Source of the DNA: a virus
Virus record (IMG/VR): IMGVR_UViG_3300020214_000001
Location: 1-42,764 of that record
Length of the DNA: 42,764 bases
Reading direction: 5' to 3' (one strand)
In this document: one piece after another, positions 1 to 42,764 of the stretch
How the letters are laid out: the number at the start of each line of letters is the position of its first letter
Position numbering within the stretch: position 1 is the first letter of the stretch
Translations under genes and position numbers: made by a program
The notes under the pieces: generated by a model
The model's input: the letters and a program-made list of their open reading frames with translations, nothing else
What the model was told of the DNA's origin: nothing
Databases searched by the model: none

Positions 1-127
1 AAGACTCAACGAGGGAATGCTCCCGGCAAAAGTTTGCGCCTGCGCGAAACCACGCTGCGCGAAGTAATCGAGATGGCAGAGTCGTGCGACTGCACGTTCA
101 GTGAGGTGGCTCGCGACCTCATTGATG
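1..127. repeat. Terminal direct repeat, left copy (circular closure)
   Basis: These 127 bases are identical to the last 127 bases (42638-42764). The repeat lies inside one open reading frame that continues smoothly across the join, so the genome closes into a circle of 42,637 bp. The length of exactly 127 suggests an assembler k-mer overlap, not a biological terminal repeat. Confidence 0.95.
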
Positions 128-363
128 GAGCGTTGGAGATGCTGCACGACCCCAAGCAGCGCACGCTGCCGACTCCGCTGCTGCGACTGCGGCAGCGGTT
201 AAGCGACCCGCCGCGCACGGTGGACGCGCCCAAAATGGCGGCGTCTGTGGACATGACTACACTCGAAGCGCGTGTCACGGCGGGCGTACTGGCAGCGTTG
301 CAGCGGGCGGGCGTGATACCCAACCGTGACAGCGAATGTCAGACGGGGGACAGCGACCAGTAG
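1..363 (+). CDS. Ribbon-helix-helix-like regulator, 3' part (gene starts at 42623 across the join)
   Basis: Joined to bases 42623-42637, this gives a 125-residue protein. The first half reads as a short basic strand (KSLRLRE) followed by two predicted helices around 'VIEMAE' and 'SEVARDLIDGAL', the layout of Arc/CopG/MetJ ribbon-helix-helix repressors, which bind DNA as dimers. The C-terminal half is proline- and arginine-rich and unassigned. The gene is transcribed divergently from the excisionase-like gene at 42526. It converges on the integrase, overlapping its 3' end by 25 bases (339-363). Position and fold suggest a lysogeny or early-gene regulator. The fold call is from pattern only, and no regulatory target is proven. 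Confidence 0.6.
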   Translation, partial: KTQRGNAPGKSLRLRETTLREVIEMAESCDCTFSEVARDLIDGALEMLHDPKQRTLPTPLLRLRQRLSDPPRTVDAPKMAASVDMTTLEARVTAGVLAALQRAGVIPNRDSECQTGDSDQ

Positions 364-1469
364 GCGGCAGCTTGAGCGGCAGACACCGCACGGCGATAGT
401 GGTTGAAGGTCACAGCGGGCGCGTGGTGGCCAAGCTCAAGGGCGGTGCGGGCGGGGTCCCGGTGGTGGACAAGGTGGTGTGAGGCATAGGAGTGGCGGAG
501 GGCGTTGTCGGGGACGACGACCTTGGCGCGGAGGGCAACTCGAAATCGGCGGCGTTGCAGCGGGGTGTTGCCCCGGCCCAACAAGACACGACCAACCGGC
601 GGGTCAGGCATTAGCAGCCGGTCCCGATAGGCCAACACGGGGGGTGTCAGAGACACCCATCGCTCGGCGAGCCGCGTCTTTCCGGGCGAAACGTAGAGCT
701 GTCCATCCTCCCAGCGAATGTCCTCCCATGACAGCCGGGCGACCTCGGAGGACCGCAGGCCGCAGAAAGCCCCGAAGACCAGCCAGCGCAGGGTCAGGAC
801 ATCGGCGTGGGACAGCAGTGCCGCGAGCTGGTCTGGTGTCAGGATGCCGGGCGGGGTGCGCCGCGCGGTGGGTGGGACAACTTCAGTGGCCGGGTTCGAC
901 GGCAGCCAGCCCTGTCTCACACACCAGCCGAGGGCAGCCCGGAGGGTGTTCAACAGGTTGACTCGGGTCCGGGCAGCGGCAGGCAAGTTGTCGAAGACAA
1001 CTTGAAGGGCGGGCGTGGTGAGGTCGCGGAGCGGGGAGGTGAGGGTGGTGGTGGCGCAGGGTTCCCGACGCAGGCGCAGTACACCGCCTCGAACCGTGGC
1101 CTCGTGCAGTTTGGAGATATCGCCGCAGTCAAACCGTCGGCGGAGGTCGGCAAGGTAGTCGGTAAGGACATCGGTCAGCGGGCGGGCGCAGAAGGCCCGC
1201 AGGCGGGCATGCGCACGGAAGGCGTCTTCCATGTCGGACAAGGGGAGGACGGCCCGCCAGCGGGCAAGGAGAAGCTGCTCGTCCCGCGTAATCGGAGCGA
1301 CCGCGTGGGCCGAAAGGCGATGCAACAAGTCCGCAAGGTCGCGCTGTGCGTCCGCTTTAGTTGTGTGGTAGTGGCGGACAGCGCGACCGAAGCAGGAAGC
1401 AGGGGCGACCACTTCAAATTTGTAGCGCGGGTGGAGGGAGATTCGGAGGCGGGGGCGGGGTGCAGGCAT
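339..1469 (-). CDS. int: Tyrosine recombinase (phage integrase)
   Basis: Integrates and excises the phage genome at the host attachment site. The C-terminal half has the tyrosine-recombinase signature (numbered from the ATG at 1469): Arg239 in 'GLRSSEVARLSW', Lys264 in 'PGKTRLAERW', Arg325 in 'NALRHSYASHHL', His348 in 'ELGHHAP' and nucleophile Tyr358 in 'FNHYRRAV'. The first His of the usual HxxR box is Asn here. The N-terminal 200 residues fit arm- and core-binding domains. An upstream ATG at 1508 would add 13 residues, but that stretch overlaps repeats shared with other control regions and looks regulatory, so 1469 is preferred. The gene lies beside the putative attP, as expected. Its end overlaps the ribbon-helix-helix gene by 25 bases. 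Confidence 0.93.
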   Translation of the reverse strand: MPAPRPRLRISLHPRYKFEVVAPASCFGRAVRHYHTTKADAQRDLADLLHRLSAHAVAPITRDEQLLLARWRAVLPLSDMEDAFRAHARLRAFCARPLTDVLTDYLADLRRRFDCGDISKLHEATVRGGVLRLRREPCATTTLTSPLRDLTTPALQVVFDNLPAAARTRVNLLNTLRAALGWCVRQGWLPSNPATEVVPPTARRTPPGILTPDQLAALLSHADVLTLRWLVFGAFCGLRSSEVARLSWEDIRWEDGQLYVSPGKTRLAERWVSLTPPVLAYRDRLLMPDPPVGRVLLGRGNTPLQRRRFRVALRAKVVVPDNALRHSYASHHLVHHRDPARTALELGHHAPAVTFNHYRRAVSAAQAAAYWSLSPV

Positions 1470-1498
1470 AGGGGTGTAGCCAATTATGTAGCCGGGGA

Positions 1499-1528
1499 AA
1501 TGAAACATGACTGCAATCCACTGTCAAT
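1499..1528 (-). promoter_or_regulatory. Putative integrase promoter/operator
   Basis: On the minus strand this begins with ATTGACAGTG (TTGACA at 1522-1527). A weak TTCATT lies 17 bases downstream (1499-1504), about 30 bases before the preferred integrase start. The 26 bases 1503-1528, read on the minus strand, match plus-strand bases 42586-42611 at 21 of 26 positions, just upstream of the ribbon-helix-helix gene. A shared promoter or operator is inferred. Confidence 0.45.
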
Positions 1529-1645
1529 GGATATGACATTGACTTCAAGGTAAGGTGTCACCATCTCTTGCGTTTTTGCTCAGAAAAGGGGGTGTTTTGA
1601 GGCTGGAAGGGGGGTGGTTCCGTTAAAGGACAGACAGTGACAGAC

Positions 1646-1702
1646 GAGGGTTCGATTCCCTTCACCCGCTCCACTAAAACCCTTGATTTTATTGGGTTTT
1701 TT
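1646..1702 (+). other. attP: Putative attP core: tRNA 3' end (probably tRNA-Gly) plus terminator
   Basis: Bases 1646-1673 read as the 3' end of a tRNA: T-stem GAGGG (1646-1650), T-loop TTCGATT (1651-1657), T-stem CCCTT, acceptor strand CACCCGC (1663-1669), discriminator T, then CCA (1671-1673). The 3' end CCCGCTCCA is typical of bacterial tRNA-Gly. No 5' half (GCGGGTG, D arm or anticodon arm) precedes it, so it is a fragment. It lies about 180 bases upstream of the integrase start. Integration into a tRNA 3' end, with the phage restoring the gene, is the standard use of such a fragment. The crossover limits cannot be set from this sequence. Confidence 0.8.
1676..1702 (+). terminator. Rho-independent terminator-like hairpin after the tRNA fragment
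   Basis: AAAACCC (1676-1682) pairs with GGGTTTT (1694-1700) around an 11-base loop, and the T run extends to 1702. It directly follows the tRNA CCA end, so it is probably the host tRNA terminator carried within the attachment region. Confidence 0.6.
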
Positions 1703-1737
1703 GCACGGAACTGCCCCTTGTAGCGGCTTGTAGCCGG

Positions 1738-2097
1738 GGTGTCACCATGCGGGAGGGGGTGGACCCACCTGACGAGGGTGCCACCCGCACGGAAGGTCTG
1801 TAGATACAGGGCGAAATGCGTGTTTGGTGGCACCCTACCCCTGTTTGTGCCAAGTCGGACACCGGAGGACATCGGGGAGGACATCGGGGGCAGGGTGAGC
1901 CCTCCCCTTTAGGTTATAGAGAGAGAGAGAGAAAAGCATATAGTGAGGCCCAAGGTGCCACCCAACACTAATTATCTCCCGTGTTTATGCGGGTTTGCTC
2001 GGGGTGGCACCCTCGACGACGACGCTGGGAAGGTGCCACCCAAACCCGATGTCAGCCCCGTGTTTGCTGGTGTTCGTGCGCGTGCGAGGGTGCCACC
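1738..2097. repeat. Array of GGTG-N-CACC palindromes in three paired modules
   Basis: The 9-base palindrome GGTG(N)CACC occurs at 1738, 1777, 1826, 1954, 2003, 2032 and 2089 (start positions), with one more copy at 1554. Six copies form three pairs enclosing modules at 1777-1834, 1954-2011 and 2032-2097, of 58, 58 and 66 bases. The first module is inverted relative to the other two. Once aligned, the modules share CCC-G/T-TGTTT-like middles. Module 1 has an inner perfect palindrome, CTGTA-TC-TACAG, and module 2 has CCCG...CGGG. No protein-coding gene is supported between 1509 and 2238: besides these modules the stretch holds the att region, a GA run at 1920-1932 and a terminator. Origin iterons, operators and REP-like elements are all possible. 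Confidence 0.75.
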
Positions 2098-2131
2098 CTT
2101 GGTTGACCGTGTCCCTCGTGCGTGCGCGGGC

Positions 2132-2180
2132 AAAAAAAAACCCCGCCCCCGCCCGGGCAAATGCCCAAGACGGAGGCGGG
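2132..2180 (-). terminator. Strong leftward rho-independent terminator
   Basis: On the minus strand CCCGCCTCCG (2180-2171) pairs over 10 bp, with one G-T pair, with CGGGGGCGGG (2151-2142). The loop holds its own small GGGC/GCCC hairpin. One G and then nine T residues follow (2140-2132). It lies about 60 bases past the last gene of the leftward accessory operon and shields the palindrome array and attP from that transcription. Confidence 0.85.
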
Positions 2181-2238
2181 TGTCGAAACACACAGTTGCC
2201 TGTGCGGTGCGCGGTTCACAAAGCCGCGCGGGAGTGTG

Positions 2239-2580
2239 CTAGCAGACACCCCCTTTCGCCTTGGCGATGGCTGACAGCGCCGCCTTGATGTATGGCCGGG
2301 TGTATGGGTTTTGTGTCTCGTAGTGTTCGCCTGTGACGAACGACTCGACCACGGCTTCCAGTGCGGCCAGTAGGTCGGGTGCGGCGGCGATGAGGGCGGC
2401 TTCTGCTTTTTTCTCCGCGTCCAACCCTAGGTAGGATTGGAGATTCTCTCGTAGGCGAATCAGTTCGGCGTCTGACAAGTCGAGTTCCTCCGCGATATAG
2501 TCGAAGGTATCAGCGTCGGCGAGCGCGAAGCGGGCAACTTCGAGGTAGGTGATGATGTCGTTTTGGATTTCAGCTTTCAT
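2239..2580 (-). CDS. Small phage protein with 'APDLLAALE' helix, function unknown
   Basis: A 113-residue acidic, mostly helical protein. Residues from about 66 read 'ALIAAAPDLLAALEAVVE' and the C-terminus ends 'AALSAIAKAKGG'. This core and tail are very common in small phage proteins of unknown function. It is the last gene of the leftward operon that includes the AAA+/VWA pair. The neighbouring 2624-2929 product has the same layout ('RLIASAPELLAAL' ... 'RAAIAKANGG'), so the two look like distant paralogues. The first 37 bases of the gene belong to a perfect 38-bp tandem duplication. Confidence 0.8.
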   Translation of the reverse strand: MKAEIQNDIITYLEVARFALADADTFDYIAEELDLSDAELIRLRENLQSYLGLDAEKKAEAALIAAAPDLLAALEAVVESFVTGEHYETQNPYTRPYIKAALSAIAKAKGGVC

Positions 2581-2621
2581 GGCTAGGTGATGATGTCGTT
2601 TTGGATTTCAGCTTTCATGGC
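2546..2621. repeat. Perfect 38-bp tandem duplication over a gene start
   Basis: Bases 2546-2583 and 2584-2621 are identical and adjacent. The left copy carries the ATG (2580) and first codons of the 2239-2580 gene. The right copy carries the same ATG at 2618, but the frame meets TAG after 11 codons, just before the real start. The unit is not a multiple of three. Confidence 0.95.
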
Positions 2622-2623
2622 AC

Positions 2624-2929
2624 TCACAGGACGAATACCAGTGCAGAGGGTGTGCCCCCATTCGCCTTGGCGATGGCGGCGCGAACGATGGCAAGCTCGG
2701 GAGAGACATAGCCCTTGCGTGCGCCCTTGATAGCTGGACGCATATATCTTTCGGCGACAAACAGCGCGGCCAACAATTCCGGTGCGCTGGCGATGAGCCG
2801 AGCGTTAGCTTGCTCCTCTGACTCGGTGTCCCCCATTGCAACCTTGCAGACCATCTTGTTTCCATTTTCGGCCCAAACTGTATCCTGCATTGGCGTATGG
2901 TCCCACGGGCCGGGTGTGTGTGTTTTCAT
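2624..2929 (-). CDS. Small phage protein (HTPGPW N-terminus), function unknown
   Basis: A 101-residue protein starting 'MKTHTPGPW', an N-terminus widely seen in small phage proteins. The middle segment is 'ARLIASAPELLAALFVAERY' and the tail 'IVRAAIAKANGGTPS', like its neighbour at 2239-2580. The frame extends upstream to 2995, but that part is non-protein-like, and the ATG at 2929 is preceded by the ACACAAAACCACAAT leader that this operon uses repeatedly, so 2929 is chosen. No function is known to me. It probably belongs to the early accessory set co-transcribed with the AAA+/VWA genes. Confidence 0.8.
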   Translation of the reverse strand: MKTHTPGPWDHTPMQDTVWAENGNKMVCKVAMGDTESEEQANARLIASAPELLAALFVAERYMRPAIKGARKGYVSPELAIVRAAIAKANGGTPSALVFVL

Positions 2930-2979
2930 ATTGTGGTTTTGTGTGTTGTGTAAAAGCCGTGAGCCGCACGGCGCGGTGT

Positions 2980-3030
2980 GTTGTCTAAGAGACAACTCAC
3001 TGCTGCCCTCGATGCGTGACCGAGGGCAGC
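2980..3030. promoter_or_regulatory. Two perfect hairpins in the VWA-downstream gap
   Basis: GCTGCCCTCG (3002-3011) pairs with CGAGGGCAGC (3021-3030) over 10 bp with a 9-base loop. GTTGTCT (2980-2986) pairs with AGACAAC (2990-2996) around AAG. They lie just after the VWA gene stop, reading leftward. Neither has a T run, so they may be attenuators, RNA-processing sites or protein-binding inverted repeats rather than classic terminators. Confidence 0.6.
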
Positions 3031-3038
3031 GTGAGGCG

Positions 3039-4703
3039 TCACTTCACCGTGATGGCGGCGACCAGTGCCGAGGCGAGCTGCTCACCAGTCGGCTTCATAA
3101 TGCCGCGTCCGAAGTGATGCTTGAGGGCGGCAGCGTGGGCTTCTGCGCGTTTTTCGTTCTCGGGTGCCGTGCAGCACCCCACGAGGTTCACGCCACGGTT
3201 CCGATAAGACCCTGCGTCTACCGCTCCGCCGGTGATTTGGCCGTCTGTGTAACAGACCACTGCCGACGCCGCTTGCAATTCCCGAAGCGGGATTGCGTCA
3301 AGCGTGGCTCTGAACGAGTCACAGCCTAGCGCGGGAGTCACTGCGACGAGGTCGCGGAAGGAGACTGCGTCGAGGTTAAGGCGGCAGCGTTCGCCGCCCC
3401 CGGTCAACCAAATGTCGCAGTCAATGACACGACGGCGGTGCAGCGCGACGAGGGCGAGCAAAAATGACCGCCCGTGGACTAGATGGGGGAGTCCCATGCT
3501 CCCCGAGCAGTCGAAGATTGCGACCAATTTCCGGCGACCCCGCTCCGCTGCATTCCGAAGGAATGCGTTGCTCTGTCCGGTGATGGCGTTGCCGAAATGA
3601 AGTTTGCGCCCGTCACACCCTGTCGAGGCAGGGGCGACCCCAGCCCGGCGAACAATGTCCGCCAAACGATTCGTCTGTTGCTTGACGGCGTTGCCGTCAA
3701 CGTGGTCCAGCGGTCTATCCCGGATGCCGGAGTTTTGAAACCGCTTGATGTTTCCCATTCGGGAGGCTGGCCCCGGTGGAGTGTTCCGAAGCTCTGCTGG
3801 AATGTCGGGTGACAACTCTGTTGGGGCCGTAACTCCGTTGCCGCCCGCACCGTAGCCTGACGAGCCGCCAAGCTCCTTAGTGCCCTCGCCGCCCGAACCC
3901 GAGGGCGTCGCTCCTTCGGGACCGGAGCCGTCCGATTCCCCGGCTACCACGCCAGACCCGCGAGAGTGACGCTCGACTTTCGGGCCGAAGTCACGGAGCC
4001 AGTCCCCGAGAACACCGCCGAGGCCGGTTGTTGATTTCGTGTCTATGACACGGCGGAAGTGTGCCTTAATCGTCGGTAGAACCTGTCGTTCGGGGATGGT
4101 AGAACCATCAGGGCGAAGCCAGTCACCGCCTGTCCAGCGGGGGCAGCGAACCGCGAGGGACGAAAATGCAGATGACTCGCCGTTAATTAGCGACCAAAAG
4201 ACCGTAGTTGGTTTGCCGGTATCTTCTGGCTGTTCGTAATAGTTGACCCAACCGAACCGACCAGTGTCAAAACTGTCCTTGAAAGACGCATCGGCCCGGG
4301 CAGCGTGTTCGATGCGAGCATCCTCAAAGAGATTAAACAGGGCGAACGGGATGCCCTTCTCCCGAAGGGCAGTGGCTACTCTAGAACCATCGCGTTCTGT
4401 CAAATGACCGTGCCAAACCTCATGCAGAAGCAGAGCTTGTAGGCACTGGTATTGCCGTCGTTCCGATGCCTTTGCGTCCGCTGACAGGCTTTCTACGAAT
4501 TTCAACCCGAGTTCAATTTCGTGGCGATTCTTGGCCGAATTAAAGTGCCAACAGGCCGTGGCCAATTTTTCGTTTGGCTGTGTAAGAGACGACGTCCCCG
4601 TGCGTCCTCTAAGATTCCGAATACAACCTTCCCTCTGTTTCGCGGTCTTGTTTCGTAACCCCCAACTTCGTGCCTTACGAAACAACTCTAATGGAGTTTT
4701 CAT
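3039..4703 (-). CDS. VWA-domain protein with N-terminal HExxH metallopeptidase-like domain (CobT/DUF2201-like)
   Basis: 554 residues. The N-terminal domain has HEVWH at residues 94-98 followed by 'LFEDARIEH' (125-133), the HExxH plus downstream acidic motif seen in the putative metallopeptidase part of VWA proteins. A glycine/serine-rich linker spans about 245-295. The C-terminal von Willebrand A domain has the metal-binding MIDAS motif D398-C-S-G-S402 in 'LVAIFDCSGSM' and a later 'YTDGQITGG'. Proteins of this build act with MoxR/CobS-type AAA+ ATPases, and such an ATPase is the next gene upstream (4810-6150). The pair probably remodels or inserts metal into a target protein. No cobalamin genes are present, so a chelatase role is unsupported. 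A CA/A-rich leader precedes the ATG at 4703. Confidence 0.8.
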   Translation of the reverse strand: MKTPLELFRKARSWGLRNKTAKQREGCIRNLRGRTGTSSLTQPNEKLATACWHFNSAKNRHEIELGLKFVESLSADAKASERRQYQCLQALLLHEVWHGHLTERDGSRVATALREKGIPFALFNLFEDARIEHAARADASFKDSFDTGRFGWVNYYEQPEDTGKPTTVFWSLINGESSAFSSLAVRCPRWTGGDWLRPDGSTIPERQVLPTIKAHFRRVIDTKSTTGLGGVLGDWLRDFGPKVERHSRGSGVVAGESDGSGPEGATPSGSGGEGTKELGGSSGYGAGGNGVTAPTELSPDIPAELRNTPPGPASRMGNIKRFQNSGIRDRPLDHVDGNAVKQQTNRLADIVRRAGVAPASTGCDGRKLHFGNAITGQSNAFLRNAAERGRRKLVAIFDCSGSMGLPHLVHGRSFLLALVALHRRRVIDCDIWLTGGGERCRLNLDAVSFRDLVAVTPALGCDSFRATLDAIPLRELQAASAVVCYTDGQITGGAVDAGSYRNRGVNLVGCCTAPENEKRAEAHAAALKHHFGRGIMKPTGEQLASALVAAITVK

Positions 4704-4733
4704 GGTTTTTTTTTTTGTGTGTGGTTTCGACTG

Positions 4734-4787
4734 CCGTCATTCGACGGTGCGGAGTCCCGCCTGCTACCCTCTGTCAAGGACAGAGGG
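4734..4787. promoter_or_regulatory. Intergenic hairpins between the AAA+ and VWA genes
   Basis: CCCTCTGTC (4767-4775) pairs perfectly with GACAGAGGG (4779-4787) around AAG, and CCGTC (4734-4738) pairs with GACGG (4743-4747). They fill the 106-base gap between the AAA+ stop and the VWA leader. They could set the ratio of the two products by attenuation or RNA processing, which is an inference. Confidence 0.6.
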
Positions 4788-4809
4788 CAGACAGCGACAC
4801 TCAGTCGGG

Positions 4810-6150
4810 TTAGACTTTGGTTAGCTCCTTAAACCAAGGAGCGGTGAGGGCGGCTACGTTCGGGTCCGTGTCCCCTAAGTCCCCGTCCCAGCTCGCAATC
4901 TGGCTGTTTAGGTGTTTCGTGACGAAGTCCCCGACACCAGCCTCGTCCGCAATGGCGGCGCAGGAGCAAGCCGACTCCAAGAGTCGGAAGTCTACCGGGT
5001 AGTTGATGCGGCCTTCCTTACAAGCCTGACGGCTTGTGTTGATGAGCTTGGCATAGCGTTCGGCGAAGCTCGCCGAAGCGGTAATGCCAAAGGAAGCGAG
5101 GATAGCCGAAGCGACTGCTGTGCAGTCTGCCAAGTTCCAATCGAGCCGAACTTTGAACCACCGCGACCAGAATGCTTCAACGGGGCGAGCCAATCCAAGA
5201 TTGGATGCCGCGATGATATGCAAATGCTTCGCTTTGCATTCAAGAACTTCGAGTTTGCCGGAGTCTGCCCGTCTGGTTCTAAGACGGTAAGCACCGCCAT
5301 CCGGTGTCTTGACACCAGTCAAGAAGGTGAGCAGCCATTCTTGCGCCTTCGGGTGAAGGCGGAAAACCTCGTCGAAGAAGACGAGGACATTTTTGCCAGT
5401 AGCGGCTTGCCGGACAGCTTCCGTGAGGATGCCGTCAACCACAATAAACCCGCCACTCCCATCAGGGATGGGATTGCCGAGCAATGTGGCGACTTCGTCA
5501 ACGTCTTCGGAGCAGCCGTGTTCCATCAGCAAGTCATACGACTTGCCGAGCAACCGGATGCTGTGGCTCTTTCCGAAGGACGGCGGAGCCGTTACGACAA
5601 CTTTCACAAGCTGGTCATTGCCGGGCTTGTAGAACGGCAGCAGCTTGTCGAGGATGTGATTCCCGGAGGCAGCAGCAGCCACCAAAGGCAGCCGGGCCGC
5701 TGCGCTAGCGTCCGTCTTGACCCGTTCAGCGAGGTCAGCCAAAGGCTTAATGCCTTCGGCCAACGCCGCGACCTTGTCTTCGACAGAGTCCACAAGCGGC
5801 TCGACGATGCCACGCACCGCAGCCTCATCCACACCAGCCTTCGGCTGGTGAGTGAGCAGACCCCGAAGCGTGCCAAGCAAACCCTCAACATCCGGCGAAG
5901 CCGGAGCGGGAGCAGCGGGAGCAGCGGGAGGCATCCAATAAGCGCGAAATTCCGCCAGCTTAACCCCAGAGGGGTCGTTGTAAATTTCACGCAGTCTGTC
6001 CATAGACAGGCTGGCGACAGCTTCTCGACTGCATCCATTGGCTTGCAGCCAATTACGCACTTTGCTTCGGGCTTCTGCCCCGCTGAGGACAGTCGAGCCA
6101 CGAGGCCCGATGGCAGCTTCTAGAGCTGCGATTTCAAACGTGGATTTCAT
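4810..6150 (-). CDS. MoxR/CobS-like AAA+ ATPase
   Basis: 446 residues from the ATG at 6150. The frame extends to 6219, but the extra part is the CA-repeat leader and an overlapped gene end. The N-terminal 75 residues are helical, followed by an Ala/Pro linker and a coiled region. The AAA+ core starts near residue 180: Walker A 'APPSFGKS' (188-195, lacking the usual first Gly), Walker B 'VLVFFDEV' (Asp260, Glu261), sensor-1 Asn317 in 'IIAASN', and a likely arginine finger in 'FWSRWF' (Arg330). It resembles MoxR/CobS ATPases, which work as rings with VWA partners, and the VWA gene follows. Substrate unknown. A host-takeover, virion-maturation or anti-defence chaperone are all possible. Confidence 0.83.
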   Translation of the reverse strand: MKSTFEIAALEAAIGPRGSTVLSGAEARSKVRNWLQANGCSREAVASLSMDRLREIYNDPSGVKLAEFRAYWMPPAAPAAPAPASPDVEGLLGTLRGLLTHQPKAGVDEAAVRGIVEPLVDSVEDKVAALAEGIKPLADLAERVKTDASAAARLPLVAAAASGNHILDKLLPFYKPGNDQLVKVVVTAPPSFGKSHSIRLLGKSYDLLMEHGCSEDVDEVATLLGNPIPDGSGGFIVVDGILTEAVRQAATGKNVLVFFDEVFRLHPKAQEWLLTFLTGVKTPDGGAYRLRTRRADSGKLEVLECKAKHLHIIAASNLGLARPVEAFWSRWFKVRLDWNLADCTAVASAILASFGITASASFAERYAKLINTSRQACKEGRINYPVDFRLLESACSCAAIADEAGVGDFVTKHLNSQIASWDGDLGDTDPNVAALTAPWFKELTKV

Positions 6151-6188
6151 GTGGTTTTTTTTTGTGTGTGTGTTTGTGTGTCCGACAT

Positions 6189-6362
6189 TCACAGCGTGTA
6201 AAATTCTGACACGTTGCACGCCGTGAAAAACTTAACTTTGTCAAACCGTGGGTTTGCTTTTAAGAAGATTTTGGCATTTACTTCCGCCGCTTTGCGGCGT
6301 TCGTCAATGTTTTCAATTTTCTTGATGAGGTTGGCCGCTAAGATGAAATGTTTTCGAGTCAT
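6189..6362 (-). CDS. Small phage protein 'MTRKHF...NPRFD', function unknown
   Basis: A 57-residue product: MTRKHFILAANLIKKI, then 'DERRKAAEVNAKIFLKANPRFDKVKFF'. The start, the 'ERRKAAE' helix and the 'NPRFD...F' ending match a small protein family found in many phages, usually about 55-65 residues and of unknown function. The ATG at 6362 lies 19 bases after the stop of the 44-aa gene. Its stop precedes the AAA+ ATG by 38 bases, which hold the CA/A-rich leader. Recognition of the family is from memory of its pattern. The coding call is firm because the motif is intact from start to stop. Confidence 0.8.
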   Translation of the reverse strand: MTRKHFILAANLIKKIENIDERRKAAEVNAKIFLKANPRFDKVKFFTACNVSEFYTL

Positions 6363-6381
6363 AACTTGTTATGGTTAAGGT

Positions 6382-6516
6382 TTAACCGAGGATGGCGGCG
6401 CAGATTAAATAGGTGACTACCAAAATCGCCTCAATCCAAAGACATACGCGGATTGAGGGCAGGCATTGGCAGACATTTTCTTGCACTGCGTGGTAGGATT
6501 TGATGAACTTTCTCAT
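6382..6516 (-). CDS. 44-aa single-pass membrane protein
   Basis: The ATG at 6516 follows the same A-run/CACA leader seen before the AAA+ and VWA genes, which selects this start over longer in-frame ones. The product is short: a basic N-terminus (MRKFIKSYH), then a hydrophobic stretch from about residue 26 ('VCLWIEAILVVTYLICAAILG') to the end, predicting one transmembrane helix with little after it. Function unknown. As the first firm gene of the AAA+/VWA operon it could be a membrane anchor, a small lysis or exclusion peptide, or a regulator. No family is recognised. Confidence 0.65.
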   Translation of the reverse strand: MRKFIKSYHAVQENVCQCLPSIRVCLWIEAILVVTYLICAAILG

Positions 6517-6748
6517 GGTTTTTTTTTGTTTGTGTGTTTCGACTATCGCCGTCTCATCAGGGACATAGTGGCGAGCTATGTCCGACACACGGCCCCTTAG
6601 AGGGGCCATCGCCTTTCGCAGCGGTTGAGTGGCTTAAAGCCAATGCGGGATATTTTAGTATCGTCCTAATGTCCAAGGACGGGAACCGGGTTTTTCGGGT
6701 GATACCCCCTGTCTGAAAGACAGGGCACAGCGCACCAGACCCCTTTGC
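6517..6748. promoter_or_regulatory. Leader region rich in perfect hairpins upstream of the accessory operon
   Basis: No convincing gene is seen here. Hairpins: GGACATAG (6561-6568) with CTATGTCC (6576-6583); GGCCCCT (6591-6597) with AGGGGCC (6601-6607), loop TAG; CCCTGTCT (6707-6714) with AGACAGGG (6718-6725), loop GAA. The TGTCT-N3-AGACA core at 6710-6722 recurs at 2982-2994. A structured 5' untranslated RNA or protein operators are the likely roles. Confidence 0.5.
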
Positions 6749-6922
6749 TCACACACTCGCCTGCTCGTTTTCCCCGTCTCGGCTCGTGTCTCGTTCGTCG
6801 GCTTTACGCTTGTCTTTCACGGCGTGTGGTTTCCCGAAGGCGGGCACTACACCGCTGCACCTAGAACACTCTGGCGGACTTTGGCCGACCGGGGCGTCGC
6901 ACCCCGTCTGTTTAACCGGCAC
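6749..6922 (-). CDS. Possible Cys-rich mini-protein (57 aa)
   Basis: From the GTG at 6922 the frame reads 'VPVKQTGCDAPVGQSPPECSRCSGVV...' to TGA at 6749, with a CxxC pair and a basic/acidic tail. The frame stays open upstream with protein-like content ('TVTTICGAGSGE') but offers no ATG, GTG or TTG there, only ATT. It lies in the expected place for the first gene of the leftward operon, about 60 bases after a TTGACA box. The three cysteines could bind metal. Coding is plausible from composition alone and is not backed by a known family. It could instead be untranslated leader. Confidence 0.35.
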   Translation of the reverse strand: MPVKQTGCDAPVGQSPPECSRCSGVVPAFGKPHAVKDKRKADERDTSRDGENEQASV

Positions 6923-6955
6923 TTCGCCGGAACCAGCACCGCAAATTGTGGTGAC

Positions 6956-6989
6956 AGTGTGACTGATTGTCTTGCAGTTGTCAACAGTT
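6956..6989 (-). promoter_or_regulatory. Putative promoter of the leftward accessory operon
   Basis: The 12 bases AACTGTTGACAA (minus strand, 6989-6978) hold a perfect -35 TTGACA. The same 12 bases occur at 42565-42554 before the replication operon. Here the -10 is poor (CACACT at 17-bp spacing). The shared block in the two divergent gaps, reading leftward both times, points to common early-operon control. Confidence 0.45.
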
Positions 6990-7070
6990 TCGTGCCGTGA
7001 AGTGCTGTTTACTACGTAACTTTTTCGCTTTTTGGCTGTCGTCGCGCACGGATGCCGCTAGTGTGTTTGT

Positions 7071-7727
7071 GTGTCTGACACGCTTCCCGCACCTTCCGCA
7101 TCGCTTGTCCGTCGTCGTGCTGTGAAGGACTTTCGTCCTAGCGTCCGCATGACCAAGGCCGCGATGCGTGAGGCTGGTGCTGCGCCCGGGCGACCGCTGG
7201 CAGTCATGACTCAGGAGCAGCGCACGGAGTTGGTGAGCGCGTTCGAGCGCGGTGCTGATGTCCTGACAGCGTGTGATTCAGCAGGAGTTGGCTATCAGGT
7301 ATTTGGCCGAATAATGCAGGATGAGCCGGCGTTTCGAGACTCCATAAAAAAGGCTCAGGCTGTTCACATCCAAGCCGCGCTCGCGCGGTTGCGCGAACTC
7401 CCTGCGGGACGCTGGCAGGCGGCAGCGTGGGAGCTTGAGCGCATTTACCCTGACCGATTCGGTCAGGGCACTCGTCCTGACTTGTCAGGACCCGTAGTGA
7501 AAGTCGAAGTTACGGCGACAGTTTGCGCCCAAATGAATGAATCTTGGAACCGCTTTGCTTCGCAAATCATTGAAGTTAAGCAGGTTGCGGATTCGGCAAC
7601 TCACAATTCCAGTTATGTACAATCGAAGATTGTAAATCACGGAAGTCCAACACCTTCAATCACTTCGGAAGAATCTGTTGCCAAAGTTCCTCAAGGAACT
7701 TCCGTGCCGATTCAGCGTGTTGCGTAA
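7071..7727 (+). CDS. terS: Small terminase subunit-like protein
   Basis: 218 residues, directly upstream of the large terminase and overlapping it by one base (TAATG). The middle holds a helix-turn-helix-like stretch ('RTELVSAFERGADVLTACDSAGVGYQVFGRIMQDEPAF') followed by 'RWQAAAWELERIYPDRFG', an ending typical of small terminases and phage terminase-like HTH proteins. It would recognise the packaging start on phage DNA and load the motor. The C-terminal 60 residues are polar and unassigned. The start is uncertain: GTG at 7071 lies inside a 20-base block nearly identical to 6168-6187, and an in-frame ATG at 7149 is a fair alternative. Confidence 0.75.
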   Translation: MSDTLPAPSASLVRRRAVKDFRPSVRMTKAAMREAGAAPGRPLAVMTQEQRTELVSAFERGADVLTACDSAGVGYQVFGRIMQDEPAFRDSIKKAQAVHIQAALARLRELPAGRWQAAAWELERIYPDRFGQGTRPDLSGPVVKVEVTATVCAQMNESWNRFASQIIEVKQVADSATHNSSYVQSKIVNHGSPTPSITSEESVAKVPQGTSVPIQRVA

Positions 7728-7813
7728 TGCCTGTTACGCGCAAAACCACCGAAGGTGGTCAACAGCCCCGCGAGCGGCGTTCAAGGCCCGCCGCGCCGCT
7801 GTCAGAGACAGCG
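7686..7813 (+). promoter_or_regulatory. Hairpin cluster at the terS/terL junction (possible packaging site)
   Basis: Perfect hairpins: GTTCC/GGAAC (7686-7699), ACCACC/GGTGGT around GAA (7745-7759), and CGCTGTC/GACAGCG around AGA (7797-7813). They cover the end of terS and the low-complexity N-terminal part of terL. Packaging sites often sit in or near terS, so a pac role is conceivable, but nothing here proves it. Confidence 0.25.
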
Positions 7814-9274
7814 TTCCACCCGACCCGGGGGGCGGGGGGACAGCCCGGGGCCATACCTCGACAGGGGTGGCTTAAAATGGGTGAAAACAAAAAGGCTCCC
7901 CCGCTACTTGGGACTCCGGTTTGGTTTGCGCGGGAAATGCTTCGCCTTAAACCCTACACTTGGCAGGAGAACGTAATGTGGGATGTGGCGCTTGGTCGCA
8001 AGCCCGTGGCCTTAGTAGCGGCCAACGGCTCAGGCAAGACGCAGAACGTGGCCGCGCCGCTCCTCCTTTGGCATTGCGCGACGTTTCCGCACTCGCAGGT
8101 AGTCACCACAGCGGGTGTGTTTCGTCAGGTCAAGGAACAGCTTTGGAGCGCATTGCGCGAGCACCAGCCCCGGCTGGGCAACGGCTGGGAAATCAACCAG
8201 TGTGACTTGCACGCCCCCAACGGTTCTCGCGCCGTGGGCTTCTCCACGGACGACGCAGGCAAGTTTGAGGGCTGGCACAACACAAATCTCTTAATGATTG
8301 TGGACGAAGCAAAGTCCGTCCCAGATGTTATTTTTCAAGCCATCGAGCGCTGCCAGCCTACGCGCCTCTTGTTGATGTCCAGCGCAGGCTCGGCGGAAGG
8401 GGAGTTTGCTTCCGCGTTCAGCACTCGACGCGCGTTTTACTCTGCTCACCGTGTCACTTCGATGGACTGCCCCCACCTGTCTGACAAGTGGGTGGCGGGT
8501 CAAATCGAAAAGTGGGGCCGGGACCATCCGCTCGTCCGGTCTATGATTTTCTCGGAGTTTAACGAGGTGTCTGGTTCTGAGATGGTATTAAGTCGGGTAA
8601 CGCTGGCCGACTGTTTAGACCGACCACCCGCGTATGTGCCCGGCCCCCGGCTGGCATTTATTGATTGGGCCGCTGGCCGGGACGAGAATGTCGTTGCGAT
8701 TGTCTCCGGCAACCGGCTGGAACGGCTTATTTGCTGGCGAGACAAAGATACGATGGCCGCAGCGGGTCGCGCGATTAGCGAATTGCGCCGTTGGGAAGTT
8801 CCTAACGGCAATGTGTTTGCGGACGACGGGGGGCTGGGGCACCCTATTAACGACGCCTTGGTGGCCGCTGGTGTTCCAGTGCGGCGGCTGCTAAATGGCC
8901 AGACTGCTTTTTCAACTGAGCACTACGCCAACCTTGGCGCAGAGTTGTGGTTTTCGGCTGCCCGCCGCATTGAGCGGCGTGAGGTTATCCTGCTGGACGA
9001 CGAGACACTGCTGGAACAGATGACGTGCCGGAAGCGTGTTACTACGTTGCAGGGCAAGGCGGCTTTGGAAAAGAAAGAAGACATGAGGGCGCGGGGGGTG
9101 TCCTCCCCCGACCGGGCAGATGCCGTCTTTGCCGCATTGGCGATTGCGGGGATGTTAGGTGGTGGATACGATTTGGAGGGTATGTCCGACACTCAGTCTG
9201 AAACACGGACTTTGTCCACTGCTGATGCTAATGAACAGCAAGCGCGTTCTGAGCTGGGTTGGTATGCAGGTTAG
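7727..9274 (+). CDS. terL: Large terminase subunit (packaging ATPase/nuclease)
   Basis: 515 residues. Drives DNA into the prohead and cuts it. ATPase: Walker A 'AANGSGKT' (98-105), Walker B 'LLMIVDE' (188-194, Asp193/Glu194) and coupling motif 'LLLMSSAGS' (from 214). RNase H-like nuclease: Asp313 in 'LAFIDWAAGRDE', Asp366/Asp367 in 'NVFADDGG', and a late Asp in 'SPDRADAVFAAL'. The start at 7727 makes a TAATG overlap with terS. The first 50 residues are Arg/Pro/Gly-rich, and the in-frame ATG at 7877, with the TTAAA leader common in this phage, may be the true start. The protein would then be 465 residues. Confidence 0.93.
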   Translation: MPVTRKTTEGGQQPRERRSRPAAPLSETAFHPTRGAGGQPGAIPRQGWLKMGENKKAPPLLGTPVWFAREMLRLKPYTWQENVMWDVALGRKPVALVAANGSGKTQNVAAPLLLWHCATFPHSQVVTTAGVFRQVKEQLWSALREHQPRLGNGWEINQCDLHAPNGSRAVGFSTDDAGKFEGWHNTNLLMIVDEAKSVPDVIFQAIERCQPTRLLLMSSAGSAEGEFASAFSTRRAFYSAHRVTSMDCPHLSDKWVAGQIEKWGRDHPLVRSMIFSEFNEVSGSEMVLSRVTLADCLDRPPAYVPGPRLAFIDWAAGRDENVVAIVSGNRLERLICWRDKDTMAAAGRAISELRRWEVPNGNVFADDGGLGHPINDALVAAGVPVRRLLNGQTAFSTEHYANLGAELWFSAARRIERREVILLDDETLLEQMTCRKRVTTLQGKAALEKKEDMRARGVSSPDRADAVFAALAIAGMLGGGYDLEGMSDTQSETRTLSTADANEQQARSELGWYAG

Positions 9275-9276
9275 TT

Positions 9277-10338
9277 ATGTATTTTCAATTTCTTGATAGA
9301 AAGCAACACGCAGTTGAGTCGTTTCAAAATAGTAGTTTGAAGCGTCGCAAGCGACGACCAGTAATTTACGTTCGTGGTGCCGCGCAAAGAATCCGGTTTA
9401 TTCAAGAACCTTTTATTTGGCTTACACTTTTACTGGTGTTGACGACGGGTTGTTCTACGCCGTCTGTTAAAGTTGAGCGTTCTTGGTGGAAGCCGTGGAC
9501 GTGGCGAGCAGACAGCACCAAAGACGCAAAAAGCGCCGCTGAAGCAAAAGCCAAAGCTGCCGAAGCTATAACCGCAAACAATGAGCAGCTTATCCAAGCT
9601 GCCGCTGCAAAAGTAGCGGCAACCGGAGTTGCGCTAGACGCGCGGACAAACCGGGAACCGGCCACAGACCTTGCGGCAAAGTTTAACCAGCAAGCGTCCG
9701 TTCTTCTCCCGACACTAACGGTTGCCGAATTAAACGAGCTTCGCAGTATTGTGGGCGGTTTGCTTTCTACTAACGCAGCCGAGCGTGCCGCAGCCAACGA
9801 CCGCCTAAGTGTCAAAGAAAAGGAATTGGCTGAACTGCAACGGTCCACCGGAGAACTCAAGGCCAAGTTGGACAACGCGGAAAAGTCTCATGCGGCGGCT
9901 ACGGCCAAGCTGCAAGAAGAATACGCTGGCGAGCGGAAGGTCGCCGACCAGTGGCGACAGTATCAGGCAAAAACGTGGTTGACGCGGCTGGGGGATTTGC
10001 TCGGCACGGGTGGGATGATTGCCCTCGCGGTGATGGTCCCCACGGCGGCTCCATTAGCGGGGCGGTTGTTTGGCTTCATGTCCAAGGTAATGCCGTCAAC
10101 TTCTGTCCTGACCGGCGTGGTCAGCAAGAGCGGCTTCGACAACGTGGTGGCCGGAGTGGAGCGCGTCACGGCGGCAGTCAAACAAAAAGACCCGGCGCTT
10201 GCAGACGAAGCTCTAAATTTGTTGCGGCAAGAGCAATCACCCGAGGACGAGCTGCTTGTAAATGCTTGCCGCGAAGCAGTAATCGCTAGGCGCAAATCAG
10301 TTCGCCAATCCCGCACTACCAGCCATGCAAGACGTTGA
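9277..10338 (+). CDS. Lipoprotein-like coiled-coil protein between terminase and portal
   Basis: 353 residues from the ATG at 9277, two bases after the terL stop. A basic N-terminus precedes a hydrophobic stretch 'FIWLTLLLVLTTGCSTPS' that resembles a type II signal peptide with a lipobox (TTGC, imperfect). Then come an Ala/Lys-rich helical region and a coiled coil ('KEKELAELQRSTGELKAKLDNAEKSHAAATAKLQEEY'), and a second hydrophobic segment 'GGMIALAVMVPTAAPLAGRLFGF'. The C-terminus is soluble and overlaps the portal gene by 14 bases. No family is recognised. A membrane-linked role, such as spanin-like lysis or superinfection exclusion, is possible, as is a virion role suggested by location. Confidence 0.7.
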   Translation: MYFQFLDRKQHAVESFQNSSLKRRKRRPVIYVRGAAQRIRFIQEPFIWLTLLLVLTTGCSTPSVKVERSWWKPWTWRADSTKDAKSAAEAKAKAAEAITANNEQLIQAAAAKVAATGVALDARTNREPATDLAAKFNQQASVLLPTLTVAELNELRSIVGGLLSTNAAERAAANDRLSVKEKELAELQRSTGELKAKLDNAEKSHAAATAKLQEEYAGERKVADQWRQYQAKTWLTRLGDLLGTGGMIALAVMVPTAAPLAGRLFGFMSKVMPSTSVLTGVVSKSGFDNVVAGVERVTAAVKQKDPALADEALNLLRQEQSPEDELLVNACREAVIARRKSVRQSRTTSHARR

Positions 10339-12265
10339 TTATTACGCTGCGGACAAACCGCGCAAAGACACGACCCCTCCTGTTTCTCTTTTGCCGCACC
10401 CATTAGTCAACGAGTTTGACGAGCGGGTGCGCGACGCATTAAGCGCCCGCACCGCTTGGGAAGCCAAGCAGATTGACTTTTTCCGATTGCGCCACGAAGG
10501 GCTGCGCCGACTCAACAAGCCGTTCCCTATGGCGGCAGACATGAATTGGCCGCTGTCTGACATGATGGTGGAAAAAATTAAGCCGTACTATGTCCAGCAA
10601 GTGTTCGCCAACGAGCTGCTGGCAAACTTCTATGCCCTTCGTCGGGAGTTGTCTCCGTTTAACGGACTGGCGGCGCAATGGTTTGATTTCCGTCTCCGGC
10701 AGCGAACTAACTTTGAGAACGAAATTATTTCTGTCACGGACTATATGCTCGTGACGGGGAAAGGTTTGCTGAAAGTTCGCTGGGACGACCGCACAAAGCA
10801 GGTGCGTTTTGACTCCGTAGACCCGATGATGTTTATAGTGCCCGCGCACACGACTACGCTGGTCGAAGCCGACTGGTGTGTGCAGGTGCATCAAGTAAGT
10901 GAGGCTACTTACCGGCGCAACGAAAATTGGAAACAAGACGATGCGTTTGTCAAGCGACTTGTCACTAACGCCCCGGCAGTAAACTCAGCCAAAGAATCTG
11001 CCAAGTTTGCCCGAGAAGGCATAACGCACACCGCTCGCGCAGAAAGCATTATTCTATGGGAAGTTTACCGACGGACGGACAACTGCAAATGGGAAACCTT
11101 TGTGATGGCCCCGCTTGTGTCTGACGAGTTAGTCCGCGACCCGATGGAACTGCCGTTTGACCACAACGAACTTCCGTTTGTAGAGTTTAATTGCGAAATC
11201 AAAGACAAGGGGTATTACGCCAGCCGGGGCATTCCCGAGCGCATAGCCCCGTTGCAAGTGTCTATGTCCCGGCTGTGGAATGAAAAGTTGGACGCACTTG
11301 CTTATTTTGGCAAACCCTTGTTTGTCAGTGACAGCCCGCTGGGCAACACTGGCAACGTGCGGCTTGTGCCCGGCCATGTTCTTCCTTTTGGTATTCGTAG
11401 AGTGGAAATGGGCCAGCCGCCTGTGCAGTGGGACGGTGAGCTGGTGGGCCATCGCATCACTGCCGAGCAGCTTATTGGTGTCCCTGACGCTGGCCTGACC
11501 AGCCAGATGAACAACAACGAGCGGCGCACAGCCAGCGAAGTCAACCTTATTGGCAGCTTGATGTCTCAAGTTGTAGACCTCCGCAGCCGCGTGTTTCGCC
11601 GCAGTCTTTCCGAAGCGTTTGCCCAAGCGTGGAGCCTGTATGTCCAGTATGACAAAGCGGCCTTGGATTATTTCTATCGCAACGAATTGCTGGCCTTGCC
11701 CCCGGCGGCGTTATCGGATGACTACCGCATTGAGCCGTTGGCGAGCGCGGACAACTTCAACAAGCAGTTTGTTCACCAGAAAAAGGTGACGCGCTTCCAG
11801 ATGTTGCAGAACAACCCCTTTGTCAATCAGGGCGAGTTGGTGCGGGACCTTATTGCGGCTGATGACCCGCAGGATGTAAAGCGCCTGTTTATGGATTCAG
11901 ACGCGCAATCAACAGACCAGTTGGAGGACCAAGCCGGGGAGATTGGTCGGATGCTCATTGGCTTCCCGGCGCAGGTAAAGCCGGTGGATAACGACGCGGT
12001 CCACCTCACGGTGCTTCGGCAGTTCGTGGAACGCCGCGTAATAACGGGCGAGACAATCAGCGCCGAGCTGGCCCTGCTGATGTTGAACCACGCCAATATG
12101 CACTTCCGTCAGCTTATGCAAAAGTCGCCAGAGCAGGCGCAACAGTTGGAAGCCCCCATGCAACAACTGGCGGCTTACTTGGGCAAGGTCGTAGCCGAAG
12201 CCCAAGCGCAGATGCAACAGGCTCAAGCGCAGATGCAACAGGCTCCGGCGCAACCGGCGCTGTGA
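10325..12265 (+). CDS. Portal protein
   Basis: 646 residues, the usual size of podoviral portals, placed after terminase and before scaffold and capsid. The dodecameric portal forms the DNA entry channel and docks the terminase. Typical features: a helical N-terminal region with 'DMNWPLSDMMVEKIKPYYVQQVF', a mid-domain 'VDPMMFIVPAHTTTLVEADWCVQVHQVS', the segment 'ASRGIPERIAPLQVSMSRLWNEKLD' and 'MNNNERRTASEVN', which matches the late portal motif around the stem. The C-terminus is Gln/Ala-rich ('EAQAQMQQAQAQMQQA'), a flexible or coiled tail. Family assignment rests on order, size and these motifs. Confidence 0.85.
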   Translation: MQDVDYYAADKPRKDTTPPVSLLPHPLVNEFDERVRDALSARTAWEAKQIDFFRLRHEGLRRLNKPFPMAADMNWPLSDMMVEKIKPYYVQQVFANELLANFYALRRELSPFNGLAAQWFDFRLRQRTNFENEIISVTDYMLVTGKGLLKVRWDDRTKQVRFDSVDPMMFIVPAHTTTLVEADWCVQVHQVSEATYRRNENWKQDDAFVKRLVTNAPAVNSAKESAKFAREGITHTARAESIILWEVYRRTDNCKWETFVMAPLVSDELVRDPMELPFDHNELPFVEFNCEIKDKGYYASRGIPERIAPLQVSMSRLWNEKLDALAYFGKPLFVSDSPLGNTGNVRLVPGHVLPFGIRRVEMGQPPVQWDGELVGHRITAEQLIGVPDAGLTSQMNNNERRTASEVNLIGSLMSQVVDLRSRVFRRSLSEAFAQAWSLYVQYDKAALDYFYRNELLALPPAALSDDYRIEPLASADNFNKQFVHQKKVTRFQMLQNNPFVNQGELVRDLIAADDPQDVKRLFMDSDAQSTDQLEDQAGEIGRMLIGFPAQVKPVDNDAVHLTVLRQFVERRVITGETISAELALLMLNHANMHFRQLMQKSPEQAQQLEAPMQQLAAYLGKVVAEAQAQMQQAQAQMQQAPAQPAL

Positions 12266-12297
12266 CGAATTGTGTGGTGAACCTTTAAGATGCCGAT

Positions 12298-12627
12298 ATG
12301 CTACAAATTGTAAGACAATGTGTGCGGGTGTGGCTGTCAGTTTGGCGTGTGATGCGCCGACCACTTCGATACACGCATGAAATGATTGGGCCGGGCCAAT
12401 GGACCGAAGCGGATGCCCGGGCGTGGAACGGGTTTTTACGGACCCCAACGGGGCGTAAACTGGACATTTTAATGGTTCACCATGTCTTAGACACGGTGCA
12501 AGAAACGGTGACGAAAAAAGGCGATGTGTACGAAGTCGGAGTTGCAAACGGAGTCCGGCAGACGTGGGTACAGTTAATGACACTTTCGGCAAACGGGGCC
12601 GCGCCAGAAGACGGCTCCAACCAGTAG
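12298..12627 (+). CDS. Small protein between portal and scaffold, function unknown
   Basis: 109 residues. The N-terminal 30 are basic and hydrophobic ('IVRQCVRVWLSVWRVMRR'), followed by a compact segment 'WTEADARAWNGFLRTPTGRKLDILMVHHVLDTVQ' and 'EVGVANGVRQTWVQLMTLS'. The later part looks like the soluble core. The N-terminus could be a membrane-active helix, or the real start may be a later Met (12352). Its stop lies one base before the scaffold ATG. Small genes at this place in podoviruses are often virion or morphogenesis accessories. I do not recognise this one. Confidence 0.65.
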   Translation: MLQIVRQCVRVWLSVWRVMRRPLRYTHEMIGPGQWTEADARAWNGFLRTPTGRKLDILMVHHVLDTVQETVTKKGDVYEVGVANGVRQTWVQLMTLSANGAAPEDGSNQ

Positions 12628-12628
12628 T

Positions 12629-13657
12629 ATGACACAAGCACCAACCAAGGCAGACGAGGCTTTTGCCGCGCTCATGGCCGATGCTGACAAGCTCGACCGT
12701 GGGTTGCCGCTTGAGACTCCAACCGTTGCCGCAGTTACGACTCCCCCCGGCGGTGGGGAGGCCAAGGAAGGGGTGTCTGACAGTAATGGGCTGGACCCAA
12801 AAACTGTTAGCCCCGAAACCGCACCGAAAACGGATGCGCCACAGACAGAACCCAAGGCTGAGACTCCCGTAGCGGATGCTCCCGCCCCTGCACCGAAAAA
12901 GCAGGTGGAGGACTCCGAACAGGAACCAGCCACTACCGACTCCAAGCCAAGTCCCCGCGCCGAGAAAAAGGCCGAGGCACTAGCTCGGACGTGGGAAAAC
13001 GCGGAACGGCGACACAAAGAAGCCGAGGCGCGGGAAATCTCACTGGCGTCGCGCGAGCAAAAACTCTTGGGCGAGGAACAACGCCTCACCAAGCTGTCTC
13101 AGCAAGTGCAGACCTCAGAGGACCCGCTGCCGAAGCACTCGTTCGAGGATTTGGCGAGTTCGCTCGTCGGGTTTATTGACGAGGGAGACATCAAGCTGGC
13201 AAAGCAACTGGCACACAGCATGGCGGCGAAAGCTGCCGCGCAAGTGCGGGCTGCTTCTTCGTCAGCCGACAATCCTCAGTTTGTCGCTGCGTGGGAAAAC
13301 ACCCGCTCGCAGGTTGTAAAAGCCAATCCCGAGCTGGCAGACCCAAAATCCCCGTTGACCCAAACGGCCAGCTCGCTGCTGGACGGTGAGTGGGGTGCGT
13401 TCTTTAAGGCTCATCCGGCAGGAGTAGCCGCCGCTGTTGAAGTGGCCAAGCTGCAACTGCAAATCGGCAAGGACAAGGAGCTGGCAGATAAGGTTCAGCG
13501 GTTGGAGTCGGAAAATCAAACGCTTCGGAAGAAGCTGCGTCTGGACGGCGCGACTGCTCCTGCCTCTCGTGAGGCAAAGGCGGTGGACATCCGAACGATG
13601 TCTCCCGACGAGCAACTCGCCGCTTTACGCAAGGAAGCCGAGGCACTCAGCCGCTAA
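12629..13657 (+). CDS. Capsid scaffolding protein-like
   Basis: 342 residues, immediately before the major capsid gene. The N-terminal third is low-complexity and rich in Pro, Ala, Thr and acidic residues. It is followed by long charged helices ('RAEKKAEALARTWENAERRHKEAEAREISLASREQKL') and a C-terminal coiled coil ('KDKELADKVQRLESENQTLRKKLRLDG') ending in 'EQLAALRKEAEALSR'. Acidic, helical, elongated proteins in this position act as internal scaffolds for the prohead and bind the coat through their C-terminus. No protease domain is visible. Assignment is by architecture and order, since scaffold sequences are poorly conserved. Confidence 0.75.
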   Translation: MTQAPTKADEAFAALMADADKLDRGLPLETPTVAAVTTPPGGGEAKEGVSDSNGLDPKTVSPETAPKTDAPQTEPKAETPVADAPAPAPKKQVEDSEQEPATTDSKPSPRAEKKAEALARTWENAERRHKEAEAREISLASREQKLLGEEQRLTKLSQQVQTSEDPLPKHSFEDLASSLVGFIDEGDIKLAKQLAHSMAAKAAAQVRAASSSADNPQFVAAWENTRSQVVKANPELADPKSPLTQTASSLLDGEWGAFFKAHPAGVAAAVEVAKLQLQIGKDKELADKVQRLESENQTLRKKLRLDGATAPASREAKAVDIRTMSPDEQLAALRKEAEALSR

Positions 13658-13711
13658 CGCGGACTGACGCCGCAAACCGTCGGGCTTGTCCTGACATAAC
13701 TAAATAAAATT

Positions 13712-14683
13712 ATGCCCGCACTCACTGGTGTTATCAACACCGCCATCACCGCAGGTAGCTTAAACAGTACTCGGATTGAAGAGGTGTTTAACCTTAAATT
13801 CCTGCAACACATCGAACAGAAGCTCGTGCTCGCAAATCTTGTTGAGCAGTTTGACCTTCCCCGCAATGCGGGCAGTCTGACTATGCGCTTCTTCCGGCGC
13901 GGGGCCGCGAACGTGGACAACGTCCGCTCCCTGACCGAAGGCACCCCGCTCACCACGTTCACTCACGGGACGTTGGAGAACGTAGAGGTTTCGCTCGCCC
14001 AATACGGCGACCAGACCAAAATCACGGACACCCGTGTTGCCACCGACCTCATCCGCCAGTTGGAGCTGGAAACAGCTCGTCTTGCTGAAGAAGCGGCGCT
14101 GCACCTCGACACGCAGATTCGTGACGCGCTCTACACGTCGCTTACGGCTAGCGCCAACTCAGCTCAACTCATCAATGCGACTACTCGCGCTTCTGGGAGC
14201 CGTGGCATTGCGGTCGCTGACTTGGACAAGGCCGCGACGATTCTCATGGAGAATGACGCGAAGCCTCTCGACGGCGGCTGTTACGTTGCCGTAGTTAGCC
14301 CGCGTCAGGCTTACGACCTGCGTCGGGATGCGACTTGGTCAAACGTCGCTACTTATTCCGACAAGGAGAAAATCTACAACGGCGAGATTGGCAAGTTGTT
14401 TAACGTGAAGGTCGTGGTGGCAAACAACCCCAAGACGTTCACCCACAACACGTCTCTGACTGGTCACGCGGCGTTTGTGTTTGGCAAAGAGTTCGCGGGC
14501 ACGGTCAAGCTCGCGGGCAGCAATTCGCCGATGAAGCCGCAGCTCATCTATAACGACCAACCTGACAAATCCGACCCGATGAACCTGTTCAACGTCGTCG
14601 CGTGGAAAGCGTGGTATGCCTCGCTGGTGTTGCAGCCGAAGTTCGGTGTGCTCATTCAGTCTGACCGAAACCTGTTGGCCTAA
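13712..14683 (+). CDS. Major capsid protein (N4-gp56-like)
   Basis: 323 residues. Forms the icosahedral head. The layout 'FLQHIEQKLVLANLVEQFDLPRNAGSLTMRFFRRGA...VRSLTEGTPL...VEVSLAQYGDQTKITD' followed by helical 'LIRQLELETARLAEEAALHLDTQIRDAL' matches the N4-gp56-type major capsid family within the HK97 fold. Later segments 'YVAVVSPRQAYDLRRD' and 'NVVAWKAWYASLVLQPKFGVLIQ' also fit the family's C-terminal half. It follows the scaffold gene after 54 bases. The ATG comes after an AT-rich leader without a Shine-Dalgarno site. The gap after it (14684-14762) holds a weak GC-rich hairpin. Confidence 0.88.
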   Translation: MPALTGVINTAITAGSLNSTRIEEVFNLKFLQHIEQKLVLANLVEQFDLPRNAGSLTMRFFRRGAANVDNVRSLTEGTPLTTFTHGTLENVEVSLAQYGDQTKITDTRVATDLIRQLELETARLAEEAALHLDTQIRDALYTSLTASANSAQLINATTRASGSRGIAVADLDKAATILMENDAKPLDGGCYVAVVSPRQAYDLRRDATWSNVATYSDKEKIYNGEIGKLFNVKVVVANNPKTFTHNTSLTGHAAFVFGKEFAGTVKLAGSNSPMKPQLIYNDQPDKSDPMNLFNVVAWKAWYASLVLQPKFGVLIQSDRNLLA

Positions 14684-14762
14684 CCTTATAGGCCGCTGAT
14701 GGGGGCGGGGCGGTGAGCTGAACCCAGCCACCGCTCCGCTACCCAATAAGGCTGCGATTATT

Positions 14763-16073
14763 ATGCCGAACCCCGGACAACCTTTTCTTGACGGTGACGA
14801 CGTTACGGCTTCGCGGCTCAACGCGCTCGTTAGAGAGCAAAGTTTTGTTAGTGGTGAGGTCCCCGGTGCCGCCTTGGCCGATTTGGCCGTGTCTCGTGCC
14901 AAAATTGCCAACAACGCGGTAGACAACGCAAAAGTTGAGAAGAACACCTTGAGCGCTGACCGCTTAATTGCGGCAGAAGAAATAAGCGGCTCAAGGGTTG
15001 GGCAGGTATTGGTGAGCCAGTCGAACGGTGATTTTGCGTCAAAGGCGCTGTCTGGTGACATCAAGGTGGACGCGGGCGGTGTCGCGGAAATCCAGCCCGG
15101 AATGGTGTCTGCGGCCAAGCTCGCGGACAACGCGGTGGAGAGTCGGGTCATCAAAGCAGGCTCGGTGCTGACGCAGCACCTCAAGACGCTGGTGCTGGAC
15201 ACCTCCGGCGCTGCTGGCCAATACGCCTGCACGCTGGAAAATGTGGAACTTTTTCAAGGCTTGGAAATCAAGCTGTTGGTGACGCGCGAGAACTCGGCAT
15301 CGCCCCCCGGGCTGGGCGGGGCCATTGGGCAGGTGACGCTACGGGTCAACAATGGGAACCCAAAACCAGTGCTCAAACCCGGTGGCTTGCAATTCGTCCT
15401 CGGGGAGATTGCCGGTGGTGCCATCATTTCGATGGTTTGGACGGGGTCACACTGGTTGGTTCTCAGTCCGTGGACCCCTCTGTCTCGGGTGACAACCGAA
15501 GTGCTGTCCGGCACATATACGATTCCGGCCAACGCGACCCGGCTCCGATTCCGTTGTTGGGGGCGGGGCGGCAGTGCGGCGCACAAAATCCCTTCGCTTG
15601 GCTCCGCAGCATCGGGGGCTGTTGTTGGCGGCGGCGGCGGTGCGTTCGCTGAGTGGGAAGGTCTGTTGGTGGAAGGCGGCTTCGCCTTTGGGCAGGTTCT
15701 CACCATCTCTGTTAGCGACGGACACACCACGCTTGCGAGGCAGAGCAACGGTCAGGTGTTGCTGCGCTGCGCTCACGGCACTCCGGGAATCCACTTGGGG
15801 GGCAATAACCTCGGTACCCCCGGGACGGGTGGCGCGTTTGATGGTGCTGGTAGTGCGTTGACTACTCTCGGCGGCGGAGTGCGGTTTGCAAATGGCGGGA
15901 ACGCCGGGTCACGCAGCATCCACATCAACAGCGGGGGGTCTATTGAGGGGGGAGCAGGTAGCGATGGCCGTGGGTTCGGTGGGAGCGTCCGTTTCCTGCC
16001 ACAAAGTACGACCCCCGATTACACCCCACCCTCGGTTGCTATCGTCATCATTGACGCCACTGTCCCCGGATGA
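14763..16073 (+). CDS. Fibre-like structural protein with glycine-rich C-terminal domain
   Basis: 436 residues. The N-terminus ('PNPGQPFLDGDDVTASRLNALV') looks like a virion attachment segment. Residues about 40-130 are made of 'AKIANNAVDNAKVEKNTLSADRL'-type repeats common in phage tail fibres. From about residue 275 a long glycine-rich domain follows ('GAVVGGGGGAFAEWEG', 'GGNNLGTPGTGGAFDGAG', 'EGGAGSDGRGFGG'), like polyglycine-loop fibre tips that contact host receptors. It sits between the capsid and connector genes, so it may be a head- or collar-attached fibre. The stop overlaps the next start by four bases (ATGA). Confidence 0.7.
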   Translation: MPNPGQPFLDGDDVTASRLNALVREQSFVSGEVPGAALADLAVSRAKIANNAVDNAKVEKNTLSADRLIAAEEISGSRVGQVLVSQSNGDFASKALSGDIKVDAGGVAEIQPGMVSAAKLADNAVESRVIKAGSVLTQHLKTLVLDTSGAAGQYACTLENVELFQGLEIKLLVTRENSASPPGLGGAIGQVTLRVNNGNPKPVLKPGGLQFVLGEIAGGAIISMVWTGSHWLVLSPWTPLSRVTTEVLSGTYTIPANATRLRFRCWGRGGSAAHKIPSLGSAASGAVVGGGGGAFAEWEGLLVEGGFAFGQVLTISVSDGHTTLARQSNGQVLLRCAHGTPGIHLGGNNLGTPGTGGAFDGAGSALTTLGGGVRFANGGNAGSRSIHINSGGSIEGGAGSDGRGFGGSVRFLPQSTTPDYTPPSVAIVIIDATVPG

Positions 16074-17209
16074 GCCTCTCCCTCGAACAAATGACGGACC
16101 ACGTCGCCCAAGTTACGGGGGCGACGGACCCAGCTTCGCGCGAGGCGATTACAATGTTCTTGCGCCGCCGTTGGGTCATGGTGTGGGACGCGCAGTTGTG
16201 GGACGACAGCAAGGTAGTGCTGGCCTTAGCGACTACCTCGCCCGAAGTTATTTTGCCGTCGTGGGTGTCGCGTGTTTTGGCTGTCAAGACAACCGGAGCT
16301 GATTCGCTTGCTTTGACACCGATGGAAGTTGGAACTCTTTGGGCGATTTGCCCGCGAGCATACGAGGACGAGGGCGAGGTGCAGGTCTATACCGAGTTGC
16401 CCCCGGTGGGCACGCACACGCACCCTGACGGAAAAAAACTTCGCTTCGTCAGCAGCGCGGCTAACGATGTCACTCAGGTCCGCATTCGCGGAATATACAA
16501 CGGCTTGCTGGTAGATGAGACACTCACGTTGTCTGGGCAGTCTCCTATTACTTCGGCCAATTATTTTGACGAAGTTTACACTCTTAGTAAAAAGCCGACA
16601 ACTGGTTACGTTCAAATTAACGCTTCAATACCCGCGTACGATGGCCCCGAAGTTGCGCTGGTTAATGGTGTACTGCCCGGTGGGCAGTTTTATTTGAGCA
16701 TACCGGCAGCGGCTGAGAAGTATTATGAGGTTCAGTCTGCTTCGTCGGTAGCCGGTCCTTGGACCAAGCTCCTTGTGCCTTCGGTGGTGCAGGGTAGCCA
16801 GCTTATTTTTGCAATTCCGAGTAATACGACTTCTTCTTTTTATAGAGCAGTAGCCGTTACACCGCCGCTCCGCGAGTTGCAGGTGCTTTTGCCAGAGGAA
16901 ACTTCTCGGCAGCATCTTCGCGTTCGGCTGCACCGTGCGTTTACGGAATCGTCGTTAATTCTAACAGTTGTGGCTAAAAAGTGTGTGCGCCCTCTGTTGC
17001 ACCCACAAGACACGCCGGAGTTAAATGGCTGTGAAAATTTGCTTATTGCCTATGCGGTAGCCGACACATGGGAACGGTTGCGGCAAGTGGCAAAGTCCCA
17101 AGTTAAATTGCAAGAAGCTGGTGCGCTCATGGCTTCGCTCATTGAGCGGGACACCATACAAAAGGCGCGAACAGTTCAGCTCGTTCCAGATTCCGCTCAG
17201 TATGCCTAA
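16070..17209 (+). CDS. Head-tail connector / tail tube protein A-like, with inserted FN3/Ig-like domain
   Basis: 379 residues. The N-terminal part ('ITMFLRRRWVMVWDAQLWDDSKVVL...VILPSWVSRVLAVKTTGADSLALTPMEV') and the C-terminal helical part ('GCENLLIAYAVADTWERLRQVAKSQVKLQEAGALM') are typical of podoviral connector proteins that close the portal. Between them, about residues 145-265, is an extra beta-rich region ending 'KYYEVQSASSVAGPWTKLLVPS...SSFYRAVAV'. That pattern (Y-x-V-Q-S ... W-x-x-L ... F-Y-R) is familiar from secreted Verrucomicrobiota proteins and hints at the host. The extra domain probably projects from the neck as a decoration. Confidence 0.72.
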   Translation: MSLSLEQMTDHVAQVTGATDPASREAITMFLRRRWVMVWDAQLWDDSKVVLALATTSPEVILPSWVSRVLAVKTTGADSLALTPMEVGTLWAICPRAYEDEGEVQVYTELPPVGTHTHPDGKKLRFVSSAANDVTQVRIRGIYNGLLVDETLTLSGQSPITSANYFDEVYTLSKKPTTGYVQINASIPAYDGPEVALVNGVLPGGQFYLSIPAAAEKYYEVQSASSVAGPWTKLLVPSVVQGSQLIFAIPSNTTSSFYRAVAVTPPLRELQVLLPEETSRQHLRVRLHRAFTESSLILTVVAKKCVRPLLHPQDTPELNGCENLLIAYAVADTWERLRQVAKSQVKLQEAGALMASLIERDTIQKARTVQLVPDSAQYA

Positions 17210-17744
17210 CAACGCTCCATACGGCCCGAGCAGCAACCCCACCGGGGCTTCGCTTGTTCGGTTTACCCAAATCAATCCCTTTGACACTGATGGGGACAAC
17301 ATTGTTGATAAGATTCCGCCAATCGGCCTTGAGCATCTTCCGCCCGGTTTATCGTTGCAAGTGCTTCGTCGGAACGCAACCAATACCGCGTTGGAGTGGC
17401 ACACTTTAGAAACAAATTCTGGCGGGACAGTGCCCGAACCACTGAGGCTGACTGGTGATATAGGCACTACTGGCGGAAGAATCCTAAGTGCGCCGACGTG
17501 GGCTTCTCGTATTACTCCAACACATATTTCATTTAACAGCGTTTATCAAATAGATGTGGACGTAGTCAAAGATACTTTGATGCTGTTTCGCAATGGGCTG
17601 CTATTAAATGCTGAAAACGATTATACTTGGGCGGTAAACAATCCGGGTCGGTTTGAGTTATACGTCCCGTTAGGTTCGGAGGAGCGGCTGCAAGCGTTTT
17701 ACTATCGTGGCACCACTACTGCGCCTAACTCATCGCCTGCATAA
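17202..17744 (+). CDS. Structural protein with 'RNGL...DYT' domain
   Basis: 180 residues from the ATG at 17202, overlapping the connector stop by eight bases. A longer in-frame start exists inside the connector gene but is not needed. The N-terminus 'DPFDTDGDNIVDKIPPIGLEHLPPG'-like region is calcium-site-like, rich in Asp. The C-terminal part 'DTLMLFRNGLLLNAENDYTWAVNNPGRFELYVPLGSEERLQAFYY' belongs to a beta-sandwich type seen in many virion proteins ('vy.NGl.l..g.DYt'). The next gene has the same C-terminal domain. Probably a baseplate, neck or fibre component. The exact role is unknown. Confidence 0.65.
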   Translation: MPNNAPYGPSSNPTGASLVRFTQINPFDTDGDNIVDKIPPIGLEHLPPGLSLQVLRRNATNTALEWHTLETNSGGTVPEPLRLTGDIGTTGGRILSAPTWASRITPTHISFNSVYQIDVDVVKDTLMLFRNGLLLNAENDYTWAVNNPGRFELYVPLGSEERLQAFYYRGTTTAPNSSPA

Positions 17745-17747
17745 TTT

Positions 17748-18398
17748 ATGCCTGTCTCGACAAAACTTTCCTTAGAACAAGTAGCCGGGCTGCCAGCTTC
17801 TCTTGCCGTTCGGTCGGCTAATATCATTTCAATTACGCAGCCCGCGCATGGTTTTGTGGCGGGTGAAGTGTTGACGCTAAATTCCAACGGCATTTATGTC
17901 CGTGCGCTCGCAACCACTTCCGCAACTGCGGAAGTTATTGGGGTGGTAACTAGCGTGCAGAATGCTAATCTTTTTGAATTAGGGGTTTCTGGCACGGTAA
18001 TCAATCTTGCCAGTGCTGTGCCGGGGAGTGTGCAGTTTCTTTCTGCGACGACAGCGGGGGCGTTGTCTTTAACTGATGTAAGTGAGGGCAACATATCAAA
18101 GCCGGTAGCAATCGGTTTAGCTGCCGGAGTTGCGTGTGTGCTTATCTCTCGTGGCTTCAAAAAAGCTGTGACTCCGGCACAGTCACGAATTTACAACGAA
18201 TCACCCTCGGGTTTGCGTAACGGCTCAAACAAAGTTTTTACGCTGCAATACGCGCCGGTTTTGAGTTCGCTGCGGTTATACCGCAACGGTCTTCGTGTGA
18301 GACGAGACAGGGATTATACTGTGACGAATTTTACTATTAGTTTTATACAAGCACCGATTGTGAATGCTGATTTGATTGCTGATTACGACATTCTTTAA
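17748..18398 (+). CDS. Structural protein with 'RNGL...DYT' C-terminal domain
   Basis: 216 residues. The first half is a beta-rich segment ('[46 protein letters not shown]'), a motif common in phage fibre and collar proteins. The C-terminal 60 residues '[56 protein letters not shown]' form the same domain as the end of the preceding protein. The two genes appear to have been assembled from shared virion domains. It directly precedes the collagen-like gene and may anchor it. Role inferred from order. Confidence 0.65.
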
Positions 18399-18400
18399 TT

Positions 18401-19141
18401 ATGTCACAAAACACGTTTGAGCTTTTAGCTATTGAATTGGCCAACCTCGGGTTGGCTGGGCCTCCGGGTCCGCAAGGACCGCAAGGCGAGGTTGGCCCGC
18501 AAGGTCCCGAAGGCCCGGCGGGTCCCGACGGCCCGCAAGGTCCCGAAGGCCCGCAAGGGGCGCAAGGAGACGCCGGTGAAACCGGGTTGCAAGGTGACGT
18601 TGGCCCGCAAGGTCCCGAAGGCCCGCAAGGGGCCGAAGGCTCGCCCGGAGCACCGGGCATTAACGGTGGCACTGTATATGTTGCTTATGCTTCTGACACT
18701 GCCGGAACAGATTTTTCAACGTCTCCGTCGCAGTCACTTTCTTATATCGCTATTAAAGAGACGTATGATTTGATTCAAAACCCTCAAGCCAGTGATTTTG
18801 CGGGTTTGTGGGTCAAATTTTTAGGGGATACCGGGTCGCAAGGTCCGCAAGGTCCGCAAGGCCCGCAAGGTCCGCAAGGCACGCAAGGTCCGCAAGGCGA
18901 GCAAGGTCCGCAAGGCACGCAAGGGCCACAAGGCGAGCAAGGGCCACAAGGCGAGCAAGGGCCACAAGGCACGCAAGGTCCGCAAGGCACGCAGGGACTT
19001 GCCGGAGCCAACGGTGACGCAACCGCGTATAGTCCGGCGGTTTCGGCGGATTGGGACGGCACCGCCCCCACTACGATTGGCGCAGCATTAGACCGTTTGG
19101 CGGCCTTGGTAAAAACACTAAACGACGGAACTGGGGCTTAA
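18401..19141 (+). CDS. Collagen-like fibre protein with two Gly-X-Y blocks
   Basis: 246 residues. After a 22-residue head comes a first collagen block of Gly-X-Y triplets (about 23-86, mainly GPQ, GPE and GPA). Then a 60-residue globular module '[52 protein letters not shown]', a form seen between collagen blocks in phage fibres, and a second block (about 146-205, nearly pure GPQGxQ). The C-terminal cap is '[28 protein letters not shown]', a likely trimerisation region. It should form a trimeric rod on the virion, probably a fibre stalk. The DNA repeats may change length by slippage. Confidence 0.85.
18829..18996 (+). repeat. 9-bp tandem repeats encoding the second collagen block
   Basis: Near-perfect repeats of the units GGTCCGCAA, GGCACGCAA, GGCGAGCAA and GGGCCACAA, each encoding Gly-X-Gln. 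Identity between units is high at DNA level, so slippage could add or remove triplets in frame. A more diverged block of the same kind lies at about 18466-18656. Confidence 0.85.
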
Positions 19142-19142
19142 T

Positions 19143-19382
19143 ATGCCAGAATATACAGCTATTTCCATTATCGGCTCACAAGGACCAGTTGGCCCTGCTG
19201 GGCCAACCGGGGCTACTGGCGCAACCGGAGCCACGGGCGCACAGGGTCCGGTTGGCCCTGCGGGGCCGCAGGGTGCTCAGGGTCCGCAGGGTGCTCAGGG
19301 TCCGCAAGGACCGGCGGGAAGTGGTGGTAGTAGCTCGGTAAACGCAGCGTCAATGCTGGCGCACATTATGATGAGGGCTTGA
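19143..19382 (+). CDS. Short collagen-like protein
   Basis: 79 residues, one base after the first collagen-like gene. Residues 11-60 are Gly-X-Y triplets ([16 protein letters not shown]..., [19 protein letters not shown]). The short head '[10 protein letters not shown]' and tail '[17 protein letters not shown]' are non-repetitive. It lacks the globular modules of the longer neighbour. It could form a separate thin fibre or co-assemble with the 18401 product. It could also be the broken-off start of a longer fibre now split from the 19386 gene, since only three bases separate them, but no frameshift point is evident. Confidence 0.75.
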
Positions 19383-19385
19383 ACT

Positions 19386-20309
19386 ATGTTAATTCTTGAT
19401 ACAAATACTCGCAGCTTGCAGGTGGTTTTAGGCACCGCCAAAACCACAAACGACATGGCGGTAGCTGGTTGCTTCGTCAACCATAATTCCGTGTTTGAAG
19501 TTACGGCGCTAACGTCTTTTGGCGCGAATACTAACGGCACAACGGCGGTGACGCTTGTGGCAGCCCCCGCCAGCGGTCAAGTGCGGCAAGTAAAAAACCT
19601 GACCATTATCAATCTTGATACAACCGGGAAGCAGGTAACTGTTCGTCTCAACGACAACAACACGCTGCGTTCTCTTATCACGGTGTTGCTAGACGCTAAC
19701 GATGTCTTGCAATACTCGGACGGCGACGGTTGGAAAGTGCTAACCGGCGCGGGCGCGGTAAAGTCGGCGGCAACCTCAACGGTCGCAGACAACAGCCTCA
19801 CTTCGCCGAAGTATGTAGACGGTAGTGTGACTAACGCAAAGTTATCTGACATGGCGAGCAACACCATTAAAGGGCGAACAGCGGGTACTGCGGGGGCGCC
19901 GGAGAACCTGTCTGCGGCCAGCGTGTTTGGAATGTTGAAGGGTGTCATTCCAATGTCTTTTGCGTTTGGAGCTTCAGACGAAATCAGCCCGCTGACGGTG
20001 GGCAATGACAAAGTAAAGGGTTTGCGGATTCCGCACGCGATGTCCTTGACCTCCGTTACTGGCAGTCTTTCGGGGGAGCAAACCGGCGGTAGTGTACTTA
20101 TGGTGGATGTCCGCCGCGCAAGCACTTCTCTGTTTAGTAGTAGTGGAAAGATGGTATTTAGTAATAATCAAAGGCTGGCACCTAGTCCAGTGTTGGCAAC
20201 GAGTCCTACCGCGCTGGTGGCGCAAGATGAAATTTCTGTGGATGTTTTGCAAATAGGAACAAGTGGTGCGCGTGGATTAAAAATTACGCTTCACGGGTTT
20301 TTTGGATGA
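19386..20309 (+). CDS. Tail-fibre-like protein
   Basis: 307 residues. The N-terminal 100 residues are beta-rich ('VTLVAAPASGQVRQVKNLTIINLDTTGKQVTVRLNDNNTLRSLITVLLDANDVLQYSDGDGWKVL'), a segment common in phage fibres. It is followed by 'VADNSLTSPKYVDGSVTNAKLSDMASNTIKGRTAGTAGAPENLSAASV', a standard shaft motif, and a C-terminal beta domain probably involved in receptor contact. It belongs to the fibre cluster with the collagen-like genes. Its stop overlaps the next start by four bases. Confidence 0.72.
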   Translation: MLILDTNTRSLQVVLGTAKTTNDMAVAGCFVNHNSVFEVTALTSFGANTNGTTAVTLVAAPASGQVRQVKNLTIINLDTTGKQVTVRLNDNNTLRSLITVLLDANDVLQYSDGDGWKVLTGAGAVKSAATSTVADNSLTSPKYVDGSVTNAKLSDMASNTIKGRTAGTAGAPENLSAASVFGMLKGVIPMSFAFGASDEISPLTVGNDKVKGLRIPHAMSLTSVTGSLSGEQTGGSVLMVDVRRASTSLFSSSGKMVFSNNQRLAPSPVLATSPTALVAQDEISVDVLQIGTSGARGLKITLHGFFG

Positions 20310-21169
20310 ACTTTTTAATCAATTCTCATCGGTTTCTTGTCTCGGGTGGCGGCTTTGAGCCGGAGACTAGCGCGTGGATTAGTCGGGTTCTAAACTCGGG
20401 TAACACAGTTAATGCCACCGCTAGAAACGCTGTTAATGCTTTTGTAATAGCCTGCAAAACTTCGGGTATTTGGAATAAGTTTCGCCGGGTAAATTTGTTT
20501 TGCGGAGACAGTTTTCAAGCCATGCAGCACCCGCTTGTAATTAACGCGGGATTTGTCGCAGATTTCCCGGCAACTTTTACTCAGACTGTGCCGCCGCCAA
20601 ACTACGGCCAAAATAGCGGGCTTTCTGGAACGCTTCAAATGAACACCGGGCTTGTTCCTAACACCTCCTTGGCGTGGAATAACTGGCACTGCGGAATTTA
20701 CTTTATATCTACAACCCCAAATGCGGCGAAGATGGATTTGGGTTGCCTTGGTTATCCTACACATCCAGTAAATGAAGGCCACATTCAATGGCGTTTTACG
20801 GCGCATTACAGCAACAACGTCGGAGGATTGGTTATTACCGGGGACTATAATAACGGAGCAAACCCCGTGTTTCAAGTTCAGCCTCCTAGCATCACGTCGG
20901 GTTTTATGCTCTCGTCTCGTCAAAATGTTTCGTCGTTGCGAGTTCGCAACACAGCCGGGTCGGTCAACGTACATTATTCGTTGCCCGTCAGCGGTATTCA
21001 AGCCCTGCCCACCTCGCCAGTTTTTGTGATGAGTGACGGACGGAGTCAATATAGCAAACATACGTTGGGCGGATACAGCATCGGAGAGTCTCTTACAGAG
21101 GCAGAAATGACACAGTATGCTAGCATTATGGAAACTTTTCAAACTGCTCTTGGTCGTAATCGAGGTTAA
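20306..21169 (+). CDS. Virion lectin-like protein (concanavalin/LamG-type, inferred)
   Basis: 287 residues. The opening 'GGGFEPETSAWISRVLNSGNTVNATARNAVNAFVIACKTSGIWNKFRRVNLFCGDSFQAMQHPLV' is a phage virion pattern in which a helical lead is followed by a jelly-roll domain. The ending 'GESLTEAEMTQYASIMETFQTALGR' is the usual tail of the same family. The beta-rich middle (about 100-260) probably binds glycans. It follows a fibre gene and is likely a receptor-binding or fibre-tip component. Fold assignment is inference from the pattern. Confidence 0.6.
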   Translation: MNFLINSHRFLVSGGGFEPETSAWISRVLNSGNTVNATARNAVNAFVIACKTSGIWNKFRRVNLFCGDSFQAMQHPLVINAGFVADFPATFTQTVPPPNYGQNSGLSGTLQMNTGLVPNTSLAWNNWHCGIYFISTTPNAAKMDLGCLGYPTHPVNEGHIQWRFTAHYSNNVGGLVITGDYNNGANPVFQVQPPSITSGFMLSSRQNVSSLRVRNTAGSVNVHYSLPVSGIQALPTSPVFVMSDGRSQYSKHTLGGYSIGESLTEAEMTQYASIMETFQTALGRNRG

Positions 21170-21175
21170 ATTTTT

Positions 21176-21574
21176 ATGTCAAACGACGCCAAACTACCTG
21201 AGTTTGAGCCAAATATCCCGGCGCATTTGCTTGCAAATCTCAACGACCAAGACCGCTGGCTGCACGAGCAGTTGAGCGTCACTGGTCAGGTTGTCAGACA
21301 CGTCGCCAACGTGCAGGCAGAGAGCGCCGCCGAGCGGCGGGAGCTGGTTCGCTGTGTTAGAGAAACGAGTGAGACTGTCCGTCAAAATCACGCTGAGTTT
21401 GTTCAACACGTTGCGATTGATGCTCAGGCGTTTCGTGAAGTTCGCGCACAGCTCGCGGCGTTTAAGTGGTTGCGGTTAGACACTTATTTTAACAACGACT
21501 TAGCTACCAAAGTTATCGTTGCGGTTTTAACGACGATTATTGCTGGGTTTGTTGTCCGGCATTTTCTCTCCTAA
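21176..21574 (+). CDS. Coiled-coil protein with C-terminal membrane anchor
   Basis: 132 residues: an acidic, Gln-rich N-terminus, a long helix ('VRHVANVQAESAAERRELVRCVRETSETVRQNHAEF') and a C-terminal hydrophobic helix 'LATKVIVAVLTTIIAGFVVRHFLS'. This tail-anchored form resembles XhlA/holin-associated proteins, so a lysis role is conceivable. Position among virion genes leaves a structural role open. Its stop and the next ATG share a base (TAATG). Confidence 0.6.
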   Translation: MSNDAKLPEFEPNIPAHLLANLNDQDRWLHEQLSVTGQVVRHVANVQAESAAERRELVRCVRETSETVRQNHAEFVQHVAIDAQAFREVRAQLAAFKWLRLDTYFNNDLATKVIVAVLTTIIAGFVVRHFLS

Positions 21575-23601
21575 TGCCGCCTCCGTTGTTTAACGAGCAG
21601 CTTGACGACCCGCTGTTGCTGGACGGGATGGCGGATTTTCGAGGGGGTGCAAACCGCATGACGGCCCCTCATTTGCTCTTGCTAAACCAGTTTCACCAAG
21701 CTCGCAACATGGTGCTTGACCCCGGCGGCAATTTGCGGACTCGCGGAGGCACAGTGCGCGTGACCTTGATGCCCGGCTGTGACCGCTTGGCGGCGCTAAA
21801 TCTTGATGGACTCGGCACAAAATTGCTAGGGTCAGGTCCAAACACAGCCCGGCACACGACGTTGTTTGCGCCAGAACCAGCCGCGTCACCACTGTCTTTT
21901 TCTGGGTTAATTGGTGTTTCGACTTTGCTACAAGGCGGCAATCGTGGGTTTTCTGTCAGCGCAGACGAAGTGTGGGAGTATGACGGAACTAGACTTTATA
22001 AGCTCCGCCATCTGACGGTGGCCCTGACGGAGAAAGGCAGCGGCTACACAACGGCTCCCAACGTAACTGTGATTCCGGCCTCCGGCGAGACGCCGGTGGA
22101 AGCGGCGGTTGTCGTAGCCACGCTAGGCCAAGATGACGACGCGGATAAGGTTGTGGCCGTAAACGTGATTAACCCCGGGCGGGGCTATGTCGGACAGCCG
22201 ACCATTAGCATCGAAGCCCCGGAAGCCGGGGAAGTTGCGCGGGCCACCGCCACCATACGGGTGCCGCCCAAGGGTCCTCATGCAGTCTGGCATACAAACC
22301 GATTGATGGTGGCTTCTGGCGAGACACTCTATGTCTCGGACTTTTTTACGCCCGGCTACTTTGCCGCGAACAATTCTTTGCGCGTGGGCGGCGACGGCCA
22401 CCCCATTACCGGCCTCAAGGCGTGGGACAATTTTAACCTTCTTGTTTTCAAAGGATTGACAACTTGGCTGGTTACAACTGACCCGCTGTTACCTGTGGGG
22501 CAATGGCCGGTGGAAAGAATCAGCAGCAGCGTAGGTTGTTCGGCTTCGCGGACAGCGGTGCAGGTGGGCGCGGATGTCTGGTGGCTGTCAGGACAGGGCG
22601 TTGTTTCGGTTCGCCGCATGGCGCAAGAAACGCAGCGCGAGATTTCCAGTTCTATTTCCTTGCCGGTTGCAGATGTGGTGCGCCGCATTAACTGGTCTGC
22701 CGCCGAAACAGCGAGTGCCGTTTACTTTGACAACAAAGTTCTGTTTGCTTTGCCGCTGGACAACGCCACAACGCCGAATGCGTTGCTTGTCTATGACACG
22801 CTGGCGCAAATTTGGTTGGATGAGTGGACGGGCCTCGCAGCCGCAGATATGGAAGTAGTTGTCTCCGTTAATGGCCCCGAGTTGCTTCTGCTTGTGAACG
22901 GGCGGGTCGTTCGCTACAACGACGCCCGGTTGGTGGACGACGCCCCAGATGTGGTAGACACGCTAACCAACCTTATTCCTTCTGGGGCGCAGTTCATCAA
23001 CAATGTTTACACGCTAACCGGGTTGCGGGCTGGGGCGCGTTATCGTTGGGTTCAACCCCCCTTTGGAGAACCGTCACTAATTAACGGAAGTGTCACACTG
23101 ACAAGTTCGGGTGAGTTTACCGCAAACAGTACCGGGAGCGTCGTTTTGAACAAGGCTGTCACAACCCCGCCCGGGTCGAACGTAGTAGTTTCGATGGTGA
23201 ATTTTATTGCAGATACAGCAGAGATTTCAAGCCAGATAGATTTTCGTGCGGCGATGTTTAATGAGATACTTACGCCTAAAACTTTGTTCAATGTAGAAGC
23301 TGAATTTACTGCAAGTTCTACTGCGGCGACGTTGTCCTTCCGCGTGGATGAAGGCGAGTTTCGAGCGGCTGAGACATTCGCGCAGACTGGTCGCGCCCTG
23401 CTTCGGTTGCCTTTTAAGTTGAATACTATTCCGCCGCCCAAACTCGTTGAGCCGGGAAATTTAAGTGTCACCCGGATGCGGCTTGCCCCCGCTGGGTTCC
23501 GGTATCTTCAACCTCGGCTGATGGCGACCAAAGACCGACTTAGCATCCGGTCATTGAAGCTCACCGCGTTTGCCGACACAATGGTCTTGGTTAGTCAATG
23601 A
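21574..23601 (+). CDS. Tail nozzle / tail tube protein B-like (T7 gp12-type, inferred)
   Basis: 675 residues. The opening 'PLLLDGMADFRGGANRMTAPHLLLLNQFHQARNMVLDPGGNLRTRGGT' is the characteristic start of large podoviral tail proteins built on a beta-propeller. Repeated propeller-like blades follow ('GPHAVWHTNRLMVASGETLYVSDFFTPGYF', 'GLKAWDNFNLLVFKGLTTWLVTTDP', 'AVQVGADVWWLSGQGVVSVRRM', 'NALLVYDTLAQIWLDEWTGL'). The C-terminal 200 residues form further beta domains. It would make the distal tail through which DNA leaves. Assignment comes from these motifs, size and the connector gene upstream. Confidence 0.72.
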   Translation: MPPPLFNEQLDDPLLLDGMADFRGGANRMTAPHLLLLNQFHQARNMVLDPGGNLRTRGGTVRVTLMPGCDRLAALNLDGLGTKLLGSGPNTARHTTLFAPEPAASPLSFSGLIGVSTLLQGGNRGFSVSADEVWEYDGTRLYKLRHLTVALTEKGSGYTTAPNVTVIPASGETPVEAAVVVATLGQDDDADKVVAVNVINPGRGYVGQPTISIEAPEAGEVARATATIRVPPKGPHAVWHTNRLMVASGETLYVSDFFTPGYFAANNSLRVGGDGHPITGLKAWDNFNLLVFKGLTTWLVTTDPLLPVGQWPVERISSSVGCSASRTAVQVGADVWWLSGQGVVSVRRMAQETQREISSSISLPVADVVRRINWSAAETASAVYFDNKVLFALPLDNATTPNALLVYDTLAQIWLDEWTGLAAADMEVVVSVNGPELLLLVNGRVVRYNDARLVDDAPDVVDTLTNLIPSGAQFINNVYTLTGLRAGARYRWVQPPFGEPSLINGSVTLTSSGEFTANSTGSVVLNKAVTTPPGSNVVVSMVNFIADTAEISSQIDFRAAMFNEILTPKTLFNVEAEFTASSTAATLSFRVDEGEFRAAETFAQTGRALLRLPFKLNTIPPPKLVEPGNLSVTRMRLAPAGFRYLQPRLMATKDRLSIRSLKLTAFADTMVLVSQ

Positions 23602-23996
23602 ACATTTTAACTGTCACCGCCTTTATCGTCCGCCACCACGGGATTGCCCGTGGCTGGGGCGGGCGCACCGTGCTGCCGTGGCTGCGCTGGTTTGCCGATG
23701 ACGGTCGAATGGCCCATGTCACTGACAAGCGGGGGCGGCTCGTGGCCGTGGGCCTTGCCCGCTGCGTGCAGCACGCCCAAGACGCCCGCGACTTTTACTG
23801 TCACGACGAAGCTGGCCCGGTTGTCTTCGTGGACCTTGTAGTGTCTTGCGCTAAAGGTGCAATGGCAGCTTTATGGGCAGCCTTAAAAATTCGTTTTGGC
23901 GAGCGTGCCCGCATTGTCTGGCAACGCCCGTGGGGCTTGGAACAGTTTCGTTCGTTTGATTTTGTTCGCACGGAAAAACTCATTAAACCTTATTGA
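23598..23996 (+). CDS. Small protein downstream of the tail nozzle, possibly GNAT-like
   Basis: 132 residues overlapping the nozzle stop by four bases (ATGA). The C-terminal half reads 'GPVVFVDLVVSCAKGAMAALWAALKIRFGERARIVWQRP...FRSFDFVRTEKLI': a beta strand, a helix over a ligand-binding turn and a strand, as in acyltransferase-like (GNAT) folds. Similar small proteins occur next to tail genes in podoviruses. No catalytic residues can be assigned. It may be a structural or maturation accessory. Confidence 0.6.
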   Translation: MNILTVTAFIVRHHGIARGWGGRTVLPWLRWFADDGRMAHVTDKRGRLVAVGLARCVQHAQDARDFYCHDEAGPVVFVDLVVSCAKGAMAALWAALKIRFGERARIVWQRPWGLEQFRSFDFVRTEKLIKPY

Positions 23997-24002
23997 TACT
24001 TT

Positions 24003-24893
24003 ATGGGCGGCGGCTCTCTTCCTTCTCCTCCTCCTCCTCCTGACGTGGGCAAAGCTACGCGCGATAGTATTTTTGCGGACATTGAATCGTTGCCTGCAAG
24101 GCGTAGAATTGCGATGGCCTCTGCGCTGGGGCAGCGTGGTTCGTATGTACTCGGTGACAAAACTTTGTCTTTTGATTTTACCGGCCAGTCAGACGCAGAT
24201 TATATGCGGGCGGCAGACGCCACGTCGCGGGAAAGTGCCTTCTTTAACGCGCAAACCGCGATTGACCTTCAAAACCAGTTTGGTTCGCAGTTTATTGCCC
24301 AAGGGCGGGAGCAGCTTCGACAAGCCGACCCCATTGGTTTTGCGTTGCGCGAGGCTGTGGGCAAACGAGTTTCTAGTGAATACAACATGGGCGGGGCTAC
24401 TTCGGATGCTGAACGGCGTCAGGTGTCTCAATCTGTTTTTGCCAATCAAGCCCGCTCTGGCAATGCCTTTGGCGTTGCCGCCGGGGTGGACGAAGTGATG
24501 GCTCAGGCGGATTATCGCCGCGCGTTGGAGCAACAACGTCTTTCTAACGCAGGCAACTTCCTCGCGGGCACGGCCCCGCAGGCAGAGTTTGGCCAGCTTC
24601 GCAACGCTCAGGCGCAGGCTGCGCCGCTTGCTGTTGGCTCATTTACCGCCCCAATGCTTAACCCTAACGCCGGGGCACAGGGGCAACAGTTTACGTCGCA
24701 AATTTACGGCACGCAAATGCAGGGGTACTCCGCGCAGTTGCAAGCGCAAGCCTCAAGACCTAACCCGTGGATGCAAGGCTTGGGCATTGCTATCGGTGCC
24801 GTCACCTCGCTTGCCACGGCGGGCATTGGTGCGGCGGCATTCACTACGGCGGCAAGCTCTCTTGCAGCGGCGTCGAGTAGGAAAGGTTACTAA
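24003..24893 (+). CDS. Internal virion (ejection-type) protein, putative
   Basis: 296 residues. The N-terminus is 'GGGSLPSPPPPPD', then a long Gln/Ala-rich helical region ('RESAFFNAQTAIDLQNQFGSQFIAQGREQLRQADPIGFALREAVGKRV', 'QAQAAPLAVGSF') and a hydrophobic Gly/Ala C-terminal segment 'GLGIAIGAVTSLATAGIGAAAFTTAASSLAAA'. Such helical proteins with a membrane-active tail, encoded between the tail and a giant internal protein, are typical ejection proteins that form a conduit through the host envelope. Assignment by architecture and order. Confidence 0.62.
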   Translation: MGGGSLPSPPPPPDVGKATRDSIFADIESLPARRRIAMASALGQRGSYVLGDKTLSFDFTGQSDADYMRAADATSRESAFFNAQTAIDLQNQFGSQFIAQGREQLRQADPIGFALREAVGKRVSSEYNMGGATSDAERRQVSQSVFANQARSGNAFGVAAGVDEVMAQADYRRALEQQRLSNAGNFLAGTAPQAEFGQLRNAQAQAAPLAVGSFTAPMLNPNAGAQGQQFTSQIYGTQMQGYSAQLQAQASRPNPWMQGLGIAIGAVTSLATAGIGAAAFTTAASSLAAASSRKGY

Positions 24894-24902
24894 TCTTATT
24901 TT

Positions 24903-25895
24903 ATGCGCAACGACTTACTTGACGGATTTCGAGCAGGAATGCAGGCGTTCGCGCCGCTCAATGAGGCTGTGCTGCAACGCAAGCGTGACGAGTACGGTGC
25001 CGCGCAAAGAATGGGGGAACTGCGCTTGCAGGCCGCACTGGCGGAGGAGGCGCAGGTCAGGCAGCAGAAGTTCACTCAGGAGGAGAACGAGAGGGGCCGA
25101 ACTGCCACTAAAGAGGAAAACGAAAAGGCCCGGCGTCACGAGCTTGAACAGAAATTAAGGGACCTTAGAGCACAAGAACTGCGTGAGATAGACGCCCGGA
25201 TTCACGCTGCAAATGAGAATAAGCTAAACCGAAAAAGCAATGAAGAAATTGCTAAAGGCGACCGGGCCGTCCGCGCCCAAACGGCGGTGTTGCAAAGTCT
25301 TACCGCGCAAGAATCCGTTGACGAACAGAGGCGTCAGTTTGACCTGAAACAACCGGGGACTGAGGCCGAGGTTCTTATGGAGAAGCTGGCAGAGATTCGG
25401 GAAAAAATGGACCGTATGCGGGCAGTAATTGAGAACCCAAATCTTTCTGAAGAAACTAGGAGACAGACGGCCATCAGGTTCGGCGCTTTTGCAGACGGCA
25501 TGAAAATTTTTAACTCAAAGATGATGCAAGTGGTAGCGGACCCAAAAACGAACCTCAACGACATCCAAAGCGCCGTAAAAGGATGGTTTCAGGCGCCGCC
25601 GCCGCCGCCGCACTACTCGACGGTGACTGACATCATGGGTGCTACACGCCCGGGGGTTGTCATTCCCGGAAGCGGCACGAACGGCCCCGTCTTAATGATG
25701 CTCCCGCAGGTTAATCCGGACGGAACGCCCTTCGGCGGTAGCGGTAGCGGTAGCGGTACCAACGTCTTTGGCGTGCCGGGTTCTGGCAAAACTGGCGGCG
25801 GCAACACGCCCGCGAACTTCAAGTATCCGAGGTCTACCGGCGGCCAGACCAACGATGTCCCCGTGCTAAACCCATACACTCCGCGCAAACAATAG
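24903..25895 (+). CDS. Coiled-coil internal virion protein, putative
   Basis: 330 residues. About residues 10-210 are almost continuous charged helix ('EEAQVRQQKFTQEENERGRTATKEENEKARRHELEQKLRDLRAQELREIDARIHAANENK'), a long coiled coil. The C-terminal third is low-complexity, rich in Pro and Gly ('FQAPPPPPHYSTV', 'GGSGSGSGTNVFGVPGSGKTGGGNTPANF'). 'GSGKTGGG' looks like a P-loop but lies in disordered Gly/Ser sequence and is probably chance. It sits between two putative internal proteins and is probably part of the ejected core. Confidence 0.62.
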   Translation: MRNDLLDGFRAGMQAFAPLNEAVLQRKRDEYGAAQRMGELRLQAALAEEAQVRQQKFTQEENERGRTATKEENEKARRHELEQKLRDLRAQELREIDARIHAANENKLNRKSNEEIAKGDRAVRAQTAVLQSLTAQESVDEQRRQFDLKQPGTEAEVLMEKLAEIREKMDRMRAVIENPNLSEETRRQTAIRFGAFADGMKIFNSKMMQVVADPKTNLNDIQSAVKGWFQAPPPPPHYSTVTDIMGATRPGVVIPGSGTNGPVLMMLPQVNPDGTPFGGSGSGSGTNVFGVPGSGKTGGGNTPANFKYPRSTGGQTNDVPVLNPYTPRKQ

Positions 25896-25913
25896 TAACA
25901 GCAGCAGCAGTCT

Positions 25914-28900
25914 ATGGACCCAATCACCGGAGTTAGCCCGCTGCTTGCCCGACAATGGGCGCTGATGCGCGAGAAGACTCGCGCAGAAGGCGGCTGGGAC
26001 CCGTGGACCCCCGAGCAACGCGCCAACGCGGTAGCAAATTTCTCTAACCAATGGCTCGACGCCAACCCGGAAAATCTGGGCGTGAAGGTCGCTGTGGCCG
26101 ATTTCCAACGCCGGATTGCCCAGCAGGAGGAAGCGCGTGCCGCGCGTAATGTTAATGTTCTTACCCCTTTGACTGCCGCAGCTCCGCAAAGCTACGACTT
26201 CACCATTCAGCCGCAGCCCTATACGCCCACGGCCAACCCATCCCAGACAAACATGGTGGAATACGCGCCCGCCGCCGTCGCGCCGAGGAATCAGAATAGC
26301 TTTTTCGGTGACATCGAGCGGGGCTGGGATGACAAGGGCGAGCGGGTCGCACAGTCCTTGTTGCTTAGTACGGGGCAGTTCTCCAAGGACGACCTCAAGC
26401 GCCAGTTCGCGGACGAGTATGTAAAAGAGCAGTTGTCTGACACGTATGAGAAGCCGCCGAGCTTTATTCCTCATTTAGCGGGTGAACTGGCCCGCACCGT
26501 CACGGGCACCGCGCTCGCAACGGGCGCAGGCTACGGCCTTGGTGGTCTTTTGTGGGCTGGTTCAGTCGAAGGCACCGCTGCGCGGATGCAGTCGTGGCGG
26601 GACAACACTTTCTCGGCAGCAGACAATCTTGAAAATTTTGACAGTGCGTTCGACAAAGCATCCGGCATTGCCACCCGGGCGGGTGTTTTGATGGGTGGCG
26701 CGTCAATGGTGCCCGTGCCCCTTGTTGTCGGCTCGCTTGGCAAGGGCACCGCAGTAAAGGGTCTTGTGCAAAGCGTTGCGCCCGGCATGGCAAACGTGGC
26801 GACAAAAGCGGCAGAAACCGCCGCTGGGAAAGCCGTGGATGCGGCGGGCAAAAAGTTGTTTGGCTCATCAGCGGCGGCATTGGACCGCTATCTCCTCAAA
26901 GACTCCACGCTGACCGGCGCGGCCCGCTTTGCGGCGCAAACAGGGAGGTTGGCGGCGCTGTCGGGGGTGGAAAACGTCGCTGCCGAAAGCGCAAACATTG
27001 GGCAGGAACTCCTGTCAGGCAGCGAAAACACGCGGGGCGGTTCGGTAGGCGGGCGGCTCGGCATGGCGGGCGTGACTGGCAGCGTCATCTCGGCTGCCCA
27101 TAGCGCCGGTGGCAAAGTCTTCAAAGCAACCAAAGACGGCACTTTGATTGACGGAAATTTGTTCGCTGACGAGAACTTGGCGGGCGCGGTGAACTTCATC
27201 CTGTCTGACAAGTGGAAGACCGCACGCGGCGACCAAGCCGCGACGGCCCGGCTGGCGAAGGCGATGGCGACCCCGGAAGGGGAAGTCGTCTCGGCGGTCG
27301 GGGATGCGGCCACCGTGGGCAACCCGGTGTTCGACGCCATCACGCGCAAGAATCCCAGCTTTGAGGCTAAGTTCACGGACGAGCAGCCCGCCAGTTCGCC
27401 GGACGCGCTAGGTCACGCCGCCGAGAAGCTGGTGACGTTTTTCCAACGCTACGGGCGAGTGACCAGCGCAGAGCAGGCGGCGACCGTGCTGCACGAGGCG
27501 GGACACGTCCATCTGGACACCCTTGCGCCCCGCTTGCAGGACGTTCTGTTCGACAAGTTTCGCGCGGAAATGACGACCGGGGACAGCCCGTTGCTTCGGG
27601 GGCTGACCAAGGAGGGCAAGCCAGTCGAACAGGGTTGGGTGGACCCGCAGGTGGTGAAGTTTTGGGAGAAGTCACAGGACGCTTCGCTCACGCCTGCCCA
27701 ACGGGCGGAGTTCGCCAACAAGGCGTTCCGCGAGTGGTATTCCGAGCGCATGGTTTTTCAAGAGCAGGCGTGGGCCGAACGCCGGGTTGACCGGGCAACG
27801 GACACCTCTGTTTTTGGTCGCCTGCTTAACGACATTAGCGCCCGCGCCGAGATGGTTGGCCGGGCGATGGGCCTCTCTGACCCGCTCGGCTTCCGCCGGA
27901 CATTGGACGAGGGACCCAACGCGGACCCCGTCAACGCCACCCTTCCAATGGTGATGGAGAAGCTCGGAGCAAAAGTTGAACCGCCAGTTTCTAAAAAACC
28001 TTTTGCCGAGTCTAACCTTGCTCCGGGCGTGCTTATTGGCACCCCGCCCAAAGACGCTAGTTCAGACGGGCAGACGTTGTTTGGGTCGCCAGAAACCCTA
28101 CGGGCAGCAATTCTCGGCGAGACGCCGACAACTCCGAAGTCGGTGCTGGACGCCATGCCCGCCGACGACGTGGCCCGCCTGCGCCGGGAAAACCTGCGTC
28201 AGAGCTTTGAGGAGCTGGCTGCGCCGCCCGTGGACCCGCGCCTGCCCGCCCGCTACCAGCCGGAGGAAGGGGTCGCGGCCAATGTCCAGACAGCCGAACG
28301 CCGCCTACTTGCCCGCGAGCTGCGAGCCAAGCTGGAAGCCGAGCAGCCCAAGCCTGCCGAGGTTGCGCCACCCAAGCCTGCCGAGGTTGCCGCAGAAGCC
28401 CCGCCCGCGCCGCGTCTCGTAAAAAGCGCGGACGAGGAAGGTGGATTCTCCGCGTCGCCAGTCCCGTTGTCTCCCCGCACGGGAGAGGAGTTCAAGCTCG
28501 CGCCGAACGACCCGGCCTACAACTACCGGATGGATGCGACGCAGCCCATGATTACGATGGGCGACAAGGTGTCCTTCGTGCAGACGATTGAGAAGACCAC
28601 CAAGTCGGGGCGCACAAAACGTGTGCCCGGCCCCCGACTATTCGGCACGGTAGAGGGCTTCACCGAGGGTGGTCAAATCACCGTGCGCGTCTCCGAAGAA
28701 GGTCGCACGGGTGACTACTTTATGAACTTCAACTCGGGGCGTTTGCTGCGCCGCGAGGCCGCCCCGGAAGCCAAAGCCCCCGCTCCGGTGCCCGAAGCCC
28801 CGTCTGCGCCGCTTATCCGCGCGGCGGGCGAGAAGGTAGGCCGTGGCGAAGCCATGACCTACGACGAGAAGATGGCCCTACGCGCGGCCATTGAGCAGGA

Positions 28901-31900
28901 GACAGAGCAGGCACGGCTGGCCCGGCGCAGCGCGTTGGACGACCTTAGCACGCGCAAGCGCACCCTCTCGCCCGCCGATGAGGCAAGGCTCGACCAGTTG
29001 GCAGCAATCATGGACACGGGCATGGCGTCCAAACAGCAGGCCAAGGAATACCGCGCACTGCGCGAGGCCAAGCAAGCCGCTGCCAAACCGCCGCCGGAAG
29101 AAGTCTTGGAAAACAACCGGCTGGGCTGGGCCGACCGGCACAACGGCTGGCTGTTGCCCGACGGCAGGTTCATCGAAACCGAGCCAGCGGCAGCGGTCTA
29201 TTTTCGAGGATTTGACGGAGAACTGCGCCCCGGCTCGCACGGCGAGGTTGCCCTTGCGTGGCTGCAACAGAACGACCCCCAAGCACTTCAACAGTTTCGC
29301 CCCCCTTTCAACGACGATGCTGTGGAGAGCGAGATGTTCCGGCGCGGCTGGGTCCGCATCGCCGAAGGCGGGCAAGTCAACTATTTGCAGGGCAAGCCCA
29401 ACCAGAGGCAGGAAGCTGTCTTGGCGGAATGGTCGGCTGAGGCAGCCAAGACGGAAGGGGAACCGATTAAATGGTCGCGCGTTGCCCCCGGCAACAGCCC
29501 CAAGCGAAGGGTTGACGGCTCTCTAACTAGCGCGTGGATTCGTGAAGCCAACCTTGGGGGCGGTGGCGAGGACCAGCTCTCTGTACGCAAGCGGCTAGAC
29601 GACGATGAAGTCGAGTTGCGTCTATCCGCCGCCACGGGGCAAATTCCCGGTCTAAACCAACTGCAAAAACGGGCAGCACGCGGCGGCCCCGATGGGCGAG
29701 TAGCGCAGCAACTTCTGTCCGACACAGCTACCGACGCGCTAAACCACTACTTCGCCAACACGGACTTAATAGTAGTTTCAACCCCAACGATGGGCGTGTT
29801 CGGTAGCGCATACGAACCGTCAGTTAATGTGCAAGTGCGAGGTTCAGAAGAATCTTTGGCCCACGCCCTTGCTGGCGCGGTCAGGTTCGGGCGCAATTTC
29901 TCTCAGAAACAAGTTCACGTTTTACGCAACGCGCCGGACGACGCAGTCATCGGCGCAAACACAACCGACGGGTCGCGGGTGGTCCCGTTCTACACGTTTG
30001 AACTCAAGCAACCACTGTCCGCGCCGCAAGTCCAAAAACTCGCAAAAGATTCCCGCCTAGAAGGTTTCACGATTGACGGCAACAAATTGGAAATTTATTA
30101 TGCAGAAGACATACATGACACCGCCGGACTCCGAGCCTTCAAAGAAGGCATCCAACGCGCCGAAGCATCCCTTGGCAGTAATGCACGAGGAGTTACTAGC
30201 ACATTTTCGCGCCTCTGGTCTTACGGTAAAGGAGGGCCAGAAACAGTTCCCTACGGACGGGTTCCAGATAAACTTCCAGCCACACCGGAAAGACGAGACA
30301 ACCCCATCGCCCGACGAATCGCCGCGCGATTAGTTGAGCGGGACGTAGTGGGTGCCCACCCGGCAAGCCGTCTCACCCCCGAACAAGACGCCTATCAAAC
30401 ACGGGTGGCGGATGAGTTTAGCAGGCTTCCGCTAGACGACCTTGAAAACCCGAGCGTCAACCGGGCATATGCCGCGCTGGCGGCAGAACTAAAGGACCAA
30501 TACCGGAGCTTACCCGTTCGTGTAGAGACGTGGCCCGGAAAAGAACAGCCCTACGAAAACTCGGCGGCGATGCGCCGGGACATTTTCGACAACAACCACC
30601 TTTTCATTTTTGGGACCGACAAGAATACTTTCGGCCCCAAGGGGGCAAAATACAGCGACGACCATCCTTTGTTGCAGGAATCGTCCTTCAAGGATGTCAA
30701 CGGTCGTCGGTTACTCGTGAATGACCTCCTTCGCGCGGTTCACGATTATTTTGCTCACACGATGAGCCGCGCCGAGTTTGGCCCGCTGGGGGAGGAAGCC
30801 GCATGGCGAATCCACATGGAAATGACGCGCAGCCCGTGGGCGCGTTGGGCGTTGACTACGGAAACACGCGGCCAAAACTCTTGGGTCAACTTTGGGCCGC
30901 ACCGTGAGTGGAACCGGGCGCACCCTAAAGAAACCCGTTACGCAGAACAAAAGACTGCGTTGCTGCCGATTGAGTTCACGAAGCTGGGCGACCCGAGACT
31001 CGACGCGGAAATGGACGCTGCTTACGATAGAGGAAATTTCTCTCGACGCAAACTTCCGTCTGGGCCAACGCCGACCGCCGAGCCGCGCGACTTCCCCGAG
31101 CGGGCCGGACGCGCCGACCCCGAGCTGGGCCGCATCAACGCGGCGCGGCCTGACATCCACTTCTACGAGCCGCAAACCATCACGGACGGCATCGCCGCCG
31201 CTTCGGGCAAAGCCGATGCTGCGTTAGACGCATCCCTCGCCGCGCTCAACGCTAAGGTAGAAACGGACACGTTAAACAACTTCCTTGTCCTCGACGGACT
31301 TGAACGGATGCGCCGGGCTTTAGACGCGGGTGACACGGCTAAGGCAGAGAGTGTCTATGACACTTTGTCAAAAGCCGGGACTACTCTCGGCCAGTTGCTC
31401 CGCCAATTTGCAGAGTTCCGCACGCCCAAGACGCCGGAAAATGTGGTGGCTTTGGTGGAGCTGGGCCTTGCAAAGCGCGGGCTGCGGTTGCAGGACGGGC
31501 AGAAGACCCGGCTGCGCGGGTTGGTGGATGCTTCTGAAACCGCCCGGAACGATTACGAGACTGCGGCAGAAGCAGCCCTTACAAACCCGGCGGCTGTGGA
31601 AAAAGATTTTCGCGCAGTGGACAAGCTGGAACTAGCCGCCGGGCAAGCCGAGCGCGAGTGGCGGCGTTACGCAACCGTAATGTTCCCGCGCGAGTCCCTG
31701 TCCCGCGACTTGCTCGCGGTTATCCAAGGCAACCTGCTCACGGCCAAGTCCACGGTCAGGAACTTCTGGCACAACTACGCGACTGGCTCGGTTCGCCTGC
31801 CCTCCCGGCAGTTGGGCGCCATGGTGGACGCAGCGGTGAGCGCAGCCCAAGGCCGGGAGCGTTCGCTTTCCGGCGTGTCACTGACCGAGGCCCAATGGTT

Positions 31901-33602
31901 TGCCCGAGCGACGGCGGACGCGGTGCCGACCGCTGGGGAAATCCTTCTGCGGGGCAGTGGCGGTAACGAGCGGATAATAGGCGAGCGTATCCGTGGCTTT
32001 CATCCGGTTGACGCACTCATGCGAGCGTTCAACGGGGACCTGCCAGTGGACACAGTGACCGGCACGGTGCCCCTCAAGCTGCGCGGATTGAAGCTCGCCG
32101 AAGCGTTCTTTGGTGCGGCCCCCGAGCCGATGCTGCGAAGTCTCGCGGCGATGGACGAAGTGGCCAAGGCGGGCTTCCGAGCTTCCCGGCTGGCGCAGGA
32201 ATTGAACCTCACCGGGGACAAGCCCGGCACGCGCGGCTACGCCGAACACCGATTGCGTGCGACCGGGGAACTACGGGCCAAAGCGGAAGAAACCGCACTG
32301 GAAGGCACGTTTCAACAAGACTCCGCAGCTTCGCAAGGCGCAAGCGCAGTAGAGGGCATAGTTCGCAAGGTGGCCGGGGAACCGGGGGCGGTAGCGTTCC
32401 GCCTTCTGACCTCGCCCTACATTAAAACGCCCGTGAACGTGGCCGTGGAAACCGTGTCCTACGTCGTGCCCGCGCTTGCGGCCACGCAGGCTGCGGTCTA
32501 CGGCTACCGGGGCGACCGCCGCGCGGCGTCCCTCGCCGTAGGCAAGTTCCTCACGGGCCTGACTCTGGCTGCCGCCGCCGACTGGCTGCTGGAAGACGGG
32601 CTAGTTTCCGGCGGGCCTGCTGGGCCAGATAAAATGCGGGAGTTTCAAATGTCTTCGGACATGGAGTTTTACCGCCTCAATGTTGACGGATTGAAGCGCA
32701 AGCTGGCCGGTGGCAGCGGTCGCTATGTGGACGGCGATACGACCTTCCGGCTGGACTTGCTCGGCATCCCGGGCGTTGTCTTCGGAGTCCGCGCTGACAT
32801 GGCAAACCTCGCCGAAACCGCAACCCCGAACCGGGTACCCAGCGAGGACGCGCAAAAATTTAACATTGAATTGTTCTCAGAGATGCTTGGCATGACACGC
32901 TTCATGGTGGACACGACAATGATGCAAAACGTGGGGAACACGCTCCGCGCTGTTGTCACTGGCGACGTAAACCGCGTGGTGCAAAACGTGGCCAGTCAGG
33001 TCGCCGTAGTCCGACCGGATTGGGCAAACACGGTTACGTCGTTCCGGCAAGCGCAGCGTGGCGTCATGCCAGATGTCAGGGACAAGGACATCCCGACCAT
33101 GCTCAGGAACGTGGTCGCGTGGAAAAACGGCGAATGGCAAGACCTTCCAAAGAAGCTGGATTTGTGGGGCAACCCCAGAACGGCGGTGCCCGAAGGAGTT
33201 GACCCTTACCTGCACGTTCTTGCCGACATTCGGCAACCCAAAACCGGACAAGACCGAGCGACGACCGTGCTGCAAAATGCCTACGCAGCGACACGCGACG
33301 ACCGGGTTATCCCCGGCTGGCCAAACCGCAACTTAGAATACAAAGATTTACCCAAAGGCTTGTATCTACCAGCACACTTATATCAATCGTATGTCCACGA
33401 TGTCATGCAAGCAAAGCGCGAGGTGTTGGGGAATCTGATTCAAAACCCAGAGTTCCTTGCGTCCCCGGCAAACGTGCAAGTAAACGTGCTGGACCGGGCC
33501 TACGACCGCGCGGGAAACCGAGCGGCGTTAGCATGGCGCGGACGCCATTACACCGAGTTGGAGAGCGAACGACAGAAGTTAAAAGCGTGGCTTGACCGCT
33601 AG
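25914..33602 (+). CDS. Giant multidomain internal virion protein (2562 aa) with putative metal-binding active sites
   Basis: 2562 residues, 18% of the genome. The N-terminal 180 residues are helical, followed by Gly/Ala-rich hydrophobic stretches (about 190-280) that may insert in membranes. H527-E-A-G-H531 ('TVLHEAGHVHLDTLAPRLQD') is a zincin-type HExxH motif. About 740-980 is Pro/Ala/Glu-rich linker. Near 1520-1680 lies a conserved phage block with H1610-D-Y-F-A-H1615, 'GEEAAWRIHMEM' and T1649-E-T-R-G-Q-N-S-W1657, which looks like a metal-dependent enzyme site. Long helical domains fill 1700-2560, with a hydrophobic 'FLTGLTLAAAADWLL' near 2200. Likely a polyvalent protein ejected with the DNA, acting on the envelope or host targets. 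Its stop overlaps the convergent 33599 gene by three bases. Confidence 0.75.
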   Translation: MDPITGVSPLLARQWALMREKTRAEGGWDPWTPEQRANAVANFSNQWLDANPENLGVKVAVADFQRRIAQQEEARAARNVNVLTPLTAAAPQSYDFTIQPQPYTPTANPSQTNMVEYAPAAVAPRNQNSFFGDIERGWDDKGERVAQSLLLSTGQFSKDDLKRQFADEYVKEQLSDTYEKPPSFIPHLAGELARTVTGTALATGAGYGLGGLLWAGSVEGTAARMQSWRDNTFSAADNLENFDSAFDKASGIATRAGVLMGGASMVPVPLVVGSLGKGTAVKGLVQSVAPGMANVATKAAETAAGKAVDAAGKKLFGSSAAALDRYLLKDSTLTGAARFAAQTGRLAALSGVENVAAESANIGQELLSGSENTRGGSVGGRLGMAGVTGSVISAAHSAGGKVFKATKDGTLIDGNLFADENLAGAVNFILSDKWKTARGDQAATARLAKAMATPEGEVVSAVGDAATVGNPVFDAITRKNPSFEAKFTDEQPASSPDALGHAAEKLVTFFQRYGRVTSAEQAATVLHEAGHVHLDTLAPRLQDVLFDKFRAEMTTGDSPLLRGLTKEGKPVEQGWVDPQVVKFWEKSQDASLTPAQRAEFANKAFREWYSERMVFQEQAWAERRVDRATDTSVFGRLLNDISARAEMVGRAMGLSDPLGFRRTLDEGPNADPVNATLPMVMEKLGAKVEPPVSKKPFAESNLAPGVLIGTPPKDASSDGQTLFGSPETLRAAILGETPTTPKSVLDAMPADDVARLRRENLRQSFEELAAPPVDPRLPARYQPEEGVAANVQTAERRLLARELRAKLEAEQPKPAEVAPPKPAEVAAEAPPAPRLVKSADEEGGFSASPVPLSPRTGEEFKLAPNDPAYNYRMDATQPMITMGDKVSFVQTIEKTTKSGRTKRVPGPRLFGTVEGFTEGGQITVRVSEEGRTGDYFMNFNSGRLLRREAAPEAKAPAPVPEAPSAPLIRAAGEKVGRGEAMTYDEKMALRAAIEQETEQARLARRSALDDLSTRKRTLSPADEARLDQLAAIMDTGMASKQQAKEYRALREAKQAAAKPPPEEVLENNRLGWADRHNGWLLPDGRFIETEPAAAVYFRGFDGELRPGSHGEVALAWLQQNDPQALQQFRPPFNDDAVESEMFRRGWVRIAEGGQVNYLQGKPNQRQEAVLAEWSAEAAKTEGEPIKWSRVAPGNSPKRRVDGSLTSAWIREANLGGGGEDQLSVRKRLDDDEVELRLSAATGQIPGLNQLQKRAARGGPDGRVAQQLLSDTATDALNHYFANTDLIVVSTPTMGVFGSAYEPSVNVQVRGSEESLAHALAGAVRFGRNFSQKQVHVLRNAPDDAVIGANTTDGSRVVPFYTFELKQPLSAPQVQKLAKDSRLEGFTIDGNKLEIYYAEDIHDTAGLRAFKEGIQRAEASLGSNARGVTSTFSRLWSYGKGGPETVPYGRVPDKLPATPERRDNPIARRIAARLVERDVVGAHPASRLTPEQDAYQTRVADEFSRLPLDDLENPSVNRAYAALAAELKDQYRSLPVRVETWPGKEQPYENSAAMRRDIFDNNHLFIFGTDKNTFGPKGAKYSDDHPLLQESSFKDVNGRRLLVNDLLRAVHDYFAHTMSRAEFGPLGEEAAWRIHMEMTRSPWARWALTTETRGQNSWVNFGPHREWNRAHPKETRYAEQKTALLPIEFTKLGDPRLDAEMDAAYDRGNFSRRKLPSGPTPTAEPRDFPERAGRADPELGRINAARPDIHFYEPQTITDGIAAASGKADAALDASLAALNAKVETDTLNNFLVLDGLERMRRALDAGDTAKAESVYDTLSKAGTTLGQLLRQFAEFRTPKTPENVVALVELGLAKRGLRLQDGQKTRLRGLVDASETARNDYETAAEAALTNPAAVEKDFRAVDKLELAAGQAEREWRRYATVMFPRESLSRDLLAVIQGNLLTAKSTVRNFWHNYATGSVRLPSRQLGAMVDAAVSAAQGRERSLSGVSLTEAQWFARATADAVPTAGEILLRGSGGNERIIGERIRGFHPVDALMRAFNGDLPVDTVTGTVPLKLRGLKLAEAFFGAAPEPMLRSLAAMDEVAKAGFRASRLAQELNLTGDKPGTRGYAEHRLRATGELRAKAEETALEGTFQQDSAASQGASAVEGIVRKVAGEPGAVAFRLLTSPYIKTPVNVAVETVSYVVPALAATQAAVYGYRGDRRAASLAVGKFLTGLTLAAAADWLLEDGLVSGGPAGPDKMREFQMSSDMEFYRLNVDGLKRKLAGGSGRYVDGDTTFRLDLLGIPGVVFGVRADMANLAETATPNRVPSEDAQKFNIELFSEMLGMTRFMVDTTMMQNVGNTLRAVVTGDVNRVVQNVASQVAVVRPDWANTVTSFRQAQRGVMPDVRDKDIPTMLRNVVAWKNGEWQDLPKKLDLWGNPRTAVPEGVDPYLHVLADIRQPKTGQDRATTVLQNAYAATRDDRVIPGWPNRNLEYKDLPKGLYLPAHLYQSYVHDVMQAKREVLGNLIQNPEFLASPANVQVNVLDRAYDRAGNRAALAWRGRHYTELESERQKLKAWLDR

Positions 33603-33820
33603 TAGTTAGCCTCGTCTGGGACAAAATCCAGCAGCGTTGCCGACACCAAAGGAGGCCGCTGACCTCGCCGCGCCCAAAACGCGCGATAACCTTTGGCCAC
33701 CTCGTCAATAAGGTCGGCTTCGTCGTCAGAAATCCACTCGCGGACGCGCTCGCGCCGCGCCGACAGCTCGCCCGCCGTGTCCCACGTTATTCCGGCAAAA
33801 GGGGAATTGTGATGCGCCAT
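33599..33820 (-). CDS. Small protein at the end of the replication operon
   Basis: 73 residues, charged and helical ('ARRERVREWISDDEADLIDEVAKGYRAFWARRGQRPPLVSATLLDFVPDE'). The ATG at 33820 lies inside the end of the SF3 helicase gene (34-base overlap), so it is translationally coupled and the last gene of the leftward operon. Its stop overlaps the end of the convergent giant virion gene by three bases, and no terminator hairpin separates the two. No family is recognised. A replication accessory is the natural guess. Confidence 0.65.
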   Translation of the reverse strand: MAHHNSPFAGITWDTAGELSARRERVREWISDDEADLIDEVAKGYRAFWARRGQRPPLVSATLLDFVPDEANY

Positions 33821-35109
33821 TGAGAAGTGCCTTTGACCCGCTTGCGTTTAACCACCTTGGGCTTTGTCTTCGCTAACCGGCCCAAGTAGGTGCCCATCGC
33901 GCCGGGCCACGAGAGCAGGCGGCGCACAATCATCGCGCTGGGCATGGAGCTGGCAGTCATCAGCCGCTCTAAGTCCGTGGCGTCACCAGACCATGCGGTC
34001 GGGTCGGGCAACCCCAACGTGGGCAAGTCATGGAGCAGGCAGGCCAGCAGAGAAACTTCCGGTGCTGTATCCTCCACGGCGTCCAGCAGGGCGGGGCAGT
34101 GCCACGACTTCACGCCGTAGCGTTCATGCCGGAGGTCGGCGGGGACCTCGTAGGTGTCCACAAAATGAGCAAGAGCGGGCAGCTCGGCAGCGATGGCTGC
34201 GCCGAACGCCTCGCGCTTCTCCGTGGCCCCGTCGGAGAACGGGAACTCAGGCATGGACAAGCTGAACAGGTGCAGCTTCTCCTTGATAGCGTCGTCCATC
34301 GGGGGCAGCACGTTGAGGTTCTCCTTCTCGGGATTGAGCGACAGTGATACCCGCCACTTGGGCGTGAGGAAAATCGCCCGCTGGCCTTTGCCGTGACACC
34401 GCTGGATGGAGTTGACCGCCAACTCCTTGAGGCGGGTCCCGAACTGCCGCCGCGTATCCATGTCGAACCTAAAGAATTTATCCTCAACCGCAAGGTGGTC
34501 CGCCTCGAAAATCTCGGCATTGAAGTCGCACTTGCCCGCCATGTAGTCAAAGGGACACGCCTGACGACCGCCCAACAGTGGGGTGATGATGGCGTTTTGC
34601 AGCAGGCTCTTGCCCACGCCATGCGCCCCCGCAAAAATAGCCACTTGACCGGGCAGCGGAGCGAAGCTGCGAAATGAGCGGCGGGCTTGTTTCAACCAGC
34701 CGATAAGGTAAGGCATTTGTTCCATGCCAAACTGAGCGGTCAGCAGGGCGTCCACAACCGGCCACTCGCCGGGGACCGCGACGGTGGGGCGGCTACCCTC
34801 GACGACGAGGAACCGTTTCCCGCCCTGCTCGTGCAAGCCGGAGGGATGTCCTGACAGTCGCCCGAACCCGTCCGCCTTGTTGTGGAGCTGGTAGGCCAAC
34901 AGGCAAGATTCAACCGGGGAAATGTCCGCGCCCTTGGGGACCTTCTGGCTGACGCCGACCGCGCGGAGGCGGCGCACCACGTTCTTCTCGTCCATCGGGT
35001 CAAAGCGACCTTCAGCCGTGGCAACATGATACTTCATGGGGTCAAACGTGACCGCTACTTGGAGGGGTACGGGAATGCCGTCTGTTTGTGGTTGGTGGAG
35101 TGCAATCAT
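33787..35109 (-). CDS. SF3-type replicative helicase
   Basis: 440 residues from the ATG at 35109, overlapping the primase stop by four bases. An upstream in-frame extension to 35238 is antisense-like and not used. Walker A is 'AGAHGVGKS' (near residue 160), Walker B 'HLAVEDKF', followed by 'RRQFGTRLKELAV...QRCHGKGQRAIFLTPKWRVSLSLNPEKENL', where the late Asn is the SF3 sensor, and 'PPMDDAIKEKLHLFSL'. This order matches superfamily 3 helicases of phages and plasmids, hexamers that unwind DNA ahead of a primase-polymerase. The primase gene lies directly upstream. The C-terminal 100 residues look like a winged-helix accessory region. Confidence 0.8.
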   Translation of the reverse strand: MIALHQPQTDGIPVPLQVAVTFDPMKYHVATAEGRFDPMDEKNVVRRLRAVGVSQKVPKGADISPVESCLLAYQLHNKADGFGRLSGHPSGLHEQGGKRFLVVEGSRPTVAVPGEWPVVDALLTAQFGMEQMPYLIGWLKQARRSFRSFAPLPGQVAIFAGAHGVGKSLLQNAIITPLLGGRQACPFDYMAGKCDFNAEIFEADHLAVEDKFFRFDMDTRRQFGTRLKELAVNSIQRCHGKGQRAIFLTPKWRVSLSLNPEKENLNVLPPMDDAIKEKLHLFSLSMPEFPFSDGATEKREAFGAAIAAELPALAHFVDTYEVPADLRHERYGVKSWHCPALLDAVEDTAPEVSLLACLLHDLPTLGLPDPTAWSGDATDLERLMTASSMPSAMIVRRLLSWPGAMGTYLGRLAKTKPKVVKRKRVKGTSQWRITIPLLPE

Positions 35110-36020
35110 GGGTTGAGATATAAAAGAGATTGAAAACGGCCTGTCTCGCGGCGGTGCCAGCCGGGGCACCGGACAGGTTGGGCAAGGCGCAGCGTGGCAG
35201 CGTCCACGCCGAGCGAGGGCAGGACGACCGTGGCCCATTCGTGAGCCTCGGGGGTGTAGGTGAACCAGCCGTGCAGAGATTTGTTGCCGGAGTCAACGAC
35301 CGCGCGGAGCTTCAATTCGGGTCGCGCGGCGAGAATGTATTTGAACACGGCACCAGAGAGGTCGCGGTTCTTTGCAGGGTCGGCGGCAAGCGCATCGCAC
35401 TCGACGACCATGTGCCGCGTCGCTGCGAGGTTGTCCTTCCCGCGCACCGAGCTGCCGGGCTTGAATAGATTTGGGCAAGTGAAGGGGCGGGCCGGAAAAC
35501 GCAGCTCCCGCCAGCGGGCGACTGTGCGGAAGTTCGCAAGGTTGGCGAGGCTGCCGGATTCGTGCGGCTCGCCGCACCACAAGACATCCGTCGGGTCAAA
35601 CAGCGAAAGGAACTGCTGCCAGTGGTCGGTGATGTGAACGGGACTGTCGTGGGCCACCATCCGCTCGGGCCACCAATACGCTGCCATGACCTGTTCCTTG
35701 GCCAGCGACAAGCGACGGGCCTGCCGTTCCAGCTCGGCACGGGCGGCGAGCTTGGCGCGAGCGGCGGCGTCTAAAACGGGCGGTTGCCACGCACCTGTCT
35801 CCCGCAAAGCGGCGCGGAGAGCAGCGTTCGCCGCTTTAACTTTTCCGCGACAGCCAGTGTGCAGACAAAAAATGGTGGGTACCCGGTCAAGGAACAACGT
35901 CGTGTCGCGCGGCTTGGTGGGCTTGCTGTGCAAGTCTACGCCGGGACACGTAATATATCCTCGCACATTTTCGACTTCCCAATGCACCGGGCCGGTGATG
36001 CTGCCGGGAGTGTTGTTCAT
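35106..36020 (-). CDS. Primase (AEP/primase-polymerase type) with N-terminal zinc-finger-like domain
   Basis: 304 residues from the ATG at 36020. The N-terminus has a Cys/His cluster ('GYITCPGVDLHSKP...PTIFCLHTGCRG') like the DNA-binding fingers of phage primases. The core carries 'RHMVVECDAL' (catalytic acidic pair), 'VVDSGNKSLHGWF' (nucleotide-binding S-x-x-K-S-x-H motif) and 'LRLAQPVRCPGWHR', the three motifs of archaeo-eukaryotic-type primases. It makes primers for the PolA polymerase encoded just upstream. ATGA overlaps on both sides indicate coupled translation with the polymerase and helicase. Confidence 0.78.
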   Translation of the reverse strand: MNNTPGSITGPVHWEVENVRGYITCPGVDLHSKPTKPRDTTLFLDRVPTIFCLHTGCRGKVKAANAALRAALRETGAWQPPVLDAAARAKLAARAELERQARRLSLAKEQVMAAYWWPERMVAHDSPVHITDHWQQFLSLFDPTDVLWCGEPHESGSLANLANFRTVARWRELRFPARPFTCPNLFKPGSSVRGKDNLAATRHMVVECDALAADPAKNRDLSGAVFKYILAARPELKLRAVVDSGNKSLHGWFTYTPEAHEWATVVLPSLGVDAATLRLAQPVRCPGWHRRETGRFQSLLYLNP

Positions 36021-37774
36021 TTGGTGTAATAAGTTTGAATTGCGCCTTCGGCGGTAAGAGGTAAGCCAACCGCCCACTCAGGCGGGGTGGATAACGTGTG
36101 AATAACTTTTGTCAGGACATCGGGGGCATCCTCAGTCGGGCATTCAACAATGACCTCGTCGTGGACGTGCCACACTACGTTTATTCCTGAAAACTCAAGG
36201 CGGAGCAGGGCGTCCGCGAACACGTCGCGGGCGACAGCCTGCACAATGTTCTCGGTTAGTTTGCCACCCCACGTCGCGATGCGTGTGCCGTTCTTGACGC
36301 TGGCACAGACAACCCGGCTAGGTTCTTCGGGGTCAACGGCAGGCGACCACCAACGCATCTCCCGGCCAGAGGGCAAGGCATACGTCAGGTCCCGGCGGCA
36401 GATGCGAGCGGAACCGAGCTGCGCGTCCAACGCCCGCCAGTAAGCCGTGACCAGAGGGTTTGTCCGCCGCCAGTCTTTGACGGTCGCGTCGGCTTCCTCG
36501 GCGGTTAAATTAAGCCCGGCCATTGTGCGGGCAACGGCGACGAACTTGGTGCCACCGCAGCCGTAGCCAAGTCCAAGGACACGGGCCTTGGCAAGCTGGT
36601 AAGTGTCGGGAGCCTCGGACTTGAGCTTGCCACCAGTCCAGCCCATCGTGGCGCGGGCATGGGCCTCGTAGAGCGGCAGGCCACGGCGGAGGTCGCCCAG
36701 CATCTTCTGGTCGTCGCACAGCCACGCAAGGACACGGGGTTCAATCTGCGACAGGTCGCAGATAACAAAAGAATTGCCGGGAGCGGGGCGAAACAATCGC
36801 CGCAGCTCCGCGCCATACATCTCACCGCGCGGGAGGTTCTGCATATTGACCCCGGCGTCGCCGGACCACCGCCCGGTGTGACCACCCCAATACTTGAGGT
36901 TGACTGGCATGGTCCCGTCGGGCCGGACACGCGCGGCGATGTTCTCCAATTTGCGAAGCAGCACGTTGCTCCTGCGGTAGTCGCGCACGGCGCGGATAAA
37001 GGGCCATCGGTCAGCGAACTTGTCCTCCCAAACCGCACATTCATCGGAGTCCTGCGCGAGCGAAGCGGGGGCGGAAATGCCCACGGTCGCACAGTAGTCG
37101 CGGAGAACGGCGAGAGACAGGATAGCCCCGCCGCCACCAGCCCACGGGATGTCAGCCTCGGCCTTAGCGCGGGCCGCGCGAACGGACTCAAGCTGCGTGG
37201 CAAGAAGCGGTTGGTCCACGCCGACCCCGGACCAGATGAAGGCGCGGGTCTGTCCTGACAGACGGCGTTCATGGGCGGGCCAACAGCCGCCAAAGAAATT
37301 CCAAAGGCGGAGACAAAGCTCGGCGTCGCGGCGGGCGTAGTCGAGCAGCTCCTTGTCCTTGCCCTTGGCCACCGCGTCAGACCAGTGTTTGCCGCTCATC
37401 CAGTTCCGCATCAGCTTGGGAACGTGTTCGCCGAAGGCGGCTTGAATGGCGTCGGCAAGGGAGCGGGGCAAGCCGCAGTAGGCGGCGAGGTCGGCAGTGC
37501 AGCTCCACGAGCGAGGCGTGAAATCGGCGAACAGGCTGCGAGACATCCCAGCCTGCGCCACCGTCATGTCGAACCCGGCGTTGTGCGAGCAAAGGTCCCT
37601 GCCGTTGAGCTGTCGAAAGTCGAAGGCGGCAGGGTCGCCCACGAAGTCAAAGCCCTCGCCACGCACGGCCACCATATAAATGTCGGTGTCAGGATGGTGC
37701 GCGTAAGCCCACGGGCCGTGGTCAGCGACCGTGTGCGTGCGCGAGTAGAACGTCTCGAAGTCAACGGCTATCAT
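36017..37774 (-). CDS. polA-like: Family A DNA polymerase with 3'-5' exonuclease
   Basis: 585 residues from the ATG at 37774 ('MIAVDFETFYS'). Exonuclease: Asp5/Glu7 in DFET, 'SHNAGFD' (Asp69) and Tyr146/Asp150 in 'YARRD'. Polymerase: motif A D340-LSQIEPR-347, motif B with Lys396, Leu400 and Tyr404 in 'LAKARVLGLGYG', motif C H538-D-E540. It lacks the 5'-3' exonuclease of bacterial Pol I. Leu400 aligns with E. coli Phe762. Leucine at this site has been linked in viral-ecology work to slow, mostly temperate phages, in keeping with the integrase. The position equivalent to Arg754 is Tyr. The stop overlaps the primase ATG by four bases. The 76-base gap before it holds nothing obvious. Confidence 0.93.
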   Translation of the reverse strand: MIAVDFETFYSRTHTVADHGPWAYAHHPDTDIYMVAVRGEGFDFVGDPAAFDFRQLNGRDLCSHNAGFDMTVAQAGMSRSLFADFTPRSWSCTADLAAYCGLPRSLADAIQAAFGEHVPKLMRNWMSGKHWSDAVAKGKDKELLDYARRDAELCLRLWNFFGGCWPAHERRLSGQTRAFIWSGVGVDQPLLATQLESVRAARAKAEADIPWAGGGGAILSLAVLRDYCATVGISAPASLAQDSDECAVWEDKFADRWPFIRAVRDYRRSNVLLRKLENIAARVRPDGTMPVNLKYWGGHTGRWSGDAGVNMQNLPRGEMYGAELRRLFRPAPGNSFVICDLSQIEPRVLAWLCDDQKMLGDLRRGLPLYEAHARATMGWTGGKLKSEAPDTYQLAKARVLGLGYGCGGTKFVAVARTMAGLNLTAEEADATVKDWRRTNPLVTAYWRALDAQLGSARICRRDLTYALPSGREMRWWSPAVDPEEPSRVVCASVKNGTRIATWGGKLTENIVQAVARDVFADALLRLEFSGINVVWHVHDEVIVECPTEDAPDVLTKVIHTLSTPPEWAVGLPLTAEGAIQTYYTK

Positions 37775-37850
37775 AAACTTAAAGGCCACACGCGGAGGGC
37801 AACGAGCGGACAACCACGAACCGCCCATCACCCCCGCGCGTGTGACCAAG

Positions 37851-38429
37851 TTAGGTAGCGAAGGTTCGCTCGGTTAAAAGCTGCTGCACGCGGACGTGCA
37901 AGGCTTCGATGCTGCTGTCGTTGACAATCAATTCTGGCGCGAGCGCACGGGCCTCGGCGGATTGAACCCACGTCTCCGAGCGATGCCGGTCCGCGTCAAC
38001 CGGGCCACGCACAACGCGGATGAGTCGCGCTCCGCGCTCGGCAAGCGCACGGGCTTCGTTGGGGAAGCGCACGTCTGTCACCACGACGAGCGGGGTACGC
38101 ACGAAGGGCAGCTTCGCAAGCAACCTCTTGACCCAATAGTCCCGGTCAAAGAGGTCGCGGCGCAATTCAGTACCCCAATTTTGCAGTAACGGGCGCAACC
38201 GTTCCTTGTGTTCTTCAATAAATGATACTGGCATCCCGATAGCGTCGGCGACCTCCTCCTTCACGCCGTCAGCGAAAGCGAGACGAGTGAGCGGGCGTTC
38301 GCAAGCAAGCAGGATGCAGATAGTGTCCTTGCCGGACTGCTTGGGTCCAAGCAAGCCAATGATTTCGGGAGCCGGAGGCAGCACCCCCGGCAGGATAGTC
38401 TGCCGGGGGTCAGAGACATTGTGTGTCAT
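37851..38429 (-). CDS. Deoxynucleoside monophosphate kinase-like P-loop protein
   Basis: 192 residues. Walker A 'LLGPKQSGKDT' (about 25-35), 'LTRLAFADGVKEEVADAIG' (substrate region) and 'PLVVVTDVRFPNEARALAERGARLIRVVRG' (Walker B-like strand and lid) match phage dNMP kinases of the T4 gp1 type. It would phosphorylate dNMPs from degraded host DNA to feed the polymerase encoded next in the operon. The 'DVRFPNEA' block is the clearest marker. Substrate range cannot be read from sequence. Confidence 0.82.
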   Translation of the reverse strand: MTHNVSDPRQTILPGVLPPAPEIIGLLGPKQSGKDTICILLACERPLTRLAFADGVKEEVADAIGMPVSFIEEHKERLRPLLQNWGTELRRDLFDRDYWVKRLLAKLPFVRTPLVVVTDVRFPNEARALAERGARLIRVVRGPVDADRHRSETWVQSAEARALAPELIVNDSSIEALHVRVQQLLTERTFAT

Positions 38430-38447
38430 ACAGTTTAAGCGACGAGA

Positions 38448-39197
38448 TTACACGAGGCTGTCAAGCCAGTCAGCGCGAGCTGCCGGATTCGCCGCGAGCG
38501 GTGTCACGGCGGGCGTAAAGACGGTGTTCACACCGAACTTAACCTTGCCCGTAGTCAGCGACCAACTCTGTTCAACGAAGCGCTTCAAATACATCTGCTT
38601 GGCGGACAGAAGGACTTTGGCCGACTCCTTGTAAGCGGAGACACTGTTGATAGACCAGAGCGCGAGCGCAAAGGGCGTGCCCTCGTGGACGAGCGCGAAC
38701 TCCGGCGCGGTGGCCAGTTTGGCGGTGCCGTGGATGGCCACGACGCAGTCCAGCACGGGCTTCGCGGTGGCTTTGGCCCCGGTGGTCCAGTCCGTCTCCA
38801 GAGTGAAGCCCGCCGCTAATGTCTCGGCGTGCGTGTTGAAGATGCGCGGGCGGACCTCGTCGCCGTAGGGGCGAATCTCCATGAAGTATTTCTTCGCGCG
38901 GACCACCGTCACCGTCAACGACTCGCCCGGGTCCGCGAGCAGGAGGCGCTTGTTGAGGACGATGGCCCCGGGGTCGAACTGCTCGGACAGGTCGCCCACC
39001 TTCTGCACGATGGACAGGCGGGGCATGATGATGTCGCTGGCGTCGAACTCGCCCGTGAACCCACCAGTGTCAGTGACCGGGGTGACAAGCGCGGTGGAGG
39101 CGGTCGTGGTTGCGGGGACAGCGGGTGCAGGGGGCACGTCGCTGGCGATGTCCTTGGCGGCTGCGGCGAAGGACTTGGGGTTTTTGATGTTGCTCAT
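38448..39197 (-). CDS. Putative ssDNA-binding-type replication accessory protein
   Basis: 249 residues from the ATG at 39197, which follows an A-run leader (AAACAAACAAAAAAAATG-like). After a disordered Ala/Pro/Thr N-terminus, the block 'FDASDIIMPRLSIVQKVGDLSEQFDPGAIVLNKRLLLADPGESLTVTVVRAKKYFMEIRPYGDEVRPRIF' matches a phage protein type with a beta-barrel core that is usually encoded with nucleases and polymerases. The C-terminus ends with a short acidic-aromatic tail ('RADWLDSLV'). An ssDNA-binding or recombination-mediator role fits the context but is inferred. Confidence 0.6.
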   Translation of the reverse strand: MSNIKNPKSFAAAAKDIASDVPPAPAVPATTTASTALVTPVTDTGGFTGEFDASDIIMPRLSIVQKVGDLSEQFDPGAIVLNKRLLLADPGESLTVTVVRAKKYFMEIRPYGDEVRPRIFNTHAETLAAGFTLETDWTTGAKATAKPVLDCVVAIHGTAKLATAPEFALVHEGTPFALALWSINSVSAYKESAKVLLSAKQMYLKRFVEQSWSLTTGKVKFGVNTVFTPAVTPLAANPAARADWLDSLV

Positions 39198-39225
39198 TTT
39201 TTTTGTTTGTTTTTTTTGGTTATTA

Positions 39226-40302
39226 TTACTTGCGTTTAATGAACCGGGTTGTTTCCGGTTGTTCCGTGATAAGGCCAGCCACAGACAGGCGGCTGACCAC
39301 TTCCCGCTCGGCAGCGGCGGCACCCCCCTTGGGAGCGAGCGACCGCGCTAAGGACTTAATGTCCCCGAACGAAATTGATGCGGCCTCAATGATGGCTGCG
39401 GCAGGCACGATACCGTTGAGGGCGGTGCCCACAACCACCATGTTTGTCAAAGTTTGAGGTTTAGAGCGCTCGGCGACGACGTGGCCGGGCACTGTCTCAC
39501 CGGAAGTAGCGCGGTCGAGAGCCTCGGCCTTCACGGCACTGACCCACTTCTCCATCACACGCGCCACGGGCAGCGCGTGGTTGCCGATGTCGTCGGTCGT
39601 CATGCGGCTCGCGTGAAAGTCCGCGAGGCGCATGGTGGCGAGCGCCGTGTCGTAGGTCTGCGCGATGCTGCCCGCGAGCTTGGCCACGGCGGGGCAGTGG
39701 CCGAGCTTCCCGCAGTAGGAGCAGGCGTCGCACGGCGTAGCGGTGCGGGCAGGGTCGAGAATTTCAATGAACAGCTTCTCCAACTTCGCGCGGTAGGTCG
39801 AAAGGTCTTTGCGGTCCAGCACGACGGACGAGGCTTCGTCCCGGCGAGGGGACAGCAGCCACGCTTGGATGCGGTCAACCTGAGAAAATGCGTCGAAGCA
39901 GCCGATTGCGTAGGCGAGGGCTTGGAGGTTGGCGTCCGCGTCGGGCACAGAGCCGCGACCAAACTTGAAATCAATGACGTGCGCGAGTCCACCCGGGCGA
40001 ATGATGATGCGGTCGCAGGTGCCAAACGTCGCGTGCGTTCCCAGCTTGATGTCGAGCCGCAGCTCGCGGTGGATGGCCAATGCCCCGTCTTGGAGCGGCT
40101 TGAGGAAGTTCTGGATAGTGTCATAGACGCGGAGCTGCTCGCCGTCCAGCGCAGTCGGGTCGTCCGTCTCTACGGCGGAGTGAAGCAGGCGGCCCTCCTC
40201 GGCGTAGCGAGGGTCGCTGGTTAGGTTTTTGTCCCAACTACGGCATTGTGCGCGATAGTTGAGGGTTGAGGGGGAGATGTCGGCGTGTGTGTTGTTTGTC
40301 AT
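39226..40302 (-). CDS. Cas4/RecB-like PD-(D/E)XK nuclease
   Basis: 358 residues. 'SPSTLNYRAQCRSW' and 'EEGRLLHSAVE' at the N-terminus, then the catalytic core 'FGTCDRIIIRPGGLAHVIDFKFGRG' (Asp, Asp-x-Lys) and 'ANLQALAYAIG' (motif QxxxYA), as in RecB/Cas4-family phage exonucleases. A cysteine group 'TPCDACSYCGKLGHCP' probably coordinates an iron-sulfur cluster or zinc. The C-terminal 130 residues are helical ('VMEKWVSAVKAEALDRATSG'). It lies next to a putative ssDNA-binding protein and an SF2 helicase, a recombination-type set. Phage DUF2800 proteins have this form. Confidence 0.8.
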   Translation of the reverse strand: MTNNTHADISPSTLNYRAQCRSWDKNLTSDPRYAEEGRLLHSAVETDDPTALDGEQLRVYDTIQNFLKPLQDGALAIHRELRLDIKLGTHATFGTCDRIIIRPGGLAHVIDFKFGRGSVPDADANLQALAYAIGCFDAFSQVDRIQAWLLSPRRDEASSVVLDRKDLSTYRAKLEKLFIEILDPARTATPCDACSYCGKLGHCPAVAKLAGSIAQTYDTALATMRLADFHASRMTTDDIGNHALPVARVMEKWVSAVKAEALDRATSGETVPGHVVAERSKPQTLTNMVVVGTALNGIVPAAAIIEAASISFGDIKSLARSLAPKGGAAAAEREVVSRLSVAGLITEQPETTRFIKRK

Positions 40303-40308
40303 AGGGTT

Positions 40309-40560
40309 TTAGTCTGCGGTTGGGTTTGAGACAAAGGCTGTCCTAGCTTCGTCTTTCGCAAATTTTTCTAAACGCGCCGCAATCATTCGCAAGTGGGCTG
40401 CCGTTACTACCAGCGACCCGTGGCGGACGTGGTATGTGGGGTCTTCGTTCATGTCCATGCTCTCCAACACAACTGCGACGGCATCTCGCATTCCTCGCGG
40501 TGTGTTTTCGACGGTCACGCCCAGCAAGCGAAAATAGGGGTCAATCAGGCGAGGTTTCAT
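40309..40560 (-). CDS. 83-aa protein of unknown function
   Basis: Overlaps the helicase stop by four bases (ATGA), so it is coupled. Two small halves: 'PYFRLLGVTVENTPRGMRDAVAVVLESMDMNEDPTYHVRHGSLVVT' and a helix 'AAHLRMIAARLEKFAKDEARTAF'. It ends 'NPTAD', nearly the same as the helicase end 'NPTAE', because both gene ends share the 14-base repeat TCTGCGGTTGGGTT (plus strand). That suggests insertion or duplication at this point. No family is recognised. Confidence 0.65.
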   Translation of the reverse strand: MKPRLIDPYFRLLGVTVENTPRGMRDAVAVVLESMDMNEDPTYHVRHGSLVVTAAHLRMIAARLEKFAKDEARTAFVSNPTAD

Positions 40561-40574
40561 TCTGCGGTTGGGTT
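40313..40574. repeat. 14-bp direct repeats flanking the 83-aa gene
   Basis: TCTGCGGTTGGGTT occurs at 40313-40326 and 40561-40574, 248 bases apart. Each copy encodes the last codons of a gene (NPTAD and NPTAE). The repeat pair brackets almost exactly the 83-aa gene, as expected if that gene was gained by recombination or could be lost by it. Confidence 0.7.
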
Positions 40575-41774
40575 GAGGTCTGAGTCGGTGAGTAGGTCAA
40601 TGTTGTCGGATTTGCGGCGCATCGTGTTAAGCACGCGCTCGTCGAGTGTGCCCGCTGCAAACAGAATCTTCTGCACGCTGCGGCTGCGGGCACCAACGCG
40701 GTGCGTGCGCCCGAAGGCTTGCCGCGCGTCCTGCGCGGACCACGTCGGGGAATGCAGCGCGAGGACGGGAATGCCTATCGTGTCGTGCAAGTCAATGCCC
40801 TCCTTGGCGGCGGCGATGTTGCACGCGAGGAAGCGGGCCGACACAGTGCCGGGCGTGTGCCACGACCGGATAATAGTCTCTCGCCACCAACTAGGCGTGC
40901 GGCCATCAATGACTTCGGTGCCAGTGGCCGTGAGGTCGGCGAACATTCGGAGGGACTCGGTGAAGTTGAAAAACGCCACGACCCGGCTGCCCTGCGCCTC
41001 GGCGTCGAGGGCCATGTCAGCCATGGCGGGCACCTTCGCCAACTCCACCACCATGCGAGCGTGCAGCATCTTGGTCAGGTCGGTCTTGTCGCCTGCGGCG
41101 ATGACGCGAAGGGCTTTGTCAACTGCGGTCGGGTCGGAGACAGACACCGCCTCGGGCTGGATGAGCAGGTCGGGGAAACCCGTCACGTCGGTCCACTTGG
41201 TCTTGACCATGCGGTCGGCGAGCATAGACCGGAGCATAGTGATGCTGCTCTCCCGGCCATCCCACTGCCACGCATTGTTGATGAATCGGTTCCGGCGACA
41301 GCCGAACTTTGGCAGCATGGAATACCAGCGGTTCCACTCGCAGAGACGGGTGGCGTGGAGCAATGCCCGTGTCTCCATCGGGCTGCTGAACGGGGTGGCG
41401 GACAACAACAAAACTGGATTGGTGCTGCTGGCGCGGACAAGGAGTTGGGCCTGCTGAGAGGACGCGGACTTGCAGCGGTGCGCCTCATCGAAGATGACAA
41501 GGCTATTCGCCGGGGGTGTCCAGCCGCCGCGCCGGGCCTTTTCATAATTGAGCCAGCCGCCCTTGATGCCGACGGCGGCCATCTTGTCCTCCCAGCCGGG
41601 GCCGACGGACAGCGGGCAGATGACAAACGGCTCGCGCTCAAGGGCTGCGGCCACGATGAGGGCGGTCAAGGACTTACCAGTGCCAGTGTCGGACGTGTCG
41701 AGTCCAGCGTTAATGCGGCGGATTGAGGCGACCAACGCGCGTGCGTTGTCCACCTGATGCGGGTGTGGAGTCAT
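40557..41774 (-). CDS. SF2 (SNF2/DEAD-like) helicase
   Basis: 405 residues. Helicase motifs in order: Q-like 'PHPHQVDNARALV', motif I 'SDTGTGKSLTAL', motif II 'LVIFDEAH', motif III 'LLLSATPF', and motif VI 'QAFGRTHRVGA' near the C-terminus. This is the compact SNF2-type SF2 build used by phages in replication or recombination. The product starts at the Q motif, so no N-terminal domain is missing. Its first 65 bases overlap the end of the resolvase gene, and its stop overlaps the 83-aa gene. Confidence 0.85.
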   Translation of the reverse strand: MTPHPHQVDNARALVASIRRINAGLDTSDTGTGKSLTALIVAAALEREPFVICPLSVGPGWEDKMAAVGIKGGWLNYEKARRGGWTPPANSLVIFDEAHRCKSASSQQAQLLVRASSTNPVLLLSATPFSSPMETRALLHATRLCEWNRWYSMLPKFGCRRNRFINNAWQWDGRESSITMLRSMLADRMVKTKWTDVTGFPDLLIQPEAVSVSDPTAVDKALRVIAAGDKTDLTKMLHARMVVELAKVPAMADMALDAEAQGSRVVAFFNFTESLRMFADLTATGTEVIDGRTPSWWRETIIRSWHTPGTVSARFLACNIAAAKEGIDLHDTIGIPVLALHSPTWSAQDARQAFGRTHRVGARSRSVQKILFAAGTLDERVLNTMRRKSDNIDLLTDSDLNPTAE

Positions 41775-42105
41775 TGTGTGGTTGTTGTGGTTGGGTAGTT
41801 GTGACTAGCGGGAGAAAGTGCCGGGCCTTGATGACGACGAGCCACTCCTCATCGTTGCGACGATGGAATACGACGGGGATTTTATCCGGACCGGCGTCCC
41901 GGCTGGCTTGCGCCATCCACGCATAGGGGTTGCCCGCCTCCACCCGCTTGCATTCAATGTGAATGCCAGCCAGCGACGGAGCCACGACATCGGGCGACTC
42001 GGTGCCGCCCGCGAACTGCTGGCCACGGTGCGCCGGGTGCCCCGCGTCGGTGAGCCAATGAGCAAGCTCGAGCTCGCCACGTTTGCCCTTAGCGCGGGAG
42101 TTCAC
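41710..42105 (-). CDS. Holliday-junction resolvase-like PD-(D/E)XK nuclease
   Basis: 131 residues from GTG at 42105, which overlaps the preceding stop (GTGA). 'NSRAKGKRGELELAHWLTDAG' (Glu in the first helix), 'GGTESPDVVAPSLAGIHIECKRVE' (Asp, Glu-x-Lys) and 'MAQASRDAGPDKIPVVFHRRNDEEWLVVI' are the motifs of phage Hjc-like resolvases. It would cut branched DNA before packaging or during recombination. The last 30 residues are a polar tail encoded across the start of the helicase gene. Confidence 0.8.
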   Translation of the reverse strand: MNSRAKGKRGELELAHWLTDAGHPAHRGQQFAGGTESPDVVAPSLAGIHIECKRVEAGNPYAWMAQASRDAGPDKIPVVFHRRNDEEWLVVIKARHFLPLVTTTQPQQPHNDSTPASGGQRTRVGRLNPPH

Positions 42106-42239
42106 AGGGACACCCCCGCATCGTCGTCGTCATTATTCCGGCGACCCGCAACGGTTGTCACTATCGCGCACAGCGATTCCCACATGAGCCACGCAGATAG
42201 CGACAGCATTCCACAAAGTTTGGCAGCGAATTTTATCAT
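42102..42239 (-). CDS. 45-aa putative membrane peptide
   Basis: The ATG at 42239 overlaps the stop of the HTH gene (ATGA) and the TGA at 42104-42102 overlaps the resolvase GTG, so the frame fits exactly between two coupled genes. The product has a hydrophobic N-terminal half ('FAAKLCGMLSLSAWLMWESLCAIVTTVAG') and an acidic tail ('RRNNDDDDAGVSL'). A single membrane helix is likely. Function unknown. A small lysis, exclusion or regulatory peptide is possible. The exact nesting is the main reason to call it real. Confidence 0.55.
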   Translation of the reverse strand: MIKFAAKLCGMLSLSAWLMWESLCAIVTTVAGRRNNDDDDAGVSL

Positions 42240-42526
42240 GATGCCACCCCCTCCCCCGGCAAATTAGGCTCCACGGTTTCGTGCGCCTTTATGAAAGCGT
42301 CGAGGTCGCGGGCGTGGACACGATAGCACCGGTTCCCGAACCGATGCCCACGGATGTAGCCGAGGCGAATCCAAGTGCGGGCGGTGGAAACCTTGACACC
42401 GAGTCGGGACGCCACGCTTGTCAGCGGGAGCATCGCGCTTTCCTGCGGCGTGATGTTTTGCATCCGTATTTTAAGCGGAAGCGGTTGGGTAGTTGATGCT
42501 GCGGGGGCCAGTAGTGTGTCGTTCAT
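42236..42526 (-). CDS. xis-like: Excisionase/MerR-like HTH protein
   Basis: 96 residues from the ATG at 42526. The core 'LPLTSVASRLGVKVSTARTWIRLGYIRGHRFGNRCYRVHARDLDAFIKAHE' is a winged HTH of the excisionase (HTH_17) family: a helix-turn-helix plus a 'RxxxxxYRV...DLDAFI' wing. It could direct integrase toward excision or act as a transcription factor. First gene of the leftward replication operon. A second start at 42463 would leave only the HTH domain, and the promoter spacing makes either start plausible. Confidence 0.75.
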   Translation of the reverse strand: MNDTLLAPAASTTQPLPLKIRMQNITPQESAMLPLTSVASRLGVKVSTARTWIRLGYIRGHRFGNRCYRVHARDLDAFIKAHETVEPNLPGEGVAS

Positions 42527-42532
42527 GGCGAC

Positions 42533-42560
42533 ACTGTACACGAGTGTAATACATTGTCAA
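42533..42560 (-). promoter_or_regulatory. Putative promoter of the leftward replication operon
   Basis: On the minus strand TTGACA (42560-42555) is followed 16 bases later by TACAGT (42538-42533). The predicted transcript start is near 42526, which would make the HTH gene leaderless from that ATG. The block AACTGTTGACAA (42565-42554) is identical to 6989-6978 upstream of the accessory operon. Confidence 0.5.
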
Positions 42561-42585
42561 CAGTTAACGTGATTTTTTTTTGGTA

Positions 42586-42617
42586 ATTGACAGTGTGGTG
42601 CAGTCGTGTTAAGGAGG
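42586..42617 (+). promoter_or_regulatory. Operator-like repeat and Shine-Dalgarno of the regulator gene
   Basis: Bases 42586-42611 match 21 of 26 positions with the integrase upstream element (1528-1503, minus strand), beginning ATTGACAGTG and including GCAGTC. AAGGAGG at 42611-42617, five bases before the ATG at 42623, is the only clear Shine-Dalgarno site I see in the genome. Confidence 0.55.
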
Positions 42618-42622
42618 GAATC

Positions 42623-42764
42623 ATGAGACAACTCGAAAAGACTCAACGAGGGAATGCTCCCGGCAAAAGTTTGCGCCTGCGCGAAACCACGCTGCGCGAA
42701 GTAATCGAGATGGCAGAGTCGTGCGACTGCACGTTCAGTGAGGTGGCTCGCGACCTCATTGATG
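42623..42764 (+). CDS. Ribbon-helix-helix-like regulator, 5' part (continues at base 1)
   Basis: Start ATG at 42623, with a good Shine-Dalgarno site. The first five codons (MRQLE) are unique to this end, and the rest repeats bases 1-127. With the part at 1-363 the full protein is 125 residues. See the 3' part for domains. The gene faces away from the HTH/excisionase gene across a 96-base control region holding two different TTGACA elements. Confidence 0.6.
   Translation, partial: MRQLEKTQRGNAPGKSLRLRETTLREVIEMAESCDCTFSEVARDLID
42638..42764. repeat. Terminal direct repeat, right copy
   Basis: Identical to bases 1-127. It should be counted once when the circle is closed. Confidence 0.95.

Follow-up and report, generated by a model that had tools for sequence, protein, structure and literature searches.

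The replication region of phage P4 is the closest described counterpart of the locus reported here. The P4 α protein binds the repeats of its origin through a winged-helix domain, and then unwinds the DNA and primes synthesis (PMC4234260). In the P4 record (NC_001609), crr comes next after the arm-site pair beyond the attachment core; its ori type 1 repeats run in both orientations, and a leftward terminator and the α gene follow. Two other systems are relevant. In lambda-type origins, iterons bound by the initiator lie next to an AT-rich tract (PMC7466680). In pRN1, a replicon with a primase, an SF3 helicase and a winged helix, replication requires a stem-loop in cis, located downstream of the primase-helicase gene and proposed as a general feature of replicons of this kind (PMC4234260). 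Here we describe an array of short palindromes at positions 1738–2097 of a viral genome. Our analysis indicates that the array is probably a P4-type cis origin of a temperate tailed phage, bound by the winged helix of a DUF5906-like helicase.

The window, by which we mean the whole stretch of DNA analysed (42,764 nucleotides), is an entire virus record bounded by a direct repeat of 127 bases (1–127 and 42638–42764). This terminal repeat indicates that the genome is probably circular and complete, at about 42.6 kb, despite the "linear" label of the record. Head and packaging proteins are encoded, as well as a leftward replication operon for a RusA-like resolvase, a helicase, an exonuclease, a dNMP kinase, a family A DNA polymerase (36017–37849, minus strand; PHROG 1.5e-78), a probable primase (35106–36077, minus strand) and, adjoining the primase, a DUF5906-like SF3 helicase (33787–35238, minus strand). 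The primase has no family match and is assigned from its position and from a reading of the relatives' sequences. A tyrosine integrase of 389 amino acids is encoded at 339–1508 on the minus strand (Pfam PF00589, 37.5 bits; PHROG integrase), with a later in-frame ATG at 1469 as a possible alternative start. Its Foldseek structure matches include lambda Int and Tn1549 Int, and a search of 84,980 prokaryote genomes with two peptide patterns found no homologues of it. Elsewhere in the window, a 38-base exact tandem repeat at 2546–2621 spans a gene start, and a single ORF of 2562 amino acids at 25914–33602 has a weak PHROG match to a family of unknown function. Two relatives were compared with the window. 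G001 (IMGVR_UViG_3300027627_000015) has an integrase 47% identical and a polymerase 69% identical to those of the window. G015 was fetched by a blind DNA-pattern search, and the gene beside its array turned out to be a 38% identical integrase. As far as genes could be matched, their order around the array is alike in all three.

The palindrome GGTGNCACC occurs nine times in the whole 42.8 kb compared to 0.94 expected, a count that none of 100 shuffles reaches. Eight of the sites are clustered in 1554–2097, with starts at 1554, 1738, 1777, 1826, 1954, 2003, 2032 and 2089, and the only copy outside the cluster is isolated at 36548. The densest 400 bp holds seven sites, compared to at most two in 300 Markov simulations. 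With GGTGCCACC denoted plus and GGTGGCACC minus, the C/G-centred sites, marked as iterons by the site count and the simulations, run 1777–1785 (+), 1826–1834 (−), 1954–1962 (+), 2003–2011 (−), 2032–2040 (+) and 2089–2097 (+). The first four open and close two inverted modules of 58 bp (1777–1834 and 1954–2011), each a plus site followed by a minus site with a start-to-start distance of 49, and the last two open and close a direct pair of 66 bp (2032–2097). The initial annotation had described a recurrent array with modules of 58, 58 and 66 bases, one of them inverted, in a gene-free region. The array and its module lengths are real and the motif exceeds chance level, but two modules are inverted and the third is direct. 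The region does appear gene-free, as none of the three small ORFs across it matches a PHROG. An Rfam search gave no RNA family match, and a literature search for the 9-mers returned, among the matches listed, only primers and unrelated sequences. By site count the cluster also includes two T-centred palindromes, GGTGTCACC, at 1738–1746 and further left at 1554–1562, on the integrase side of the attachment core described below. These T-centred copies, GGTGTCACCAT, thus lie one on each side of the core and, unlike the C/G-centred sites, are possibly the sites of another protein.

As single-stranded DNA, both inverted modules form more stable folds than shuffled sequences do (z −4.1 and −3.8), and so does the inverted module of G001 (z −5.1). 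The direct module folds no better than shuffles (z +0.1). These hairpins could themselves be the working part of the locus, either as single-strand initiation structures or as a stem-loop origin, for which pRN1 provides a precedent (PMC4234260). We regard this as highly improbable: any two opposed copies of a site form a hairpin automatically, the direct pair does not take part, and neither the sequence nor the length of the loops is conserved. pRN1 differs from the window in having no iterons; in the window it is the repeated sites that are conserved.

Phage attachment cores usually consist of the 3′ end of a tRNA gene, and a sequence that reads as such an end (T arm, acceptor and CCA) is present at 1651–1675 on the plus strand, just right of the start of the integrase gene. 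We take it to be probably that of a tRNA-Gly. ARAGORN reports no whole tRNA gene in the window, the core being the gene end only. The same 25 bases are found without change in G001, again with palindromes beside them. A repeat search predicts two arm-type sites left of the core (TGTAGCC at 1475–1481 and 1487–1493, plus strand). The predicted right pair (TGTAGCG at 1719–1725 and TGTAGCC at 1729–1735, plus strand) lies 44 and 54 nt past the core end, compared to 43 and 53 nt in G001. In both genomes the pairs are direct repeats, 12 apart on the left and 10 apart on the right; those of G001 are TGTGTCC/TGTGACC on the left (2615 and 2627) and TGTGACC/TGTTTCC on the right (2825 and 2835). The four-site arm score of the window is one mismatch, whereas the best of 60 random windows has three. 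The score of three in G001 is unremarkable alone, and it is the shared place and geometry that is remarkable. In G015 the four-site arm search located no attachment core.

The palindromes were at first explained as the arm-type sites of the integrase, with the array as part of attP, and this explanation was dropped once the separate arm pairs turned up. Its attraction was that in the window and in G001 the core and the array are immediate neighbours, that in G015 the array adjoins the integrase gene, and that palindromes are also present on the integrase side, at 1554 in the window and as two one-mismatch sites in G001. We now consider it very unlikely. The pairs that flank the core in both genomes already have arm geometry, and they hold it as TGTRNCC pairs while the number and position of the palindromes vary between relatives, so that no fixed placement of palindromes on both arms is seen. 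An array of the same order also stands beside VapE genes, in records where an integrase was not found (see below). Between the window and G001 the arm motif has diverged from TGTAGCC to TGTGnCC, and the palindromes are still GGTG[CG]CACC. Because the arm motif changed and the palindrome did not, the arms and the palindromes are likely to have different binding proteins. On the far side of the array, a terminator-like hairpin with a T9 tail (2142–2161, minus strand; a consensus match only) would halt leftward transcription ahead of the array.

To place the array in a wider context, we scanned viral contigs for triplets of GGTGNCACC separated by gaps of 10–40 bases, using no gene information. 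The scan yielded many arrays, and those with all spacings divisible by three, which were numerous, were set aside as in-frame coding repeats. GGTGNCACC arrays are found mostly in or beside replication-initiator genes, either lambda-O-like or VapE/primase-helicase, and seldom near integrases; the survey covers GGTGNCACC alone and shows where its arrays lie, not an enrichment at origins over other palindromes. Among the matches listed, 26 of the 76 ORFs in or near the remaining arrays fall in one PHROG "replication initiation protein" family, many further neighbours are O-like, DnaB-like, primase and VapE helicase ORFs occur too, and several intergenic arrays adjoin primase or VapE helicase genes. 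Integrases are present, among the matches listed, in 12 of 50 array records; in records that list both positions, the distance between array and integrase ranges from 1.3 kb to tens of kb. Arrays that are C/G-centred, as in the window, lie in or near genes that are O-like (L052, L145), initiator (L295), VapE (L021, L096, L293), DnaB-like (L138), polymerase/primase (L297) or ParB-like (L092), and the neighbourhood of L288 gave no match. DUF5906 matches were obtained in seven of 25 records tested, and all seven bear arrays. Members of the L021/L096/L293 family have the array immediately 3′ of the VapE gene, and an integrase was not found in the records tested from this VapE-linked family (L007, L009, L021 and L023). 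Other occurrences are of different character. The L015 clusters, as we read their sequence, resemble terminator hairpins; the low-GC contigs of the L026 family (for example L026:549-742) have another GGTGNCACC cluster, with no recognised initiator in its vicinity; and same-orientation GGTGCCACC arrays are present in the bacterial contigs L213, L264, L202 and L233, of which L213, L202 and L233 are titled Planctomycetes.

The lambda origin resembles the window array in combining iterons with an AT-rich tract, and some O-like genes hold GGTGNCACC arrays. However, the lambda origin lies in the O gene and the window array is intergenic: its iterons lie in no O-like initiator gene, to judge from the lack of PHROG matches for the ORFs there, and no O-like gene was identified among the window proteins scanned.

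The order and spacing of the sites link the window to the VapE arrays and to P4. A plus site, a minus site 41–49 further on and a plus site 21–29 beyond that are found in the window (49, 29), G001 (44, 22), G015 (47, 21), L021 (45, 23), L293 (43, 23) and P4 ori (41, 24). For each array, random placement yields this arrangement about 1% of the time, a figure that serves as a guide and not as a test, as the spacing ranges were fitted after the data had been seen; L018 and L021 were first found by a pattern with a fixed plus-minus gap. When the window, G001 and L293 are aligned as DNA, their sites fall in register, and a minus and a plus site enclose an AT-rich tract. The order minus, AT tract, plus-minus-plus-plus is common to the window and the arrays directly 3′ of VapE genes (the L021, L096 and L293 families), which also share the 9-mer and the spacing. 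The latter arrays differ from that of the window in following the helicase gene directly, in having no integrase nearby and in belonging to a clear VapE (PF05272). In the window the tract is AT/purine-rich (TTATAGAGAGAGAGAGAG..., 1913–1945) and a candidate unwinding element: it has the lowest duplex stability in the array, at the 98.3rd percentile of the window, and an easily melted tract is present in each array tested (98.3 to 99.99 percentile). The position and order kept in relatives, together with simulations that exclude chance, leave practically no probability that the array is a chance cluster or a REP/REPIN-like mobile repeat. The latter had been raised initially, and palindromic units in inverted pairs are indeed REPIN-like in outline, but many dispersed copies are not seen; one cluster and a single other copy refute this reading for the window genome.

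The comparison with P4 reveals a shared layout as well as clear differences. In both genomes a leftward integrase gene is followed by an arm pair, the attachment core, a second arm pair, oriented iterons in inverted and direct arrangement and a leftward terminator. The iterons begin with GGTG in both (GGTGAACA in P4), and the plus-minus spacing is about 41–43 in P4, compared to 43–49 in window-type arrays. The α primase-helicase matches DUF5906 (PF19263) with 38.2 bits, the helicase of G015 reaches 27.1 bits, and the window helicase matches weakly with 17.6 bits, below the cut-off of 27.6. On the other hand, P4 iterons are the asymmetric GGTGAACA, whereas those in the window are the palindromic GGTGNCACC. 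α is one protein encoded beside crr, whereas the window has a separate primase and helicase about 9 kb from the array, and the window phage has its own family A polymerase and structural genes. The window thus has an intergenic cluster of short direct and inverted iterons, placed beside attP past the arm sites and bounded by a terminator, as expected for the P4 type. P4 has and needs two cis regions, ori and crr, whereas the 42.8 kb of the window hold one cluster. Because a search for a second such region gave none, we file the locus as working like a P4-type origin and not as a strict member of that type.

The proposed initiator, the helicase at 33787–35238, was assigned from the PF19263 match and a structure model, and is 56% and 40% identical to its counterparts in the relatives. 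A C-terminal winged helix is predicted with modest confidence at residues of about 390–480 (pLDDT 62–84), where winged-helix matches reach Z 7.0 and the Foldseek E-values are not significant. The model is poor outside the C-terminus (mean pLDDT 45), and a profile comparison with the VapE family aligned just 38 residues, around the P-loop. Searching solved structures by sequence gave nothing useful, the P4 α winged-helix structure is absent among the structural matches listed (an absence that carries no weight), and no homologues of the helicase were found in annotated phages.

Of the three readings in the initial annotation, a replication origin is the best supported, because of the association of arrays with initiators, the site order shared with VapE-linked arrays and the P4-like layout. 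The low-stability tracts, the predicted winged helix of the helicase and the retention of the palindromes while the arm sites diverge point the same way. We infer from this not only the function but also the binding protein and the place where the DNA opens. In the proposed mechanism, the SF3 helicase would bind the oriented GGTGCCACC sites through its C-terminal winged helix, two initiator assemblies would be positioned on inverted pairs 43–49 bp apart, and the tract at 1913–1945 would open, leaving the probable primase and the family A polymerase to begin synthesis. Several features count against an origin. The helicase gene does not adjoin the array, its DUF5906 match is below the cut-off, its model is poor outside the C-terminus, its alignment to VapE is short and there is a single cluster. 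The GC skew, proposed initially as a check, stays above zero along almost all of the genome and does not switch at 1.7–2.2 kb. The T-centred sites at 1554 and 1738 are also not accounted for by origin function.

A multi-site operator was the third of these readings. Here a phage repressor or other regulator on the palindromes would govern the leftward operon headed by the integrase gene. Short perfect palindromes fit a dimeric regulator, the array is upstream of that operon, and one weak promoter-like match (1917–1944) lies within the array. This match points rightwards, however, and is at consensus level only, the terminator-like hairpin separates the array from the genes on its right, and comparable arrays are tied to replication genes and not to repressor genes. 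We consider an operator-only function unlikely and keep it as a minority rival, and an initiator may make dual use of the sites. Overall, the initial annotation was right in part, and it had passed over the elements on either side of the array, namely the attachment site, the arm sites of the integrase and the terminator.

The origin proposed here is of a known kind, and what is new is its setting and its iteron. It provides a testable origin for a phage group whose replication start was not found described in the material searched, and oriented GGTGNCACC sites with a plus-minus spacing of 41–49 are a pattern that can be searched for in other phages. It is conceivable, though unlikely, that GGTGNCACC is a recurrent origin iteron for unrelated initiators, both VapE/DUF5906 SF3 helicases and lambda-O-like proteins. 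If so, one 9-bp code would mark origins across many phage lineages, shared perhaps through a common host factor or through exchange of winged-helix modules. Our results suggest that the P4 layout, with the attachment site beside the replication region, is not confined to satellites but is also present in full-size temperate phages.

Follow-up and report, generated by a model that had tools for sequence, protein, structure and literature searches.

A divergent branch of a known phage gene pair encoding a MoxR-class AAA+ ATPase and an HExxH-VWA protein

Several systems have been described in which a MoxR-class ring ATPase is coupled to a VWA partner. These include NorQ-NorD, CbbQ-CbbO and CoxD-CoxE, which are metal-insertion or Rubisco activators, NorQD itself inserting iron (PMC13036017). 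MoxR-VWA pairs are also central to conflict systems, rare members of which carry a metallopeptidase (PMC7159879). Viruses encode such couples as well: p618/p892 of Acidianus two-tailed virus, a MoxR and VWA pair without a metallopeptidase domain, has been reported in virion tail development (PMC7824862), and group 2.2 jumbo phages carry a MoxR AAA+ protein together with a VWA protein that has, by the published description, an N-terminal metallopeptidase (Iyer et al. 2021, PMC7824862). Finally, the 'cobST' genes of archaeal and bacterial tailed viruses have been described as cobaltochelatase genes (PMC8651126).

The window analyzed here, the whole 42,764-nt stretch of a viral record, encodes a pair of the jumbo-phage kind (Table 1). 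Because that architecture had already been described, the pair is a divergent addition to a known kind and not a new architecture, that is, a divergent new branch of a phage gene pair carried by many phages. Unlike the jumbo-phage copies, it resides in a temperate phage of ~42.6 kb and in other small environmental phages. The record bears an exact terminal repeat of 127 bases, which matches a common assembler word length; a closed circle is therefore most likely, rather than biological ends, and the genome is probably complete and circular. It also contains an integrase, both terminase genes and a replication block.

Table 1. Features of the gene pair and its surroundings in the window
Feature	Position	Strand	Basis or remark
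Tyrosine integrase, closing the leftward block	339..1508	-	PF00589 and phrog_1
Two phrog_1273 ORFs, 3' of the VWA gene	2624-2929, 2239-2580	-	PHROGs match
HExxH metallopeptidase-like domain, low-complexity linker and VWA (MIDAS) domain, 554 aa	3039..4703	-	Sequence; AF2 model
MIDAS-completing T486-D487	3243..3248	-	51/51
MIDAS motif DCSGS, residues 398-402	3498..3512	-	D398, S400, S402 51/51
EDARIE, residues 127-132, putative third-ligand helix	4308..4325	-	N124, E127, D128, E132 51/51
HEVWH, zinc-binding/catalytic motif, residues 94-98	4410..4424	-	H94, E95, H98 51/51
MoxR/NorQ/CobS-class AAA+ ATPase, 446 aa	4810..6150	-	AF2 model; NorQ/CbbQ best PDB matches
Walker B DE, residues 260-261 (in FFDE)	5368..5373	-	60/60
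Walker A APPSFGKS, residues 188-195	5566..5589	-	K194 60/60
57-aa ORF, doubtful	6189..6362	-	No homologue; no A/C-rich leader
44-aa predicted membrane peptide, four Cys	6382..6516	-	A/C-rich leader; no homologue found
TerS	7071-7727	+	Divergent from pair
TerL	7727-9274	+	Divergent from pair

Neither window protein passed the Pfam, PHROGs or INPHARED threshold in direct searches, a PDB-sequence search with them gave no usable match, and both are too divergent for a direct tblastn match to any INPHARED record. Viral scans with a single protein or two sequences returned few loci, and the family was opened by three-sequence alignments, which led to about 60 distinct relatives, mostly in uncultivated phages with a few in bacterial chromosomes. 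The AAA+ gene is followed directly, on the same strand, by the HExxH-VWA gene in 60/60 distinct loci in which the contig continues, so that the pair described in the initial annotation as sitting together is conserved to a degree well above chance. The distances of the AAA+ and VWA proteins are correlated (r = 0.92), a value to which shared phage ancestry also contributes.

The AAA+ protein (ATG start at 6150, with an in-frame GTG at 6219) retains the Walker, sensor and arginine-finger residues: K194, D260, E261, N317 and R330 are kept in all 60 sequences and R389 in 59 of 59, where we take N317 to be the sensor 1 asparagine, R330 the arginine finger and R389 the sensor 2 arginine. Its AF2 model (pLDDT 84.4) has a MoxR-type fold, with NorQ/CbbQ as top Foldseek matches (E about 1e-12), and Midasin, NorQ and CbbQ head the sequence-profile search, all of which bears out the earlier assignment to the CobS/MoxR class. 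For the VWA protein (pLDDT 83.6), the best PDB matches were the NorD VWA chains of NorQD, over the VWA region only; these comparisons of AF2 models apply at the level of fold. With NorQ and the NorD VWA domain as the closest solved structures, and with several VWA sequences weakly matching VWA_CoxE, the pair might be a metal-insertion chaperone like NorQD or CoxDE, in which the HExxH domain would handle metal while the ring loads a phage or host metalloprotein. However, the NorD likeness stops short of the HExxH domain and no dedicated metalloprotein gene adjoins the pair across loci, and we consider this explanation quite improbable.

The added N-terminal domain of the VWA protein, described earlier as metallopeptidase-like with an HExxH, appears from sequence and model to be zincin-like and a putative metallopeptidase. 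Loss of this HExxH in relatives had been named as a finding that could overturn the annotation; instead, the HExxH, the N-x-x-E-D-x-x-x-E motif and the MIDAS residues are invariant in the 51 aligned VWA proteins. In the AF2 model H94, E95 and H98 lie within a helix (81-101), and E127, D128 and E132 lie in the next long helix (120-137), an arrangement that agrees with the zincin features of an HExxH in a helix and a downstream acidic ligand. An HExxH by itself nevertheless falls short of proving proteolysis.

The same combination is found in the cyanophage 'peptidase' and CobS genes and in viral cobST (phrog_459, phrog_249), where a protein with HExxH...ED-RIE and VWA adjoins a CobS-like AAA+ protein, although there the VWA gene comes first and the remainder of the proteins is strongly diverged. 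Comparison by hhalign joined the VWA protein family to the N-terminus of the cyanophage peptidase/CobT (E = 4.6e-8), bringing HExxH and ED-RIE into register in both, and the AAA+ family to cyanophage CobS (E = 1.3e-10); the A5 profile matched P-SSM2, S-PM2 and P74-26, and HVTV-1 weakly. Given the published reading of phage cobST (PMC8651126), it might be expected that these are true CobS and CobT subunits of a cobaltochelatase, recruiting CobN from the host so that more cobalamin is made. Bacterial CobS-CobT likewise comprises an AAA+ protein plus a C-terminal VWA domain, the AAA+ protein is distantly related to bacterial CobS (E = 4e-5), and EDARIE resembles the EQARVEA helix of bacterial CobT. 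However, bacterial CobT works with CobN and gives no significant full-length profile match, and it was dropped as a parent on this comparison; at a cutoff of E<=0.1, PF06213 (CobT) matched neither the window protein nor a single one of 35 relatives. The HExxH is present in 0/11 bacterial CobT proteins examined versus 8/8 named phage 'CobT/peptidase' proteins and the whole aligned family, and 0/22 phage records, the window's circular genome among them, contained a gene for CobN or for ribonucleotide reductase, although a host might supply CobN. A firm link of relatives to cobalamin genes, the other finding that could have undone the annotation, did not emerge from this search of the phage records for CobN and ribonucleotide reductase, and the annotation's view of a cobalt chelatase as unlikely agrees with the sequence comparisons: the pair is probably not one, and we assign the cobaltochelatase explanation very little probability. 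DUF2201 (PF13203/PF09967) was likewise considered as a parent and discarded: it gave no Pfam match, and hhalign aligned its VWA core only (E = 1.9e-4).

There is reason to think instead that the pair is a phage-type MoxR AAA+/metallopeptidase-VWA machine for ATP-driven remodelling or proteolysis, a reading we hold to be somewhat favored by the gene order, the invariant ATPase, MIDAS and HExxH...E residues, the fold likeness to NorQ-NorD and the homology to phage 'CobS/CobT-peptidase' proteins. In such a machine the AAA+ protein would form a hexameric ring on which the VWA domain docks, as NorD does on NorQ, and ATP hydrolysis would pull or twist the VWA partner together with any substrate bound to it. 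This substrate would be cut by the zincin-like domain, which would at least need metal to function. Less certainly, the substrate may not be a tetrapyrrole but a protein complex acting where phage DNA replication/recombination meets packaging.

The surrounding genes suggest a connection with replication, recombination and packaging. Relatives have genes for terminase, exonuclease, endonuclease VII, Erf, a replication initiator and a primase-helicase close to the pair. The homologous pairs are accompanied in S-PM2 by gp46 and gp45/gp44, in Thermus P74-26 by a DnaB helicase, and in an Ochrobactrum phage by a sliding clamp and a gp46/47-like nuclease. One clade has the pair running in the same direction as terminase, others have it running with replication genes, and in the window it stands beside the integrase; since these partners differ, neighbourhood is weak evidence for function. 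Bacterial chromosomal copies showed no clear link to phage replication. An early operon had been proposed for the window, and the pair and the integrase do belong to one leftward block, but between this block and the replication genes lies a plus-strand ORF (-50..360) of divergent orientation.

The proximity of TerS/TerL in many loci would also suit a virion-assembly chaperone that processes structural proteins, as proposed in print for the same architecture (PMC7824862) and in keeping with p618/p892, ATV ORF892 being among the fold-search matches. This role is unlikely, as the pair lies outside the head/tail gene block in the window, S-PM2 and P74-26, and its A/C-rich leader in the window also precedes replication genes, not structural genes. 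Its place next to the integrase, a common site of cargo genes, could alternatively reflect a role in conflict, be it the exclusion of superinfecting phages, defence of the lysogen or counter-defence, like that of the MoxR-VWA ternary systems (PMC7159879). Comparison of the neighbourhoods showed no third gene common to them, be it a VMAP, iSTAND, FtsH-like, beta-propeller or other gene, and a ternary system was set aside for this reason; PADLOC gave no strong match, and some phage clades have the pair although their fetched flanks show no integrase, all of which makes a conflict function very improbable.

It is common for phage cobS and cobT to be classed among the auxiliary metabolic genes, with vitamin B12 as their product. 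That label is made doubtful by the invariant HExxH seen in the phage proteins studied but not in the bacterial CobT proteins studied, and by the phage records having no CobN. Tentatively, phage 'cobST' could be one ancient class of metallopeptidase driven by ATP, removing or remodelling proteins as replication gives way to packaging, and not vitamin-B12 genes. If so, the annotations of hundreds of phage genes (one search gave 463 related records) would denote a protein-remodelling machine, and the window pair would offer a small-genome branch in which to test it.

The small ORFs beside the pair had been presented as satellites, but they were dropped as conserved parts of the system: tblastn at E<=1 found no counterpart of the 44-aa or the 57-aa ORF in the fetched loci, of which 1/56 has a short TM peptide 5' of the AAA+ gene. 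The 57-aa ORF, lacking the leader as well, does not merit the term conserved, and the suggested Cys-rich mini-protein has no candidate apart from the 44-aa ORF. The latter, though not conserved, probably represents a genuine gene within the block, since its A/C-rich leader is the same as that of the AAA+ and VWA genes.

The window pair, an AAA+ ATPase of the MoxR/NorQ/CobS class followed by a VWA protein with a metallopeptidase-like HExxH domain, is real, intact and widely conserved, and both ORFs lie where the initial annotation had placed them (table). Direct searches with the window proteins failed to yield relatives; profile-guided scans recovered 52 AAA+ and 21 VWA loci from viral contigs and 7 further loci from bacterial genomes, and the dereplicated set comprised 63 distinct AAA+ loci. 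An HExxH-VWA gene lies directly 3′ of the AAA+ gene on the same strand in 60 of these, and in the other three the contig stops within the AAA+ gene or right behind it. The majority of loci were retrieved through AAA+ motifs alone, and partner conservation is therefore not circular for them. Invariant positions (window numbering) are H94, E95, H98, N124, E127, D128, E132, W152, D398, S400, S402, T486 and D487 in 51 aligned VWA proteins, and K194, D260, E261, N317 and R330 in 60 AAA+ proteins, with R389 retained in all 59 that extend to that position. Across 49 pairs, AAA+ distances and VWA distances are correlated (r=0.92), which is compatible with partnership and also with common descent.

Features of the window discussed in the text
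Feature	Position	Strand	Remarks
VWA protein	3039-4703	-	554 aa; HEVWH residues 94-98, EDARIE 127-132, DCSGS 398-402
AAA+	4810-6150	-	446 aa; motifs APPSFGKS, FFDE
57-aa ORF	6189-6362	-
44-aa ORF	6382-6516	-	predicted membrane peptide
Tandem direct repeat	2546-2619		~37 bases
Collagen-like protein	18401-19141	+	GPQGPQ repeats; structural block
2562-aa protein	25914-33602	+	HEAGH motif (TVLHEAGHVHLD)

In three phage loci (L079, L080 and L081) the metallopeptidase and VWA parts are split over two overlapping ORFs, as is reported for halovirus HHTV-2 (PMC8651126). The pair also occurs in five Sulfurimonas/Sulfurimonadaceae genomes (L008, L010, L011, L012 and L013), where its chromosomal neighborhood does not resemble a prophage and, in three, includes a nearby VirD4/TraG-like gene; the L013 VWA gene is disrupted and spread over several frames.

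It has been argued that the label 'peptidase' is wrong for phage CobT (PMC8651126), while another report describes a metallopeptidase-VWA partner for a jumbo-phage MoxR (PMC7824862). HExxH is present in all eight named phage proteins (S-PM2, P-SSM2, S-SCSM1, P-SSM3, P-RSM4, GMA7, HVTV-1 and Ochrobactrum phage OC) and in none of 11 bacterial CobT proteins examined; a clear ED-RI(E/D) motif follows ∼25–40 residues later in all of the phage proteins but those of GMA7 and HVTV-1, where the match is looser. Neither CobN nor ribonucleotide reductase gave a profile match in 22 phage records. Together these sequence comparisons favor a peptidase over a cobalt chelatase, the latter already judged unlikely in the initial annotation, and speak usefully against the cobalamin label, although a host CobN could still assist. 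The Thermus P74-26 VWA protein is without HExxH, and loss or absence of this domain is thus possible.

The AAA+ model (pLDDT 84) lies nearest to NorQ and CbbQ, and family profile searches found Midasin, NorQ and CbbQ. The VWA model (pLDDT 84) matches NorD VWA chains of NorQD structures. Phage proteins carrying the names CobT-like or VWFA are matched over most of the model's length, the placement of the domains being flexible. PHROGs matches in the family were to phrog_459 'peptidase' (11/35), phrog_249 'porphyrin biosynthesis' (13/35) and phrog_16448 'ATPase' (23/35). In profile–profile comparisons the VWA family matched cyanophage peptidase/CobT over the stretch that holds HExxH and ED-RIE (E=4.6e-8) and bacterial CobT more weakly, in the EDARIE region only (8.7e-5); the AAA+ family likewise matched cyanophage CobS (E=1.3e-10) better than bacterial CobS (4.2e-5). 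Given that cyanophage CobS is clearly kin to bacterial CobS (6e-16), the AAA+ line is CobS-like in a broad sense. The window pair is divergent and new; its architecture has already been described.

In NorQD the VWA domain extends a finger into the pore of NorQ, and the linker of the partner is twisted when ATP is hydrolyzed (PMC13036017). The window pair shares the ring-ATPase and VWA elements but has an additional zincin-like domain, tethered through a long low-confidence linker (residues ∼263–299). The putative motor would pull on either the VWA protein or its cargo; it would deliver what it pulls to the putative peptidase or control the latter. Neighbors in relatives include exonuclease, endonuclease VII, Erf, replication initiator, primase-helicase and terminase; the S-PM2 pair is flanked by gp46 and by gp45/gp44, that of the Ochrobactrum phage by gp46/47-like genes and a clamp, and that of P74-26 lies near DnaB. 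This hints at work in replication, recombination or packaging but is no more than suggestive, because the operon side varies between clades. In one marine clade (L049 8556-9011 and relatives) a SleB-like cell wall hydrolase/endolysin lies directly 3′ of the VWA gene.

The proposal that small proteins are satellites of the pair found no support, as homologues of neither the 44-aa nor the 57-aa ORF were found. A TM peptide lies upstream in only 1 of 56 loci and downstream in 8/54, against 17/315 random stretches, which are shorter than the downstream stretch; the 44-aa ORF was rejected as a conserved part of the system. The 44-aa ORF is probably a real gene, because its A/C-rich leader matches those of the AAA+ and VWA genes. 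Such leaders (e.g. CACACAAAAAAAAACC-ATG), without Shine-Dalgarno, precede six minus-strand starts (6516, 6150, 4703, 2929, 39197 and 41774) and none of the inspected plus-strand structural gene starts.

An exact 127-base direct repeat at both ends of the 42,764-base record (1-127 = 42638-42764) is most likely an assembly overlap marking a circular and complete genome; very probably, then, the genome closes into a circle of 42,637 bases. The pair shares a leftward block with the 44-aa ORF, a tyrosine integrase and two phrog_1273 ORFs. TerS/TerL lie beside this block and point rightward, as do the portal-like and other structural genes further on. The replication block, with a helicase, a PD-(D/E)XK nuclease and DNA polymerase A, is leftward and lies beyond the closed ends. 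It is separated from the integrase by a divergent plus-strand ORF, possibly a repressor, so that the pair may be transcribed as a unit apart from the replication genes. The tandem repeat spans the start of an ORF at 2580 and the stretch preceding ORF 2624-2929, both phrog_1273-like. The structural block holds a collagen-like protein, and the 2562-aa protein, with an HEAGH motif of its own, resembles the large multi-domain proteins that phages inject along with their DNA.
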